Assembly (NCBI RefSeq): GCF_015694405.1
Contig: NZ_JADQDB010000005.1
Location: forward strand, 334,589-398,588
Direction of reading: 5' to 3'
DNA from: Pelagibacterium limicola
Lineage (GTDB): Bacteria; Pseudomonadota; Alphaproteobacteria; Rhizobiales; Devosiaceae
Length of the DNA: 64,000 bases
Shown here in pieces: positions 1-64,000 of the stretch (positions are counted from its first letter, which is position 1; each line of letters begins with the position of its first letter). The position numbers were made by a program, and so were the translations under genes. Under the pieces are notes generated by a model, which saw only the letters and a list, made by a program, of their open reading frames with translations, had not been told where the DNA came from and did not search any database.

Positions 1-2
1 GC

Positions 3-2222
3 GAGATCAAGCAGCAGAAGCGCCGCGAAACCATTATCGAGAATGCGGAACTGGCGCGCATCTCGCGAAAGCTCGTCGCACTCGATTGCAACACGCCAGT
101 CCAAATTCCTCTCGACGATCTGGTGCGCCAGCCCATCGACGCCAAGCTCCTCGTGCCTTTCCTCAAGGCGATGGAATTTGCCGCCTTCACCCGCCGCGTC
201 TCGACGCTGCTGGAGGTCGATCCGGACGATTTTTCCGCCGACGCCGCGCTTTCCGCCACCGCCGAAGGGCATTCGGGCCAGTCGGGCACCTCCGCCGATA
301 CCGGCGCGGCGCACCGGACCAATCACGGGCCGGAGGCCCATGCCGAAGCGGTGCTCGAAAAAATCCGCGCCATTCCCTGCCGCCACGAGGGGTACGAGAT
401 CGTTCGCGATGCCCACCAGCTTGCCGGCTGGGTCGAAAAGATCATTGAGATGGGCCATGTCGCGGTCGATACCGAAACGACCGGGCTCGACAATCAGCAG
501 GCCGATCTCGTGGGCATCTGCCTTGCCACCGAGCCGGGCGCGGCCTGCTACATTCCGCTCGGCCATGTCGATGGGGTGGGCGACATGTTCGGGGGCGGGC
601 GCGCCGAGGGGCAGATGGATCTGCGCACCGCGCTCGATATGCTCAAGCCCATCCTCGAGGACCCGGCGATCTTAAAGATCGGCCAGAACATCAAATACGA
701 TCTGGGCATTTTCGCGCGCTACGGCATCACGCTCACCCCGATCGATGACACCATGCTCATGAGCTATGCGCTCGATGGTGCGCGCAACAACGGCATGGAT
801 GCCCTGGCCGAGCGCTGGCTCAGCCACACCTGCATAAAGTTCTCCGACATTGCCGGCACCGGCAAAAGCCAGCTCACCTTCGACAAGCTTTCGATTGAAA
901 AGGCTGCGACCTATGCCGCCGAGGACGCCGACATTACCTTGCGGCTCTGGCATGTCCTCAAGCCGCGCCTTGCCGCTTTCAATGCCACGACCGTCTATGA
1001 AACCATCGATCGCCCGCTCGTCCCGGTGCTGGCGCGGATGGAAGCGCGCGGGGTGAGCGTCGACCGCCAGATCCTGTCGCGCCTTTCAGGCGATTTCGCC
1101 CAGCGCGCCGCCGCGCTCGAGGAAGAGGCCCATGAATTGGCGGGCGAGCGCTTCAACCTCGGCTCGCCAAAGCAGCTTGGCGATATCCTCTTCGGCAGGA
1201 TGGGGCTCGAGGGCGGCACGAAAACCAAGACGGGCGCCTGGGCCACCGGCGCGTCGGTGCTCGACGATCTCGCGCTGCAAGGCGTGCCGCTCGCCAAGGT
1301 CCTGCTCGATTGGCGCGGGGTGACCAAGCTCAAATCGACCTATACCGACGCCCTACCCGATTACATCAACCCGCGCACCAATCGCGTCCACACCTCATAC
1401 CATCAGGCGGCGGTCGCGACGGGGCGGCTGTCCTCGACCGATCCGAATCTGCAGAACATCCCCATCCGCACCGAGGACGGGCGCAAGATCAGGACCGCGT
1501 TTATCGCGGCGCCCGGCAATCTCCTGATTTCGGCCGATTACAGCCAGATCGAACTGCGCGTTCTGGCTCATATCGCCGATATCGATGCCCTCAAGGATGC
1601 CTTCGAGGAGGGGCTCGACATTCACGCCATGACGGCGAGCGAGATGTTCGGCGTGCCCATCGAGGGCATCGACCCGATGATCCGCCGCCGCGCAAAGGCG
1701 ATCAATTTCGGCATCATCTATGGCATTTCCGCCTTCGGGCTGGCCAACCAGCTGGGCATCGCGCGCTCGGAGGCGGGCGATTACATCAAGACCTATTTCC
1801 AGCGTTTCCCGGGCATCCAGGACTATATGGAGCAGCAAAAGCGGCTGGTCAAAGCGCAAGGGTTCGTCTCCACCATCTTCGGGCGCAAGATCCCCTTCGA
1901 GAACGCCAACACCAAGAACCCCTCCGAACGCGCCTTCATCGAACGCGCCTCGATCAATGCCCCGATCCAGGGCAGCGCAGCGGACATCATCCGCCGCGCC
2001 ATGATCCGCATGGAAAAGGTCCTGGCCGCCGAAAAGGCTCAGGCCGACATGCTCTTGCAGGTCCACGACGAATTGATCTTCGAAGCCCCCGCCGACAAGG
2101 CGGAAGCCGCACTCCCGGTCATACGCAAGGTGATGGAAGGGGCAGCCGAACCCGCGGTGCGGCTAGCGGTGCCTATTCAGGTGGACGCGAAGGCGGCGGA
2201 GAACTGGGAAGCGGCGCACTGA
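3..2222 (+). CDS. polA: DNA polymerase I, 3' part (start lies outside window)
   Basis: Replicative gap-filling and repair polymerase. The reading frame is open from the window edge, so the gene is cut at its 5' end; 739 residues remain. The first residues match the end of the 5'-3' exonuclease domain. A 3'-5' proofreading domain follows with all three Exo motifs intact (VAVDTETTGL, NIKYDLGIF, YAAED). The polymerase domain shows motif A (DYSQIELRVLAHIA), the O-helix motif B (RRRAKAINFGIIYG) and motif C (QVHDELIFE). Proofreading therefore looks functional, unlike polymerases of the Taq type. The stop is followed directly by repeat-rich non-coding DNA. The identification is secure from the motifs. 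Confidence 0.97.
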   Translation, partial: EIKQQKRRETIIENAELARISRKLVALDCNTPVQIPLDDLVRQPIDAKLLVPFLKAMEFAAFTRRVSTLLEVDPDDFSADAALSATAEGHSGQSGTSADTGAAHRTNHGPEAHAEAVLEKIRAIPCRHEGYEIVRDAHQLAGWVEKIIEMGHVAVDTETTGLDNQQADLVGICLATEPGAACYIPLGHVDGVGDMFGGGRAEGQMDLRTALDMLKPILEDPAILKIGQNIKYDLGIFARYGITLTPIDDTMLMSYALDGARNNGMDALAERWLSHTCIKFSDIAGTGKSQLTFDKLSIEKAATYAAEDADITLRLWHVLKPRLAAFNATTVYETIDRPLVPVLARMEARGVSVDRQILSRLSGDFAQRAAALEEEAHELAGERFNLGSPKQLGDILFGRMGLEGGTKTKTGAWATGASVLDDLALQGVPLAKVLLDWRGVTKLKSTYTDALPDYINPRTNRVHTSYHQAAVATGRLSSTDPNLQNIPIRTEDGRKIRTAFIAAPGNLLISADYSQIELRVLAHIADIDALKDAFEEGLDIHAMTASEMFGVPIEGIDPMIRRRAKAINFGIIYGISAFGLANQLGIARSEAGDYIKTYFQRFPGIQDYMEQQKRLVKAQGFVSTIFGRKIPFENANTKNPSERAFIERASINAPIQGSAADIIRRAMIRMEKVLAAEKAQADMLLQVHDELIFEAPADKAEAALPVIRKVMEGAAEPAVRLAVPIQVDAKAAENWEAAH

Positions 2223-2268
2223 CGGCGCGGGTTGCGCGCACCACTTTATGAAAGCTCGCCGCCACCTC

Positions 2269-2323
2269 CCATGCCATGCCATGCCATCCCATCCCATCCC
2301 ATCCCATCCCGTCCCATCCCATC
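2269..2323. repeat. Pentanucleotide tandem repeat (CCATS)n
   Basis: Eleven uninterrupted 5-bp units: three CCATG, five CCATC, one CCGTC and two CCATC. It lies about 45 bp after the polA stop and upstream of the frameshifted GIY-YIG gene. It is not inside a credible reading frame. The unit length would allow slippage, but nothing shows it controls a gene. Confidence 0.85.
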
Positions 2324-2333
2324 CCCACCATCT

Positions 2334-2459
2334 CGTCATGACCCGGTTTATCCGGGTCATCCAGCTGCGCGCTGTCCAGCGCGCGTTGAGACTTCTGCCA
2401 GGAGTGGCGTGCGCTGTGAGACCTGGCCTGGACCACCCGGACGAGCCGGGTGGCGACGG
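2334..2459. repeat. Composite palindromic repeat, copy 1
   Basis: An approximately 126-bp element whose ends are inverted copies of each other. Each end is itself a hairpin of the form CCCGG-N-CCGGG (left end CGTCATGACCCGG, right end CCGGGTGGCGACGG). A second copy of the same design lies at 2855-2977. The structure resembles BIME or MITE-type palindromic elements common in Rhizobiales genomes. It encodes no protein. Confidence 0.7.
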
Positions 2460-2514
2460 CGTGTAGGGCAGGTGCAGCGTTGCAACCAGCCTATGTTCTC
2501 GATACGTTCGACTC

Positions 2515-2807
2515 ATGAGGGGCTACGTCTATATCCTTGCCAACAGGTGCAACGGCACGCTCTATACCGGCGTCACAAGCAACTTGCGCCAACGTCTGGG
2601 TCAGCACCAGCGCGGGGAAGGTGGCCACTTTACCCGGAAATACGGGACGCACAGGCTGGTATGTTCGAAGAACACGAACTGATCGCGGCAGCCATAGGCC
2701 GCGAAAAACGCATCAAGAAATATCCGCGCGCGTGGAAGATCAATTTGATCGAGGCGCTTAATCCCGAGTGGCGCGATCTGGCCGATTGGCTGATGGCATT
2801 GGATTGA
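2515..2807 (+). pseudogene. GIY-YIG nuclease family protein, single-base frameshift
   Basis: The ATG at 2515 opens a typical small UvrC-like GIY-YIG domain (MRGYVYILANR, then LYTGVTSNL). This frame ends at a stop after GTHRLVCSKNTN. The rest of the domain continues in the next frame from about 2664 (FEEHELIAAAIGREKRIKKY, then AWKINLIEALNPEWRDL). The family normally has Trp at the junction; restoring one G at about 2663 (TG to TGG) would give LVWFEEHEL and a normal protein of about 97 residues. The lesion is not in a homopolymer. Either the gene is broken or one base is missing from the sequence. Composite palindromic repeats flank it on both sides. Confidence 0.8.
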
Positions 2808-2854
2808 TCGCCGCCCTTCGCAAGGCCTATCGCGCACCGCGCATGTCCTCCTCC

Positions 2855-2977
2855 CCGTCATCACCCGGCTCGTCCGGGTGATCCAGCCGCGCTGGCCAGC
2901 GCGAGGTGACTTCTCGAGAGGCTGGCGCGCGCCGCACTACATCGACTGGACCACCCGGACAAGCCGGGTAGTGACGG
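2855..2977. repeat. Composite palindromic repeat, copy 2
   Basis: About 123 bp with the same plan as the copy at 2334-2459: a left hairpin (CCGTCATCACCCGGCTCGTC), a middle containing GCGCTGGCCAGCGCGAG, and an inverted right hairpin ending GGGTAGTGACGG. The left end and the reverse complement of the right end agree almost base for base. It sits between the GIY-YIG pseudogene and the DUF1810 gene. Confidence 0.7.
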
Positions 2978-3031
2978 AGGTGGGGACGACCCGGAATGTT
3001 GCCCAGCCTGTTCACATGCTATCCTCCCGCC

Positions 3032-3433
3032 ATGCACCACTTCCTCGCCGCCCAGGACCCCGTCTACGAAACCGTCCTCGCCGAACTCCTCGCGGGCGAG
3101 AAGCGCTCGCACTGGATGTGGTTCATCTTTCCGCAGGTCGCCGGGCTGGGGCATTCAGAGATGAGCCGGCGCTATGCGCTCTCGGGGCTTGGCGCGGCGC
3201 GCCAATATCATGCCCACCCCGTGCTGGGCGCGCGGCTAACGGAATGCACGCGGGCCGTGCTCGGGCATAAGGAGAAATCGGCGCACGACATCTTCGGGTC
3301 GCCCGACGATTTCAAGTTCCGCTCGTCGATGACGCTTTTTGCCGAGGCCGTGCCCGAAGAGCCGGTGTTCGGGCAAGCGCTCGATGCGTTTTATACCGGG
3401 GCGCGTGACCCTGAAACGCTCATACGGCTGTGA
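3032..3433 (+). CDS. DUF1810 domain-containing protein
   Basis: A 133-residue protein that matches the DUF1810 family, often annotated as calpastatin-like: FLAAQDPVYETVLAEL, then RSHWMWFIFPQVAGLG, then AHPVLGARLTECT. The biochemical role of the family is not established. The ATG at 3032 is chosen because the family signature begins a few residues after it; the in-frame upstream extension (MLPSLFTCYPPA) does not resemble the family. It stands alone, with repeats before it and non-coding DNA after it. Confidence 0.85.
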   Translation: MHHFLAAQDPVYETVLAELLAGEKRSHWMWFIFPQVAGLGHSEMSRRYALSGLGAARQYHAHPVLGARLTECTRAVLGHKEKSAHDIFGSPDDFKFRSSMTLFAEAVPEEPVFGQALDAFYTGARDPETLIRL

Positions 3434-3545
3434 TGGCAGCGCTGGCCCGAATAAATCTTATCGCCACACGCCGCGCGGGTGCGATACTGCACGCGCGATG
3501 CCGTGCCGACGCATGGCGGCGCCACCGGAAGGGCCAAGCAAAAAA

Positions 3546-3590
3546 ATAACTGAACGAATTATACGAAAGCCGTTCAATCCGTTCAGTTAT
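3546..3590. promoter_or_regulatory. 11-bp inverted repeat around a perfect TATAAT
   Basis: The arms ATAACTGAACG and CGTTCAGTTAT are exact reverse complements, 23 bp apart. The centre contains TATAAT on the minus strand (3563-3558), with CTGAAC 17 bp upstream as a poor -35, and a further CCGTTCA copy. This looks like an operator over a minus-strand promoter, but no gene is seen that it would drive. Confidence 0.35.
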
Positions 3591-3896
3591 GATGAGCAGG
3601 CCGCCGCTTCGGACGAGCGCGACCCGCAGGCGTCGGATGAAAACGCCGCCGCCACGCCGGAAATCTTATCCCCGTATCGCGAACCCTCGTTATGATGGTC
3701 CCCGTCGCTGCCCACGAGCGAGGATGCATACGCGTTTCTGGGGCGGTGAATCCGGGTGGCATGGACTTTCTTGTCCAGGCCGGGCCGAAGAGCGTCACGT
3801 GAGCCGTTCGCCGTAGTCATCCGGCGTCGTACCCCCGAAAGGGGGCGGGGATTGGCCCCAGCCATATGGGGACGCCGACGCCGAAAACTCCCGGAT

Positions 3897-3959
3897 CGCA
3901 GGGCGAAGACCGCTCGCGCATAAATAAACAGAGCGTACGGAAGCGATCTTCGCCCTGCG
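3897..3959. repeat. 13-bp perfect inverted repeat with AT-rich loop
   Basis: CGCAGGGCGAAGA at 3897-3909 pairs with TCTTCGCCCTGCG at 3947-3959 across a 37-base loop that contains ATAAATAAAC. No T-run follows on either strand, so it is not a standard terminator. It may be a remnant element or a structured transcript. Confidence 0.5.
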
Positions 3960-4116
3960 CAGCTCGACCAACCGGAGCCGGAAGGCGGCCGGGGTTTCGC
4001 GCTGCATCGAGAGCAGGGCACGCCCACTCTGTGCCGCAACCTCCCCTGCCGAACAAACCGCGCCCTTGTGCGTTAGCTCCATGCGGACGGAACGAAAAAC
4101 CAGGGAAAACATCGGC

Positions 4117-5136
4117 ATGACGAATATGGACGGCAAGGTCGTTTTGGTCACCGGGGCCTCAGCCGGGGTCGGCCGCGCCACGGCGCGCGCCTTTGCCCGC
4201 GCCGGCGCCAAAGTGGGGCTGCTCGCGCGGGAAAGCGAGGGGCTCGAGGAGACGCGGCGCGAACTGTTGGTTCTGGGCGCAGAGGCGGAGGTTTTTCCTG
4301 CCGATGTCGCCGATGCCGAGGCGGTTTTTGCGGCGGCCGAAGCCTGCAGGGACCGGCTCGGGCCCATCGATATCTGGGTCAACAACGCCATGACCACGAT
4401 CATCGGCAAGCTGGGACAGGTATCGCCGGAAGAGTTCCGGCGGGTCACCGAGGTTACCTATCTGGGCTATGTGCACGGCACCATGGCGGCGCTGCGGCAG
4501 ATGGAGCCGCGGGACGCGGGCGTTATCGTACAGGTCGGTTCGGCCCTTGCCTATCGCGGCATTCCGCTGCAATCGGCCTATTGCGGGGCCAAACATGCGA
4601 TCCGCGGCTTTTCCGACGCCCTGCGCACCGAGCTTATCCATTCGCAGAGCCGTATCCGCATCACTTCGGTGCATCTGCCTGCGGTCAACACGACCCAATT
4701 CGATTGGGCGCGGACCAAAAGGGAGGCACAGCCGCGCCCGGTGGCTCCTGTCTATTCGCCCCAGGCGGCGGCCGACGCCATCGTGCACGCGGCCATGAAC
4801 CCCAAGAGGGAGTATTGGCTGGGGCGAAGCACCGCCATGACGATCCTGGGCGCGATGGCCCTGCCCAGCTTCATGGACCGCTACCTGGCCCGCAATACCG
4901 TCGAGGGGCAGGACCGGGACGAACCCGTCGAACCGGATCGGGAGGATAACCTCCGCTCCCCGGTCGAGGACCTGCACGAGCCCGATGGGGCTTTCGATGA
5001 CGAGGCGCGCGCGCATGCGGTGCTGCTGCCGGCTTCGGTAACCCTGGCTACGCTGGCGGGCGGCACCCTTCTGGTTGCGGGTCTGGCCGGCGCTGCTCTG
5101 GCTAAAGTCTTTGGCACGGCGCGCGGACGCCACTGA
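4117..5136 (+). CDS. SDR family oxidoreductase with C-terminal hydrophobic extension
   Basis: A 339-residue short-chain dehydrogenase/reductase. The Rossmann motif VTGASAGVG, the NNA motif (WVNNAM) and the catalytic Ser plus Tyr-X3-Lys (SALAYRG then YCGAK) are all present, so it should be an active NAD(P)-dependent enzyme. Beyond the usual 240-260-residue SDR fold there is a tail of about 90 residues: an acidic linker, then a hydrophobic segment (LATLAGGTLLVAGLAGAALA) that could anchor it in the membrane. The ATG at 4117 gives the cleanest SDR N-terminus; an ATG at 4081 is in frame. The GH15 gene follows 14 bp later, so the two are probably one operon. The substrate is unknown. Confidence 0.88.
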   Translation: MTNMDGKVVLVTGASAGVGRATARAFARAGAKVGLLARESEGLEETRRELLVLGAEAEVFPADVADAEAVFAAAEACRDRLGPIDIWVNNAMTTIIGKLGQVSPEEFRRVTEVTYLGYVHGTMAALRQMEPRDAGVIVQVGSALAYRGIPLQSAYCGAKHAIRGFSDALRTELIHSQSRIRITSVHLPAVNTTQFDWARTKREAQPRPVAPVYSPQAAADAIVHAAMNPKREYWLGRSTAMTILGAMALPSFMDRYLARNTVEGQDRDEPVEPDREDNLRSPVEDLHEPDGAFDDEARAHAVLLPASVTLATLAGGTLLVAGLAGAALAKVFGTARGRH

Positions 5137-5150
5137 GGGCGGCGGGAAGC

Positions 5151-6953
5151 ATGGGTTTGAAAATCAGCGACTATGCCATGATCGGGGACTGCGAAAGTGC
5201 AGCCCTTGTGGGAAACAACGGTTCGATCGACTGGCTATGCTGGCCGCGGTTTGATTCCGAGGCGTGTTTTGTCGCCATCCTGGGTTCGGAGGAGCATGGC
5301 CACTGGCAGATCGCCCCCGCCACCGCGCCGGCCCGTGTCGAGCGCAGCTATAGCGGGGACAATCCGGTTCTCCAAACCGACTTTCACACCGAAAGCGGCA
5401 GCGTGCGCCTCATCGATTTCATGCCGGTGCGCAAGAACCACGAGGTGTCCGACCTGGTCCGGATCGTTGTGGGGCTCGAGGGCGAGGTCTTGATGAACAT
5501 GGATCTCAGGGTGAGGTTCGACTATGGCCGGATCGCGCCCTGGGCCACGCGCTCGGAAGACCAGAGGGCCCTGCGCGCCACCGCCGGACCGCATTCGGTC
5601 ACCCTCTCGTCTCCGGTGGACCTCGAGGAGGACGACCGTTCGATCGTCAGCACCTTCACGGTCCGGAAGGGCCAGCGCCTGCCCTTCGTCATGGCCTATG
5701 AAGCCTCGCATCTGCCGCCGCCCAAATTGCCCGATGCCGAAAAGGCGCTCAAGGAGACCGAGGCGTTCTGGCGGGAGTGGTCGAAGACGTGTTCCTATAA
5801 AGGGCCCTGGCGCGAAGCGGTGATGCGCTCGATCATTACCGTCAAGGCGATGACATACCGCCCCACCGGTGGCGTGGTCGCAGCCATAACGACCTCGTTG
5901 CCCGAGGCCGTGGGGGGCGAGCGGAACTGGGACTACCGGTATTGCTGGCTGCGCGATGCCTATTTCACTGTGCTTTCGCTGGCCAATGCCGGCTACCGCA
6001 AGGAAGCCGAGCAGTGGTGCGACTGGCTGCTCAGGGCCGTGGCCGGCGCACCTTCCCAGCTTCAGCCACTCTACAGCATCGCCGGCGAGCGGCGGACCGG
6101 GGAGGTCGAACTCGAAGGGCTGCCGGGACATCGCGGCTCCCATCCGGTCCGGGCGGGCAATGCCGCCTACGCCCAGCTGCAGATCGATGTGTACGGGTCG
6201 GTTATCGATACGCTTTACGAAGCCCGGTGCCTGGGCCTCGATCTGCATGAAACGTCCCGGGGTGTCGAACATGAACTCCTGCGGCATCTCGAGACGATCT
6301 GGGACAAGCCCGATGCGGGGATATGGGAAGTCCGCAGCGATCCGCAGCATTTCGTTCACGGCAAGCTGATGGCGTGGGTGGCGTTCGACCGCGCCATTGC
6401 CTCGGCGGAACGCTTCGGCTTCGAAGGCCCCGTCGATCACTGGCGCGGGTTACGGGCCGATATTCGCCGCGACATCGAGGAAAAAGGGTTCAGCCGGAAG
6501 CGCAACGCCTTCGTGCAGGCTTATGGCGCGGAGGCGCTCGATGCCTCGGTGCTCCTGATGCCGATCGTCGGCTTTCTGGACGTCGAGGATCCGCGCATGG
6601 CCTCCACCATCGCAGCCATCGAGGAGAACCTGATGCGCGAGGGGCTGGTGCTGCGCTACGACACCGAAGAGTCGGTGGATGGATTGCCGGGCGACGAGGG
6701 GGCGTTTCTCGCCTGCAGCTTCTGGCTCGCCGACAATTACATCCTGCAGGGGAGGCGCAACGAGGCGATCACGCTGTTCGAGCGCATCCTGTCGTTGCGC
6801 AACGATGTGGGGCTGCTTTCCGAACAGTACGATTGGGAGGGCAAGGAACTGGTGGGCAACTTCCCGCAGGCCTTCTCCCATTTCGCCCTTGTGGACACCG
6901 CCTATAATCTCGCGCAGGACGAAAAAAAGGGCCAGGGCAAGGACCGCAAGTAA
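5151..6953 (+). CDS. Glycoside hydrolase family 15 protein (glucoamylase/trehalase-like)
   Basis: A 600-residue protein of the bacterial GH15 type. It starts with the N-terminal signature ISDYAMIGDCESAALV, then GSIDWLCWPRFDS. The (alpha/alpha)6 barrel shows GGERNWDYRYCWLRDA and, near the C-terminus, LLSEQYDWEGKELVGNFPQ, which carries an expected catalytic Glu. No signal peptide is visible, so it acts in the cytoplasm. Family members hydrolyse alpha-glucosides, including trehalose; the exact substrate cannot be read from sequence. It is translationally close to the SDR gene, which suggests joint expression. Confidence 0.9.
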   Translation: MGLKISDYAMIGDCESAALVGNNGSIDWLCWPRFDSEACFVAILGSEEHGHWQIAPATAPARVERSYSGDNPVLQTDFHTESGSVRLIDFMPVRKNHEVSDLVRIVVGLEGEVLMNMDLRVRFDYGRIAPWATRSEDQRALRATAGPHSVTLSSPVDLEEDDRSIVSTFTVRKGQRLPFVMAYEASHLPPPKLPDAEKALKETEAFWREWSKTCSYKGPWREAVMRSIITVKAMTYRPTGGVVAAITTSLPEAVGGERNWDYRYCWLRDAYFTVLSLANAGYRKEAEQWCDWLLRAVAGAPSQLQPLYSIAGERRTGEVELEGLPGHRGSHPVRAGNAAYAQLQIDVYGSVIDTLYEARCLGLDLHETSRGVEHELLRHLETIWDKPDAGIWEVRSDPQHFVHGKLMAWVAFDRAIASAERFGFEGPVDHWRGLRADIRRDIEEKGFSRKRNAFVQAYGAEALDASVLLMPIVGFLDVEDPRMASTIAAIEENLMREGLVLRYDTEESVDGLPGDEGAFLACSFWLADNYILQGRRNEAITLFERILSLRNDVGLLSEQYDWEGKELVGNFPQAFSHFALVDTAYNLAQDEKKGQGKDRK

Positions 6954-7023
6954 CGCGGCCGAAGACGCCCAAGCCGGTTCCCGCGCTGCCGATCCGGGGT
7001 GGCGATCCGGCCCCATAAAACGA

Positions 7024-7074
7024 TTGACAGCGCCAATCTTGTCAGACAGCATAGTAACCAACTGGTTATTTACC
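7024..7074 (+). promoter_or_regulatory. Promoter and operator A of the ABC sugar operon
   Basis: A perfect -35 TTGACA lies at 7024-7029; the best -10 is CATAGT at 7050-7055 with a long spacer. Overlapping and following it is the dyad AACCAACTGGTT, within the 19-bp element AACCAACTGGTTATTTACC (7056-7074). Close relatives of this element occur at 18321-18339 and 18575-18593. The placement fits a repressor site. Confidence 0.6.
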
Positions 7075-7163
7075 GGCAGAAGACCGGAGCACAATAAAAA
7101 TGCCGGAAGTTTGGCCACGGACCTGCCGGAGTGCAGGCCTTGGGAGAAAATGGAGGAGATGTA

Positions 7164-8456
7164 ATGTCACTTGTAATCGATAGACGCAGGATGCTCCTGG
7201 GGAGTGCCGCCGCGCTTTCCGCAGCCTCGCTGGCCGGGGTAAGCCGGGCGATCGCGCAGGAAACGCGCTTGAGGCTGATGTGGTGGGGTTCGGCGCCGCG
7301 CGCCGACCGGACCTTTGCGGTCAGCGAGCTGTTCATGGCGGCCAATGAGAGCGTCGTGATCGACGGCGAAACCGTCGGCTGGGACGACTACTGGCCCCGC
7401 TTGGCGACACAGGTTGCCGGCCGGAATGCGCCCGACGTCATCCAGATGGACTACCGCTACATTTTCGAATATGCCCGCCGCGGCTCGCTGGCCCCACTCG
7501 ATGAATTCCTGGACGGCACGCTCGACCTTTCGGGCTTCGACCAGGCAACGATCGATGGCGGGTCGGTGGATGGCTCGCTCTACGGCGTGAGCCTGGGCGC
7601 CAATTCGGCGGCGATGATGGTCAATGCGGCCGTGTTCGAAGAGCTTGGAATCCCGCTTCCCGACAACAGCCTCACCCTGGCCCGCCTCAAGGAAATCGGC
7701 GACGAGATCACGGCCAATTCCGGCCGACAGGGCTTTTACGGCATTGCCGACGGCTCGGGCGGCGAACCCTTCCTAGAGAACTTCCTGCGGCAGAAGGGCA
7801 AGGCGCTCTATACCGCAGACGGCGAGTTGGCCTTCGATGTCGACGATATCCACGAATGGTTCGAGTTGTGGGCCGAAATGCGGGCGTCGGGTGCCTGCGT
7901 GCCTCCCGATGTGCAGGCCCTCGATCAACGCCAGATCGAGACGGGCATGGTTTCACTTCGTCGTGCGGCGATTTCCTATGCGCACTCCAACCAGCTGGTC
8001 GGCTACCAGGCGATCAATGAAGAACCCATCGTGATGCGCGCCTATCCGCGGATTGCCGACGGCGTTGGCGGCGGACACTACCGCAAGCCGTCGATGTTCT
8101 TCTCGGTCTCGGCCCAGAGCGAGCAGAAGGAGGCCGCAGCAGCGTTCATCAGCTTCTTTGTCAACGACCAGGAAGCTGCTGCCATCCTCGACGTCGAGCG
8201 CGGCGTGCCCGAATCCGCTGCCGTGCGCGATTTCCTTGCGCCGCAACTCAACGAGGCCGGCCGGGCCGGGGTCGAATATATCGGACAACTCGGCGATCTT
8301 GCCGGTCCGCTGCCGCCCCCGCCGCCGCTGGGTGCCGGTGAAATCGACCGGACGCTCGTGCGGGTGAGCGAAGAAGTGGCTTTCGATCAGCACAGCCCGC
8401 GCGCAGGTGCCGAAGCCTTCGTCGCGGAAGCCCAGTCGATCCTCGAACGGGCATGA
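7164..8456 (+). CDS. ABC sugar transporter, extracellular solute-binding protein (family 1)
   Basis: A 430-residue periplasmic binding protein. The N-terminus carries a twin-arginine signal (DRRRMLLGSAAALSAASLAG) and no lipobox cysteine, so it is probably exported folded by Tat to the periplasm. The mature part has family features: RLMWWGSAPRADRT, DVIQMDYRYIFEYARRG, and YGVSLGANSAAMMVNAAVFEELGI. The ATG at 7164 is preceded by GGAGGAGAT. It is the first gene of an operon with two permeases, two oxidoreductases and an ATPase. The ligand is a sugar or sugar derivative by family and context, not identified. Confidence 0.93.
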   Translation: MSLVIDRRRMLLGSAAALSAASLAGVSRAIAQETRLRLMWWGSAPRADRTFAVSELFMAANESVVIDGETVGWDDYWPRLATQVAGRNAPDVIQMDYRYIFEYARRGSLAPLDEFLDGTLDLSGFDQATIDGGSVDGSLYGVSLGANSAAMMVNAAVFEELGIPLPDNSLTLARLKEIGDEITANSGRQGFYGIADGSGGEPFLENFLRQKGKALYTADGELAFDVDDIHEWFELWAEMRASGACVPPDVQALDQRQIETGMVSLRRAAISYAHSNQLVGYQAINEEPIVMRAYPRIADGVGGGHYRKPSMFFSVSAQSEQKEAAAAFISFFVNDQEAAAILDVERGVPESAAVRDFLAPQLNEAGRAGVEYIGQLGDLAGPLPPPPPLGAGEIDRTLVRVSEEVAFDQHSPRAGAEAFVAEAQSILERA

Positions 8457-8464
8457 TCGCTCCA

Positions 8465-8500
8465 CCCCACACCCGCCGGTTCCCATCGGCGGGTGTGGGG
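8465..8500 (+). promoter_or_regulatory. Intercistronic stem-loop after the binding-protein gene
   Basis: A 14-bp perfect stem, CCCCACACCCGCCG with CGGCGGGTGTGGGG, encloses an 8-base loop. No T-run follows, so it is not a full terminator. Such structures between binding-protein and permease genes usually stabilise the upstream mRNA and lower permease expression. Confidence 0.6.
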
Positions 8501-8608
8501 CCTCCCCGCATTCGGATCGGCGCCCCAAGGGCGACGCATCCCGAAGGTTTCCAGCGCGGGAGCGCTCCCTGATCGGTTCTCTTGGCATAAGTGTTGGATC
8601 ATCGGCCC

Positions 8609-9547
8609 ATGTCGACTATCGCATCAAGCCCATCGGGGGTCAGGCCCCGCAAGCAGGGGCCCCTCGTGCGTTTTCTGCGCCGCGATGGCGCGGGCTACAT
8701 GTTTCTCTTGCCCTGGTTCATCGGCTTTTTCGGGCTGACCGCCGGTCCCGCGCTGGCCTCGCTCTACCTGTCCTTCACCAGTTTCGACCTTCTCACCGAC
8801 CCGCGCTGGGTCGGGGCGGCCAATTATGTGCGCATCGCGACAGCAGATCCCAAGTTTGCCGCCTCGATGCGGGTGACGTTCTTCTTTGTGCTGTTTTCCG
8901 TACCGCTGAAACTTGCTTTCGCGCTCCTCGTCGCCCTGGCGCTCAATCGCGGCATGCGCGGCTTGCCCTGGTACCGGGCGATTTTCTACCTCCCTTCCCT
9001 GCTCGGCACCTCCGTGGCCATCGCCGTTCTCTGGCGCCAACTTTTTGCCGGCAATGGGCTGGTCAACACCTTCCTCGCCAATTTCGGCATCGAGGGCCCG
9101 AGCTGGATTTCCAATCCCAACTACTCGCTCTCCACCCTCGTCATCCTCTCGGTCTGGCAGTTCGGCTCGCCGATGATCATCTTCCTTGCCGGCCTAAGGC
9201 AGATCCCACAGGACATGTACGAGGCGGCCAGCCTCGACGGGGCCTCGAAATCGCGCCAATTCTGGAAGATCACCCTGCCGCTCCTGACCCCCGTCGTCTT
9301 CTTCAACGTGGTGGTGCAGACCATCGAGGCGTTCAAGGCCTTCACCCCCGCCTTCATCATTTCGGGCGGCACTGGCGGGCCGATCAACTCGACGCTTTTC
9401 TATACCCTCTATCTCTATCAGGAGGCGTTCGGCTTCTTCCGCATGGGCTATGCTTCCGCGCTGGCCTGGATCCTTTTGGTGATCATCGCCCTTTTCACAG
9501 CCTTTTCCTTCCTCACCGCGCGCTACTGGGTGCATTACGATGACTGA
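8609..9547 (+). CDS. ABC sugar transporter permease (MalF/UgpA type)
   Basis: A 312-residue inner-membrane protein with six hydrophobic segments; the first follows LRRDGAGYMFLLPWFIGFF. The EAA loop that contacts the ATPase is visible as MYEAASLDGASKSRQFWKITLPLL. The ATG at 8609 is preferred; an in-frame GTG at 8591 is also possible. It overlaps the start of the second permease by 8 bp, consistent with translational coupling. It forms the transmembrane heterodimer with the protein encoded at 9540-10445. Confidence 0.92.
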   Translation: MSTIASSPSGVRPRKQGPLVRFLRRDGAGYMFLLPWFIGFFGLTAGPALASLYLSFTSFDLLTDPRWVGAANYVRIATADPKFAASMRVTFFFVLFSVPLKLAFALLVALALNRGMRGLPWYRAIFYLPSLLGTSVAIAVLWRQLFAGNGLVNTFLANFGIEGPSWISNPNYSLSTLVILSVWQFGSPMIIFLAGLRQIPQDMYEAASLDGASKSRQFWKITLPLLTPVVFFNVVVQTIEAFKAFTPAFIISGGTGGPINSTLFYTLYLYQEAFGFFRMGYASALAWILLVIIALFTAFSFLTARYWVHYDD

Positions 9548-10445
9548 TCAGGCGGCATCGGCAAACATGGACGGCAACCGCGGCACCGAGGTCGTCGGGC
9601 TCGACGACAAGCGCAAGCCCTGGGTTTCGCTTCTGTTGCACGCGCTGCTGATCGGCGCGTCCATCCTCATGCTTTACCCGCTGCTCTGGATGCTCTCCGC
9701 CTCGTTCCGCCCGTCCCAGGAAATCTTCAACACGACAACCCTGATCCCCTCGACGGTTTCTCTCGAGGCCTATCCGCGGGGCTGGTTCGGCCTGCGGGTC
9801 GATTTCGGGACCTTCTTCTGGAATTCGCTGGTCATCTCGGTGCTTTCGGTCGCGGGCAATGTCATGGCGTGCTCGCTGGCCGCCTTTGCCTTCGCTCGTC
9901 TTCAGTTTCGGGGGCGCAACTTCTGGTTCGCGATCATGCTGGGCACGCTGATGCTGCCCTATCACGTGACGCTGATCCCGCAATATGTGCTGTTCCTCAA
10001 CCTGGGGTGGGTGAACTCCATCCTGCCGCTGGTGGTCCCCAAATTCCTCGCTGCCGATGCCTTCTTCATCTTCCTGATGGTGCAGTTCTTCCGGGGCATT
10101 CCCAAGGAGCTCGACGAGGCGGCCATGATGGACGGGTGCAGCCCGTGGCGCATCTACTGGCGGATCATGCTCCCGCTCTCCATGCCGGTGCTGGCGACCG
10201 CCGCCATCTTCACCTTCCTGTGGACCTGGGACGACTTCTTCGGGCCGCTCATCTATCTCAATGACATGCGCACCTATACCGTCCAGCTGGGCCTGCGCTC
10301 GTTCGTGGATTCCCAAGGTGGACAGTCGGATTGGGCGGGCCTTTTTGCCATGTCGATCCTCTCGCTGGTTCCGGTCTTCTTCTTCTTTCTGTTCTTCCAG
10401 CGCCTTCTCATCGAAGGCATCGCCACAACCGGCATGAAACGCTAG
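9540..10445 (+). CDS. ABC sugar transporter permease (MalG/UgpE type)
   Basis: A 301-residue membrane protein, the second half of the permease pair. The EAA motif reads KELDEAAMMDGCSPWRIYWRIMLPL. The C-terminus VFFFFLFFQRLLIEGIATTGMKR is typical of MalG-like permeases (QRxxxxGxxxGAVK-like end). The start codon overlaps the preceding permease gene. The start of the following oxidoreductase gene lies 17 bp after the stop. Confidence 0.93.
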   Translation: MTDQAASANMDGNRGTEVVGLDDKRKPWVSLLLHALLIGASILMLYPLLWMLSASFRPSQEIFNTTTLIPSTVSLEAYPRGWFGLRVDFGTFFWNSLVISVLSVAGNVMACSLAAFAFARLQFRGRNFWFAIMLGTLMLPYHVTLIPQYVLFLNLGWVNSILPLVVPKFLAADAFFIFLMVQFFRGIPKELDEAAMMDGCSPWRIYWRIMLPLSMPVLATAAIFTFLWTWDDFFGPLIYLNDMRTYTVQLGLRSFVDSQGGQSDWAGLFAMSILSLVPVFFFFLFFQRLLIEGIATTGMKR

Positions 10446-10462
10446 GCAGGGGAGATCGCGAT

Positions 10463-11485
10463 ATGACGGCTTTGCGCTTTGCTGCCATCGGCATCAATCA
10501 CGGCCACATCTACGGGCAGGTCGACGCCCTTGTTAGGGCCGGGGCCCAACTGACCAGCTTTCACGCGCCCGAGAACGACCTGGCGGCCGCATTCAGCGCC
10601 CAATATCCCGATGCCATGCGCGTTTCGGACCCGCGTGCCATTTACGAAGACGAGAGCATCGGGCTCGTCACCAGCGCGGCCATTCCTGCAGACCGCGCGG
10701 CGATCGCGATTGCGGCCATGGAGCACGGCAAGGACGTGCTGATGGACAAGCCCGGCATGACGACCTTTGGCCAGCTCGCGGCCATAAGAGAGGTCCAGCA
10801 ACGCACCGGGCGGATCTTTTCGATCCTCTATTCCGAGCACTTCGAGAACAGGGCGACGGTTAAAGCGGGAGAGCTGGTCCAGGCCGGCGCCATCGGCAAG
10901 GTGATCAACACCGTGGGCCTCGGACCCCATTCCATTGGCAATTCCAAACGCCCCGGGTGGTTTTTCGAAAAGGACCGGTATGGCGGGATACTTGTCGACA
11001 TAGCCTCCCATCAGGTCGAGCAGTTCCTGTTCTTCACGGGTGCCGAGACAGCCGAGATCGTCTCGGCCAATGTCTTTAACCGTGCCCATCCCGACAAGCC
11101 CGGGCTTGAGGATTTCGGCGATTTCCATTTGAGGAGCCCCGAGGCCACGGGCTATGTCCGGGTCGACTGGTTTTCGCCCGCGCGTCTGCCCACCTGGGGA
11201 GATGGTCGGCTCACCCTCCTGGGCACAGAGGGGTATATCGAAATCCGCAAGAACATCGACATCGCCGGACGCGAGGGGGCCAACCACCTGTTCCTCGTCA
11301 ACGGCGAGGGCGTGCAACACTTCGACTGCAATAGCGTCGATCTGCCCTTCGGGCGCCAGCTGATTGCCGATATCGCCAACCGGACCCAGACGGCAATGCC
11401 CCAATCGCGGTGCTTTCTGGCCATGGAACTGGCGCTCAAGGCACAGGCGCTCGCCGACGCCAACAGGACGACCCCCATAAGATGA
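10463..11485 (+). CDS. Gfo/Idh/MocA family oxidoreductase (1 of 4 in the island)
   Basis: A 340-residue NAD(P)-dependent sugar oxidoreductase-like protein. The N-terminal Rossmann loop is unusual (AAIGINHGHIYGQ), and the usual EKP motif is DKPG (DVLMDKPGMTTF), so cofactor binding may differ from canonical members. The C-terminal half contains the family's substrate-sheet region with GGILVDIASHQVEQFLFF, where the His is a likely catalytic residue. AGGGGAG precedes the ATG at 10463. The next oxidoreductase gene overlaps it by an ATGA. It probably oxidises or reduces the imported sugar. Confidence 0.88.
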   Translation: MTALRFAAIGINHGHIYGQVDALVRAGAQLTSFHAPENDLAAAFSAQYPDAMRVSDPRAIYEDESIGLVTSAAIPADRAAIAIAAMEHGKDVLMDKPGMTTFGQLAAIREVQQRTGRIFSILYSEHFENRATVKAGELVQAGAIGKVINTVGLGPHSIGNSKRPGWFFEKDRYGGILVDIASHQVEQFLFFTGAETAEIVSANVFNRAHPDKPGLEDFGDFHLRSPEATGYVRVDWFSPARLPTWGDGRLTLLGTEGYIEIRKNIDIAGREGANHLFLVNGEGVQHFDCNSVDLPFGRQLIADIANRTQTAMPQSRCFLAMELALKAQALADANRTTPIR

Positions 11486-12576
11486 CGACCAAGATTTTCA
11501 ATGTGGCCATCGTTGGATGCGGGATCGGCCGCTCGCACATGACGCAGGGTTATCTCAACAACGAGGACCGGTTTCGCGTCGTCGCTGTCTGCGACCTCGA
11601 CCCGGTCCGGCTCGACGCCGTTGCGGACGAGTTTGGAATTGCGCGCAGGACGACGCGGTTCGACGATCTTCTGGCGATGGACGATCTGGACGTCATCGAT
11701 ATCTGCACCCCGCCCGCGATCCATTACGGGCAGATCATGGCTTCGCTCGCGGCGGGCAAGCACGTCATCTGCGAAAAGCCGCTGGTGGGGACGCTTCGGG
11801 AGATCGATGCGGTGATGGCCGCCGAAAAGGTTGCCGGCAAACTGCTAATGCCGATCTTCCAGTATCGCTACGGCAACAGCGTTCAGAAAGCCAAGGCGAT
11901 AATAGATGCCGGGATTGCAGGGCGCCCTTATGTCGGGACCGCCGAGACCTACTGGCAGCGCCTGCCCGAATACTATGCCGTGCCCTGGCGGGGCAAGTGG
12001 GCCACCGAACTGGGGGGTGTGCTGATGACGCATGCCATCCACCTGCACGACATGCTGAGCTACCTCATGAGCCCGCCCGCGGCGATTTTCGGACGCATCG
12101 CAACCCGGGTGCACGATATCGAGGTCGAGGATTGCGCCTCGGCCACCCTCGAACTGCAATCGGGAGCGCTGGCCTCGCTCACGGCGACGCTCGGCGCGCG
12201 CGAGGAAATCTCCCGGCTCCACCTTGCTTTCGAGAATGTGACCTTCGAGAGCAGCCATGGCCCTTATAACCCGGGAGAGGACCCCTGGCGGATCGTGCCG
12301 CGCGATGCGGAAACCGCGGCCCGGATCGATGCCCTGCTCGATGGCTGGACGCCGGTGCCGCCGCGCTTTGCCGGTCAGGTCAGGGATTTTTACGATGCGC
12401 TGACGGGAGAGGCGCCGCTGCCCGTGACCACCGCCGATGCCCGGGCCGCGCTCGAACTGATCGCGGGCTTTTATCATTCGCACCGGACCCGGCAGGAGGT
12501 CCGCTTTCCCATCGATACGGGGCACCCGACCTATGAAGGCTGGATACCCGTGCCCCAGCCGACCTCCAATGCCTGA
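11482..12576 (+). CDS. Gfo/Idh/MocA family oxidoreductase (2 of 4)
   Basis: A 364-residue protein with a canonical dinucleotide fold (VAIVGCGIGRSHM) and an intact EKP motif (HVICEKPLVG). The likely active-site region reads WATELGGVLMTHAIHLHDML, with His residues in the expected place. The start codon overlaps the stop of the preceding oxidoreductase (ATGA), which implies coupled synthesis in equal amounts. The pair may act in sequence or as a complex on one sugar. Substrate and direction are unknown. Confidence 0.92.
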   Translation: MTTKIFNVAIVGCGIGRSHMTQGYLNNEDRFRVVAVCDLDPVRLDAVADEFGIARRTTRFDDLLAMDDLDVIDICTPPAIHYGQIMASLAAGKHVICEKPLVGTLREIDAVMAAEKVAGKLLMPIFQYRYGNSVQKAKAIIDAGIAGRPYVGTAETYWQRLPEYYAVPWRGKWATELGGVLMTHAIHLHDMLSYLMSPPAAIFGRIATRVHDIEVEDCASATLELQSGALASLTATLGAREEISRLHLAFENVTFESSHGPYNPGEDPWRIVPRDAETAARIDALLDGWTPVPPRFAGQVRDFYDALTGEAPLPVTTADARAALELIAGFYHSHRTRQEVRFPIDTGHPTYEGWIPVPQPTSNA

Positions 12577-12597
12577 GCCGGAAGGAGACCCGACCCG

Positions 12598-13683
12598 ATG
12601 TCCACCCCGATAACGCTTTCACAGGTCTACAAGCGATATGGCAGCGTCGAGGTCATCCATGGGATCGATCTCGAGATCGAGCCGGGCGAATTCACGGTGT
12701 TTGTCGGCCCTTCGGGGTGCGGCAAGTCCACGCTGTTGCGCATGATCGCGGGGCTTGAGCCCATTTCCGGGGGGAAGCTACTGATCGACGGGGAGGTCAT
12801 GAACGAGGTGCCCGCTGCCGAGCGCGGCATTGCGATGGTCTTCCAGTCCTATGCGCTTTACCCGCACATGTCGGTCTACCAGAACCTCGCTTTCGGGCTC
12901 GAGACCGCCAAGTTGCCCAAGGCGGTCATAAAGGAAAAGGTCCAGCGGGCGGCCGAAATCCTCCAGATCGAACCTCTGCTCGGCCGCAAGCCCAAGCAGC
13001 TTTCCGGCGGGCAGCGCCAGCGGGTGGCCATCGGACGCGCCATCACGCGCGAGCCGCGGATATTTCTGTTCGACGAACCGCTCTCGAACCTCGATGCCGA
13101 GCTGCGCGTGCAGATGCGGGTCGAGATCGCCAAGCTCCATCGCGACCTGGGCAACACGATGATCTACGTCACGCACGATCAGGTGGAGGCCATGACGATG
13201 GCTGACAAAATAGTCGTGCTGCGCCTGGGCCATGTCGAACAGATCGGCGCCCCGCTCGAACTCTACAACAGGCCGGCCAACCGATTCGTGGCCGGGTTCA
13301 TCGGCAGCCCCAAGATGAATTTCATCAAGGCGGCGATCAGTTCGGCGGGCGGGGGGCAGATCGTGCTCGACGTTGCGGGCCAGACCCTCGCGCTGCCCCG
13401 CACCCTCGCAAAGGGCGCGCCGGGCGATGCGGTCGAATTCGGCATTCGCCCCGAACACCTCTCGATCGAGGACGGACCGGGCAAGGTTCCCCTTGCCGAG
13501 GTTTCCATCGACCTTGTCGAGAACCTGGGCGGGCAGACGCTGCTCTATACCAGAGTGCCCGACGGGCAACCCCTCACCATTGTGTTGGACGGGCAGCACG
13601 ATCTCGGTCCGGGGTCGCGGATCACGGCCCGGTTCGATCCGGCCCGCTGCCATGTCTTTGACCGCGAAGGCGCGGTGATCTGA
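12598..13683 (+). CDS. ABC sugar transporter ATPase (MsmK/UgpC type)
   Basis: A 361-residue ATP-binding subunit of a CUT1-type importer. Walker A is GPSGCGKST, the Q-loop is MVFQSYALYPHM, the signature is LSGGQRQRVAIGRA, Walker B is IFLFDEP, and the switch His is VTHDQVEAM. A C-terminal regulatory (TOBE/OB) domain of about 120 residues follows. The ribosome site GGAAGGAGA is strong. It closes the ABC operon and converges on the minus-strand isomerase gene, with only 4 bp between them. Confidence 0.95.
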   Translation: MSTPITLSQVYKRYGSVEVIHGIDLEIEPGEFTVFVGPSGCGKSTLLRMIAGLEPISGGKLLIDGEVMNEVPAAERGIAMVFQSYALYPHMSVYQNLAFGLETAKLPKAVIKEKVQRAAEILQIEPLLGRKPKQLSGGQRQRVAIGRAITREPRIFLFDEPLSNLDAELRVQMRVEIAKLHRDLGNTMIYVTHDQVEAMTMADKIVVLRLGHVEQIGAPLELYNRPANRFVAGFIGSPKMNFIKAAISSAGGGQIVLDVAGQTLALPRTLAKGAPGDAVEFGIRPEHLSIEDGPGKVPLAEVSIDLVENLGGQTLLYTRVPDGQPLTIVLDGQHDLGPGSRITARFDPARCHVFDREGAVI

Positions 13684-13687
13684 GGGG

Positions 13688-14521
13688 CTAGCGGGTGCAG
13701 ACGGTGTTGAAACGCTCGATGCAGGTTGCGAGCGTTTCATCACCGGGACGCTTCCACCAATTGTCCTGCGAGAAGATTTCCACCTCCTGGGCGCCGTGGA
13801 ATCCGGCGGCCTCGATCCAGCCGCGGATGCGCGGCAAGTCGATGACGCCATCGCCCATCATGCCGCGATCGAGAAGGAGGTCCCGGGTCGGCACGAGCCA
13901 GTCGCAGATATGGTGGGCAAGGATCGCGCCCATTTTCCCGGCGCGGGCGATCTGGGCTTCAAGCTCGGGGTCCCACCAGACGTGATAGACGTCGATGGCG
14001 ACGCCGACGCCCTCCCCGAGCTGCTCGCATATGTCGAGCGCCTGACGGAGCGTGTTCACGCAGGCCCGGTCTGCCGCATACATGGGATGGAGCGGCTCGA
14101 TGGCGAGCGGCATGCTCTGCGCCTGGGCATAGGGAAGGATGGCCGCGATGCCCTCAAGGACTTGCTTGCGTGCCTCGCCGATATCTTTCGACGACCCGGG
14201 CAGCCCTCCGACGACCAGGACGAGGCAATCGGCACCCATTGCCGCAGCTTCGTCGATCGCACGCTTGTTGTCCTCGATATTAGCCTGGCGGCCTTCCAAG
14301 GTGTCGGCAGGGAACATGCCGCCCCGGCAATGGCCGGTGAGCTTGAGCCCATTGGTCTGGACGATGCGCACGGCTTCCTTGAGCCCGATGGCATGAACCT
14401 GATCGCGCCAGGGCGAGATGGCGGTAATGCCATGGCGAAGGCAGCCGTCCACCGCTTCGGCAAACCCCCACGCGCCGCGGGTGGTGGCGAGATTGATCGA
14501 GATACGGCCTTCAAGGCTCAT
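13688..14521 (-). CDS. Sugar phosphate isomerase/epimerase family TIM-barrel protein
   Basis: A 277-residue AP-endonuclease-2-like TIM barrel (IolE/IolI/xylose-isomerase type). Likely metal ligands are the Glu in LAIEPLHPMY, the Asp in VAIDVYHVWWD, the His in LAHHICDWL and the Glu in AQEVEIFSQDNW. Such proteins isomerise, epimerise or dehydrate keto-sugars. It is the last gene of the minus-strand catabolic operon, and its start overlaps the end of the enolase-like gene by 11 bp. In related clusters such a protein often acts after a Gfo/Idh/MocA oxidoreductase, which fits here. Confidence 0.9.
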   Translation of the reverse strand: MSLEGRISINLATTRGAWGFAEAVDGCLRHGITAISPWRDQVHAIGLKEAVRIVQTNGLKLTGHCRGGMFPADTLEGRQANIEDNKRAIDEAAAMGADCLVLVVGGLPGSSKDIGEARKQVLEGIAAILPYAQAQSMPLAIEPLHPMYAADRACVNTLRQALDICEQLGEGVGVAIDVYHVWWDPELEAQIARAGKMGAILAHHICDWLVPTRDLLLDRGMMGDGVIDLPRIRGWIEAAGFHGAQEVEIFSQDNWWKRPGDETLATCIERFNTVCTR

Positions 14522-15953
14522 GGGTTTCCTCCAATTTCAGTGCCGACATCGCTGCGCGATCGGGAGCGACGAGCGCCCCCAGCCCCGGCGCACTGGCCAC
14601 GGAAGCAAGCGCAACGCGACCCTTTTCGATCTTGAGACGCGTCCGGCCTAGCGTCGATGCGTAAAGGTCCCCGTGCGCTGCGAGAAAAGCATCCTGTTCC
14701 GCTTTCGGCGCGTTGGGCATGCCATCGACGAAGTGGTGCCCATTGCGCTCGACATGGTCCGCACCCACCAGCCCCGCGAGGACCAGATCCTGCTGCAGGG
14801 CGATGCCCGATTGCATGGTCAGGTCTTCGGCGGACATGAAAAACGGCTTGTCGGGGGTGTCCGCATTCCAGCGCGCGATGCGCGCCCGATTGAGCAGGGC
14901 ACGGTAAAAGCCTTTGCACGATTTCGATGAGATGCCGCGATAGCCGAGATGGCGCGCGCGCAAGAAGGCATCCATATCCGCATCGGATTCATCGATTTCG
15001 AGCGAGACACGCTGCGCGATCCTTTCGACCGGCGCGGAAAGGGCTTTTGCCCTTGCGATAGGCTGCTCGAGAAACAGCAGGCGTTCGCCTAAAAGCCGGA
15101 GCCCGGGGGCGGATTCGAACGCGTCGAGAAAGGCAAGGACATGGCTTTCGTCCTCGAACTGCTCATTGCCATCGAGGGTTGCGCGATAGTGCGGCACCCT
15201 GACCTCGATAATCGATACGATGCGTTCAAGGCGCGCGATATCTGCGTCGATGGCACCGGAAAGCTTGAGCTTGAAGAATTGGTGTCCATAGGCGGCAATC
15301 ACCTCCTCGAGCGTCTCGGGGAGCCCATCGCCGAGCCCGTCGCCATCGCGATCCTGCCGGTCGAGGGCATCGCCCAGGCCGACCGTGTGGCGCACATGGA
15401 TATGGTCGGGTATGGCGAGGCGCGAGAGGAACGAGGCGAAATCGAAATCCGCGAGGTCCCGCGCCGTTGCGCTGGTGATCCCCAGCCTGTTCTCCCGAAC
15501 GAGCGTCAGGGCGGGAACGTCCTCCAGCCGCCCCAGCGCATCGATTATGGCACGATCGACAAGCGCCAGCCCGAAGGAGGCGATGAGGCCGTTAAGCCCG
15601 ACCCGTGCGCAAGCAGAATGGTGTTCGGGCTCGGAAACGGCGTGCAAACCGAAAGCGGTGGCGGCACCTGCGGCCTTGATCGTCTCCATCGCCAGACGGA
15701 GGGAGCCGCGCAACTGGTCGGCGTTGTGTTCCGGCGTCAGGTCGGGATTCTTGTCGAACCATTTGGGCATCAGCATTTCTGCAGACCAGCCCGTTGCCTC
15801 CCGGCCCGACCCGTCGGAAATCCGCACCCGAACAAAGGCCTGATTGGCGCGGTCAACGCGCGCCGCGCCGAACCGGAATGCGAAGCGGAACGGCACGGGG
15901 CGCTCGAAGGCTTCGATCTCCAGAACGCGGATGGTGAGGGGGGAGCCGCCCAT
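14511..15953 (-). CDS. Enolase-superfamily protein (mandelate racemase/dehydratase-like)
   Basis: A 480-residue member of the enolase superfamily. The barrel shows a KxK-like element (FFKLKLSG), the metal-ligand motif LDGNEQFED, a second ligand in FLEQPI, a third region in SLEIDESDADMD, and GYRGISSKSCKG. The superfamily abstracts a proton alpha to a carboxylate, so a sugar-acid dehydratase or racemase is likely. At 480 residues it is longer than the usual 370-400, with extra sequence around residues 60-110 and in the tail. It overlaps the isomerase gene, and the DUF993 gene lies 5 bp upstream. Confidence 0.8.
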   Translation of the reverse strand: MGGSPLTIRVLEIEAFERPVPFRFAFRFGAARVDRANQAFVRVRISDGSGREATGWSAEMLMPKWFDKNPDLTPEHNADQLRGSLRLAMETIKAAGAATAFGLHAVSEPEHHSACARVGLNGLIASFGLALVDRAIIDALGRLEDVPALTLVRENRLGITSATARDLADFDFASFLSRLAIPDHIHVRHTVGLGDALDRQDRDGDGLGDGLPETLEEVIAAYGHQFFKLKLSGAIDADIARLERIVSIIEVRVPHYRATLDGNEQFEDESHVLAFLDAFESAPGLRLLGERLLFLEQPIARAKALSAPVERIAQRVSLEIDESDADMDAFLRARHLGYRGISSKSCKGFYRALLNRARIARWNADTPDKPFFMSAEDLTMQSGIALQQDLVLAGLVGADHVERNGHHFVDGMPNAPKAEQDAFLAAHGDLYASTLGRTRLKIEKGRVALASVASAPGLGALVAPDRAAMSALKLEETHEP

Positions 15954-15958
15954 CGCGA

Positions 15959-17131
15959 TCAGGCCTGCGCGATACCGCGCACGGACATCACCTCGCGCAT
16001 GCGCCGCTCGGCCAGAGCCGGGTCGAGGAGCACGCGCGCCTCATCGGCGAGCCGGTAAAGCTCGGCCAGATGCAGGGCCGATCGGGTGGATTCCTGGCCG
16101 CCGATCATGATGAAATGGTCCTGAAGGCCATTGAGGTAGGCTAGGAACACCACGCCGGTTTTATAGAACCGCGTGGGGGCCTTGAAGATATGGCGCGAGA
16201 GCGCAACCGTGGGCCCCAGGAGGTCGAAGAACGCGTCGTCCTCGCCTTGTCCCAGCGCATCGAGCGCTGCCGATGCCACTGGCGCGATCGCATCGAAAAT
16301 GCCCAGCAGGGCATCGGAATAGCCGTGCGCGTCCCCGGCAATAAGTTCGGCATAGTTGAAGTCATCGCCCGTATACATCCTGACGCCATCGGGCAGGCGC
16401 CGGCGCATGGCGATTTCCTTTTCTTTCGAGAGAAGGGAAATCTTGATGCCATCCACCTTGGCCGCATTCGCGGCAATCATATCGAGTGCCACGTCCATTG
16501 CCCCCATGTGGTCTGCCTGGCCCCAATAGCCGGCGAGTGCGGGATCGAACATTTCGCCCAGCCAGTGAATGACGACAGGCTCCCGGACCTGCGAAAGAAT
16601 GCGGTCATAGACCCTGTGGTAATCGTCCGGGCCCTTGGCCACTGCGGCCAGCGCGCGCGAGGCCATCAGGATGATGCGGCCATTGTGGGCCTCGACCGCC
16701 TCCATCTGCTCCTCATAGGCCGCGATGATCGTGTCGATGGAAAGATCGGGGCCCGGGGCGAGATGGTCGGTCCCCACGCCGCAGGCGATGCGGGCGCCTT
16801 CGCGCGAGGCGGCCTCCCGGAGGGCGCGCGCAATCAGCTCCTTTGCTTCCGGCCAACCCAGCCCCATGCCGCGCTGGGCCGTGTCCATCGCCTCGGCGAC
16901 CCCGAATCCGAGGTCCCAAAGGTGATGGCGGAACGCCAGCGTCCTGTCCCAGTCGATGGCGGGGGCGAGCCAGGGATCGTTATCGGCCAATGGATCGGCC
17001 ACGACATGCGCCGCCGCATAGGCGATGCGGTTGAACCGCGAAGGATCGCGCTTTTCGATCGCAACCGGTGCGTTCTTGATCCTGTAGGGCGAAACCGACC
17101 GGTCCGGGTTGGGCAAGACAAGCGCGGCCAT
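15959..17131 (-). CDS. DUF993 / dihydrodipicolinate synthase-like aldolase family protein
   Basis: A 390-residue protein with the look of the DUF993 branch of the DHDPS/NAL aldolase superfamily. The likely Schiff-base Lys is in KVDGIKISLLS, at the position of the DHDPS lysine strand. Other recognisable stretches are GVGTDHLAPG, VIHWLGEMFDPAL and GDDFNYAELIAGD. The superfamily cleaves or forms 2-keto acids. The ATG at 17131 is chosen because MAALVLPNPDRS starts the domain and sits 4 bp after the upstream gene. With the enolase-like protein it could form a dehydratase-aldolase pair; this is inference. Confidence 0.8.
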   Translation of the reverse strand: MAALVLPNPDRSVSPYRIKNAPVAIEKRDPSRFNRIAYAAAHVVADPLADNDPWLAPAIDWDRTLAFRHHLWDLGFGVAEAMDTAQRGMGLGWPEAKELIARALREAASREGARIACGVGTDHLAPGPDLSIDTIIAAYEEQMEAVEAHNGRIILMASRALAAVAKGPDDYHRVYDRILSQVREPVVIHWLGEMFDPALAGYWGQADHMGAMDVALDMIAANAAKVDGIKISLLSKEKEIAMRRRLPDGVRMYTGDDFNYAELIAGDAHGYSDALLGIFDAIAPVASAALDALGQGEDDAFFDLLGPTVALSRHIFKAPTRFYKTGVVFLAYLNGLQDHFIMIGGQESTRSALHLAELYRLADEARVLLDPALAERRMREVMSVRGIAQA

Positions 17132-17135
17132 GGTC

Positions 17136-18287
17136 CTAGAACTCCAGTTGCGGCACGTCGAGCCAGCGGCGCTCGGCCCAGCTCCTGAGCCCCAGTTCGG
17201 CGAGTTGCACGCCTCTGGCGCCGGCTTCGAGGCCGAACGCCCAGGGCGCATCCTCCGCCACATGACGCAGGAATTGTTCCCACTGCACCTTGAAGCCGTT
17301 GTCGGCTGGCCAGTTGTCGGGCACCTCTTCCCAGTCGGCAAGGAAGTTCATGGTCTGTGGCTGGTCGGGATTCCAAACGGGCTTGGGCGTATTTACCCGG
17401 TGCTGCGTCCAGCACTTGTGGAGCCCGGCCACCGCCGAGCCATGCGTGCCATCGACCTGGAAGGTCACGAGATCATCGCGCCGCACCCGCACCGCCCAGC
17501 TCGAATTTACCGTTGCGACGATCCCGCCCTCAAGCTCGAACATTGCATAGGCCGCATCGTCCGCGTCGGCTTTGTAGCGCTTGCCGGCCTCGTCGACGCG
17601 TTCGGGGATGTGGGTGGCGCCAAGGCATGATACCGCCTTTACCGGGGCAAACGTATGATCGAGCACGTAGCGCCAATGGCACAGCATATCGATGATGATG
17701 CCGCCGCCATCTTCCTTGCGATAGTTCCAGGACGGGCGCTGCGCCTTCTGCCAGTCGCCCTCGAACACCCAGTAGCCGAACTCGCCGCGCACGGAGAGAA
17801 TCTGACCGAAAAAGCCGGCATCGCGCAGCATCTTGAGCTTCATGAGCCCCGGCAGGAACAACTTGTCCTGAACCACGCCATGCTTGAGCCCGGAAGCCCG
17901 TGCTTTCCTGGCAATGTCGATGGCGATGGAAAGATCGTCCGATGTCGGCTTTTCGCAATAGACATGCTTGCCGGCGGCCAGTGCCTTTTCCAGAAGTCCG
18001 GCACGGATCTTGGTCGCCCCGGCGTCAAAGAAAATCTCGTCGTCCTTATTGGTCAGCGCAGCATCGAGGTCGTCCGAATAGCGCGCAACCCCGTGGCGTT
18101 CCGCGATGGCCTTGACCTTGTCGAGGTTGCGCCCGACCAGAATGGGATCGACCATCAGGGTGTCGCCATTGGCGAGCGCGAGCCCGCCCTGATCGCGGAT
18201 GGCCAGTATCGAACGGACCAGATGCTGATTGTATCCCATGCGGCCGGTGATGCCGTGCATGATGATGCCGATGCGGCGCTGCGTCAT
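17136..18287 (-). CDS. Gfo/Idh/MocA family oxidoreductase (3 of 4)
   Basis: A 383-residue oxidoreductase with a modified dinucleotide loop (GIIMHGITGRMGYNQHL) and the EKP motif (HVYCEKPTSDD). The active-site region reads GGGIIIDMLCHWRYVLDH. It is the first gene of the minus-strand operon that continues with the DUF993, enolase-like and isomerase genes. Its promoter lies under operator B, with -10 TACAAT on the minus strand. Co-transcription suggests it performs the first oxidation step on the same substrate. Confidence 0.91.
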   Translation of the reverse strand: MTQRRIGIIMHGITGRMGYNQHLVRSILAIRDQGGLALANGDTLMVDPILVGRNLDKVKAIAERHGVARYSDDLDAALTNKDDEIFFDAGATKIRAGLLEKALAAGKHVYCEKPTSDDLSIAIDIARKARASGLKHGVVQDKLFLPGLMKLKMLRDAGFFGQILSVRGEFGYWVFEGDWQKAQRPSWNYRKEDGGGIIIDMLCHWRYVLDHTFAPVKAVSCLGATHIPERVDEAGKRYKADADDAAYAMFELEGGIVATVNSSWAVRVRRDDLVTFQVDGTHGSAVAGLHKCWTQHRVNTPKPVWNPDQPQTMNFLADWEEVPDNWPADNGFKVQWEQFLRHVAEDAPWAFGLEAGARGVQLAELGLRSWAERRWLDVPQLEF

Positions 18288-18318
18288 TGCGGACCTCCAC
18301 CCTGATGCTCATTGTATT

Positions 18319-18339
18319 GTAACTATCCAGTTACTTACT
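18319..18339 (-). promoter_or_regulatory. Operator B over the promoter of the minus-strand catabolic operon
   Basis: GTAACTATCCAGTTAC is a dyad (GTAACT with AGTTAC) and forms part of the 19-bp element AACTATCCAGTTACTTACT (18321-18339), 17/19 identical to operator C. On the minus strand it sits between a weak -35 (TGTCCA) and two overlapping TACAAT -10 hexamers, the classic position for a repressor. Confidence 0.65.
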
Positions 18340-18364
18340 GGACACGATTTGGCACGTCAAGAAC

Positions 18365-18517
18365 CTAGGCCAGCGCATTTGATCTGGTGCCTCCGTCGTG
18401 GGAGTGCCACCAGTTCCGGCGGCCTGCCTTTAGCGGGCCAATCATGAGGTAGATCAGAGCACTGGCGAGAGCGGCAAATCCGAGCATTTGCAATGTTGTC
18501 CTTTTCGCCCGGGCCAT
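18365..18517 (-). CDS. Possible 50-residue single-pass membrane protein
   Basis: A short open frame between operators B and C, too small for most gene finders. It begins MARAKRTTLQ, contains one hydrophobic segment (MLGFAALASALIYLMIGP, about residues 11-28) and ends with a polar tail (AGRRNWWHSHDGGTRSNALA). The positive N-terminus, single helix and basic flank are what a real small membrane protein would show. No good ribosome site is visible, and its third-position GC is lower than that of its neighbours, so it may be spurious. If real, it shares the regulatory region of the sugar island. Confidence 0.3.
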   Translation of the reverse strand: MARAKRTTLQMLGFAALASALIYLMIGPLKAGRRNWWHSHDGGTRSNALA

Positions 18518-18574
18518 CTTTGCTGCCGGCATCTCAAGGCACATCTGTGGCGAAAGCGGGCTCGATCACAAAAG

Positions 18575-18601
18575 AACTAACCGGTTACTTACTTCTTGAC
18601 A
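18575..18601 (+). promoter_or_regulatory. Operator C and promoter of the Tct transporter operon
   Basis: The element AACTAACCGGTTACTTACT (18575-18593) contains the perfect palindrome TAACCGGTTA. It is followed at once by a perfect -35 TTGACA (18596-18601). The -10 is not clear (AATGTT at 18620 is the best). AGGAGGAACC and GGGAGG lie further downstream before the binding-protein start at 18681. Confidence 0.6.
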
Positions 18602-18680
18602 GGTCTGGACCATCGTTTCAATGTTGTAACCAGCGCTGCGAGGAGGAACCGCCGCGCGAAATTGAAATAGGGAGGATACC

Positions 18681-19718
18681 ATGCGTCTCTTGACGAAGGC
18701 TGCACTTGCTGCGGCTACCTCAGGTCTTGCCTTTATGGCGACCGGGGTCCTGGCTCAGGACTACCCCTGGCAGCCCGACCGTCCCATCAATGTCATTGTG
18801 CCCTGGGGCGCCGGGGGCTCGACCGACCAAGTCATTCGCGTTCTGACCCCCATCATTGCCGATGCGCTCAACCAATCGGTGGTGGTGGTCAACCAGCCGG
18901 GTGCTTCCGGCGCGACCGGCACCGCAGAAGTGCTGGCGGCCCCGCTCGACGGCTATACCTGGACCGGCAATGCCATTGCCAACAATGCCACCTATCACGT
19001 TTCCGGCCTGCTTGAAGATACCGATGTCGGCGATTGGCATGTCTATCTCGCCGTTGCCAATGTGCCGCTGATCAGCGTGCCCGCCGACAGCGAATTTGAC
19101 GATTTCGGCGCATTGCTCGAAGCCTTCCGCGAACGCGGGGAGGGTATCACGGTGGGCACCGCCGGGGTCACCTCGTCGGGCGGCACGGCAATCGCCGCGC
19201 TTTCCCATGCCGGCGGATTCGACTACCGGATGGTTGCCTATGACGGCGGCGGACCGGCCGCAACTGCAACCGCGGCCGGTGAGGTGATGGTCACCAGCCA
19301 GCTGGCGGTCGAACAGGCCGAACTGGTCCGCGGCGGCAGGCTCAAGGCCCTCGCCGTGCTCAGCGATCATCCGTTGGAGCTCGAGGGCGTCGATCCGATC
19401 CCGCCGGTGACCGACTGGCTGCCCGACATGCCGATCTTTCCGGACTACTTCGGTATTCTGGTGCCGGCCGGCGTGCCCCAAGAGGTCATCGCAACGCTCG
19501 ATGCGGTCTGGGAAGATCACATCATGAACGCCGAGACCCTGCGCACCTACGCCATGACCAATGGCGCGGTGATGGCGCCAGCTTATGGCGAGGAGGCGCT
19601 AGCGGCCGTGATGCCCGTCATCATCGAGAAAGCCTGCGCCGCCCTCGCCCGCGACGAAGCGGTCAACGATCCTTCGACCATCGGCATCGATTGCGACACC
19701 CGCAGCCTGATGGACTGA
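18681..19718 (+). CDS. tctC: Tripartite tricarboxylate transporter substrate-binding protein (TctC/Bug family)
   Basis: A 345-residue secreted binding protein. A Sec signal peptide (MRLLTKAALAAATSGLAF, ending near VLAQ) precedes the family signature INVIVPWGAGGSTDQVIR and the motif VVVVNQPGASGATGT. Bug-type proteins bind carboxylates and other small acids in the periplasm and deliver them to TctBA. GGGAGG precedes the ATG. The ligand is unknown; the location in a sugar-oxidation island suggests a sugar acid. Confidence 0.92.
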   Translation: MRLLTKAALAAATSGLAFMATGVLAQDYPWQPDRPINVIVPWGAGGSTDQVIRVLTPIIADALNQSVVVVNQPGASGATGTAEVLAAPLDGYTWTGNAIANNATYHVSGLLEDTDVGDWHVYLAVANVPLISVPADSEFDDFGALLEAFRERGEGITVGTAGVTSSGGTAIAALSHAGGFDYRMVAYDGGGPAATATAAGEVMVTSQLAVEQAELVRGGRLKALAVLSDHPLELEGVDPIPPVTDWLPDMPIFPDYFGILVPAGVPQEVIATLDAVWEDHIMNAETLRTYAMTNGAVMAPAYGEEALAAVMPVIIEKACAALARDEAVNDPSTIGIDCDTRSLMD

Positions 19719-19740
19719 TGGTCTTGTGCACGAAACTCCG

Positions 19741-19763
19741 GCTCGCTCCCCTGGGAGCGGGCC
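19741..19763 (+). promoter_or_regulatory. Stem-loop between tctC and tctB
   Basis: CGCTCCC at 19744-19750 pairs with GGGAGCG at 19753-19759 around a 2-base loop, with partial extension outward. There is no U-tract. It probably sets the ratio of abundant binding protein to membrane subunits. Confidence 0.45.
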
Positions 19764-19784
19764 AAAACCTGGTGAGGGGGCCTC

Positions 19785-20333
19785 ATGTCCGAGCACGCGT
19801 CCGACACAACCGAACAGGACAACCTTGACACGCCAGCGGCGATCAAGGCGGACCTGCTGGCCGGAATGTTCTTTCTCGTCCTTGGCCTCGTGATTGCTTA
19901 TCTCTCCTGGGACATGCCGCGGCTCGAAACCCGCCGCATACACCCCGCGACCATTCCCGGGCTCGTGCCGGGCCTGTTGGGCGGGGCGCTTGCCCTTTGC
20001 GGCTTTCTGCTGGCTCTGAGCAGCGCCCGTGCCGCCCCCCTTGCCAGCGGCTGGAAAACCTTTGGGCACCGGTTCGTGGGCGCCGAGGCCAAGAGGGTCC
20101 TTGCCCTCGCAGGCATGGTTCTCGTCTATTCACTGGGACTTATCGGGTGGCTGCCCTTCTGGCTGGCGACCGGATTGTTCGTCTTTGTTGCGATCGTCGC
20201 CTTTGAAGTCTGGCTCAACGACGCCCCGGCGCCCCTGGCAAGGTCGCTCATCTGGGCGGCGGTGCAGGCTGTCATTGTCGCAGGCGCGGTAACATTTGTA
20301 TTTGAGCGCGGCTTTCTCGTCCGCTTGCCCTGA
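19785..20333 (+). CDS. tctB: Tripartite tricarboxylate transporter small membrane subunit (TctB)
   Basis: A 182-residue membrane protein with about four hydrophobic helices. The first contains DLLAGMFFLVLGLVIAYLSW, followed by PATIPGLVPGLLGGALALCG, the usual TctB pattern. It is poorly conserved in general, and the call leans on size, topology and the position between tctC and tctA. GGTGAGGGGG precedes the ATG. Confidence 0.87.
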   Translation: MSEHASDTTEQDNLDTPAAIKADLLAGMFFLVLGLVIAYLSWDMPRLETRRIHPATIPGLVPGLLGGALALCGFLLALSSARAAPLASGWKTFGHRFVGAEAKRVLALAGMVLVYSLGLIGWLPFWLATGLFVFVAIVAFEVWLNDAPAPLARSLIWAAVQAVIVAGAVTFVFERGFLVRLP

Positions 20334-20353
20334 CTCATGCCGGGATCGATGGG

Positions 20354-21880
20354 ATGTTTGATGGTCTGATCCTGCTGTCGAACGGTGTCGCGCATTTCCT
20401 GACACTGGAATCGCTGTTCAACCTTGCCTGGGCGACATTGCTCGGCATCGTCATCGGTGCGTTGCCGGGTCTGACGGCAACCATGGGCGTCGCGCTGCTG
20501 GTGACGCTGACCTACAAGATGGCCCCCGATCAGGCGATCCTGACGCTGATGTCGGTTTATATCGGCGCGATTTACGGCGGCAGCCGGCCTGCAATCCTGC
20601 TCGCCATTCCCGGAACGCCAGCCAGCGCCGCCACGGCGCTCGATGGGTATCCGCTCGCCCAGCAGGGCAAGGCGGGGCTCGCCATGGGCATCGCGACGAC
20701 CTCCTCGGCGCTCGGCACTTTGGTCGGCATTTTCTTTCTCGCGCTGGTCGCGCCTTTACTGGCCGAGTTCGCGCTGCGTTTCGGGTCTTACGAATTCTTC
20801 TGGCTGGCGCTGTTCGGGGTTGTCATCTCGGGGCGCCTTACTGCCGTCGACAACCCCATCAAGGGCTATATCGCAGGTATCCTCGGCCTGCTGGTCGCCA
20901 TGGTCGGCATGGAAAGCCTGCACGCCCATCAGCGCTTCACCTTCGGTCTGCGCCAGCTTGGCGCTGGCATCGACATCATCCCGGCAATGGTCGGCGCTTT
21001 CGGGCTGGCAGAGATCCTGACGGTGATGAAGCGCAGGTTTGCGCCAAAGATCGTCTCGAGCACCGACCGTGTCATTCCGCGCATCGGCGAGGTTGCAAAG
21101 CACTGGGTGACGACAATCCGCTCGGGGTTGATCGGAACGATTGCCGGCATCATTCCCGGGGTCGGCGAGGATATCGGCGCCTGGGCGTCCTACGCCGCCG
21201 CCCGCCGGGCGTCCAAGGAAAAGGAAAAATACGGCAAGGGCTCCATCGAAGGGCTGGTTGCCGCCGAGACCGGCAATTCCGCCGTTGTCCCGGGCGCGAT
21301 GATTCCCACCCTGACGCTGGCCCTGCCCGGCTCGGCCGCCGCCGCGGTCCTCATTGCCGCTATGTTCATTCACGGCATCCGGCCCGGTCCGATGATCATG
21401 ACCGAGACCCCCGAAGTTCTCTATCAGATCGTGGGCATATTGTTGCTCTCCACTATTGCGATCATGATTTACGGGCTGTCCTTGACCAGAATTCTGGTGA
21501 AAGTGCTTGTCGTCCCCCGCGAAAAGCTGATGCCGGTGGTTTATGTCTTGTGCGTTGTTGGCTCATTTGCCATTACGCAGCGAATGTTCGACGTCTACGT
21601 CATGATCGCGTTCGGGATCATCGGGTTCATCCTCAGGGAAATGAAATATCCGATGGCCCCGCTGGTTCTTGGCATTATCCTGGGCGAACTGCTCGATGTG
21701 AACCTTCGCCGCGGCCTGCTTTTGACAGACGGAGACGTAACGCCCTTCTTCACGCGTCCTATCAGCGCCGTTCTCTGGATCGTCATTCTGATGACCGTGC
21801 TGATGAGCATTCCAAGGATAAACGGTTTTGTCACAGGACTCTTTAGGTCAAGCTCCCCGGACAACGGCAAAGCCGGCTGA
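20354..21880 (+). CDS. tctA: Tripartite tricarboxylate transporter large membrane subunit (TctA)
   Basis: A 508-residue permease with 10-12 membrane segments. The conserved N-terminal region reads LPGLTATMGVALLVTLTY, then YIGAIYGGSRPAILLAIPGTP. The second repeat contains GTIAGIIPGVGEDIGAWASY. It is the catalytic subunit of the secondary, ion-driven TTT transporter. It follows tctB by 20 bp, and a TetR gene starts 22 bp after its stop (or overlaps it if an upstream TTG is used). Confidence 0.95.
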   Translation: MFDGLILLSNGVAHFLTLESLFNLAWATLLGIVIGALPGLTATMGVALLVTLTYKMAPDQAILTLMSVYIGAIYGGSRPAILLAIPGTPASAATALDGYPLAQQGKAGLAMGIATTSSALGTLVGIFFLALVAPLLAEFALRFGSYEFFWLALFGVVISGRLTAVDNPIKGYIAGILGLLVAMVGMESLHAHQRFTFGLRQLGAGIDIIPAMVGAFGLAEILTVMKRRFAPKIVSSTDRVIPRIGEVAKHWVTTIRSGLIGTIAGIIPGVGEDIGAWASYAAARRASKEKEKYGKGSIEGLVAAETGNSAVVPGAMIPTLTLALPGSAAAAVLIAAMFIHGIRPGPMIMTETPEVLYQIVGILLLSTIAIMIYGLSLTRILVKVLVVPREKLMPVVYVLCVVGSFAITQRMFDVYVMIAFGIIGFILREMKYPMAPLVLGIILGELLDVNLRRGLLLTDGDVTPFFTRPISAVLWIVILMTVLMSIPRINGFVTGLFRSSSPDNGKAG

Positions 21881-21902
21881 CCCCAAACCGGAAAAGAGCC
21901 GC

Positions 21903-22535
21903 GTGCGTGACGCGTTGCGCACCCAGGGGACCATTCTCGCGGCCGCGCGGTATGAATTCACCCATCGCGGGTTCGAGGGCGCGCGCATCGATGCCATTGC
22001 CAAGCGCGCCAAGACCAACAAGCGCATGCTCTACCATTATTTCGGCAACAAGGAGGGGCTCTATAAACGCGTCCTCGTGGAGGCGTACAAGGAAATCCGC
22101 CAGGGCGAACGCGAACTCGAGCTTGACCAGTACGACCCGGTGGGCGCGGTGGAAACGCTGGTGCGGTTCACCTTCCGCCATTTCCTGCGCAGCCCCTGGT
22201 TCATCGCGCTCCTGACCAATGAGAACCTTTTGCGCGCCCGCTTCCTCAAGACGCTGCCCGAAATGCGCGGCTTGCACTCGCCCCTGGTCGAACAACTGCG
22301 CACGCTGATCGAAAGGGGAGCCAGGGAAGGCATCTTCCGCAAGGACGTCGACCCCGTCCAACTCTATATTTCGATCGCCGCGCTGGGCTATTTCTACGTT
22401 TCCAACAACGCCACGCTCTCGGTCATCTTCCAGTCCAACCTCTCGGACGACGACAAGCTCGATTCCTGGGAGAACCACGCGGTGACGGTCATCCTCGATC
22501 ACCTCAAGACGCTATCCCCGTCCCCCCGGGCGCAA

Positions 22536-22547
<12 letters not shown>
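21903..22547 (+). CDS. TetR/AcrR family transcriptional regulator
   Basis: A 214-residue regulator. The N-terminal helix-turn-helix reads ILAAARYEFTHRGFEGARID, then RAKTNKRMLYHYFGNKEGLY, the TetR signature. The C-terminal half is a helical ligand and dimer domain. The GTG at 21903 is chosen because GGAAAAGAG lies just upstream and the HTH starts where expected; a TTG at 21828 would overlap tctA by 53 bp. As the only regulator inside the island and the last gene of the Tct operon, it is the best candidate to bind operators A, B and C. This is inference. Confidence 0.88.
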
Positions 22548-23825
<1,278 letters not shown>

Positions 23826-23929
23826 GTAACTGATCCCTGGTTAAAGATTGACGACGCAGGTGAGGTCGCCGATGTCGACGCGGTTGTCACCCTAGACCAG
23901 AACGCGCCGAGGCGGCAACGATGCGGGAC

Positions 23930-24799
23930 TCATCGGCGCGGCCGCTCGCCCCTTATGAGCGGCATGTTATCGCGCATGAGCGCGGCGATGCGTTCGGCGA
24001 CCGTGCGCACGACCGGCACGTGCCGTTCCTCATGATGGTTGACGAGCCATTGTTCGGTCTCGAGTTCGGGGATCGGGTCGGCCATGCGGGCGACGCGCGG
24101 CTCGAGGTCTCCCACAAAGCAGGGAAATACCGAGATGCCGGCACCGGCGGCCACCAGCTCCATGACGCTCATGGCATCGTTTCCGCGCGTCACTATGCGG
24201 TCGCCGTGCTTGGCATTCAGCCAGCGGGCCGAATGGGTCTGCGCGCCGTCCCCGGCGGCCCCCACGAAATACCCCGCCGCGACCCCGCCCACAAGCTCGG
24301 GGCGGGCGTAGAGGGCGTAGGCCACATGGCCGACGAGGCGGCCGGCCAGAAACGGCTCGGTCGGGCGTTGGTTGCGAATGCCGATATCTGCGTGACGTCG
24401 TCCGATATCGACCTTCTGATTGGCGGTCACAAGTTCGATCCCGAAACGATCATCGACCGTCCATAACCGGTCTAGGTGCCGCGCAAGAAAAGCCGATGTC
24501 CAGGGTCCGGCCGAAACTCGAACCGTCCGCTCGCCGATGGCGCCCTCTTTCCATCGCCGAATCGAGAGCATGGCGGCTTCGACTTCCTCGGCCCTCGCCA
24601 GAAGGTCCTCTCCCGCAGGCGTGAGCTGATATCCCGTTTGGGTGCGGGTAAAGAGCCGTTCGCCGATGTGCCCTTCGAGCGCCGTGATGCGCCGGCCCAG
24701 GGTCGCTGCCGAGAGGCCTGTCGTCCGCGTCGCCGCGGTGAGTCCGCCCAGCCGGGCGACATCGAGAAAGAGCCGGAGATCGTCCCAGGAAAAATCCAT
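23930..24799 (-). CDS. LysR family transcriptional regulator
   Basis: A 289-residue regulator. The N-terminal winged helix-turn-helix (WDDLRLFLDVARLGGLTAA, then LSAATLGRRITALEGHIGERLF) is typical, followed by a periplasmic-binding-like effector domain. The ATG at 24799 is 1 bp from a perfect 14-bp palindrome, and no Shine-Dalgarno sequence is visible, so expression may be low or leaderless. The cupin gene upstream is on the same strand, 108 bp away. The target is unknown. Confidence 0.9.
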   Translation of the reverse strand: MDFSWDDLRLFLDVARLGGLTAATRTTGLSAATLGRRITALEGHIGERLFTRTQTGYQLTPAGEDLLARAEEVEAAMLSIRRWKEGAIGERTVRVSAGPWTSAFLARHLDRLWTVDDRFGIELVTANQKVDIGRRHADIGIRNQRPTEPFLAGRLVGHVAYALYARPELVGGVAAGYFVGAAGDGAQTHSARWLNAKHGDRIVTRGNDAMSVMELVAAGAGISVFPCFVGDLEPRVARMADPIPELETEQWLVNHHEERHVPVVRTVAERIAALMRDNMPLIRGERPRR

Positions 24800-24800
24800 T

Positions 24801-24814
24801 TTTCAGATCTGAAA
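24801..24814 (-). promoter_or_regulatory. Perfect palindrome TTTCAGATCTGAAA at the lysR start
   Basis: The 14-bp palindrome ends 1 bp upstream of the LysR start codon. Its position would block ribosome access or transcription start if bound, so autoregulation is plausible. It contains a BglII-type core and may also be chance. Confidence 0.4.
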
Positions 24815-24907
24815 TACCCGTTGCGTCCTCCTCTAGTAGCCAAGCGGGGCGGCGGACGCAATTGCAAGCGATGCGGCACATCGCTGGGTCGAGATCAAAG
24901 CGCCATT

Positions 24908-25228
24908 CTAGAGAAAATCGTCGCGGCGGGGCGTGAAGGTATCGATCAGCCGGCCTGCTTCGAGGCAGGTGCATCCATGAACCTTGTTGGAGGCTATCAC
25001 GAAGCAATCGCCTTGGGCGACCTCGAATGTCTCGTCACCAACGGTGAACCGGAAGCGCCCACTTTCCACATAGGTTGCCTGGATGTGGGGATGGCTGTGG
25101 AGCGCGCCCTCCGCCCCGCGCTCGAAGCGGAAGGAAACCACCATCACCTCGGGGGCGTCTGCGAGCACCTGCCGCGTGATGCCGGCATTGGGCGTAACCG
25201 CCGGATAGTGCCTGACGGGTGGGGTCAT
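24908..25228 (-). CDS. Cupin domain-containing protein (KdgF-like)
   Basis: A 106-residue single cupin. Motif 1 reads GALHSHPHIQATYVESGRFRF with the two metal-binding His residues and a later Glu, and motif 2 reads GDCFVIASNKVHGCTCLE with the last His. Small cupins of this size include KdgF, which linearises unsaturated uronates, but the similarity visible here is to the fold only. It lies between the LysR and chemoreceptor genes on the same strand; the chemoreceptor stop is 7 bp past its own start end. Confidence 0.85.
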   Translation of the reverse strand: MTPPVRHYPAVTPNAGITRQVLADAPEVMVVSFRFERGAEGALHSHPHIQATYVESGRFRFTVGDETFEVAQGDCFVIASNKVHGCTCLEAGRLIDTFTPRRDDFL

Positions 25229-25235
25229 TGCTCGA

Positions 25236-27377
25236 CTAGCCTACCCGCTTTAGGCCCACGGGCGTCGGTTTGACGGTCGCGTCCTCGCGAACCGGACGGG
25301 TATCGTCCGAGCCCAGTTCAAAAACGTCGACAATGGCGTCGAGCGCGGCGGCCTGGCTTTCGGTCTGCTCGATGGCGGCGTTGGTCTCCTCGACGAGCGC
25401 CGCATTGTGCTGGGTCATTTCGTCAATCTGACGCACGGCCACCGTTACCTCCTTGAGGGTGCTGGCCTGTTCGGCGGTCGCGCTGGCGATGGCTTCGATG
25501 TGGCGACCGTTCTCCTTGATGCCGTCTAGCATTGCAGCGACGCGCGAGGCCGCTTCGGACACGAGCTTGGCACCGGCCCCTACCTGCTGGCTCGACTTCT
25601 CGATGAGCGCCTTGACCTCGCTCGAGGCCGTCGCCGCCGACTGGGCGAGCCTGCGCACTTCGATCGCGACAACCGCAAAACCCTTGCCCGCTTCGCCGGC
25701 CCGTGCCGCCTCGACCGAGGCGTTAAGAGCCAGAAGGTTGGTCTGGAACGCGATATCGTCGATCATGCCGATGATGTTGGAGATCTTGCTCGACGAGCTT
25801 GCGATTGCTTCCATGCCATCGGTTGCGCGCGACATGACGTCGCCCGCCTCGTTGGCAAGGCCCGAAACAGCGCGGGCACTCTCGCTGGCGGAACCGGCCC
25901 GTTCGGCGTTGTCGGTGATGGTCGTTGCGAGCTGTTCGACCGCCGCCGAGGTTTCCTCGACTGCTGCCGCCTGGCGGGTGGTCCGCTCGGCGAGATCGTT
26001 CGCTCCTGCAAGGATTTCACCGGTGGCGGTGCGCAGGGCGCGCGAGGTGTTCTGGAGCTGCGCGACGATTTCGGAAATCCGGCCCACCGTTTCGTTGAAG
26101 GCAGCGCGCACCGGCTCGAGTTCGGCGGGGAAGGTCATGTCGATCGTATGGCTCAGATCGCCTTCCGCAAGGCTTGCCAGACTGGCGCCGACGGTGTCGA
26201 CTGCCTGCTTGCGGGCCGTAACATCGGTTGCGAACTTGACCACCTTGACCACTTGGCCGGCACGGTCGAACACAGGGTTATAGCTCGCATTGATCCAGAT
26301 CGTCCGACCGTCCTTGCCGATACGCGGGTATTCGCTCGCATCGTACTGCCCCGACCCCAAACGCTTCCAGAACTCGGCATAATCAGAGGACGCAGCATAG
26401 GCGGGGTCGACGAACAAACGGTGATGTTTGCCGACGAGCTCGGAAAGCTCGTACCCCAGGGCGCGGCAGAAATTTTCGTTGGCGGTAATGATGGTTCCAT
26501 CGGGCTCGAACTCGATAATCGCCTGACTCCGCGATACCGCGTCGAGCTTTGCGCCCGTATCGAGCGCCGCTGAAGCCGCCTCGAGCTCCTTTTCCGCCGT
26601 TTCCACGATGCGGGCGGCGTTGGCGCGAAAACGCTCGGCCGCCAGCGCCATGCTCCCGATTTCGTCCTTGTCGTCCGTATAGGGGACGACTGCGTCAACA
26701 TTGCCGGCGGCAATATAGGCCATCGTCATCTGCATCGTCGTGAGGCGGCGGGCAACCGAAACGAGCGTCACGCGCGCCGCATAGGCCGACACGCCGAGCA
26801 CGACAAGCGCAATGCCCCCTATCAGCATCAGGACGAGCGAACCGAACCGGTCGATCTGCGCCTGTTCCACTAACGCGGCCTCGACGTTGTAATCGATGAG
26901 ATCGCTTACCGCATCGCTGATGGGGTCGATGGCCGGATAAAGCTCGCGCTCGATAAACTGCACCAAGGCTGGCATGTCCTTGCCCGCAAGGATGCCCGAG
27001 AGCCGATCCAGCGGCGCGGCAGCCGCCGACATCGCGCTTTCCACCGCTCCCGCCAGCTCGATTTCTGCCGGACGCTGGAGATTCGAGCGGTAAAGGTCCC
27101 AATCGGCGGCGATCTCGGTCATCGCCCGCGCCATATGCGCTGGGGCATCGGCGAGGTGGGCCTGGTCGGCCCGTGCCTTATGGGCGTTATCGACAATGGC
27201 GACGGCGTAAGCGTCGGCTACCGCCTTGAGACGGCTGAGGGGCACGACGTTCTCTTCGACCAGGCTGTCGACCGCCGCAAGGTTGGTGCGCGTCATGACG
27301 AAACTCGCGGCGACGAGGGCCAAATTGATCGAGATCAAGGCGCCGAGCACCAAAATCAATTGTTTCTTGAGCGTCAC
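25236..27377 (-). CDS. Methyl-accepting chemotaxis protein with PAS domain
   Basis: A 713-residue chemoreceptor. It has an N-terminal membrane helix ([20 protein letters not shown]), a periplasmic helical domain of about 150 residues, a second helix ([19 protein letters not shown]), a HAMP region, a PAS domain ([20 protein letters not shown]) and a signalling domain with the hairpin tip [20 protein letters not shown]. The PAS domain may sense redox or a small ligand inside the cell. The GTG at 27377 is preferred because GGAG lies 6 bases before it; a TTG at 27389 has no such site. There is no C-terminal CheR-docking pentapeptide of the NWETF type. Confidence 0.93.
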
Positions 27378-27789
27378 GCGAGTCTCCAAGCAATAGCATC
27401 GATGATCTAATATTTTAGGCGGAAAGTGCTAATGGCAAGTTAAACCTAAGTTGGCGGTCTAGTAATTTCGACTGAACGCAGGAGCACGATGAGTCGTTCA
27501 GTCTCAGTTAAAGTTACATGTTGTAGTAAAATTTGAATATATAAGTAATATTGCCGTCATGCAGGACTATTAACTATTGGGTCAATTTAGTTTAAGGTTC
27601 ATTAGTCGTCTCTTAAACATAAATTATCCCTGTTACAGTAATCCTGCGCCCCTTTTACATACCGGCTTCGACGCCGTTTGTGCGGCGTGGATCACAAGTT
27701 TTCGGCGCGACAAGGCTGTACAGCCGAACATTGACCTTCCGTCACTGCGTTGCGATCAGGCCGCGAGGCAAAAAAGCGCAAAGCCTGGG
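27378..27789. other. AT-rich intergenic region
   Basis: About 410 bp, clearly richer in A and T than the rest of the window, notably 27400-27660. It must hold the chemoreceptor promoter. No RNA gene, repeat or convincing reading frame was seen. The composition may mark foreign or relaxed sequence. Confidence 0.5.
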
Positions 27790-28242
27790 TCAGTTGAGAA
27801 GGAAAATCGCGATATTGAGGGCTGAGGCATAGCCGACCCAAGCGGCGTAGGGCACGAAAAGCGTTGCGCTCACCGGGTCGCGAGTCCAAGCCTTCCCTAT
27901 GAACGCCAGGATCGCCGCCAATAGGGCAAGGATTACGATGGCCCCCAGCCCAATCGCCTGGGCGCCGAAAAACACCGGTGACCAGAGGAAGTTGAGCGCC
28001 ATCTGGACGACCCAGAGCCCCTTGAGGGTCGGGAGCCCAGGCCTATTCCACACACGCCAACCAACGATGGCGATCAGGAGATAAAGCACCGTCCATACCG
28101 GGCCGAACAGCCAGTTGGGCGGGGTAAACCAAGGCTTTTCAAGCGCGGCGTACCAGGGCCCCGGCGCGGTAACAATGCCGAGGAGCGAACCTGTACCGAT
28201 AACCGCGATAATGAATACGGCAAGCAAGAGCCACGAACGCAT
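27790..28242 (-). CDS. tspO: TspO/MBR family tryptophan-rich sensory protein
   Basis: A 150-residue membrane protein with five predicted helices and the family core WYAALEKPWFTPPNWLFGPV, then WTVLYLLIAIVGWRVW. Bacterial TspO binds tetrapyrroles and affects porphyrin handling and photosynthesis or stress genes. The C-terminus ends in the last membrane helix (SALNIAIFLLN). The ATG at 28242 gives a proper first helix. It stands alone on the minus strand. Confidence 0.95.
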   Translation of the reverse strand: MRSWLLLAVFIIAVIGTGSLLGIVTAPGPWYAALEKPWFTPPNWLFGPVWTVLYLLIAIVGWRVWNRPGLPTLKGLWVVQMALNFLWSPVFFGAQAIGLGAIVILALLAAILAFIGKAWTRDPVSATLFVPYAAWVGYASALNIAIFLLN

Positions 28243-28431
28243 GCGTTTCCGCCACTGGTCGATTGAGGTCGGGACCTTTTTGTCCCATCACTGCTACCAA
28301 CGGCGAACCCGCCAACTCGATCCCTTTTATCCGCCGATCTCAGCTATCGGCCCGGGCCGCAAGGCGCAGCCCACTCAAGAGGACCAACCGAGAGACATAC
28401 GGAGAGGGAACCCGCGGGGACCGCGCGGAAT

Positions 28432-30684
28432 TCACACCGCGCCGCCAGGCGCCAGCGATAGACCGGTGGGATTTTGGAGTTCGACACCCGAAGCCTTAGC
28501 GTCCCGAGCGGGTCCCTCGGCGAGCAGTGCGTCGATACCCGAGGCCGGTACCGCGCGCGAATACAAAAAGCCCTGCAATTCGTCGCAGCCGATAACCATC
28601 AGCTTGCTGCTCTGTTCGAGGGTTTCCACGCCTTCGGCCGTGGTTTTCAGGCCGCGGGCCCGGGCCATCTCGACGATGGCATGAACGATCGCCTCGTCGC
28701 CATTCGTCCGCCCCACGCCATCGATGAAGCTGCGATCGATCTTGATCCGATCCAGTTCGAGGGTCTGGAGCCTGCTCAAGGACGAAAAACCGGTGCCGAA
28801 ATCGTCAAGGGCGATGCGCACACCCAGTGTCCTCAGCGCCCTTATGTTCTGATCCGCGATCCCATGGACGTCGGTGAGAGCGCTTTCGGTCAGCTCCAGC
28901 TCGAGCCGGCCGGGGTCAACGCCCGCTTCCAGCACGCGCGCGGCCACTTTGGCGGCAAAGGCGGGGTTGCGCAATTCAATGGCGGACACGTTCATGGCGA
29001 TCGACAAATTGGGCCAGCGTCGCGCTGCCTTGCAGACCTCCCGCAGCACGAAATCCCCCACCGCCTCGATCAAACCGCTTTCCTCGGCAATCGGGATGAA
29101 CTGATCGGGCGGCAACCAGCCGCTGATCGGGTGACGCCAGCGCAACAGGGCTTCCACCCCGATCATCTTCTGAGAAGCGGCGCTCACGAGGGGCTGATAA
29201 TGCACCTCGAGTTGATCGTTGCTCTGCAAGGCAAGCCGCAGGTCACGCTCCATTTCACGCCGCGCTTGCAGCATCGCATCCATCTCGGGCCCGAAGATGG
29301 CGTAGCGGCCGCGTCCTGCGCCCTTGGCATGATAAAGCGCAATATCGGCCTTGCGACAGAGATCGGTGCGGGTTTGCCCATCGCGAGGGGCAAGGGCGAT
29401 ACCGATGGTAACCCCGACAAACACCTGCTGCCCCTCGATATTGAAGGGGTGCCGCACCGCATCGATGATCCGGTCCGAGAGGTACGTCACCGCTTCCTCG
29501 GTGGCCAGAGCGGGCATCACAATCGTGAATTCATCACCACCAAGGCGCGCCAGGGTATCGCCTGGTCCGATCAGGGTGCCCAACCTTGCAGTGAATTCGA
29601 CAATCACGGCGTCCCCGATCGGGTGGCCCAACGTGTCGTTGACCTGCTTGAAGTGGTCGAGATCAAGGTAGAGTACGGCAACCGCGCTGCCGGGAGACCG
29701 CTCTTTCAGGGCGGTCTCGAGCCGTTCGTCGAACAGGGCGCGATTGGGTAAGTCGGTGAGAGGGTCATGGTGCGCGAGGTGGCGCATGCGGGCGTCACGC
29801 TCGGCAAGCTTGCGCGAGCGCAGGTTCAATACGAACAAAAGGCCCAGGATGAGCGAAAAGACCGCTGCCGCCACCACGGTGGCCACCGGACCAACCTTGG
29901 CAATCACCTCCGCGCCGGGGCGGTAAGGCTTCCAGATCAGATATCCTACCGGCTCTCCGGCGTTTGCGCGCAAGGGCAGGGCGACATCGCTATCCGACAC
30001 CGGTTCATCCCAGCCGAAACGCACCGCCTCGAAGAGATAATCCCCCGCCAAGGTATCCAGGAAATCGCCATCCAGAAACCGCACGGCGATATGGAGATAC
30101 TCGGCACCGGTGACCTGTTCGATGTCGCCGGTATCGGAGACGATGGGCTTGACGCTGACGAGGGCAGGTCGCCCGGACACAACCGTGATATCAGAGGCAC
30201 CCTGGCTCAGGATACGATCGGAAAGCCCGGTATCGTCCCCTTCGCGGAGCCTTTGGCGCAGGTCCGCGACAAGCGGCGCGGCACGGCGTTCGGTATCGAG
30301 ATAGGATGCGCTTTCGTCAACAGAATACTGGTAGATCAGGTGATCGGCCGGATCGAGCACATAGGCGCCGTCGTGGCCAAAATAGGTGTGCATCCAGCGG
30401 CCCAGATTGTATTCAATCCATTCGGTTGCATCCTCCTCCTGGACCCGCAGGACAGCGTCGTCCCAGACCGTCACACTTTCCTGATCATGCGCAATGGTTT
30501 CGCGCAACTTGCCGACCACGACGTTTGCGAGGGCCGTCTGCCTGGCCACCGACACCTCGTCGGCTTCACGGCCAGCCCATATCAGCAGCATCCCCACCAG
30601 CGCGGCGAGCAATGCCACGCTGGTCAGCGCCGGAAGGGCCACCCTTTGGGCAAAGTGGGCCGAGTGATAGATGGCAGATGGCAT
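28432..30684 (-). CDS. Membrane diguanylate cyclase/phosphodiesterase (CHASE4-like, GGDEF, EAL)
   Basis: A 750-residue c-di-GMP enzyme. It has membrane helices at about 15-37 and 262-287 with a periplasmic CHASE4-like sensor between them (SVTVWDDAVLR is typical). The GGDEF domain has an intact GGDEF at 382-386. The EAL domain starts near 495 with EALLRW at 511 and keeps LELTES, DDFGTGFSSLSRL, AEGVET and QGFLYSRA. Both active sites look complete, so the net activity cannot be told. GGAG lies ahead of the ATG at 30684. Confidence 0.93.
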   Translation of the reverse strand: MPSAIYHSAHFAQRVALPALTSVALLAALVGMLLIWAGREADEVSVARQTALANVVVGKLRETIAHDQESVTVWDDAVLRVQEEDATEWIEYNLGRWMHTYFGHDGAYVLDPADHLIYQYSVDESASYLDTERRAAPLVADLRQRLREGDDTGLSDRILSQGASDITVVSGRPALVSVKPIVSDTGDIEQVTGAEYLHIAVRFLDGDFLDTLAGDYLFEAVRFGWDEPVSDSDVALPLRANAGEPVGYLIWKPYRPGAEVIAKVGPVATVVAAAVFSLILGLLFVLNLRSRKLAERDARMRHLAHHDPLTDLPNRALFDERLETALKERSPGSAVAVLYLDLDHFKQVNDTLGHPIGDAVIVEFTARLGTLIGPGDTLARLGGDEFTIVMPALATEEAVTYLSDRIIDAVRHPFNIEGQQVFVGVTIGIALAPRDGQTRTDLCRKADIALYHAKGAGRGRYAIFGPEMDAMLQARREMERDLRLALQSNDQLEVHYQPLVSAASQKMIGVEALLRWRHPISGWLPPDQFIPIAEESGLIEAVGDFVLREVCKAARRWPNLSIAMNVSAIELRNPAFAAKVAARVLEAGVDPGRLELELTESALTDVHGIADQNIRALRTLGVRIALDDFGTGFSSLSRLQTLELDRIKIDRSFIDGVGRTNGDEAIVHAIVEMARARGLKTTAEGVETLEQSSKLMVIGCDELQGFLYSRAVPASGIDALLAEGPARDAKASGVELQNPTGLSLAPGGAV

Positions 30685-30784
30685 GAAACAACTCCAGGAG
30701 AACCCCAGATTGCCTCAGCAGGCCTTAAAGATGGCTTATCGCTGGCCCCTCAGATCGCGGGTATATCGGCTTTCCTTGCGGCCC

Positions 30785-32167
30785 TCAGGGCTTGAGAAGA
30801 TTTTCGGCGGCCTCGGGGATCTCGCCTTCGACCTGGGTTTCCACTTCACGCATTTCATTGGTGAGTTCGCCCTCTCCGGCCGTCACCTCCCCCGCATCCG
30901 TGGCTCCACTGCCCGGCCTGGGCGGCGGGGAAGGCAGGGGATTATCCCGGTTGGGGACTTTCGGCTGGGCGGCGCGCGCCTCCTGGCCCGATTGCGGGGA
31001 AGGTCGGAGCAGAGCGTTTCTGGTGAGACGTAACAGCGCCGAGTTCGTTTTGGCGGGGGAATAGGTCCGCCCATCGAACCAGTAGCTCACCCTCAGCACC
31101 ACATTGGCGGCCCCCAGATTGTCCACCAGAACCAGAGGTTCGGGGTGTTCGAGGACCGCCGGGTGCTCCCTCAGGATCGCCAACACCACGGCCTGCGCCT
31201 CGGCGACCGAGGCTCCCTGGTCGATATTGACGAGAAACTCGGCGCGCCGCGTGGGTGTGCTTGAAAAGTTGGTTATCGTGCTCTTGAAAACGGTCGCGTT
31301 GGGAATCTGGACGTGATTGCCATCGAGCGTCAGCAGGACCGTGCTCCGCGTGTTGAGGTTTTGGACGACGCCGGTTTGGCCCGCCACTTCGATCAGGTCT
31401 CCGGTCTTGAACGGATTGCGCACGCTGAGCAAAAGGCTCGCAAGAAAGTTTTCGGCGATGTCGCGGAAGGCAAAGCCGACAATGATCCCCACGATGCCGG
31501 TGCCGCCCAGCACGGTTACGGCAAGCCGGGTCAGCCCCGCCACCTGCAGGACAAAATAGATGCCCAAAAGCAGGACGGGGAAAGAGATGAGACGCACGAC
31601 GACGCCAAGCAGCAAGGGGGAATGAATACGGGGCGCCAATGCGCGGCGCGCACCGCGTGCGACGAGGGCCGAAAGCAGCCAGGTCGCGCCAGCGATGGCT
31701 ATCGCCAGAATGGCAAGGGGAGCTGTTTGTTCGGCGCGGCGGGCAAGCCGCTCCAGTTCGCCCCCCATGCGCTCGAGCGCCGTCTGGAAGTCGGCGCCTA
31801 TCGCAAGCCGGTTTACCACAGCGACCGTGCCCTCCATCCGTTCGGCCAAAGTGCTCGCCCAGGCGCGGTGTTCGGCAGTATCGGTGATGCCATCGATGGT
31901 GACCACGCCATGCTGGACATCGATCTCGATGTCGCGGAACCACCCGGTCGAAACGAGGATTTGCGTCAGCCGCATCTCCAGGGCGTTTTCCCGGTCCGTC
32001 TGCAGACCATTCTCGATACCGGCGGGCTGGCCCGTTTCCGGGTCGCCGGTGATCTCAGGCCCACCCTCCTGAGCGAAGACGGCGGAGAGGGACACCCATA
32101 CTAGAAAAATGAGTGCAAGCAGCCTCGGCAGGGGACGGATGGCAAGCGTGGCGACTGGGTGCGGCAT
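30785..32167 (-). CDS. Mechanosensitive ion channel (MscS) with BON domain
   Basis: A 460-residue inner-membrane channel. A signal-like N-terminus leads to a BON domain (VSTGWFRDIEIDVQHGVVTI) at about residues 70-125, then membrane helices, the pore-lining helix with GGTGIVGIIVGFAFRDIAEN, and the MscS beta domain (GDLIEVAGQTGVVQNLNTRS). The tail is proline-rich and acidic. Such channels release solutes on hypo-osmotic shock; the BON domain may bind membrane or peptidoglycan. GAAGG precedes the ATG. Confidence 0.92.
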   Translation of the reverse strand: MPHPVATLAIRPLPRLLALIFLVWVSLSAVFAQEGGPEITGDPETGQPAGIENGLQTDRENALEMRLTQILVSTGWFRDIEIDVQHGVVTIDGITDTAEHRAWASTLAERMEGTVAVVNRLAIGADFQTALERMGGELERLARRAEQTAPLAILAIAIAGATWLLSALVARGARRALAPRIHSPLLLGVVVRLISFPVLLLGIYFVLQVAGLTRLAVTVLGGTGIVGIIVGFAFRDIAENFLASLLLSVRNPFKTGDLIEVAGQTGVVQNLNTRSTVLLTLDGNHVQIPNATVFKSTITNFSSTPTRRAEFLVNIDQGASVAEAQAVVLAILREHPAVLEHPEPLVLVDNLGAANVVLRVSYWFDGRTYSPAKTNSALLRLTRNALLRPSPQSGQEARAAQPKVPNRDNPLPSPPPRPGSGATDAGEVTAGEGELTNEMREVETQVEGEIPEAAENLLKP

Positions 32168-32275
32168 ACCTTCAAATGCGAAAGGCGAAACCGGCGTTCC
32201 ACCCCCAATGGGAAACGGCCGCCAGCGGGGGAAAAGGGAGGAACGCGGATTACCGATCCCGCCCCTATCCCCGTC

Positions 32276-33151
32276 TCAGCGCGAACTGATGGCGTTGCGG
32301 ATAGCCTGGGGGCTCTGGCCGACCCGCTGGGCAAAGAAACGCGAGAAATAGGCAGGGTCGGGGTATCCCAGGAGGATGCCGATTTCCTTGATCGAGAGAA
32401 CGGAAAACTGCAGGTAGCGCCGCGCTTCGAGCACGATGCGCCGCTCTATGACGCTCAATGCCGAACTGCCGAAAATCTGGCGGCAGACGCGGTTGAGATG
32501 GGTGGGGGTAATGCCGAGCCGCGAGGCGTAAAAGCCGATCTTGCGCGTGTCGCGATAGTGCTGGTCGACCAGCGCGACGAAGGCGCGGGCATGGCGCGCC
32601 GAAACGTCGGTTTCCTCACGCGCATTGCGCAGGGCGGCGAGGTCTATGCGGAGCAACGCGACGAGAAGCAAGGTCAGCCGCGCCTTGAGTGCCGCGTTCT
32701 GCCCGGGCGCCGCGTGGTCGGCCTCGGCAATCAGCAACGTCACCAGCCTATCGAGATGGAGCGGGTCGACAACGCCTTCGACAGGCCGCAGCACACCCGG
32801 CCGCATAAGGCTGACGGTCTCCGGACCGATCTCGGCCATGACGTTGCGAACGTCGCGGGCAAAAAAGGTCAGCACCAGCCCCTCGATGTCGGGGGAAAAA
32901 GAAAATCCGTGCACCGCGAGCGGGGGAACGACGATGACGGCGGGCGGGGACAATTCGAACGTTTCGCCATCGAGCATCACCGAGGCGCGCCCGCGCGAGA
33001 CATAAAGGAGTTGGTAAAGCTCCTCATGGCGGTGGGCGGCGATGCGGAAGCCATAGAGCCGCGAGCGCGAGGTGATGGTTTCCCAATGCAGCCAATGCTC
33101 GGCGCTGGTTTGCTGTTCTCCGTAGAGGGCATAGGTCGGGATCGAACTCAT
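32276..33151 (-). CDS. pobR: AraC family regulator, PobR type
   Basis: A 291-residue AraC/XylS-type activator. The N-terminal cupin-like half (SIPTYALYGEQ, then HRHEELYQLLYVSRGRA) binds the effector. The C-terminal half holds two helix-turn-helix motifs (IGFYASRLGITPTHLNRVCR and IKEIGILLGYPDPAYFSRFF). It is divergent from pobA, the standard arrangement for control of 4-hydroxybenzoate hydroxylase. The ATG at 33151 is chosen because the protein family begins IPTYALYG; the in-frame ATG at 33187 adds 12 residues. Neither has a strong ribosome site. Confidence 0.88.
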   Translation of the reverse strand: MSSIPTYALYGEQQTSAEHWLHWETITSRSRLYGFRIAAHRHEELYQLLYVSRGRASVMLDGETFELSPPAVIVVPPLAVHGFSFSPDIEGLVLTFFARDVRNVMAEIGPETVSLMRPGVLRPVEGVVDPLHLDRLVTLLIAEADHAAPGQNAALKARLTLLLVALLRIDLAALRNAREETDVSARHARAFVALVDQHYRDTRKIGFYASRLGITPTHLNRVCRQIFGSSALSVIERRIVLEARRYLQFSVLSIKEIGILLGYPDPAYFSRFFAQRVGQSPQAIRNAISSR

Positions 33152-33248
33152 GTTGAAATAATCCAACACTTTGTCGTCCCTGTCCATTGGCCGAACCGTC
33201 ATGACGCGGCAAAACTGCGTGGAAAATGTATACGCGGAGGAGGCGTTC
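33152..33248. promoter_or_regulatory. Divergent pobR/pobA promoter region
   Basis: Short region between the divergent genes that must contain both promoters and the PobR site. It includes the dyad-like TCATGACG and the pobA ribosome site GGAGGAGG (from 33236). No confident -35/-10 pair could be assigned. Confidence 0.45.
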
Positions 33249-34418
33249 ATGCGTACCCAGGTTGCAATCATCGGGGCCGGGCCGGCCGGGCTGACATTGG
33301 GGCGCCTGCTCGAAAGGGCGGGCATCGATGCCGTCGTGATCGAGCAGCGCAGCCCCGAATACGTACTGGGACGCATCCGCGCAGGCGTGCTCGAGCAGAG
33401 CGCGGTGGACGTCTTGCGCGCAATCGGCGTGGGCGCGCGCATGGATACAGAGGGCTTGCCTCATGACGGGGTGGAGCTCTCGTTTGATGGCGACATGCTG
33501 CGTATCGATTTTGAGGAGCTCGTTGGCCGAAAGGTCATGGTCTATGGCCAAACCGAAGTGACGCGCGACCTGATGGATGCGCGCGCGGAAACCGGCGCGG
33601 TCTCGATCTATGAGGCCGAGAACGTCGCGGCGCACGATTTCGACGGTGCTTCGCCTCGCGTTACCTACACAAAGAACGGACAGAGCTTCGAAATCGCCTG
33701 CGATTTCATTGCAGGATGCGACGGCTTTCATGGGGTCACGCGCGCTTCGGTGCCCAAGGGGGCAATCCACAATTTCGAGCGCATCTATCCGCTCGGCTGG
33801 CTCGGTGTCCTCGTGGATCAGCCGCCCGTCGCGCCAGAGCTGATCTACGCTCATCACGCGCGTGGCTTTGCGCTCTGTTCGATGCGCTCGGAGACGCGCT
33901 CGCGCTATTATGTCCAGGTCAGCGCAAGCGAGGATGTCGCCAACTGGTCGGACGACCGCTTCTGGGACGAGTTGCGCGCCCGGCTCAACCCCGAGATTGC
34001 GGAAAACCTCAAGACCGGCCCGTCGATCGAAAAATCCATCGCCCCCTTGCGGAGCTTTGTCGCCGAACCGTTGCGGTTCGGCTCGCTCTTTCTTGCGGGA
34101 GATGCCGCACACATCGTGCCGCCGACCGGGGCCAAGGGGCTCAACATGGCGATCCACGACGTCGCCGTACTCGCCGAAGCTCTCACCGAGCATTACGGGG
34201 AGAAGTCCAAGGCCGGGATCGACGCCTATTCGGCGCGGGTGCTGACAAACACCTGGCGCGCCGAGCGGTTCTCGTGGTGGATGACCCAGCTTCTCCACAC
34301 CTTCCCCGACAGCGGGGATTTCGGGCGCCGCATCCAGCGCGCAGATTTCGATTACCTGCGCGCCTCGCGCATTGCCCGGCAATCGCTGGCGGAGAACTAT
34401 ACGGGGTTCAAGCCCTGA
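33249..34418 (+). CDS. pobA: 4-hydroxybenzoate 3-monooxygenase
   Basis: A 389-residue flavoprotein that converts 4-hydroxybenzoate to protocatechuate with NADPH and O2. The FAD-binding motif is VAIIGAGPAGLTLGRLL, the DG motif is IAGCDGFHGVTR, and the second FAD motif is LFLAGDAAHIVPPTGAKGLN. Length and motif order match the family. GGAGGAGG precedes the ATG at 33249. The downstream protocatechuate (pca) genes are not in this window, so the ring-cleavage step must be encoded elsewhere. Confidence 0.95.
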   Translation: MRTQVAIIGAGPAGLTLGRLLERAGIDAVVIEQRSPEYVLGRIRAGVLEQSAVDVLRAIGVGARMDTEGLPHDGVELSFDGDMLRIDFEELVGRKVMVYGQTEVTRDLMDARAETGAVSIYEAENVAAHDFDGASPRVTYTKNGQSFEIACDFIAGCDGFHGVTRASVPKGAIHNFERIYPLGWLGVLVDQPPVAPELIYAHHARGFALCSMRSETRSRYYVQVSASEDVANWSDDRFWDELRARLNPEIAENLKTGPSIEKSIAPLRSFVAEPLRFGSLFLAGDAAHIVPPTGAKGLNMAIHDVAVLAEALTEHYGEKSKAGIDAYSARVLTNTWRAERFSWWMTQLLHTFPDSGDFGRRIQRADFDYLRASRIARQSLAENYTGFKP

Positions 34419-34516
34419 GTTTTCAAACCGCGTTCGGACTTCCCGCGTCCTATTGTCCAATTCCGGCCTCCATCCCATGATAGCGAGGATGCCGGTGGGG
34501 CGTCGGAGAAGGTTGG

Positions 34517-35032
34517 ATGAAACGGCTGATCTGTCTTGCTGGGGCGGTTCTCGGCGCGGCGGGGATTTCCCAAATCCCGGAATATTCGCAGCAATATGCG
34601 CAGCGCCTGGGCGGCGCGATCGACGAGCTCTCGGCCGTCATCGCCCGTTTCGACGACGACGCGGCGGCAAGCGGGCTGACGCGCGCGGAGGGTTTGGACC
34701 GGTATAGCCGAAGCCCGGACGATTTTCTCGTCGATCGCGGCGTTTCGATGCGTGTGATCTTTGAACGACACGAACAATTGGTGGCCCAGCGCGACGCCCT
34801 CCGGAATGCCGGACCTATCGAACAAGTGAGCGCAATGGCGCGGTATTTCGACACCGATGTGGGGGCGGCCGCGCTCGAGGACTATCGGCCGGCCGTTCCG
34901 GTGACCATGGAAGGCCTGACCTTCGCCGCGGTCGGGTTCGGGCTCGGCTACGGACTGTTATGGGGCAGCTGGTCACTGGCTGCGGTTCCGTTCCGCAGGC
35001 GGCGCAAGGCCGATAAGGTCCGGATACGCTGA
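34517..35032 (+). CDS. DUF2937 family membrane protein
   Basis: A 171-residue protein that matches DUF2937: a short N-terminal hydrophobic segment (LICLAGAVLGAAGISQIPE), a helical middle with EYSQQYAQRLGGAIDEL, and a C-terminal membrane segment (AAVGFGLGYGLLWGSWSLAA) followed by a basic tail. The function of the family is unknown. GGAGAAGG precedes the ATG. It is monocistronic, between pobA and the convergent helicase gene. Confidence 0.85.
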   Translation: MKRLICLAGAVLGAAGISQIPEYSQQYAQRLGGAIDELSAVIARFDDDAAASGLTRAEGLDRYSRSPDDFLVDRGVSMRVIFERHEQLVAQRDALRNAGPIEQVSAMARYFDTDVGAAALEDYRPAVPVTMEGLTFAAVGFGLGYGLLWGSWSLAAVPFRRRRKADKVRIR

Positions 35033-35081
35033 CCGGGGTGCGGGCCGGTATTGCCGGCCCACACCCTTGTGCGGTTTGCGA

Positions 35082-36500
<1,419 letters not shown>

Positions 36501-36803
36501 ATATCTTTCTGCGCCACACGGGCGCGTGGACGCGCAGGACAATCCAGCGCGCGGGCCATCGGCCGTCCAGGACGCCGACGGAATAAACAGGTGCAAACGG
36601 GCGACCCTGGTATGGGGAAAAATCGCGCGGGTGCTGGCTCGACCCCGGAAAGCATTTCGCCTTTCGGGCCGACTTCGCCGCTCACCGCCAAGAGGACAAG
36701 AGAAGAGAAGTCCATCTGCCGCTTCATTTGGCGGCAGCAATGGGCACCATATGAGGCAAAGACGACCAGATTGCAAGACAATTGCGAATCCAGCGAGTGA
36801 AAC

Positions 36804-36829
36804 GGGATATAAATGAATCTTTATATCCC
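36804..36829 (+). promoter_or_regulatory. Inverted-repeat operator upstream of ahcY (SahR-like)
   Basis: GGGATATAAA and TTTATATCCC are perfect 10-bp arms around a 6-base centre (TGAATC). The site lies directly upstream of the -35 of ahcY. Proteobacterial ahcY genes are known targets of the ArsR-family regulator SahR, which binds AT-rich palindromes; the match to its Rhizobiales motif could not be checked here. Confidence 0.55.
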
Positions 36830-36832
36830 ATG

Positions 36833-36861
36833 TTGTCACTGCCCGTCCCAGCGCGTATAAG
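36833..36861 (+). promoter_or_regulatory. Sigma-70-type promoter of ahcY
   Basis: -35 TTGTCA at 36833-36838, a 17-bp spacer, and -10 TATAAG at 36856-36861. The predicted start is near 36868, giving a leader of about 40 bases, too short for a SAH riboswitch. Confidence 0.65.
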
Positions 36862-36907
36862 CCCTCCATCAGCAATGTACACACGAGATTTGGGAGCGCG
36901 ATCCGCT

Positions 36908-38311
36908 ATGAGCGCCAGTTTCACCGACTATGCCGTCAGGGACATTTCGCTTGCCGGTTACGGCCGCAAGGAAATCGAAATGGCCGAAATCGAGATGCCC
37001 GGCCTGATGTCCATCCGCGCCGAATATGCTGCAAGACAGCCCCTCAAAGGCGCGCGCATCGCCGGCTCGCTCCACATGACCATCCAGACCGCGGTGCTGA
37101 TCGAAACGCTTGCCGCGCTTGGCGCCGAGGTACGCTGGGTCAGCTGCAACATCTTTTCGACCCAAGACCATGCGGCCGCAGCCATTGCCGCGGCAGGCAT
37201 ACCTGTCTTTGCCCACAAGGGCGAGACGCTCGAGGAATACTGGGCCTTTACCGACCGCATGATGGAATGGGGTGACGGCGGGACACCCAACATGATTCTC
37301 GACGATGGCGGAGACGCAACCATGCTCGTCCTAACCGGCGCCAAGGCCGAGACCGACCCCTCTGTGCTCGACAATCCGGGCAACGAGGAAGAAGAGATTT
37401 TCTTTGCAACGATCAGGAAGCGGCTTTCCACGCACCCCAATTTCTATTCAAAAATCCGCGCGGCGATCAAAGGCGTTTCCGAGGAAACGACGACCGGGGT
37501 GATGCGACTCTACCAGTTGCAGGAAAAGGGCGAACTGCCCTTCCCGGCCATCAACGTCAACGACAGTGTCACCAAGTCCAAGTTCGACAACAAATATGGC
37601 TGCCGCGAAAGCCTTGTCGACGCCATCAGGCGCGGCACGGACGTCATGATGGCGGGCAAGGTCGCCATCGTCTGCGGTTATGGCGACGTGGGCAAGGGCT
37701 CGGCAGAATCGCTGCGCGGCGCCGGCGCCCGCGTTATGGTCACCGAAATCGACCCGATCTGCGCCTTGCAGGCGGCGATGGACGGCTATGAGGTGGTGAC
37801 GCTCGACGACGATATCGAGCGTGCCGACATCATCGTCACCGCTACGGGCAACAAGGACATCCTGACGCTCGACCATATGCGGCGCGTCAAGAACATGGCG
37901 ATCGTCGCCAATATCGGTCACTTCGACAACGAGATTCAGGTCTCGGCCCTGCGCAATCTCAAATGGACCAACGTCAAGCCGCAGGTCGATCTCGTGGAGT
38001 TTCCCGACGGGAAAAAGCTCGTGCTGCTGTCCGAAGGGCGGCTGGTCAATCTCGGCAATGCCACCGGGCACCCCTCGTTTGTCATGAGCGCGTCGTTCTC
38101 GAACCAGACGCTGGCCCAGATCGAGCTTTTCACGCAAAAGGGCAAGTACGAAAACAAGGTCTATGTGCTGCCCAAGCATCTCGACGAGAAGGTCGCGAGC
38201 CTTCACCTCGAAAAGCTCGGCGCAAAACTGACCAAGCTCACCAAGGCGCAGGCCGATTATATCGGTGTCCCACAGCAGGGGCCGTACAAGGCCGACCACT
38301 ATCGCTACTGA
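36908..38311 (+). CDS. ahcY: Adenosylhomocysteinase (SAH hydrolase)
   Basis: A 467-residue NAD-dependent enzyme that splits S-adenosylhomocysteine into adenosine and homocysteine, relieving product inhibition of methyltransferases. The NAD-binding loop reads [17 protein letters not shown], the substrate region includes [20 protein letters not shown], and the C-terminus ends KADHYRY, which is diagnostic. The ATG at 36908 gives the family start ([16 protein letters not shown]). It is followed by a terminator and then the divL-like gene, the usual alphaproteobacterial order. Confidence 0.97.
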
Positions 38312-38316
38312 CGAGA

Positions 38317-38344
38317 AGGGGGCCGGCGGCCCCCTCTTCTTTTC
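38317..38344 (+). terminator. Rho-independent terminator of ahcY
   Basis: Stem AGGGGGCC with GGCCCCCT, a 3-base loop, then the T-rich tail CTTCTTTT. It starts 6 bp after the ahcY stop. Confidence 0.75.
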
Positions 38345-38517
38345 CACAGCGCACATCGCCGCCCGGCGGGGCTGACCGCCAAAAGATAAGATTTGCCTTA
38401 AATACCCTACTTTGAGACTTGGAGCCGATTCGGCGGCCCTGTATGGTTTAGTGATTCGGTCATCCACACGGCATGGCCTGACGGGCGGGTCACATATTTA
38501 GCGAGGCACGAAGGGGC

Positions 38518-40989
38518 ATGAAGCCGGCTGGATTCCGGAAACTTTCTGGATTCGTGGCCCTGTCTGCGGCACCCGTCGCGGTTCTTGCCGCAAGCCCTGC
38601 CCTTGCCACTCCGGTCATCTCCGCAAATGTCGTCAATGCCGCACCCTATGCCATTGCGCTGGGCGCAGCCGGGTTCGGGCTCGTCGCCACGTTCATGGCA
38701 GCGCGCTGGCGGCGCGCGGCGGACCTGGCTAACGCCTCGACCGCCGAACGACTGGGGGAAATGCGCGCGGCGCTCGACGAATTCGAGACGCTTCTTGCCG
38801 GCATGCCCGAAGTCACCATCCTCTGGAAGGATACGGGTCTTGCGCCCTCTGTGCTGGGCCCGGTTCCGGCGCTCATCCCCGGCGAAACGCGACCTGAAAC
38901 CGTACTCGATTTCCGCAGCTGGCTCGACGCCGACGCCGCGCGCGAGCTGGCCGACCGGCTCACCGACCTGCGGATCGAGGGCAAGGTCTTCGAGACCTCG
39001 ATCACGGCCCGCGATGGGCGTATCATCCGCTGCGCAGGACGGCTCGTGGGCGGCTCGGCGGTGGTCCGGCTGCGGCCCTCGGGCAGTGTTATGCGGTCCC
39101 CGGCCTCGGGCCCGGCGCTTACGCGCCTTCCCTCGCTGACAGAGGCGCAGGGCATTTTGTCCAACCTCACCGTTCCGGCCTGGATCCGCGACAGGGACGG
39201 GGTATTGGTCTATGCCAATGCCGCCTATCTCCATTTTACCCGCACGCTTGGGCTCAAATCCGAACGCGGGACGGCGCCCGATATCTTCCCCGCCCCGGCG
39301 CGCGAGAGGTTGCTCAAGGCGCTCGAGAACGCAGGGGATACGATTGCGCTCGAACACGCGCACGAGATGGCTGGCAAGCTCGACCTCGTGCTCTTTCCGC
39401 TCAATGGCGGCTCGGCGGGGTATTTCTACCTGCCGCTTGCCCGGCCGAAGATGCAGGAGGACGCGCCCCGCGAGCCCGATCTCGGCCATTTGACGACGGT
39501 CATCGACACCCTGGCGACACCTGTTGCCGTTTTCGACAAGAACCGGCGCCTGACACACTTCAACTCCGCCTATGCGCAGTTCTGGGCACTCGACCCCGAT
39601 TGGCTGTCGGGGAGGCCCGACGAGCGGGCCATTCTCGACAAGCTCCGCACCATGGGCGCCCTGCCCGCCGAATCCGACTATCGCAGCTGGCGCGACAAGC
39701 ACCTCATGAGCTATGCGCTCACCACCCCGCGCGAAACGCCCTGGTACCTGCCGGACGGGCGATGCGCCAATGTGATCGCGGCCCCCGCGACCGGCTCGGG
39801 CGGGGTGATCTACGTCTTTGAGGACATGACCGAACGCCTGGCTCTCGAAACCCGCCACAATGCACTCATCGACGTGCAGCGCGAAACGCTCAATGCGCTC
39901 AATGAGGGCGTTGCGGTGTTCGGCACCAATGGACGGCTGCGGTTATCCAATCCGCGGCTGTCGGAAATCTGGAAGCTGCCCATGAACGTTCTCGGTGGCC
40001 GCCCCCATATCGACGATGTGACCCGCGCCGCGGCGGGCGCCTTTCCCGAGGACGGGGATGCCATATGGCGCGACCTCAAGCGCCGGATCATCGATCTCAA
40101 CCCCACGCGCGGGGACACCAAGGGGCGCATTGCGCGCGCCGACGGCCGGCTGATCGATTTCGCCGTGGTGCGCCTGCCCGACGGTCAATCGATGATGACC
40201 TTCATGGACGTCTCGGAAAGCGCCAATTACGAGCGTGTGCTCAAGGAACGCAACGAGGCGCTGATCGCCGCAGACAGGCTCAAGGACACGTTCGTGCAGA
40301 ACGTTTCCTACGAATTGCGGTCCCCGCTTACCAATATCATCGGGTTTGCCGATCTCCTTGCCTCGGGCGAGGTCGGCCCGCTCAACGAAAAGCAGCGCGC
40401 CTATACCGACTATATCCGTGCGTCCAGCGCCAATCTGGGGCTCCTGATCGACAATATTCTCGATCTTGCCACCGTCGATGCGGGGATCGCCCAGCTCAAT
40501 ACCGAAAAGCTCGACATCCCCGACCTTATCGCAAAGGCGCGCGCCGGCCTTTCGGCAGCGTTCTCGGGTTCTGAAAAACCGGTCAACCTCAAGGTCGAGG
40601 TGGCCGAGGACCTCCCTGCATTCGTCGCCGACGGCACGCGCATCGTGCAGATCCTCTACAACCTTCTCTCCAATGCAGCCCGTTTTTCCGAACCCGGAGC
40701 CGAAATCCGGCTCTCGGTCGAGGCGCGGGGGGCAAACCGCATCGCCTTCAGCGTCGAGGACGAGGGCGTCGGGATTCCCGAGGAAATCCGCGCCGCGATG
40801 TTCTCGCGCTTCGAGGGGCAATCGGTCGAAGGACGCCAGCGCGGGGCGGGATTGGGGCTGGCGATCGTCAAGACCTTCGCCAATCTGCATGGCGGCACGG
40901 TCCATATCGAGGGGCGCGAGCCGCGCGGCACGCGGGTCACGGTAATCGTCCCGGCCGACGCCTCCCAGGCGCAGAACGCCGGCGAATAG
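38518..40989 (+). CDS. divL: DivL-like PAS-containing pseudo-histidine kinase (Tyr in the H-box)
   Basis: An 823-residue membrane-anchored kinase-like protein. It has N-terminal hydrophobic segments, several PAS-like modules (VPAWIRDRDGVLVYANAAYL; TPVAVFDKNRRLTHFNSAYA; LNEGVAVFGTNGRLRLSNPR), then a DHp/HATPase core. The H-box reads FVQNVSYELRSPLTNI: Tyr598 replaces the phosphorylated His. The ATP domain keeps NLLSNAARF, DEGVGIP and GAGLGLAI. This substitution and gene order are the hallmarks of Caulobacter DivL, a cell-cycle protein that promotes CtrA phosphorylation through CckA. It sits between ahcY and tsaE. Confidence 0.85.
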   Translation: MKPAGFRKLSGFVALSAAPVAVLAASPALATPVISANVVNAAPYAIALGAAGFGLVATFMAARWRRAADLANASTAERLGEMRAALDEFETLLAGMPEVTILWKDTGLAPSVLGPVPALIPGETRPETVLDFRSWLDADAARELADRLTDLRIEGKVFETSITARDGRIIRCAGRLVGGSAVVRLRPSGSVMRSPASGPALTRLPSLTEAQGILSNLTVPAWIRDRDGVLVYANAAYLHFTRTLGLKSERGTAPDIFPAPARERLLKALENAGDTIALEHAHEMAGKLDLVLFPLNGGSAGYFYLPLARPKMQEDAPREPDLGHLTTVIDTLATPVAVFDKNRRLTHFNSAYAQFWALDPDWLSGRPDERAILDKLRTMGALPAESDYRSWRDKHLMSYALTTPRETPWYLPDGRCANVIAAPATGSGGVIYVFEDMTERLALETRHNALIDVQRETLNALNEGVAVFGTNGRLRLSNPRLSEIWKLPMNVLGGRPHIDDVTRAAAGAFPEDGDAIWRDLKRRIIDLNPTRGDTKGRIARADGRLIDFAVVRLPDGQSMMTFMDVSESANYERVLKERNEALIAADRLKDTFVQNVSYELRSPLTNIIGFADLLASGEVGPLNEKQRAYTDYIRASSANLGLLIDNILDLATVDAGIAQLNTEKLDIPDLIAKARAGLSAAFSGSEKPVNLKVEVAEDLPAFVADGTRIVQILYNLLSNAARFSEPGAEIRLSVEARGANRIAFSVEDEGVGIPEEIRAAMFSRFEGQSVEGRQRGAGLGLAIVKTFANLHGGTVHIEGREPRGTRVTVIVPADASQAQNAGE

Positions 40990-40993
40990 CGTT

Positions 40994-41473
40994 ATGTTCG
41001 CGCTTTTCGCGCACGATCCGGAAACGACCGACGCCATCGGGACAGCCCTAGCGGCGCTTCTCGATAAGGGCGATGTCGTCCTGCTTTACGGCGATCTCGG
41101 CGCGGGCAAGACGGCGCTGGCGCGCGCCATTATCCGGGCAAGGCTGGGACAACCCGACATGGCCGTGCCCTCCCCGACCTTTGCCCTGGTCCAGCCCTAC
41201 GACGGCATCGTCCACGCCGACCTTTACCGGCTGGCTGGAGAGGACGAACTTGAAGAGCTTGGGCTTTTCGACGACGATCGCGCGGTCAAGCTGATCGAGT
41301 GGCCCGAGCGGGCCCCAAGACTGGCCGAACGCGAGGGCATTGCAATCGCGCTCGACAGTACGCCATCGGGCGATGGCCGCACCATGACGATAAAGCCCCT
41401 AGGCGGCAAGCCGATCGGGAGCTGGTCCCCGGCGCTATCGCGCTGGAGCGCAGAAAGAGGAGAGCCGCAATGA
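40994..41473 (+). CDS. tsaE: tRNA threonylcarbamoyladenosine biosynthesis ATPase TsaE
   Basis: A 159-residue P-loop ATPase needed for the universal t6A37 tRNA modification with TsaB, TsaC and TsaD. Walker A reads LYGDLGAGKTALAR; PSPTFALVQPY, HADLYRL and LIEWPERAP are family motifs. It starts 5 bp after divL and overlaps the next gene by ATGA. In many alphaproteobacteria a sugar kinase (AmgK) is fused or adjacent here; none is seen. Confidence 0.94.
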   Translation: MFALFAHDPETTDAIGTALAALLDKGDVVLLYGDLGAGKTALARAIIRARLGQPDMAVPSPTFALVQPYDGIVHADLYRLAGEDELEELGLFDDDRAVKLIEWPERAPRLAEREGIAIALDSTPSGDGRTMTIKPLGGKPIGSWSPALSRWSAERGEPQ

Positions 41474-42201
41474 CAGCGATGTTGAGCCATGCGCCCGATG
41501 TCATGCTGCTTGCAGCGGGATTGGGGACGCGCATGCGGCCGCTGACCTTCGAGACGCCCAAAGCGCTGATCGAGGTGGCGGGCAAGCCGCTCATCGACCA
41601 TGTGATCGATGCGGCGCTTGCCGAAGGGTGCGGGCGGTTCGTCGTCAATGCCCACCACAAGGCGGATCAAATCATCGCCCATATCGAGCGGCTGGCCGCC
41701 GGGTTGCCCGATATCCGTTTTGCAGTCAGCCACGAAAAGGACCGCCTGCTCGATACGGGCGGGGGGCTGCGCAAGGCGCTTGATCTGCTGGGCACCGATC
41801 CTGTGCTGACCATGAACACCGACAGCTTCTGGCTCCCCGGCGCGGACAGGCCGATAACGCGGCTGATCGAGGCTTACGGGGCAGGCGAAGCCGACGCGGT
41901 GCTGCTTTGCGTTCCGCCCGACCGGGCAAGCGGATACTTCAAGGGCGCCGACTTCCTGCTTTCGGGCGACGGGACGATCTCGAAAAACCTCGGCCGTCCG
42001 GTGGTCTATGCCGGGGTGGCGCTCATTGCCCGCCATATCGCCGCCCAAGGCCCGGACGTGCCCTTTTCGCTCTATAAGCATTTCCAGGTTGCGCTCGAAG
42101 CAGGACGTCTCAAGGGGGTCGAGATCGCGACGCAATGGTATCATGTGGGCGATCCGGCTGCGATCATCCGCACCGAGGAGCAGATCGGCGCGCTGGTCTG
42201 A
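41470..42201 (+). CDS. murU: Nucleotidyltransferase family protein (MurU-like)
   Basis: A 243-residue NTP transferase. The N-terminus has the nucleotide-binding signature LLAAGLGTRMRPLTFETPKAL. Further motifs are KPLIDHVI, LLDTGGGLRKAL, TMNTDSFW and WYHVGDPA. MurU makes UDP-MurNAc from MurNAc-1-phosphate in the anhMurNAc recycling route. The partner kinase AmgK, usually encoded just upstream, is missing from this operon. It overlaps both neighbours by 1-4 bp. The identity of the sugar is by family and context. Confidence 0.85.
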   Translation: MTAMLSHAPDVMLLAAGLGTRMRPLTFETPKALIEVAGKPLIDHVIDAALAEGCGRFVVNAHHKADQIIAHIERLAAGLPDIRFAVSHEKDRLLDTGGGLRKALDLLGTDPVLTMNTDSFWLPGADRPITRLIEAYGAGEADAVLLCVPPDRASGYFKGADFLLSGDGTISKNLGRPVVYAGVALIARHIAAQGPDVPFSLYKHFQVALEAGRLKGVEIATQWYHVGDPAAIIRTEEQIGALV

Positions 42202-45200
42202 TGGCGGCGGGCGCCAACATATTCTCGATCGCGCCGCACCTTCCCTTTCTCAAGGTGCTCGCCCGGAGCCTTGTCGACGGCACACTGTTGCCCGCATGGC
42301 CACGCCAAGGCCCCTTCTGGCTCTCGGACATCACGGTATTCCTGCCCACCCGCCGCGCGCGCGCAGCGCTGGCCGATGCACTGCTCGAAGCGCTGGGCGC
42401 AAGGCCGATGCTGTTGCCCGACCTCAGGGCGCTTGGCGGCGAGGACCCAGCGGAGGAACCATTCCTGCCGCCGTTCGAACCCATCTCGCTGCCGCCGGCC
42501 ATGGGCCGGGTCAAGCGCCGGCTTTTGCTCGCCCAACTTGTCGAGCGATGGCTCGCGACCCGCGCCGATACACCCTTTTCGGCGCCGGCGCTGGGCGGCT
42601 ATCGCGGCAGGCCCAACACTGCCGAAGTGCTGGCGCTGGCGGATTCCCTGGCCACATTGATCGACGACTTCGCCATTGCCGGGAAGAACCTCTCGGATCT
42701 AGGGCAGATCGAAACCGGGCAGCTGGCCGCGCAGTTTCTCGCCAATCTCGAATTCGTCCGCTTCGTGTTTTCCCGCTGGCCGGCAATCCTTGAGGCCGAG
42801 GGCGAGATGGATGCCAGCGCCCGAACTGCGGCGCTCGTCCGGCGGCAGGCACAGGGGCTCCAGGAGATTTACGGCGACAAGCCCGTCATCGTTGCAGGTT
42901 CGACCGGCTCGATGCCCGCCACCGCCGAACTCATCGCCGCCATAGCCGCGCTCCCCAATGGCGCCGTGGTGCTGCCGGGCGTCGATACCACGCTTGGTCA
43001 GGGAACCCTCGATGCGCTCCTCTCGGGCAGGAACAACCCGCACGGACATCCGCAATATGGACTCGTACGATTGCTCAATACGGTCGGGAGCGCCCCGGAA
43101 CGGGTGATTGCGCTTGGCGCTCCGGCGTCACCACGCACCCAGGCGCTCAATGCCGCGCTGGCGCTCGCCCCGGAAACGGCCCGCTGGGCCGTGTTGGCCG
43201 AAAACCTCGAGATCGAGGCTGCTTCGGAAGGGATTTCGATCCTCAAGGCCCGCACGCCAGAGGAAGAAGCGCGCGCCATTGCCATCGCCATGCATGACGC
43301 GCTGAGTGTGGGGAAAACCGCCGCGGCAATCGTGCCGGACCAGACGCTCGCCCGGCGGATTGCCGCCGAATTGAAACGCGCCGGAATCGAGGCCGACGAC
43401 GCGGCGGGCACACCGCTCCACCTCTCGCGCGCCGGCCGATTGGTGCGGCAGGCGGTGACGCTGGTGGTGGGCCGATACGCGCCGGTCGACCTTATGGCGC
43501 TGTTGCGCAACCGCCATGTCACCCTTGGGTTGGGACGTGCGCGCATCGCTTCCGCCGCGGAAGCGCTGGACCTCAAGGTCCTGCGCGGTCAGCGCCCCGG
43601 CGCCGGTATCGAGGGCCTCAAAAGGATCATCCAAGCGCTGGCCGGAGACGAAAGGCAGCCACGGCGCCTCAAGCTTTCCGCCGACGAGACGCAGGCGATC
43701 CTGACGCTGGTCGATGCGGTCTCCACCGCGCTCGCACCGCTCGACACTCTGCTCGAAGTTCCCGGGTTCCATGCCTCGCAGCTGGCCGTCGCGCTCGATG
43801 AAACACTTTCGGCCCTGCGTGCGCTCCCCGATGGCCAGGCTTCTCCGCCGCTCGAAGGGGAAAAGGAGCTCGCGCTCCTGCTCGATACGTTGGCCCGGCA
43901 AGGCGGACGTGGGCCGCTGCTGGACGCGGACACGCTGTCGCCGGCGCTGGACGGACTGATGACCGGCCAGAGCGTGCGGGCGCCGCGCAAACCGGCCACC
44001 GCCGTCACGCTCTATGGCCGGCTCGAAGCGCGGCTGATGACGGCGGACCGGGTGATCCTTGCCGGGCTCGTCGAGGGCGTCTGGCCGGAAGTCGCCGATC
44101 CGGGCCCGTGGCTGAGCCGGGGCATGCGCATGGGCGCGGGACTGGAGCCACCGGAAAAGCTCCACGGGCTTGCCGCCCACGACTTCCTGATGGCGATGGG
44201 CGCGCGCGAAGTGATCGTGACGCTTTCACAAAGGCAGGGCACCGGCCCGGCAACGCCATCGCGGCTCATCGAACGGCTTGAAGGGTTTTTCGGCGCCGTG
44301 CCGGTCGAAACCATGCAGGCGCGCGGCGGCCATTGGCTCGACCTGGCGCGGCGCATCGACCTCACGGGCGCGCCGCCCTCGGCCCAACCTCGGCCCGCCC
44401 CGGCCCCGCCGGCCGCCAAACGGCCCAGGCAGCTTTCGGTGACCGATGTCGAGACCCTGTTGCGCTCGCCCTACGACATCTACGCCAAATATGTGCTGAG
44501 GCTGCGAAAGATCGATCCGCTTGGCGCGGACCCGGATCTTGCCGAACGCGGTACGATCATCCACGACGTGGTAGGAGACTTCATCAAGGCGAAACACGAT
44601 ATCGCCGCCCCGGATGCGCTCGATAACCTCATGGCGCTGGCGCGTGCGCGGTTTTCGGCGCTCGATGCCGTGCCTGCCCGGCGGGACCTCTGGCTCAACC
44701 GGTTCTCGCAAGCGGCGGCGCAGTTTCTCGACTTCGAACGCGAGCGCGATGCGGGGGTCGCAGAACGTCGGGCCGAAATCGACGGCGAATGGAAATTTCC
44801 CCACGAGGGAGACGTCTTTACGCTGCGGGGCCGGGCCGATCGCATCGACATTTTGAAAAACGGAAAGCTGGCCATCATCGATTTCAAGACCGGATCGGTG
44901 CCTGCTCCAGCCGACATGAAAGCCTATTTCGCCCCACAATTGCCGCTCGAAGCCGTGATGGCGCGCCATGGCGGATTTGGGGACATTCCTTCGGTGCGTT
45001 CCGAAGCGCTTTTTTACATCAAGATCGGCGCCAAGCCCGATGCGCTCGATCCGCAAGCCTTTTCCCTGCCCAATGACACCGATCTCGACGGTGCAATCGC
45101 GGGCACTTTCCAGCGCTTTTTGAGACATATCTCGGCCATGCTGATGCGCGAGGGGCAGAAAATGCCCGCGCGGGTGTTTCCCAAAAAGGGCCAGCGCTTC

Positions 45201-45275
45201 AAGGGCGATTACGAACATCTGGCGCGTACCGGTGAATGGGCGCTGACCGAAACTGGCGAGGACGATACGCCATGA
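42201..45275 (+). CDS. addB: Double-strand break repair protein AddB (alphaproteobacterial type)
   Basis: A 1024-residue subunit of the AddAB helicase-nuclease, which processes DNA ends for RecA and recognises Chi-like sites. The N-terminal helicase-like part lacks a clear Walker A (VFLPTRRARAALADALL). The C-terminal PD-(D/E)XK nuclease core reads RADRIDILKNGKLAIIDFKTG. The whole protein contains no cysteine, so it cannot carry the 4Fe-4S staple of Bacillus AddB. The ATG at 42201 overlaps the murU stop, and its stop overlaps the addA start. Confidence 0.93.
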   Translation: MAAGANIFSIAPHLPFLKVLARSLVDGTLLPAWPRQGPFWLSDITVFLPTRRARAALADALLEALGARPMLLPDLRALGGEDPAEEPFLPPFEPISLPPAMGRVKRRLLLAQLVERWLATRADTPFSAPALGGYRGRPNTAEVLALADSLATLIDDFAIAGKNLSDLGQIETGQLAAQFLANLEFVRFVFSRWPAILEAEGEMDASARTAALVRRQAQGLQEIYGDKPVIVAGSTGSMPATAELIAAIAALPNGAVVLPGVDTTLGQGTLDALLSGRNNPHGHPQYGLVRLLNTVGSAPERVIALGAPASPRTQALNAALALAPETARWAVLAENLEIEAASEGISILKARTPEEEARAIAIAMHDALSVGKTAAAIVPDQTLARRIAAELKRAGIEADDAAGTPLHLSRAGRLVRQAVTLVVGRYAPVDLMALLRNRHVTLGLGRARIASAAEALDLKVLRGQRPGAGIEGLKRIIQALAGDERQPRRLKLSADETQAILTLVDAVSTALAPLDTLLEVPGFHASQLAVALDETLSALRALPDGQASPPLEGEKELALLLDTLARQGGRGPLLDADTLSPALDGLMTGQSVRAPRKPATAVTLYGRLEARLMTADRVILAGLVEGVWPEVADPGPWLSRGMRMGAGLEPPEKLHGLAAHDFLMAMGAREVIVTLSQRQGTGPATPSRLIERLEGFFGAVPVETMQARGGHWLDLARRIDLTGAPPSAQPRPAPAPPAAKRPRQLSVTDVETLLRSPYDIYAKYVLRLRKIDPLGADPDLAERGTIIHDVVGDFIKAKHDIAAPDALDNLMALARARFSALDAVPARRDLWLNRFSQAAAQFLDFERERDAGVAERRAEIDGEWKFPHEGDVFTLRGRADRIDILKNGKLAIIDFKTGSVPAPADMKAYFAPQLPLEAVMARHGGFGDIPSVRSEALFYIKIGAKPDALDPQAFSLPNDTDLDGAIAGTFQRFLRHISAMLMREGQKMPARVFPKKGQRFKGDYEHLARTGEWALTETGEDDTP

Positions 45276-48200
45276 GCGAACGTCCCTTGACCCTTCCGCC
45301 CGACGCGCGCGCCAGCCAATTGGCTGCAACCGACCCGGAGGCCAATGTCTGGGTCAATGCCAATGCCGGATCGGGCAAGACATTCATCCTGACCCGTCGC
45401 GTGATCCGGCTGCTGCTTGGGGGTGCGGCGCCGGAAACGATCCTCTGTCTTACGTACACCAAGGCCGCCGCTACCGAGATGCGGCACCGGGTTTCCGAGA
45501 TTCTCGGGGCCTGGACCCGGCTCGATGACGGCGATCTCGCCGCTGCGCTCACCGACATGCTCGGGCATGCCCCCGATGCCGCAACGCAATTGCGCGCGCG
45601 GCAACTGTTCGCGCTGGCGCTGGAAACCCCGGGCGGACTCAAGATCAACACCATCCATGCCTTTTGCGAGGCGGTGCTGCAGCGGTTTCCGCTCGAAGCG
45701 GGCGTGCCGGTCAATTTCTCGGTGATCGAGGAGGCCGACGCGCGGCAGATGATCCTCGAAGCGCGCGAAGCCGTTCTGGCCGAAGGCCTCGTTGCCGGGA
45801 GGGCGGCGGGTGATGCGGCGCGGCTCCTCTTTGCGCAATTGAGCGATCACGCGATCGAAAAGGCCATTGCCGATGCGCTTAAACTGGGGCGCAAGCTCGA
45901 ACCCCTTCTTGCCAATCCAGCGGCCGCGCATATCAATCTGCAGCGGTTTCTTGGTCTCTCGCCCGGCGTGAGCGCCGCATCGGTGCTGGCGGAGGCAATT
46001 TCAGGCATGATCGTGCCGCCGTCCGATTGGCCCGAGATTTTCGAGATCGCGCCTCCCGACATGGGCAAGACCCGGTTCGAGGACAAGCTTTATGCGCTCG
46101 ATCCGGTCAATCCCGACCCGAAGGATTTGATCGGCGCCTATTTGACCGGCGAGGGCAGCGTCCCCAAGAACTTCCCCAAAAAGGCGTTCGAAAAAGCAAA
46201 TCCCGCATTGGCGGCTAATCTCCTGGCCGAGGCCGAGCGGCTCGCCGGTGTGCTCGACCGCTACAAGGCGGCGCAGATTGCCGAACAATCGAGCGCCCTG
46301 TTCGGCGTTCTTTCGAGCATCGTCTCGCGTTATGAAGCGCAGAAGCGGGCTCGGTCCTGGCTCGATTTCGACGATCTTGTGGTCCGTACGGCAGCGCTGT
46401 TCGCCAACCGGGAGTACGGCGCATGGGTGCGCTACAAGCTCGACGCCGGGATCGACCATATTCTGGTCGATGAAAGCCAGGACACCAATCCCGAGCAGTG
46501 GCGGGTGATCGAGGCGCTGGCCGACGATTTCTTCGACGGCGAAGGCACGGGGCGGCCCAAGACACTGTTCGCGGTGGGCGACCCCAAGCAGTCGATCTAT
46601 TCCTTCCAGGGGGCCGATCCGGCGCTGTTTCTCGAAACCGGGCGCAAAATGGGTCTCAGGGCGCGACAATCCGGACGGGAATGGCGCGACCGGACGCTGC
46701 GCACGAGCTTCCGCACGCTTCCCGCTATCCTCGATGGGGTCGACAGGGTGGCCAATCTCCCCGAGGTGGCCCGCGGCCTGTTTGCGCCGCCCGAGGGCAT
46801 ACGGCACGAAAGCGCGCGCCGCGACACGGGCGGCACGATCACGCTCTGGCCCCTGATTGCAGCCCCCGAAACCACCGAGCCCGGTGAAGAATGGCCGCTC
46901 GAACCGATGGAAAACCTTGGCAGCGCGCCGCGCCAGCTTGCACGAAAAATTGCGCGGACCATCAAGCACTGGGTTGAAATCGGCACCCCCCCCGGGCCGC
47001 GGGGGCGTGCGATTGTGCCCGAAGACGTGCTGGTGCTCGTGCAGCGCCGCTCGGCGGTGTTCGGCGAGATCGTCCGGGCGCTGAAAGAAGAACGCATCGA
47101 AAGCCCGGGCGCTGACCGCCTGCCGGTTTCGGCCCATATCGCGGTCGACGATCTTCTGGGCCTGGCCGACGTGCTGCTGAGCCCCAGCGACGACCTCACA
47201 CTGGCCGCCGTCCTGCGCTCGCCGCTCTTTGATTTTTCCGAAGACGATCTCTATGACCTCGCCGAGCCGCGCGGCAGGGGGGCTTCGCTTTGGCAGGCGC
47301 TCGGGGCAAGCGACAGGCCGGTTGCGCAGGCGGCTTATCAGGTGCTTTTCGACCTCCGCCAAAGGCTCGATCTCGACCGGCCTTACGAGTTCTTCGCCCA
47401 CGTGCTTTACGAAAGGGGCGGGCTCAGACGGTTTCACGCCCGGCTCGGGGCAGAGGTCGATGAGGTGATCGCCGAATTCCTCGATCTGGCGCTCGAACAC
47501 GAGAACTCCAACCAGCCCTCGCTCACCGGCTTTCTCGCGGCCATGCGCAAGAGCCACATCGTCATCAAGCGCGATCTCGCCGCCAAGACCTCGGGGGTGA
47601 GGGTGATGACCGTGCACGGGGCCAAGGGGCTCGAAGCGCCAATAGTCATTCTCGCGGACGCCGCCGGCAAGCCGCCCCCGGTCAAGGACTGCGTATTCGC
47701 CGGGCCTCCGGAGACGCCGTTCCTGCTCTATTGCCCGGGGACGGAGCATCACTGCCGCGTCTCAAGTACCTTGCGCGAGGCGGTCGCCGCGCGGCAGGGC
47801 GAGGAATACTGGCGCAATCTCTATGTGGCGATGACGAGGGCCGAGGATGAGCTGATCGTCGCGGGGACGCTCACCGAGCGGGGCAAAGCGGAGGGAAGCT
47901 GGCACACCGTCATCGAGACCGCCCTGGCGGCCGGGAGCGAGACCATAACCGATCCGGCGAGCGGAGAGGAGGTGGTGCAATATCCCCTGGCCACGCCGCC
48001 CCCTAGACCGGTCTCGGACCGTCCCCTTGCGTTACGTACCGCAGATCTAACGTTTTCCCTTCCGCCACTCGCGCTACCGACATCAAGGGAAACCGTTTCG
48101 CCCTCATCGTTGGGCGCAGCGGAGCGAGCGGACGCAGCGCTTGCCCCGGAGGTCGAACGCCTGCTCGATGCACGCACTGCGCGCGACCGGGGCATCGCGC

Positions 48201-48694
48201 TCCATGCCCTGCTCCAGCACCTGACGCACGTGCCGCCCATTCGCCGCGAGGCGGTTGCGCTGGCAGCGGCGGTGACGCTCCTGCCCGATGCGCCCGAGCT
48301 TGCGCAGCCGGTCGCGGACGAAGCGCTCGCCATCCTCTCCGATCCGACGCTGGCCCGGTTGTTCGGGCCCGATGCGCGCGCCGAGGTGAGTTTTGCGCTC
48401 GATGCGACGCGGGATGGTACCCCGATCAGGCTTACGGGCAGGATAGACCGGCTCGTCGCAGATGAATCGGGTATTATGGTTATCGATTTCAAATCCGATG
48501 CCGCCGCACCGCATGGCGAAGATGGGGTACCCGAGGCCTATTGGGCGCAACTGGGGCTTTACGCGCGCATCGCCGAGAGGCTGTTTCCCGGGCAGGAAAT
48601 AACCACGGCGATCCTCTGGACGACCCCCCGGCGGCTGATGGTGCTCGATCCCGGCCGGCTCCGGGCGGCGAGCGACAGCATCGCGCTTGTGTGA
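45272..48694 (+). CDS. addA: Double-strand break repair helicase AddA
   Basis: A 1140-residue UvrD/Rep-type helicase with a nuclease domain. Motifs: Walker A VNANAGSGKTFILTRR, Ia CLTYTKAAATEM, motif II ILVDESQDTNPEQW, III VGDPKQSIYSFQGADP, V VMTVHGAKGLEAP and VI LYVAMTRAEDELIV. The C-terminal nuclease motif is GIMVIDFKSD. It drives 3'-5' unwinding and, with AddB, resects both strands. The ATGA overlap with addB implies equal synthesis. Confidence 0.96.
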   Translation: MSERPLTLPPDARASQLAATDPEANVWVNANAGSGKTFILTRRVIRLLLGGAAPETILCLTYTKAAATEMRHRVSEILGAWTRLDDGDLAAALTDMLGHAPDAATQLRARQLFALALETPGGLKINTIHAFCEAVLQRFPLEAGVPVNFSVIEEADARQMILEAREAVLAEGLVAGRAAGDAARLLFAQLSDHAIEKAIADALKLGRKLEPLLANPAAAHINLQRFLGLSPGVSAASVLAEAISGMIVPPSDWPEIFEIAPPDMGKTRFEDKLYALDPVNPDPKDLIGAYLTGEGSVPKNFPKKAFEKANPALAANLLAEAERLAGVLDRYKAAQIAEQSSALFGVLSSIVSRYEAQKRARSWLDFDDLVVRTAALFANREYGAWVRYKLDAGIDHILVDESQDTNPEQWRVIEALADDFFDGEGTGRPKTLFAVGDPKQSIYSFQGADPALFLETGRKMGLRARQSGREWRDRTLRTSFRTLPAILDGVDRVANLPEVARGLFAPPEGIRHESARRDTGGTITLWPLIAAPETTEPGEEWPLEPMENLGSAPRQLARKIARTIKHWVEIGTPPGPRGRAIVPEDVLVLVQRRSAVFGEIVRALKEERIESPGADRLPVSAHIAVDDLLGLADVLLSPSDDLTLAAVLRSPLFDFSEDDLYDLAEPRGRGASLWQALGASDRPVAQAAYQVLFDLRQRLDLDRPYEFFAHVLYERGGLRRFHARLGAEVDEVIAEFLDLALEHENSNQPSLTGFLAAMRKSHIVIKRDLAAKTSGVRVMTVHGAKGLEAPIVILADAAGKPPPVKDCVFAGPPETPFLLYCPGTEHHCRVSSTLREAVAARQGEEYWRNLYVAMTRAEDELIVAGTLTERGKAEGSWHTVIETALAAGSETITDPASGEEVVQYPLATPPPRPVSDRPLALRTADLTFSLPPLALPTSRETVSPSSLGAAERADAALAPEVERLLDARTARDRGIALHALLQHLTHVPPIRREAVALAAAVTLLPDAPELAQPVADEALAILSDPTLARLFGPDARAEVSFALDATRDGTPIRLTGRIDRLVADESGIMVIDFKSDAAAPHGEDGVPEAYWAQLGLYARIAERLFPGQEITTAILWTTPRRLMVLDPGRLRAASDSIALV

Positions 48695-48814
48695 TGGGTG
48701 CCATGCGGCGGGCAGGGTTGAATTGGCTCCCGACTCCGCCTAGCTATTGATCAATATAGGTTTCCCCGGGGCGGGGCTCGTGCGGGTTCGCCTCAAATTT
48801 GCAAAGGTATCTCC

Positions 48815-49138
48815 ATGACTGGACATGTGACAGACGCCACCTTCTCTTCGGAAGTGCTTGGCTCGAGCCAACCCGTTCTCGTCGATTTCTGGGCCGAATG
48901 GTGTGGGCCGTGTCGCGCGATCGCGCCGATCCTCGAAGAAATCTCGACCGAGCTCGAAGGCAAGGTCAAGATTGTCAAGCTCAATGTCGATGAGAACCCC
49001 GGTACCGCCGCCCAGTACGGCGTACGCTCGATTCCCACGATGATTCTTTTCAAGGGGGGCGAGGCTGCCGACATGAAGATCGGCGCAGGCACGCCCAAGG
49101 CCGGTCTCGTCAAATGGCTCGAAAGCCACGCCGCATAA
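48815..49138 (+). CDS. trxA: Thioredoxin
   Basis: A 107-residue disulfide reductase. The active site is [14 protein letters not shown] with Cys30 and Cys33, and the cis-proline loop is [11 protein letters not shown]. Length and motifs are those of classical TrxA. It is 120 bp downstream of addA, so it may have its own promoter, and is followed by two hairpins. Confidence 0.97.
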
Positions 49139-49178
49139 GACGGTTTGCTTCGCTTCTCCTTTCGTAAAGCGAAGCGCA

Positions 49179-49220
49179 AAAGCGCTTGTTCCGATCCTGT
49201 CGGGACAAGCGCTTTATTTT
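49179..49220. terminator. Bidirectional terminator between trxA and folC
   Basis: A 16-bp stem with one wobble (AAAGCGCTTGTTCCGA with TCGGGACAAGCGCTTT), 5-base loop, then TATTTT on the plus strand and an A-rich 5' flank that gives T residues on the minus strand. It separates the convergent trxA and folC. A smaller hairpin (GCTTCGCTT with AAGCGAAGC) lies just before it. Confidence 0.8.
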
Positions 49221-49237
49221 GGGGTGACACCTGCGGC

Positions 49238-50530
49238 TTATTCCGGCTGCGTCTTGTTGAGTTTGAGAACCGCGCCGGCGAGGTAGAGCGAGCCACAGAT
49301 GACGATGCGCGCGCCCTCGATGTGAGCGGCGCGCGCGAGCGCATCGGGCACCGAGCGGGCAAGTGTCGTCCTCAATCCATGCTGCTTGGGGAATGGTGCC
49401 AGCTCGCGCGCCTTGAGCGCACCCGCCTCGCCCGGAATCGGCACGACAAAGACTTCCTTTGCCATATCCTTGAAGGGCGCGAAAAAGCGTGCCGCATCCT
49501 TGGTGGCCATCATGCCCGAAACGAGCACAAGCGGCGCGGGCCGTGCGGCATTCATCTCGGCGAGCGCGGCCGCCAATGTCTCGGCGCCCGCCGCATTGTG
49601 GCCGCCATCGAGCCAGAGCTCTTGCCCGTCCTCGAGATAATCACCGAGCGCGCCGCGCAACGGGGCCAGCCGCGCCGGCCAGACCGCGTTGCGCAAGCCC
49701 CTGGCAATCGCTTCCTCGGATACCGGCAGCCGGAAATGCCGGACGGCGGCGATGGCCAGCGCTGCGTTCTCGATCTGGTGGGGACCGACCAGCGCGGGCA
49801 GGGGAAGATCGAGCAACTGCTCGTCATCCTGATAGATGAGCCTTCCCCGCTGCGAAAACCCATCGAAATCAACGCCGGCGGCGAAAGGTTCTATTCCCAG
49901 GGACCTGGCTTCAGCGGCGATGGTTTCGAGCGCGTCGTCGGGCTGGCGCGCGATGACCGCCGGTGCGCCGCGCTTTAAAATGCCAGCCTTTGCCGACGCG
50001 ATTTCGGAGAGCGTTTCGCCCAGGAATTGCGTGTGATCGATCGATACGGGCGTGATGACCGTGCCCAGAGGGTTGTCGATGACATTGGTGGCGTCGAACC
50101 TGCCACCGAGGCCCACCTCAAGCAGCAGGTAGTCGGCCTTTACCTCGCTGAACAGCAGGAACGCCGCGCAGGTGGTGATTTCGAAAAAGGTGATGGGCTT
50201 GCCCTTATTGGCCGCCTCGCAGATCTCGAGCGCGGCGTTAAGCCGGCGCGCAGAGACGAGGGTGCCGGCGAGCCTTATGCGCTCGCGAAAGGCCGAAAGG
50301 TGAGGCGAGGTATAAACGTGAACCTTGTTGCCCGCCGCCTCGAGCATTGCGCGCATATAGGCGATGGTCGAGCCCTTGCCGTTGGTGCCGGCCACATGGA
50401 TGACCGGGGGCAGCCGATCCTGCGGGCGGCCCAGCGCCTTGAGAAGGCCGAGCGTGCGGTCGAGCTCGAGATCGATCAGCTTGGGGTGCAGCGTCAGCAG
50501 ACGCTTGAGAATCGCATCGGTGCGGGACAT
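49238..50530 (-). CDS. folC: Folylpolyglutamate synthase / dihydrofolate synthase
   Basis: A 430-residue bifunctional ATP-dependent ligase of the Mur ligase fold that adds glutamate to dihydropteroate and folates. The P-loop is VIHVAGTNGKGSTIAYMRAM, followed by TSPHLSAFRERI, VGLGGRFDATNVI, SIDHTQFLGETLSEIASAKAGI and a C-terminal LDGGHNAAGAETL. It is the last gene of the trpFBA-accD-folC array. Confidence 0.96.
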   Translation of the reverse strand: MSRTDAILKRLLTLHPKLIDLELDRTLGLLKALGRPQDRLPPVIHVAGTNGKGSTIAYMRAMLEAAGNKVHVYTSPHLSAFRERIRLAGTLVSARRLNAALEICEAANKGKPITFFEITTCAAFLLFSEVKADYLLLEVGLGGRFDATNVIDNPLGTVITPVSIDHTQFLGETLSEIASAKAGILKRGAPAVIARQPDDALETIAAEARSLGIEPFAAGVDFDGFSQRGRLIYQDDEQLLDLPLPALVGPHQIENAALAIAAVRHFRLPVSEEAIARGLRNAVWPARLAPLRGALGDYLEDGQELWLDGGHNAAGAETLAAALAEMNAARPAPLVLVSGMMATKDAARFFAPFKDMAKEVFVVPIPGEAGALKARELAPFPKQHGLRTTLARSVPDALARAAHIEGARIVICGSLYLAGAVLKLNKTQPE

Positions 50531-50550
50531 GGGCGGCCAGGGGCAAACGG

Positions 50551-50586
50551 AAGGCCCGCCCGGTTCTGCGGGCGGGGCCTTTTTGA
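50551..50586. promoter_or_regulatory. GC-rich hairpin between accD and folC
   Basis: AAGGCCCGCCCG pairs with CGGGCGGGGCCTT (one bulge). The T-run follows on the plus strand, whereas the flanking genes read on the minus strand, so it would terminate antisense transcripts best and may only attenuate accD-folC read-through. Confidence 0.5.
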
Positions 50587-50597
50587 AAATCGGCCGG

Positions 50598-51575
50598 CTA
50601 TTCGGCGTGACCGGCTACGGGCGTCGTTGCAAGGAGATCGTCGTCTCCCTCCGCCGAAATCGCCACGTCGCGCGCCGTGAGCGCCGGGGCGGCTTGAACG
50701 AAGCGGTTGGGAATTGCGTCGTTGGCGGGGGCCTTGGTCAAAATCCCCACGAGCGAGCCGATGGTCGCGCGCAGATCGTGGCGGTGGACCACCATATCGA
50801 CCATGCCGTGCTCGTAGAGATACTCGGAACGCTGGAAGCCCTTGGGGAGCTTCTCGCGGATGGTCTGCTCGATGACGCGCGGGCCGGCGAAACAGATGAG
50901 CGCGCCGGGTTCGGCGATATGGACATCGCCGAGCATGGCGTAGGACGCTGTCACCCCGCCTGTCGTGGGATTGGTGAGCACCACGATATAGGGGAGCCCG
51001 GCTTCACGCAGGCGCTGCACTGCAACCGTGGTGCGCGGCATCTGCATCAGCGAGAGAATGCCTTCCTGCATGCGCGCGCCGCCGGAAGCCGTAAAAATGA
51101 CGAAGGGCAGCCTGCGTTCGACGGCGGTCTCGAGCCCCGTAACGATTGCCGAACCCGCGGCCATGCCGAGCGAACCGAGCATGAAATCGCCATCCTGCAC
51201 GCCGGCGACGACCTCGCGGCCATAGAGCCTGCCCACGGCGACGAGCATAGCATCGTCAAGTCCGGTCTTGCTGCGGGCTTCCTTGAGGCGATCGGTGTAG
51301 CGCTTGGTGTCGCGGAACCGAAGCGGATCCTGCGCGACCTGTGGCAGCGCAATCCTTTCGTACCGGCCTTCGTCGAAGAAATTATCGAGCCGGTCCGAAG
51401 CCTTGATCTTCATGTGGTAGCCCGAATTGGGCACCACCCACTGATTTGTCTCAAGGTCGCGGTGGAACACCATCTCGCCGCTCTCGGGACATTTGACCCA
51501 GAGATTGTCCTCGACGTCGCGCTTATTGAGAAAGGAACGAATTTTGGGTCGGACGACGTTGTCGATCCAGTTCAT
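50598..51575 (-). CDS. accD: Acetyl-CoA carboxylase carboxyltransferase subunit beta
   Basis: A 325-residue subunit of acetyl-CoA carboxylase, the first step of fatty-acid synthesis. Core motifs are [39 protein letters not shown] and [17 protein letters not shown]. The N-terminal zinc ribbon is degenerate: [20 protein letters not shown] keeps one Cys, as in other alphaproteobacterial AccD proteins. The ATG at 51575 begins [12 protein letters not shown], the family start. It sits 109 bp after trpA on the same strand. Confidence 0.97.
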
Positions 51576-51683
51576 CTTGAGCTCTCGCCTTGATCCCTGT
51601 TTCTGTCCTGTATTTCCGGCGAACCGGCCCAGGAACCGCTCACTGCGATCCCCGACGGTAGGACATGATTGTGGCAATTTATA

Positions 51684-52511
51684 TCAGCTTCTGGCGCGCT
51701 TTGCACCCTCGGCAAGCTTGCGCACGCAGCTGTGCACAGCCTCCGCGGTTCCGGGCTGCGGCTTGCCGTCAACCAGCGAGTCGGCGACCGCTGAAACAAG
51801 TGCAGAGCCGACGACCACGCCATCGGCGCCCCTGCCGATCAGCGCGGCATCCTCAGGCGTCTTGATCCCGAAGCCCACCGCGACGGGCAGATTGGTATGG
51901 CCCTTGATGCGGCTAACCGCTTCGCCGACGGCCGTGCGATTCTTGATCTCGGCGCCGGTGATGCCGGTCATCGAGACATAATAGACAAAGCCCGAAGTGT
52001 TCTTGAGCACCGTGGCGAGGCGCTTGTTGTCGGTCGTGGGGGTGGTCAGACGGATGAAGTTGAGCCCGGCCGCCAGGGCCGGAAGGCAAAGCTCCTCATC
52101 CTCTTCGGCGGGCAGATCGACGACGATCAGTCCGTCGACACCTGCCGCGACGGCATCGGCGAGGAATTTCTCGACGCCATAGATATAGATGGGATTGTAG
52201 TAGCCCATCAGGACGATCGGGGTTTCGTCGTCATTGCGACGGAACCGCGCTACCGTATCGATGGTTTTTCTCAGGCTCATGCCCGCTGCGAGGGCGCGCT
52301 GTCCGGCCAGTTGGATGGCGACACCGTCAGCCATCGGGTCGGAAAAGGGCATGCCGAGTTCGATGATGTCGGCGCCTGCCGAAGGGAGCCCGGCAAGAAT
52401 GGCATCGGCGGTCGCCTCGTCGGGATCGCCCGCCATCACGAACGATACAAACGCCGGGCGGTTTTCAGCTTTTGTCTTTGCGAACCGCCTGTCGATACGC
52501 GTACCGGTCAT
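51684..52511 (-). CDS. trpA: Tryptophan synthase alpha subunit
   Basis: A 275-residue TIM barrel that cleaves indole-3-glycerol phosphate to indole and passes it to TrpB. The catalytic Glu and Asp lie in [16 protein letters not shown]; the phosphate site is in [13 protein letters not shown] and [12 protein letters not shown]. The ATG at 52511 ([20 protein letters not shown]) is the family start. It is separated from trpB by about 500 bp that hold a DUF1127 gene. Confidence 0.97.
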
Positions 52512-52649
52512 AGGCTCACTGCCCTCCTCAAGTGGTCGGGCGGGATAAAGAGGAAGAACGCTTGAAGAGTCAACTGCCTGGCCGGGATTTTGAGCAACGC
52601 TCTCCCGGCGCTGCAAAAGCGGCGCCCACTTTCGCCCGAAGCCTTCCAA

Positions 52650-52677
52650 AACCGCAGGCACCCGCAAGCGGGCGCCT
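52650..52677 (-). terminator. Terminator of the DUF1127 gene
   Basis: On the minus strand AGGCGCCCGC pairs with GCGGGTGCCT around a 2-base loop, followed after GCGG by TTTTGG. It lies 31 bp beyond the DUF1127 stop and would separate it from trpA. Confidence 0.55.
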
Positions 52678-52707
52678 CGTTGTCGTGAATTGGTCAAGGT
52701 TGGATGC

Positions 52708-52887
52708 CTAGCGGCGCGTGAATGCCTTGTCGAAGGCATAGCGTGGCAGGTCGGCACGCGACAGGCCACGCGCCTCGAGCGCCTGATCGGAAAGGCCGGC
52801 GAGGTCGTTATAGAGCGCGGACGCAGCGCGGGCGCGGCCAATATCCCCGAAAAAGCCGGCAAGGCTATCGATAACGCGATTGGACAT
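52708..52887 (-). CDS. DUF1127 domain small protein
   Basis: A 59-residue protein, [20 protein letters not shown] followed by a helical region with [20 protein letters not shown] and an end rich in aromatic and basic residues ([10 protein letters not shown]). This matches the DUF1127 (YjiS-like) family; some members bind RNA and affect phosphate, carbon or stress traits in alphaproteobacteria. GGAGG lies 6 bp before the ATG at 52887. Its position between trpB and trpA is unusual. Confidence 0.85.
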
Positions 52888-52969
52888 GTCTGCCTCCAGG
52901 GGCCTTAAGTTCGTCTCAAGGAGGTAAATGGGCCCAAATGCCGGAGCTGACCAGCCCGCCATTGGTCAT

Positions 52970-52998
52970 GCCAGCCATCCCGAATGCGCATGGCTGGC
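52970..52998. promoter_or_regulatory. Hairpin after trpB
   Basis: GCCAGCCAT pairs perfectly with ATGGCTGGC around an 11-base loop, 16 bp past the trpB stop. No T-run follows on the minus strand, so termination would be partial. Confidence 0.45.
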
Positions 52999-53013
52999 GT
53001 AATCCCCCTCAAC

Positions 53014-54234
53014 TCAGAGGGCCATGCCCAGATGCTTGCCCACTGATTCGACGTCCTTGTCGCCGCGCCCCGAAAGGCAAAGCACGATCACCTTGTCCGA
53101 TTTCATCTGCGGAGCGATCTTCATGACATGGGCGAGCCCGTGCGCGCTTTCGAGTGCGGGAATGATCCCCTCGAACTTTGTGCAGGCCATGAAGGCATCG
53201 AGCGCCTCCTTGTCGGTAACCGGAACGTAGGTCACGCGGCCTGTATCGCGCAGCCATGCGTGTTCGGGTCCGACGCCGGGATAATCGAGACCGGCCGAAA
53301 TCGAATGGCCCTCAAGGATCTGTCCATCTTCGTTCTGGAGGAGATAGGTGCGATTGCCGTGGAGCACGCCGGGGCGCCCGCCGGTCATCGAGGCGGCGTG
53401 ACCGTTCTCGACGTCCAGGCCGTGGCCTCCGGCTTCAGCGCCGATAATCTGCACGTTCGGTTCGTCGAGGAAATCGTGAAAGGTGCCGATGGCGTTCGAG
53501 CCGCCGCCGATGCAGGCGACCAGCGCGTCGGGAAGACGACCCTCGAGTTCCATGATCTGTTCGCGGATTTCCTCCCCGATCACCTTCTGGAAGTCGCGCA
53601 CCATTTCGGGATAGGGGTGCGGGCCGGCGGCGGTGCCGATGAGATAATAGGTGCTCTCCACATTGGTTACCCAGTCGCGCAGCGCCTCGTTCATGGCGTC
53701 CTTGAGGGTTCCCGCGCCTGCGGTAACGGGCCTCACCTCGGCACCGAGCATTTTCATGCGCAGGACGTTGGGCATCTGGCGGGCGACGTCGGTGGCCCCC
53801 ATGAATACCGTGCAGGGCAGTCCGAAACGCGCGCAGACGGTGGCCGTGGCAACGCCGTGCTGGCCAGCGCCGGTTTCCGCAATGATCCGCGTCTTGCCCA
53901 TGCGCCGGGCCAGAAGAATCTGGCCAAGGCAGTTGTTGAGCTTATGGGAACCGGTGTGATTGAGATCCTCGCGCTTGAAATAGATGCGCGCGCCGCCCAG
54001 TTCCGCCGAGAGGCGCTCTGCATAATAGAGCGGGGAAGGCCTTCCGGCGAAATGGGTACGCAGATCGTTCATCTCGGACAGGAACGCAGGATCCTTCTGC
54101 GCCGAACGATAAGCCTTTTCGAGATCGAGGATCAGCGGCATCAAGGTTTCGGCGACGAACCGGCCGCCGAAAATGCCGAATTTGCCTCTTTCGTCCGGTC
54201 CCTGGCGCAGGGAATTGGCGGCTCGTTTGTTCAT
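53014..54234 (-). CDS. trpB: Tryptophan synthase beta subunit
   Basis: A 406-residue PLP enzyme that joins indole and serine. The PLP lysine is in [18 protein letters not shown]; the phosphate loop is [15 protein letters not shown]; the catalytic Glu is in [18 protein letters not shown]. The start overlaps the trpF stop (ATGA). Confidence 0.98.
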
Positions 54235-54893
54235 TTCCTTAACTCCGTTGCGGCAGCGCGCGCGTTGGCGATGAAGGCGGAAATCAATCCTGCATCCTTC
54301 ACCCCCTTTTCCCGCTCGACGCCGGACGCAGCATCGAGCCCGAAAGGCATCACCTCGCGCACGGCTCGTGCCACGTTGTCCTTATCGAGGCCACCCGAAA
54401 GCATGAAGGCGACGTCCGGGTCAAGCCCGGCGAGCAGCGACCAGTCGAAGGTTGCGCCCAGCCCACCCGGGCGGGTGGCGTCCGCAGGCGGCTTGGCGTC
54501 GAGAATGAGCCCATCGGCGAGTTGGGCGTAGGCGGAAACGGCAGCTAGGTCCTCGGGCCCGCCCACCGGCAGGGCCTTGATGACCTTTTTCCCCGTGGCC
54601 GCCTTGATGGCAGAAACGCGTGCGGGCGTTTCGTGCCCGTGAAGCTGGAGCCAGCCGGCACCCGTTGCGGCGGCGGCGCGAACATCGTCGTCATCGGGAT
54701 CGACAAGCAGGACAACGGATTCGATACGCCCCGAAGCCCTCGCGACAAGCGCTTCAATCGTTGCCCAATCTATATAGCGGGGGCTTTTGCCGAAGGTATT
54801 GAACCCCACCATGTCCGCGCCCTGGGCGACGACGCAATCGAGGATTTCGGGGGTTTTAACCCCGCATATCTTGATAACGGGCATGTAAGGCAT
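54231..54893 (-). CDS. trpF: Phosphoribosylanthranilate isomerase
   Basis: A 220-residue TIM barrel that catalyses the Amadori rearrangement in tryptophan synthesis. The catalytic Cys is in [11 protein letters not shown], and Asp lies in LILDAKPP; phosphate-binding glycines are in [11 protein letters not shown]. The family's usual GG-T-G loop appears as [14 protein letters not shown]. The start is at 54893, or at 54884 if the second Met is used. It overlaps trpB. Confidence 0.96.
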
Positions 54894-54894
54894 A

Positions 54895-55245
54895 TCAGAC
54901 CAGTTCGTCGGCTGCGGCAAGGGCGGGATCGGGTTCGCGGGCCGGGGCGCGGCGGGCGGCGTCGAGTTCGGCCTTGAGGCGTTCATTTTCCCTCGCCAGC
55001 CGTTTTTCGGACCGTCTATGGGCTCCTTGGGTCCACCACACCGCTATACCGCCCAGGGCAATGCCGAAGAACAACACCGCATAAACGATCAGGAACAGCG
55101 GCACCCCATAGCCGGGTGCATCGCCGGCAACCGCGACGAGCGGATTGAAATTGACGGCAACGGTGTGCCGGTTGGCCAGCGCAAAGACGAGAATGATTGC
55201 GCAAAGCGGCACGAGCACGAGCCAGCCGATGATGCGTTTGCGCAT
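54895..55245 (-). CDS. LapA domain-containing membrane protein
   Basis: A 116-residue protein with two membrane helices (IIGWLVLVPLCAIILVFALA and PLFLIVYAVLFFGIALGGIA) and a C-terminal coiled coil (RSEKRLARENERLKAELDAA). This is the LapA/YciS-like domain linked to lipopolysaccharide assembly. The ATG at 55245 places the first helix correctly. It lies between ihfB and trpF, a conserved place in Rhizobiales. Confidence 0.88.
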   Translation of the reverse strand: MRKRIIGWLVLVPLCAIILVFALANRHTVAVNFNPLVAVAGDAPGYGVPLFLIVYAVLFFGIALGGIAVWWTQGAHRRSEKRLARENERLKAELDAARRAPAREPDPALAAADELV

Positions 55246-55325
55246 GGGTCGAGTCCTCAGGAGCACCTTTGACAAAGGTGATTATCACCTTTGCGGCCGG
55301 GAAGCTCCATTCAAAATGGCGTGGC

Positions 55326-55607
55326 CTATTTGCCGTTCAGGCGCTCGCGGATTTCCTTGCCCGCCTTGAACTGGGGCACGTATTTTTCGCCCACATCGAC
55401 CTGCTCGCCCGTGCGCGGGTTACGCCCGACGCGCGCGGGGCGGTTCTTGACCGAAAAAGCGCCAAACCCGCGCAATTCCACCCGGTCCCCGCGCGCCAAC
55501 GCATCCCCTACTTCATCGAGGATCGCGTTGACGATGTTTTCGACGTCGCGATGAAACAGATGCGGGTTTTCCGCAGCAAGCTTTTCAACGAGTTCCGACT
55601 TGATCAT
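55326..55607 (-). CDS. ihfB: Integration host factor subunit beta
   Basis: A 93-residue DNA-bending protein of the HU/IHF family. Typical features: [17 protein letters not shown] at the N-terminus, [21 protein letters not shown] around the DNA-binding arm with its intercalating Pro, and [15 protein letters not shown] at the end. It acts with IhfA in nucleoid structure, recombination and sigma-54 promoters. It lies downstream of sppA. Confidence 0.96.
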
Positions 55608-55661
55608 CGTTTGATGCGCCCCCCGGCGCGTTTCTCTAAACGGCTTTTTTGCCTTGCTTTT

Positions 55662-56603
55662 TTACCGTGTGGAAGGGTGCCAAAGCGAGACCAGCCCGTC
55701 AAGCGCTATGGCGCTATGGGCGCCCAGACCAAGTGCCTGGGACGCACTTTCCGTGAGCCACTGGCGCAGCCAGCCGGCATTCGAAGCCGGGGGCCAGGCG
55801 GTGAAGACGTCGAGATCGGGGTCGATACCGTGCGTTTCGGCAAGCCATTGCCGCGCTTCGGCCTCTCCGCCAAGGGCATCGATCAGCCCCGTCCCCAGCG
55901 CCATCTGGCCGGTCATGATGCGGCCATCGGCAAGGGCGAGCGTCTGGGGCCGGGACAGCCCGCGCCGCTCGGCTACGATGTCGACGAACCAGGTGAAGCT
56001 GTCTTCAACGAGCGCAGCCAGACTGCGGCGAACCTCTGGGCTGATGGGCGCATCGAATTCGGGCTCTGCCTTGAGCTCTCCCGAGGCGACCTTGTCGAGA
56101 TCGATACCGATGGTCTCGAGCAGGCGGCCCGCATCGACATGGCGGTAAAGCACGCCGATCGACCCCACGATGGAAAGCCGGCGCGCAAAGATCCGGTCGG
56201 TGCCGATGGCGGTCATGTAGGCCGCCGAGGCACCGAGTTCGTCGATGACCGCCACGGTCGGCTTGGCCTGCGAAAGCGTCCGCAGCGCCTCGTAAAGCTC
56301 CTCACCGCCCGCCGTGGTGCCGCCGGGACTGTTGATGGCCACGATGACGGCGCTGACGCTAGCGTCATCGGCCAGGTCCTTGAGGCGCTCGACCCGGTCA
56401 CGGTCGGTGGTGATGGTGCCGTTGATCTCAACCCGGGCGATCGCTTCGCCCTGTGGTGAGATCTCGGGGCCGAATCGGGCGACCCCCACCATCACGGCTA
56501 AGGCCAAGGCAAGAAAGGCAAATATCCGCCAGCGCCCGCGCGAGCGCCTGATGGCCCGCGTTGCGGGAATAGCGTGAACGGGATCGTCACCGAGCTGGGT
56601 CAT
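55662..56603 (-). CDS. sppA: Signal peptide peptidase SppA (S49 family)
   Basis: A 313-residue membrane-anchored serine protease of the short SppA type that degrades cleaved signal peptides. One N-terminal helix (IFAFLALALAVMVGVA) anchors it. The nucleophile is Ser126 in LGASAAYMTA and the general-base Lys is Lys178 in SGELKAEP; INSPGGTTAGGEELY and VGSIGVLY are family motifs. The ATG at 56603 is chosen; an in-frame TTG at 56624 would add seven residues. Confidence 0.92.
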   Translation of the reverse strand: MTQLGDDPVHAIPATRAIRRSRGRWRIFAFLALALAVMVGVARFGPEISPQGEAIARVEINGTITTDRDRVERLKDLADDASVSAVIVAINSPGGTTAGGEELYEALRTLSQAKPTVAVIDELGASAAYMTAIGTDRIFARRLSIVGSIGVLYRHVDAGRLLETIGIDLDKVASGELKAEPEFDAPISPEVRRSLAALVEDSFTWFVDIVAERRGLSRPQTLALADGRIMTGQMALGTGLIDALGGEAEARQWLAETHGIDPDLDVFTAWPPASNAGWLRQWLTESASQALGLGAHSAIALDGLVSLWHPSTR

Positions 56604-56666
56604 CTGGCCGCTGAATACCTTCAAAAGTTTCCGCTAGGGCTAAAGGCTTGCCTGGACGAATGCAAG

Positions 56667-57158
56667 TCAGGTGCGCTGCCGCACCATGAGGCGCGCCTGC
56701 GGATCGTAGGTTTCGAGCTTTTGGGCAAGATCCGGGCGGTTCGCCACGGCAAAGTCGAAGCGCGACCAGAAGGGGGCCGAGCCGTTGACCGCAACAAGGC
56801 TCATCGTGGGATAAGGACGCGCCACATCGATGAGGATATCGACAATCCTGCGCGCGGCGCCGGTGCCACGTACCTTGGGCAAAAGCGCGAGATCGTGAAT
56901 ATAGAAGCTGTCTGGATCCTCAGGGAGCGCGCCTAATGCCGTGTTGAGGGCGGGCGGGGCCTGCAGCGTCCAGGGATGGCTCAGGACGTAACCGAGTGGC
57001 CTCTGGTCGCCCTCGCAAACCCAACACCCTTCAGGGGCCAGCGACCGTCGCTCGCTAAAGATCGCGTCCTCTTCGAAAAAATCCGGATGCACCCGACCGG
57101 CGATCGCAGAAACGAAGGGCAGATCGCGGCGGGTCATGGGACGCCAGTTGTACAACAA
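56667..57158 (-). CDS. GNAT family N-acetyltransferase
   Basis: A 163-residue acetyltransferase. The first strand and helix are NWRPMTRRDLPFVSAIAGRV; the acetyl-CoA pyrophosphate loop region is LLPKVRGTGAARRIVDIL, where R/Q-x-x-G-x-G/A is recognisable. GGAGG lies 5 bases before a TTG at 57158 (8 bases before the next TTG), so translation probably starts there, not at the ATG 21 bp further in. It lies between rpsA and sppA; its substrate is unknown. Confidence 0.85.
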   Translation of the reverse strand: MLYNWRPMTRRDLPFVSAIAGRVHPDFFEEDAIFSERRSLAPEGCWVCEGDQRPLGYVLSHPWTLQAPPALNTALGALPEDPDSFYIHDLALLPKVRGTGAARRIVDILIDVARPYPTMSLVAVNGSAPFWSRFDFAVANRPDLAQKLETYDPQARLMVRQRT

Positions 57159-57174
57159 TACGACCTCCGGAAGA

Positions 57175-57204
57175 CAAAAAAGGTCCGCGCCGGGGCGCGG
57201 ACCT
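57175..57204 (-). terminator. Rho-independent terminator of rpsA
   Basis: On the minus strand a 10-bp perfect stem, GGTCCGCGCC with GGCGCGGACC and a 2-base loop, is followed by TTTTTT. It starts 27 bp after the rpsA stop and overlaps the region just upstream of the acetyltransferase ribosome site. Confidence 0.92.
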
Positions 57205-57230
57205 CATCATATTGCAAGTGCGCGCAAGAT

Positions 57231-58937
57231 TTACTTCTTGTCGCCCTGGCCCTTGAGAGCCGCACCGAGAATGTCGCCGAGCGAGGCGCCGGAGTCGGAC
57301 GAGCCGTACTGGGCGACCGCTTCCTTTTCCTCGGCAATTTCGAGCGCCTTGATGGAAAGGGCGATCTTGCGATTCTTCTTGTCGAACTGGGTGATGCGGG
57401 CATCGACCTTTTCGCCAACGGCGAAACGCTCGGGGCGCTGGTCTTCACGATCGCGCGAGAGATCGGCACGACGGATGAAGGCCGTGAGATCGGTATCGGC
57501 GATCCGAACCTCGATGCCGCCGTCGTTCACCGCAGTGACCTCCGAAGTTACGATCGCACCCTTGCGCAGGCCGTCTGAACCGGAAGACGCATCGGCGAAC
57601 GAATCGGTGCCGAGCTGCTTGATGCCCAGCGAAATGCGTTCCTTTTCGATATCGACGTCGAGAACCTTGGCCTTGACGATGTCGCCACGGTTGTAGTCCT
57701 CGAGCGCTTCTTCGCCCGGGCGGTTCCAATCGAGATCCGAAAGATGGACCATGCCGTCGACGTCGCCGTCGAGACCGATGAAGAGACCAAATTCGGTCTT
57801 GTTCTTGACCTCGCCCTCGATTTCAGCGCCGACCGGGAACTTGTCGGCAAAGCTTTCCCACGGATTGGCGAGGGTCTGCTTGAGGCCAAGCGAAATGCGG
57901 CGCTTGTCGGGATCAACCTCGAGCACCATGACCTCGACTTCCTGGGAGGTCGAGACGATCTTGCCCGGATGGACGTTCTTTTTGGTCCAGCTCATTTCCG
58001 AAACGTGGATCAGACCTTCGATGCCCGGCTCGAGCTCGACGAACGCACCGTAGTCGGTGATGTTGGTCACGCGGCCGCTGAACTTGGCGCCGATCGGATA
58101 CTTGGCGGCAATGCCTTCCCAGGGGTCGGCCTGGAGCTGCTTCATGCCCAGCGAAATGCGGTGGCTTTCCTGATTGACGCGGATGATCTGAACCTTGATC
58201 GTCTCGCCGATGGAGAGCACCTCGTTGGGGTGGTTGACGCGGCGCCATGCGATATCGGTAACGTGCAGGAGCCCGTCGATACCGCCGAGGTCAACGAACG
58301 CACCGTAATCGGTGATGTTCTTGACGACGCCCTCGACCACCTGGCCTTCTTCGAGCTGCTGGACGATCTCCGAACGCTGCTCGGCGCGGCTTTCCTCGAG
58401 GATGGCGCGGCGTGAAACAACGATGTTGCCGCGGCGCTTGTCCATCTTCAAGATCTGGAAGGGCTGGGCAACGTTCATCAGCGGGCCGATGTCGCGGATC
58501 GGCCGGATATCGACCTGGCTGCGCGGCAGGAAGGCCACGGCACCGTCGAGATCGACGGTGAAGCCGCCCTTGACCTGGTTGAAGATCTGGCCCTCGACCT
58601 TCTCGCCCTTTTCGTAGAGGGCTTCGAGGCGGACCCAGCTTTCCTCGCGGCGGGCCTTCTCACGGGAGAGGACGGCCTCGCCCATGGCGTTCTCGACGCG
58701 GTCGACATAGACCTCGACTTCCGAACCCACGGCAATGGTGCCGTCGCGGCCGGCGGCGCCGAATTCCTTCAAAGGCACGCGGCCTTCGGTTTTGAGGCCC
58801 ACGTCGATGATCGCGAGATCCTTTTCGATCGCGACGACGGTGCCCTTGACGACAGACCCTTCAACGGGGTCGATATCGTGGAAGCTCTCAAGCAGGAGCT
58901 TTTCAAAATCTTCTGCGCTAGCAGTTTGGGTAGCCAT
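57231..58937 (-). CDS. rpsA: 30S ribosomal protein S1
   Basis: A 568-residue protein with six S1 (OB-fold) RNA-binding repeats, visible as recurring VKNITDYGAFVDLGGIDGLLH-like units, for example VTNITDYGAFVELEPGIEGL and KNKTEFGLFIGLDGDVDGMV. It recruits mRNA to the ribosome. The ATG at 58937 (MATQTASAEDFEKLL) is the family start. A leader of about 200 bp separates it from cmk. Length and repeat number are normal. Confidence 0.97.
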   Translation of the reverse strand: MATQTASAEDFEKLLLESFHDIDPVEGSVVKGTVVAIEKDLAIIDVGLKTEGRVPLKEFGAAGRDGTIAVGSEVEVYVDRVENAMGEAVLSREKARREESWVRLEALYEKGEKVEGQIFNQVKGGFTVDLDGAVAFLPRSQVDIRPIRDIGPLMNVAQPFQILKMDKRRGNIVVSRRAILEESRAEQRSEIVQQLEEGQVVEGVVKNITDYGAFVDLGGIDGLLHVTDIAWRRVNHPNEVLSIGETIKVQIIRVNQESHRISLGMKQLQADPWEGIAAKYPIGAKFSGRVTNITDYGAFVELEPGIEGLIHVSEMSWTKKNVHPGKIVSTSQEVEVMVLEVDPDKRRISLGLKQTLANPWESFADKFPVGAEIEGEVKNKTEFGLFIGLDGDVDGMVHLSDLDWNRPGEEALEDYNRGDIVKAKVLDVDIEKERISLGIKQLGTDSFADASSGSDGLRKGAIVTSEVTAVNDGGIEVRIADTDLTAFIRRADLSRDREDQRPERFAVGEKVDARITQFDKKNRKIALSIKALEIAEEKEAVAQYGSSDSGASLGDILGAALKGQGDKK

Positions 58938-59151
58938 TAAATCTCCGATCCGGGACAGACCCCGGAACATTTTAGGTTGGTGTTGACACGCAATGCCCCC
59001 AAATGACGGTATCCGCACCGGCCTCCCGAAAGGAAACCCGCGCAGACTGACGATCCGGCACTATCAGGGCATACTGTAAGGCGAACTGGAGAGACGTTTC
59101 GTTCTCCCGAAGAAATCGGACCGGCCCAAAGCCGCAAGTTTGGATTTGCCT

Positions 59152-61283
<2,132 letters not shown>

Positions 61284-61367
61284 TCAAGATGCGGCGCGAA
61301 GGCTCAAAGACCAGCCCTAACAACCTCCGCAACAGCCAACCCTTTGATAAGACTGTGGGGAATTGCC

Positions 61368-61784
61368 TTGGCCAGTGATGAACGCGGTACCAAGCGGACC
61401 TGCCCGGTAACGGGGCGCAAGTTCTACGACCTCAACAAAGACCCCGTTGTCTCGCCCTATACGGGCAAGTCCTATCCCTTGTCCTTTTTTGAATCGGCCA
61501 ACGAGAAGGTCGCCGTCAAGTTCGGCGCCAAGGCGGTCGTGGCGGATGAGGATGAAAGCGAAGAGGTCGAAGTCGACCTCGCCGCAGAGGCCGCCGGGGC
61601 GGAGGTCATCTCGCTCGATGACGCCGAAGATACCGATGAGGACGCCGGGGAGGACATCCCCGATGTGGAAGATGTCGATGTCGAGGACGATCTTGGCGGT
61701 GACGATGACGACACCTTCCTTGAGACCGACGACGAGGACGACGACATCGATTTCGACGTCGAAGTGGACGAAGACGAACGATAG
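61368..61784 (+). CDS. TIGR02300 (FYDLN acid) family protein
   Basis: A 138-residue protein. The N-terminus GTKRTCPVTGRKFYDLNKDP and VVSPYTGKSYPLSFFE is the family signature; the following 80 residues are almost entirely Asp and Glu. The family is widespread in alphaproteobacteria and of unknown function. The zinc-ribbon-like core here keeps a single Cys, so metal binding is unlikely. The TTG at 61368 with GGGGAA upstream gives MASDERGTKRT, matching relatives in length. Confidence 0.88.
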   Translation: MASDERGTKRTCPVTGRKFYDLNKDPVVSPYTGKSYPLSFFESANEKVAVKFGAKAVVADEDESEEVEVDLAAEAAGAEVISLDDAEDTDEDAGEDIPDVEDVDVEDDLGGDDDDTFLETDDEDDDIDFDVEVDEDER

Positions 61785-61794
61785 AAAATTTGTT

Positions 61795-61829
61795 GCCGGG
61801 GGCGCAAGTTTGCTCTTGCGTCCCCTGGC
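61795..61829 (+). terminator. Stem-loop after the FYDLN gene
   Basis: GCCGGGGGCGCAAG pairs imperfectly with CTTGCGTCCCCTGGC around a 6-base loop. There is no clear T-run, so it may act as a weak or factor-assisted terminator before the tRNA gene. Confidence 0.5.
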
Positions 61830-61876
61830 ACTCTCACATAGGTTCGCCGCCGATTGACGGGGCTAACCTGTCCGAT

Positions 61877-61952
61877 GGGGCCATAGCTCAGCTGGGAGAG
61901 CGCCTGCATGGCATGCAGGAGGTCAGCGGTTCGATCCCGCTTGGCTCCACCA
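61877..61952 (+). tRNA. tRNA-Ala (anticodon GGC)
   Basis: A 76-nt gene with encoded CCA. The acceptor stem GGGGCCA pairs with TGGCTCC and includes the G3:U70 wobble, the identity element for alanine. The anticodon stem CCTGC/GCAGG encloses ATGGCAT, giving anticodon GGC. The T-arm reads AGCGG-TTCGATC-CCGCT. All arms fold normally. Confidence 0.97.
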
Positions 61953-61963
61953 TTTTCTCGATA

Positions 61964-62140
61964 TCACGCGCCGCACCATTCGCCGCATGACGCGCTGAAG
62001 CCGCGCTATGCGGCTCTCTGGCGCTCCGATGGGGCGGCCAAAATGTTGGCCGGGGTCCTTCGCTACGCTCGTCCGTCCTCTATTTCACGTGCCGCACCGT
62101 TCGCCGAATGACGCGCGACACCACTCACCGCATGACGCGC
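61964..62140 (+). repeat. Short direct repeats downstream of tRNA-Ala
   Basis: A 32-bp unit at 61964-61995 recurs at 62085-62116 with 29 of 32 bases identical (TCACGYGCCGCACCRTTCGC core); a 22-bp partial copy follows at 62119-62140. They lie between the tRNA 3' end and the next gene. No integrase or att-like repeat of the tRNA 3' end is seen. Confidence 0.6.
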
Positions 62141-62215
62141 CGGAACCGGTGTGCATCCGTCTTGCGATGCCGGTACGATCCCTGTTCAATGCCGCTCCGT
62201 TCCGAGGAGCCGATA

Positions 62216-62824
62216 ATGCCGCCTGTCATCCCCGATCCCGACCGAATCCTGGCGTTTGCCAGTTTCGATGCCTTTTACGATTGGCTGGAGGAAAACCATG
62301 GCCGTTGGCCCGAGCTTTGGCTGCAAATCTACAAGAAGAAGTCCGGGCAGCCGACCATAAGCTATGAGGAGGCCGTCAGGGCGGCGCTATGCTGGGGGTG
62401 GATCGACGGGATCAAGAAGACGCACGACCAATCCTCCTTCTTGCAGAGATTTACGCCGCGCAGGGCCAAATCGATCTGGTCGCAGGTCAATACCCGCCAT
62501 GTCGCGGCACTCGTTGAAGCGGGACTCATGCGGCCCCCGGGGCTGAAGCAGATCGAGGCGGCCAAGGCGGACGGGCGCTGGGATGCCGCCTATGCATCGG
62601 GCAGCGCGCTAGAGATCCCCGAGGATTTTCTTGCCGCCCTCAAGGCCAACGCGGCGGCAACGGCCACCTACGAGACGCTCAATCGCGCCAATCTCTATTC
62701 GATCATGTTCCGGGTCACGCAGCCCAAACGCCCCGAAACGCGGGCGCGCAAGATCGCCGAAATCGTCTCGATGCTCGAACGCGGCGAGACGCTTCAGCCC
62801 AATGGCCGCGCAAAAAAGAGCTAG
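62216..62824 (+). CDS. YdeI/OmpD-associated family protein
   Basis: A 202-residue protein of the YdeI family (PFAM domain OmdA-type): FASFDAFYDWLEENHGRWPE, then YEEAVRAALCWGWIDGIKK and FTPRRAKSIWSQVNTRHVAA, with the C-terminal IPEDFLAALKANAAATATYE. Members have been linked to bacteriocin or peptide protection, but the mechanism is unclear. GAGGAG precedes the ATG at 62216. It stands alone. Confidence 0.9.
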   Translation: MPPVIPDPDRILAFASFDAFYDWLEENHGRWPELWLQIYKKKSGQPTISYEEAVRAALCWGWIDGIKKTHDQSSFLQRFTPRRAKSIWSQVNTRHVAALVEAGLMRPPGLKQIEAAKADGRWDAAYASGSALEIPEDFLAALKANAAATATYETLNRANLYSIMFRVTQPKRPETRARKIAEIVSMLERGETLQPNGRAKKS

Positions 62825-62893
62825 AATGCCAGCCGCCCCGGTGCTGCAGCCGCCAGCGCGAACGCCCGCCGGCGGGGGAATTGAAAGCTCGGC

Positions 62894-63544
62894 CTAGTAG
62901 AGCGTCCTTTTGTATTCCTCTTCGAGGTCGTCATCGATCTTGCGCATCGCATCGGCGTCCTCGGGCGCGCCGGCTGTCTGGTCGAGGATGATCTTTGAGA
63001 GGGAAGGCATCGCGCTGCGGTCCTGGAAGTGCTCGGGATTCCATAATCGCGAGCGGCGGAATGCCTTGGCGCAGTGCATGAAAACCTCGCTTATCCTCAC
63101 AAGGATCGCGAGTTTCGGGACGCGGCCGTTAACACGCATGCTTTCGAGAATGCCGGGGTCGGTTACCAGGCTGGCCTGCCCGTTGACCCGCAAGGTGTCG
63201 TCAAATCCCGGAACAATGAACAAAAGGCCGACAGTTGGGTTGGCGAGGATGTTGGCCAGACTGTCGAGCCGGTTATTGCCGGGCCGATCGGGAATCGCCA
63301 GCGTATGGTCGTCAAGAATCTGGACGAAGCCCGGCGGATCGCCGCGTGGGCTGACATCGGCCCGTCCGTCGAGGTCCTGGGTGCCTATACAGAGAAAGGG
63401 GGAGCGGCGGATAAAGCCCCGGGTGTGTTCGTCGAGCGCGTCCTGGCATTTCTGCGCCGCCAAAGAAGTTTGTGCGGGAAAGAGGCCGCGCAGGGCTTGT
63501 TCATCCCTTATGACGAACTCCGGATCGACCTGGTATCTCCGCAT
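62894..63544 (-). CDS. Pyridoxamine 5'-phosphate oxidase family FMN-binding protein
   Basis: A 216-residue split-barrel flavoprotein. SPFLCIGTQDLDGRADVSPR, GDPPGFVQILDDHTLAIPDR and RLDSLANILANPTVGLLFIV are typical of the PPOX-like subgroup distinct from true PdxH. It probably binds FMN or F420-like cofactors; the substrate is not known. The ATG at 63544 has GGGAGAG upstream. A GTACGTAC palindrome lies 35-45 bp further upstream. Confidence 0.9.
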   Translation of the reverse strand: MRRYQVDPEFVIRDEQALRGLFPAQTSLAAQKCQDALDEHTRGFIRRSPFLCIGTQDLDGRADVSPRGDPPGFVQILDDHTLAIPDRPGNNRLDSLANILANPTVGLLFIVPGFDDTLRVNGQASLVTDPGILESMRVNGRVPKLAILVRISEVFMHCAKAFRRSRLWNPEHFQDRSAMPSLSKIILDQTAGAPEDADAMRKIDDDLEEEYKRTLY

Positions 63545-63661
63545 CGTTCTCTCCCTCAAAGCTATTCTGTCATTTTGACGTACGTACCTCATTTGTAGTT
63601 AAAGACATCTTTCCGTCGCGATCAAGTTCGTTTTTGGGGAGGGCGTCGGGCTCGGAGAGTT

Positions 63662-63994
63662 CTAACCAGAAATCGATCCGGCGAGGATCGGTTCGATGTG
63701 GTCCTCGAACAACGACACAGGTCTTGCCGGATCGGGCGCAAAGGTGCGTTCGGCTTGCAGCGAAAGCGCGAGGAAACGGTCGACGCCCGCAAATGCTCCC
63801 TCATAGGGTTCGGCATAGTATCCCGAAGCGAGCCGGTTGCGCAGCAAGGTCTTGCTGGCGATCATGTTTTCGGCAACGTCGGGTCCGTTGGATTGGGAAA
63901 GCGGCATCTTGACGTAATCGTGAAGCGCCGTTCCGAAATGATAGCAGGCGGGGATCGAGCCGAACAATCGCAGGAGAAAATCGAGATCGGCCAT
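63662..63994 (-). CDS. Unidentified protein, possibly cut by the window edge
   Basis: An open frame of 110 residues from an ATG at 63994, and the frame remains open to the edge, so the gene may begin outside the window. It contains LLRLFGSIPACYHFGTALHD, then ASKTLLRNRLASGYYAEPYE and FAGVDRFLALSLQAERTFAP. Codon use looks like that of a real gene. I do not recognise the family and no catalytic motif is evident. Confidence 0.6.
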   Translation of the reverse strand: MADLDFLLRLFGSIPACYHFGTALHDYVKMPLSQSNGPDVAENMIASKTLLRNRLASGYYAEPYEGAFAGVDRFLALSLQAERTFAPDPARPVSLFEDHIEPILAGSISG

Positions 63995-64000
63995 CCAGAC

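Follow-up and report, generated by a model that had tools for sequence, protein, structure and literature searches.

An island of Pelagibacterium limicola carries two transporter systems and a set of catabolic genes side by side (Table 1), and an earlier note, made by reading the sequence, proposed that a single 19-bp operator at three promoters unites them in one regulon, with the adjacent TetR-family protein as the natural candidate regulator. Is there such an operator, and is this the protein that reads it? Here, "the window" is the whole 64,000-nucleotide stretch that was analysed, and positions refer to it unless another contig is named.

Table 1. Genes, operators, and presumed promoter elements of the island (window positions)
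Feature	Position	Strand	Remarks
Presumed ABC operon -35	7024-7029	+	TTGACA; from the sequence and the TTGAC spacing in relatives
Operator 1	7054-7074	+	16-bp core GTAACCAACTGGTTAT (7054-7069) followed by TTTACC on one side; centre at ~ +1 of the presumed ABC operon promoter
ABC operon	7164-13683	+	Solute-binding protein, two Gfo/Idh/MocA oxidoreductases (Pfam); two permeases, ATPase (by eye)
Catabolic operon	13688-18287	-	Gfo/Idh/MocA oxidoreductase gfoC (17136-18287), DUF993, xylose-isomerase-like TIM barrel, enolase-superfamily-like protein
Operator 2	18319-18339	-	Core GTAACTATCCAGTTAC (18319-18334) plus TTACT; overlaps presumed -10/+1 of the gfoC promoter
Presumed gfoC -35	18360-18355	-	TTGACG
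Operator 3	18573-18593	+	AGAACTAACCGGTTAC (18573-18588) plus TTACT; abuts the -35 of the presumed tct promoter on its upstream side, centre at ~ -52
Presumed tct promoter	18596-18624	+	TTGACA-N17-CAATGT; the CAnnnT -10 recurs across tct sites by eye
tctC, tctB, tctA	18681-21880	+	Tripartite tricarboxylate-type transporter; tctC by Pfam, tctB and tctA by eye
TetR-family regulator	21828-22547	+	TetR_N plus TetR_C_29; its start overlaps the 3' end of tctA; candidate reader of all three operators

The enolase-superfamily-like protein of the catabolic operon is without a Pfam match and was named by eye. The DUF993 protein is 74% identical to SMc04132 of Sinorhizobium meliloti, whose structure has been solved (4DNH), and beyond this it resembles proteins of the dihydrodipicolinate synthase/N-acetylneuraminate lyase type. 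The pathway is uncharacterised, and its substrate may be a carbohydrate or a sugar acid. The window also holds a gene at 23930 that, by eye, is of the LysR type.

The operator and its one-sided arm

A scan of the window with the 19-mer recovers all three sites with 0 mismatches, at exactly the coordinates first proposed. When up to 3 mismatches are allowed there are 4 matches in the window against 0.02 expected, the fourth being site 1 read on the other strand. Nor is the motif scattered at random: genome-wide (3,472,577 bases), only 3 matches occur at up to 2 mismatches, namely sites 1-3, and the reversed control has 0. At 3 mismatches, 2 more matches are found, one of them again site 1 on the other strand, and the reversed control gives 6. 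A scoring matrix derived from 85 sites in relatives, with the window and its genus left out, assigns the three sites scores of 34.1, 30.4, and 20.6, and any further score of at least 3 in the 64 kb arises from these same sites, read with a shift or on the opposite strand. As controls, the reversed window reaches a maximum of 3.5, and 40 first-order random 64-kb sequences gave a best score of 7.9 and a mean maximum of 1.5.

A degenerate fourth operator had been suggested just upstream of 23825; it scores -6.2 (rank 17 of 127,950 positions), and because this is below the chance maximum, the site is unsupported. By eye, the candidate shares sequence with the ribosome-binding region of the gene that follows. 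Elsewhere in this genome, a perfect GTAAC-N6-GTTAC dyad at position 137752 of contig C5 scores 4.2 on one strand and 5.9 on the other and was not counted.

In the aligned sites, a 16-bp dyad, GTAACYRNNYRGTTAC, is conserved together with a TTA on one side only. The 19-mer is therefore a real element, found exactly at its three places, but it begins 2 bp inside the left arm of the conserved dyad. A palindromic 16-bp dyad at the target promoters is what one would expect of a TetR-family operator. Operator 3 departs from the conserved dyad at its left end, where AG replaces GT. Sites 1-3 share the + strand orientation, and the gfoC site is reversed relative to its gene.

The earlier description of an asymmetric extension holds, and the asymmetry is not an artefact of how the orientation of sites is chosen, because orientation was fixed by the gene. 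At gfoC, TT stands outside GTTAC on the arm away from the gene in 51/54 sites and on the other arm in 0/54; at the ABC operon it is found on 35/35 downstream arms and 1/35 upstream arms, and at tctC on 18/19 downstream versus 4/19 upstream arms; the matrix includes the TTA columns, so the presence of TT on one arm is partly selected for, and its absence from the other arm and the gene-linked side are not. For these counts, sites scoring below 24 were dropped for gfoC (57 to 54) and ABC (48 to 37, 35 of them unique). Across 80 records selected for DUF993 there are 104 sites, of which 73 carry TT on a single arm, 9 on both, and 22 on neither. This conserved directional arm is the unusual part of the regulon, and it offers a clean case for asking how a dimer that is itself symmetric makes use of an asymmetric site.

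Conservation and promoter geometry

We collected 60 regions around TetR relatives in the source's family and annotated them by tblastn with the window proteins. Matrix matches are present in 59 of them (L204 is the exception), at a threshold at which the same regions read backwards gave 3 matches. Including the window's three, the distinct sites number 135. Of these, 57 precede gfoC, 48 the ABC solute-binding gene, 19 tctC, 8 tetR, and 1 gfoD, and 2 have no gene class. The single gfoD case is a good site ~80 bp before the aligned start of the GfoD homolog in L190, and gfoD may therefore be a member of the regulon in other genomes. The operator also occurs in records of Rhizobium, Ensifer, Agrobacterium, Chelativorans, Microvirga, and Marinobacterium.

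Distant matches were examined in 20 cases among the matches listed, in stretches of mostly 12 kb (one of 8.8 kb and one of 3.8 kb). Among those listed, 18/20 lie before relocated operons, 17 of them before the ABC solute-binding gene and 1 before tctC; these sites are separated from tetR by ~10 to 138 kb, stand on a different contig, or, for the tct operon of G049, lie ~1 Mb off. No TetR relative was found in the 20 distant stretches (tblastn, E ≤1e-10). The other two have different neighbours, named by eye: in L223 the match is immediately upstream of a DapA-like ORF, behind a further ABC ATPase, and in L225 it falls where a different ABC solute-binding ORF starts. These two may be extra members or chance. 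The site thus precedes orthologous operons even where these have moved, and the proposal that the ABC, catabolic, and Tct operons form one regulon is borne out in the source's family and beyond.

The placement of the sites follows a pattern. A TTGAC starts ~37-39 bp before the operator centre at 43/57 gfoC sites and ~36-39 bp upstream of it at 28/48 ABC sites, or 36-38 bp at 26/48; at 16/19 tctC sites it starts 15-16 bp after the centre. With a -35 box starting near -36, the operator centre therefore falls at ~ +1 at gfoC and ABC and at ~ -52 at tct. These fixed distances between -35 box and operator centre count in favour of the sites being TetR operators. Placement at +1 would suit a repressor; the tct site at ~ -52 is not in a classical repressor position, and the tct sites have low matrix scores (13.5-28.6). 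Five regions without tct beside tetR (L155 and L163-L166) have a tct-type site and -35 directly before tetR, which argues for autoregulation of this gene. A promoter consensus scan of the region returned 1 site only, inside tctA, fewer than in shuffles.

The TetR protein as the probable reader of the sites

The TetR protein matches PF00440 (E 4.8e-15) and PF17938, TetR_C_29 (E 5.9e-40), both above cut-off. Its structure model (pLDDT 83.5) has the all-helical TetR fold, and the best 50 fold matches are all TetR-family regulators, as judged by their titles and in some cases by general knowledge.

The exact pattern GTAACYRNNYRGTTAYTT, derived in part from genomes that were then searched with it, occurs in 89 of 136 family genomes, with 2 reversed-control matches in all. 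A TetR relative at E ≤1e-64, a cut-off chosen post hoc, is present in 87 genomes, and the motif is found in 87/87 of these and in 2/49 others (both/TetR only/motif only/neither: 87/0/2/47); at 1e-60 the table reads 88/1/1/46. The two motif-bearing exceptions contain a TetR fragment of 60% identity (G051) and a TetR of 48% identity (G090). Agreement extends to comparisons within three genera (4/0/0/9, 68/0/1/6, and 11/0/1/7 in the same order). In the 80 DUF993 records, the motif accompanies 50/68 of those with TetR and 1/12 of those without; that one is L044, whose edge contains a TetR fragment, and in 6 of the 11 remaining the sequence breaks off near or upstream of gfoC, which leaves 5 informative records. 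Co-occurrence of this sort partly mirrors the gain and loss of the whole island.

A further link comes from the protein itself. In an alignment of 130 TetR rows, all 109 rows from site-bearing loci have tyrosine at the second residue after NKRxxY; the 21 rows from site-less loci divide into 18 with histidine and 3 with tyrosine (L199, L200, and L204). In the structure model this position falls in the helix of residues 65-72, which by analogy would be the recognition helix. Seventeen of the histidine rows are from Bradyrhizobiaceae-type loci and the remaining one is from Azospirillum, so the difference may reflect one or two events. A search of 18 motif-less loci for the operator of the Bradyrhizobium TetR branch revealed no GTTAC dyad with a 6-bp spacer. 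Co-occurrence, sites before relocated operons, and the helix difference together strengthen the case for the TetR protein as regulator. With a switch at three promoters, conserved beside the same regulator gene in many soil bacteria related to this one, the cluster is very probably one unit under TetR.

Could these sites be explained without the TetR protein? That an AT-rich word simply recurs by chance is refuted by the window expectation, by the matches across relatives, and by the pattern count in the 136 genomes, and we give this reading practically no weight. A second idea is that another factor in or near the island reads the sites and that TetR is a mere fellow traveller; the LysR-type gene might encode one such factor, and TetR binding is itself a prediction. 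However, relocated operons retain the site although their stretches are without a TetR relative, 50 of the 51 motif-bearing DUF993 records have TetR and the 51st has the edge fragment, and the recognition helix is altered in motif-less records that do carry TetR. All of this makes an alternative reader very unlikely.

Other explanations keep the TetR protein and concern how it acts. Two dimers might sit on overlapping dyads, with the TTA arm part of the second: in gfoC sites there are pseudo-dyads shifted 2 and 4 bp towards the TTA (complementarity 0.53 and 0.38 versus 0.68 at the main centre), and the sites of other bacteria with TT on both arms would fit as well. The repeated TTAC nevertheless explains the shifted dyads, and no separate second dyad is evident further along, which leaves this arrangement rather improbable. 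The protein might instead work in a dual mode, repressing gfoC and ABC from +1 and activating tct from ~ -52, with the one-sided arm setting the direction. The bimodal placement speaks for this, with the -35 starting ~36-39 bp before the centre at gfoC and ABC versus 15-16 bp after it at tctC, as does the TTA arm pointing towards the -35 in 18/19 tct sites. Against it, the site is oriented differently to the promoter at gfoC than at ABC, yet both look repressed, and many repressors work from upstream positions; activation of this kind is unlikely. A related and speculative proposal, to which we would grant a low probability, is an inherently directional operator, in which the dyad comes with a fixed one-sided TTA, kept in tens of genomes and in any gene orientation. 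Its regulator would work in two ways: from +1 it would keep RNA polymerase off the enzyme and ABC promoters, and at tct-tetR it would act from -52.

The proposed switch and known systems

Our preferred reading, to which we assign a probability of roughly 85%, is that operators 1-3 belong to the TetR/TetR_C_29 protein, with repression from +1 at gfoC and ABC, release by a metabolite, and a site at ~ -52 at tct. A TetR dimer would sit on the 16-bp dyad. At gfoC-DUF993 and the ABC operon it would cover the -10/+1 region and block RNA polymerase, until a metabolite of the pathway binds the protein and releases it from the DNA. At tctC-tctB-tctA-tetR it would sit just upstream of the -35, where it may repress weakly or act differently; tetR lies downstream of tctA, and operator 3 would therefore make the circuit self-regulating. 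The binding, the repression, the inducer, and a carbohydrate-type substrate are predictions from sequence.

An uncharacterised pathway with DUF993, several Gfo/Idh/MocA oxidoreductases, and two transporters thereby gains a predicted regulator, target sequence, and gene set, and the ligand that releases TetR would point to the pathway substrate. The literature searched (RegPrecise being outside its scope) contained no report of this regulon, no literature on DUF993, and nothing on TetR, operator, and DUF993 together.

Among the nearest solved or named relatives of the TetR protein is RutR of Escherichia coli, found by profile (4x1e, 3loc, and 6z1b, E 1.9e-13 to 2.6e-12) and also by fold. RutR binds a palindromic site and governs catabolic genes; its operator is TTGACCANNTGGTCAA, and the operator of the window differs from it in sequence. 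The window protein is not RutR itself, scoring 42 bits against a cut-off of 368 (TIGR03613) and 35.7 against 230 (NF011584). The closest solved structure is 3NPI, the TetR protein DIP1788 of Corynebacterium diphtheriae (E 6.2e-33 by profile; 28% identity in the fold match), to which the structure listings attach no function.

The pathway is present in many alphaproteobacterial records, including Ensifer, so that the regulon is testable in S. meliloti. In Ensifer records, TetR and the operator sit between the ABC operon and gfoC-DUF993, and S. meliloti has the SMc04132-SMc04139 cluster, with SMc04132 as the DUF993 counterpart. From gene order, SMc04134 is likely the counterpart of the window TetR; excerpts of one source mention it solely among the transcription factors of computed networks (PMC11387232). 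Excerpts of another describe SMc04132, 04133, 04135, 04138, and 04139 as lowered in phbC phaR versus phbC in TY medium, and the same five proteins as undetected in low-phosphate medium (PMC12542648). This joint lowering fits co-regulation of the cluster. TetR regulons with a palindromic operator are a known kind; on the best reading, the one described here is a well conserved and apparently new member of that kind.

Stem-loop in the presumed ABC leader

Directly downstream of the operator (a 16-bp dyad with a one-sided TTA arm, the predicted TetR site) at the ABC promoter, a short stem-loop is found in the presumed mRNA leader of L178 and 31 further loci among the related regions L153-L221. 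The stem is 6 bp long, the loop in most cases reads GGGGAG, and the window possesses a weak analogue. Using the same leaders after a single shuffle as the control, GC-rich hairpins were present in 39 of 51 ABC leaders versus 13 of 51 when shuffled; the corresponding values were 5/55 versus 6 for gfoC leaders and 1/13 versus 3 for tctC leaders.

Pairing was counted in 32 gapless ABC leaders with the mostly-GGGGAG loop type (18 distinct), which were selected by the analyst out of the 51. In this selection pair 1 is retained in 27 leaders and pairs 2-6 in all 32, with pair 5 occurring as A-T (15), G-C (15), or G-T (2), and changes also seen at pairs 3 and 4. A comparison of window positions 6900-24000 with Rfam returned no match. 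The stem-loop may act as an RNA element of the leader, or it may be where an RNA-binding protein attaches.

Features located in the window and in relatives
Feature	Region	Position
Weak stem-loop analogue	Window	7073-7087
Stretch within the gfoC-tctC gap	Window	18340-18560
Strong operator before GfoD homolog	L190	1295

The window island compared with its relatives

In the Devosia family, a pair of operators approximately 50-100 bp apart is often present at the ABC promoter (16/16 of L206-L221 at a matrix score of at least 9; also L169, L172, L182, and L183), whereas the window has one. Its island encodes a single TetR, unlike those of L146, L006, and L007, where two adjacent, convergent paralogs share 50-52% and 71-75% identity with it. 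The window gap between gfoC and tctC is only ~390 bp without an extra ORF, whereas one separates these genes in L151 (TSUP-like membrane protein) and L146 (sugar-isomerase-like protein), both named by eye. Finally, the L190 operator lies ~80 bp upstream of the aligned start of a protein 68% identical to window GfoD, which itself lacks an acceptable operator.
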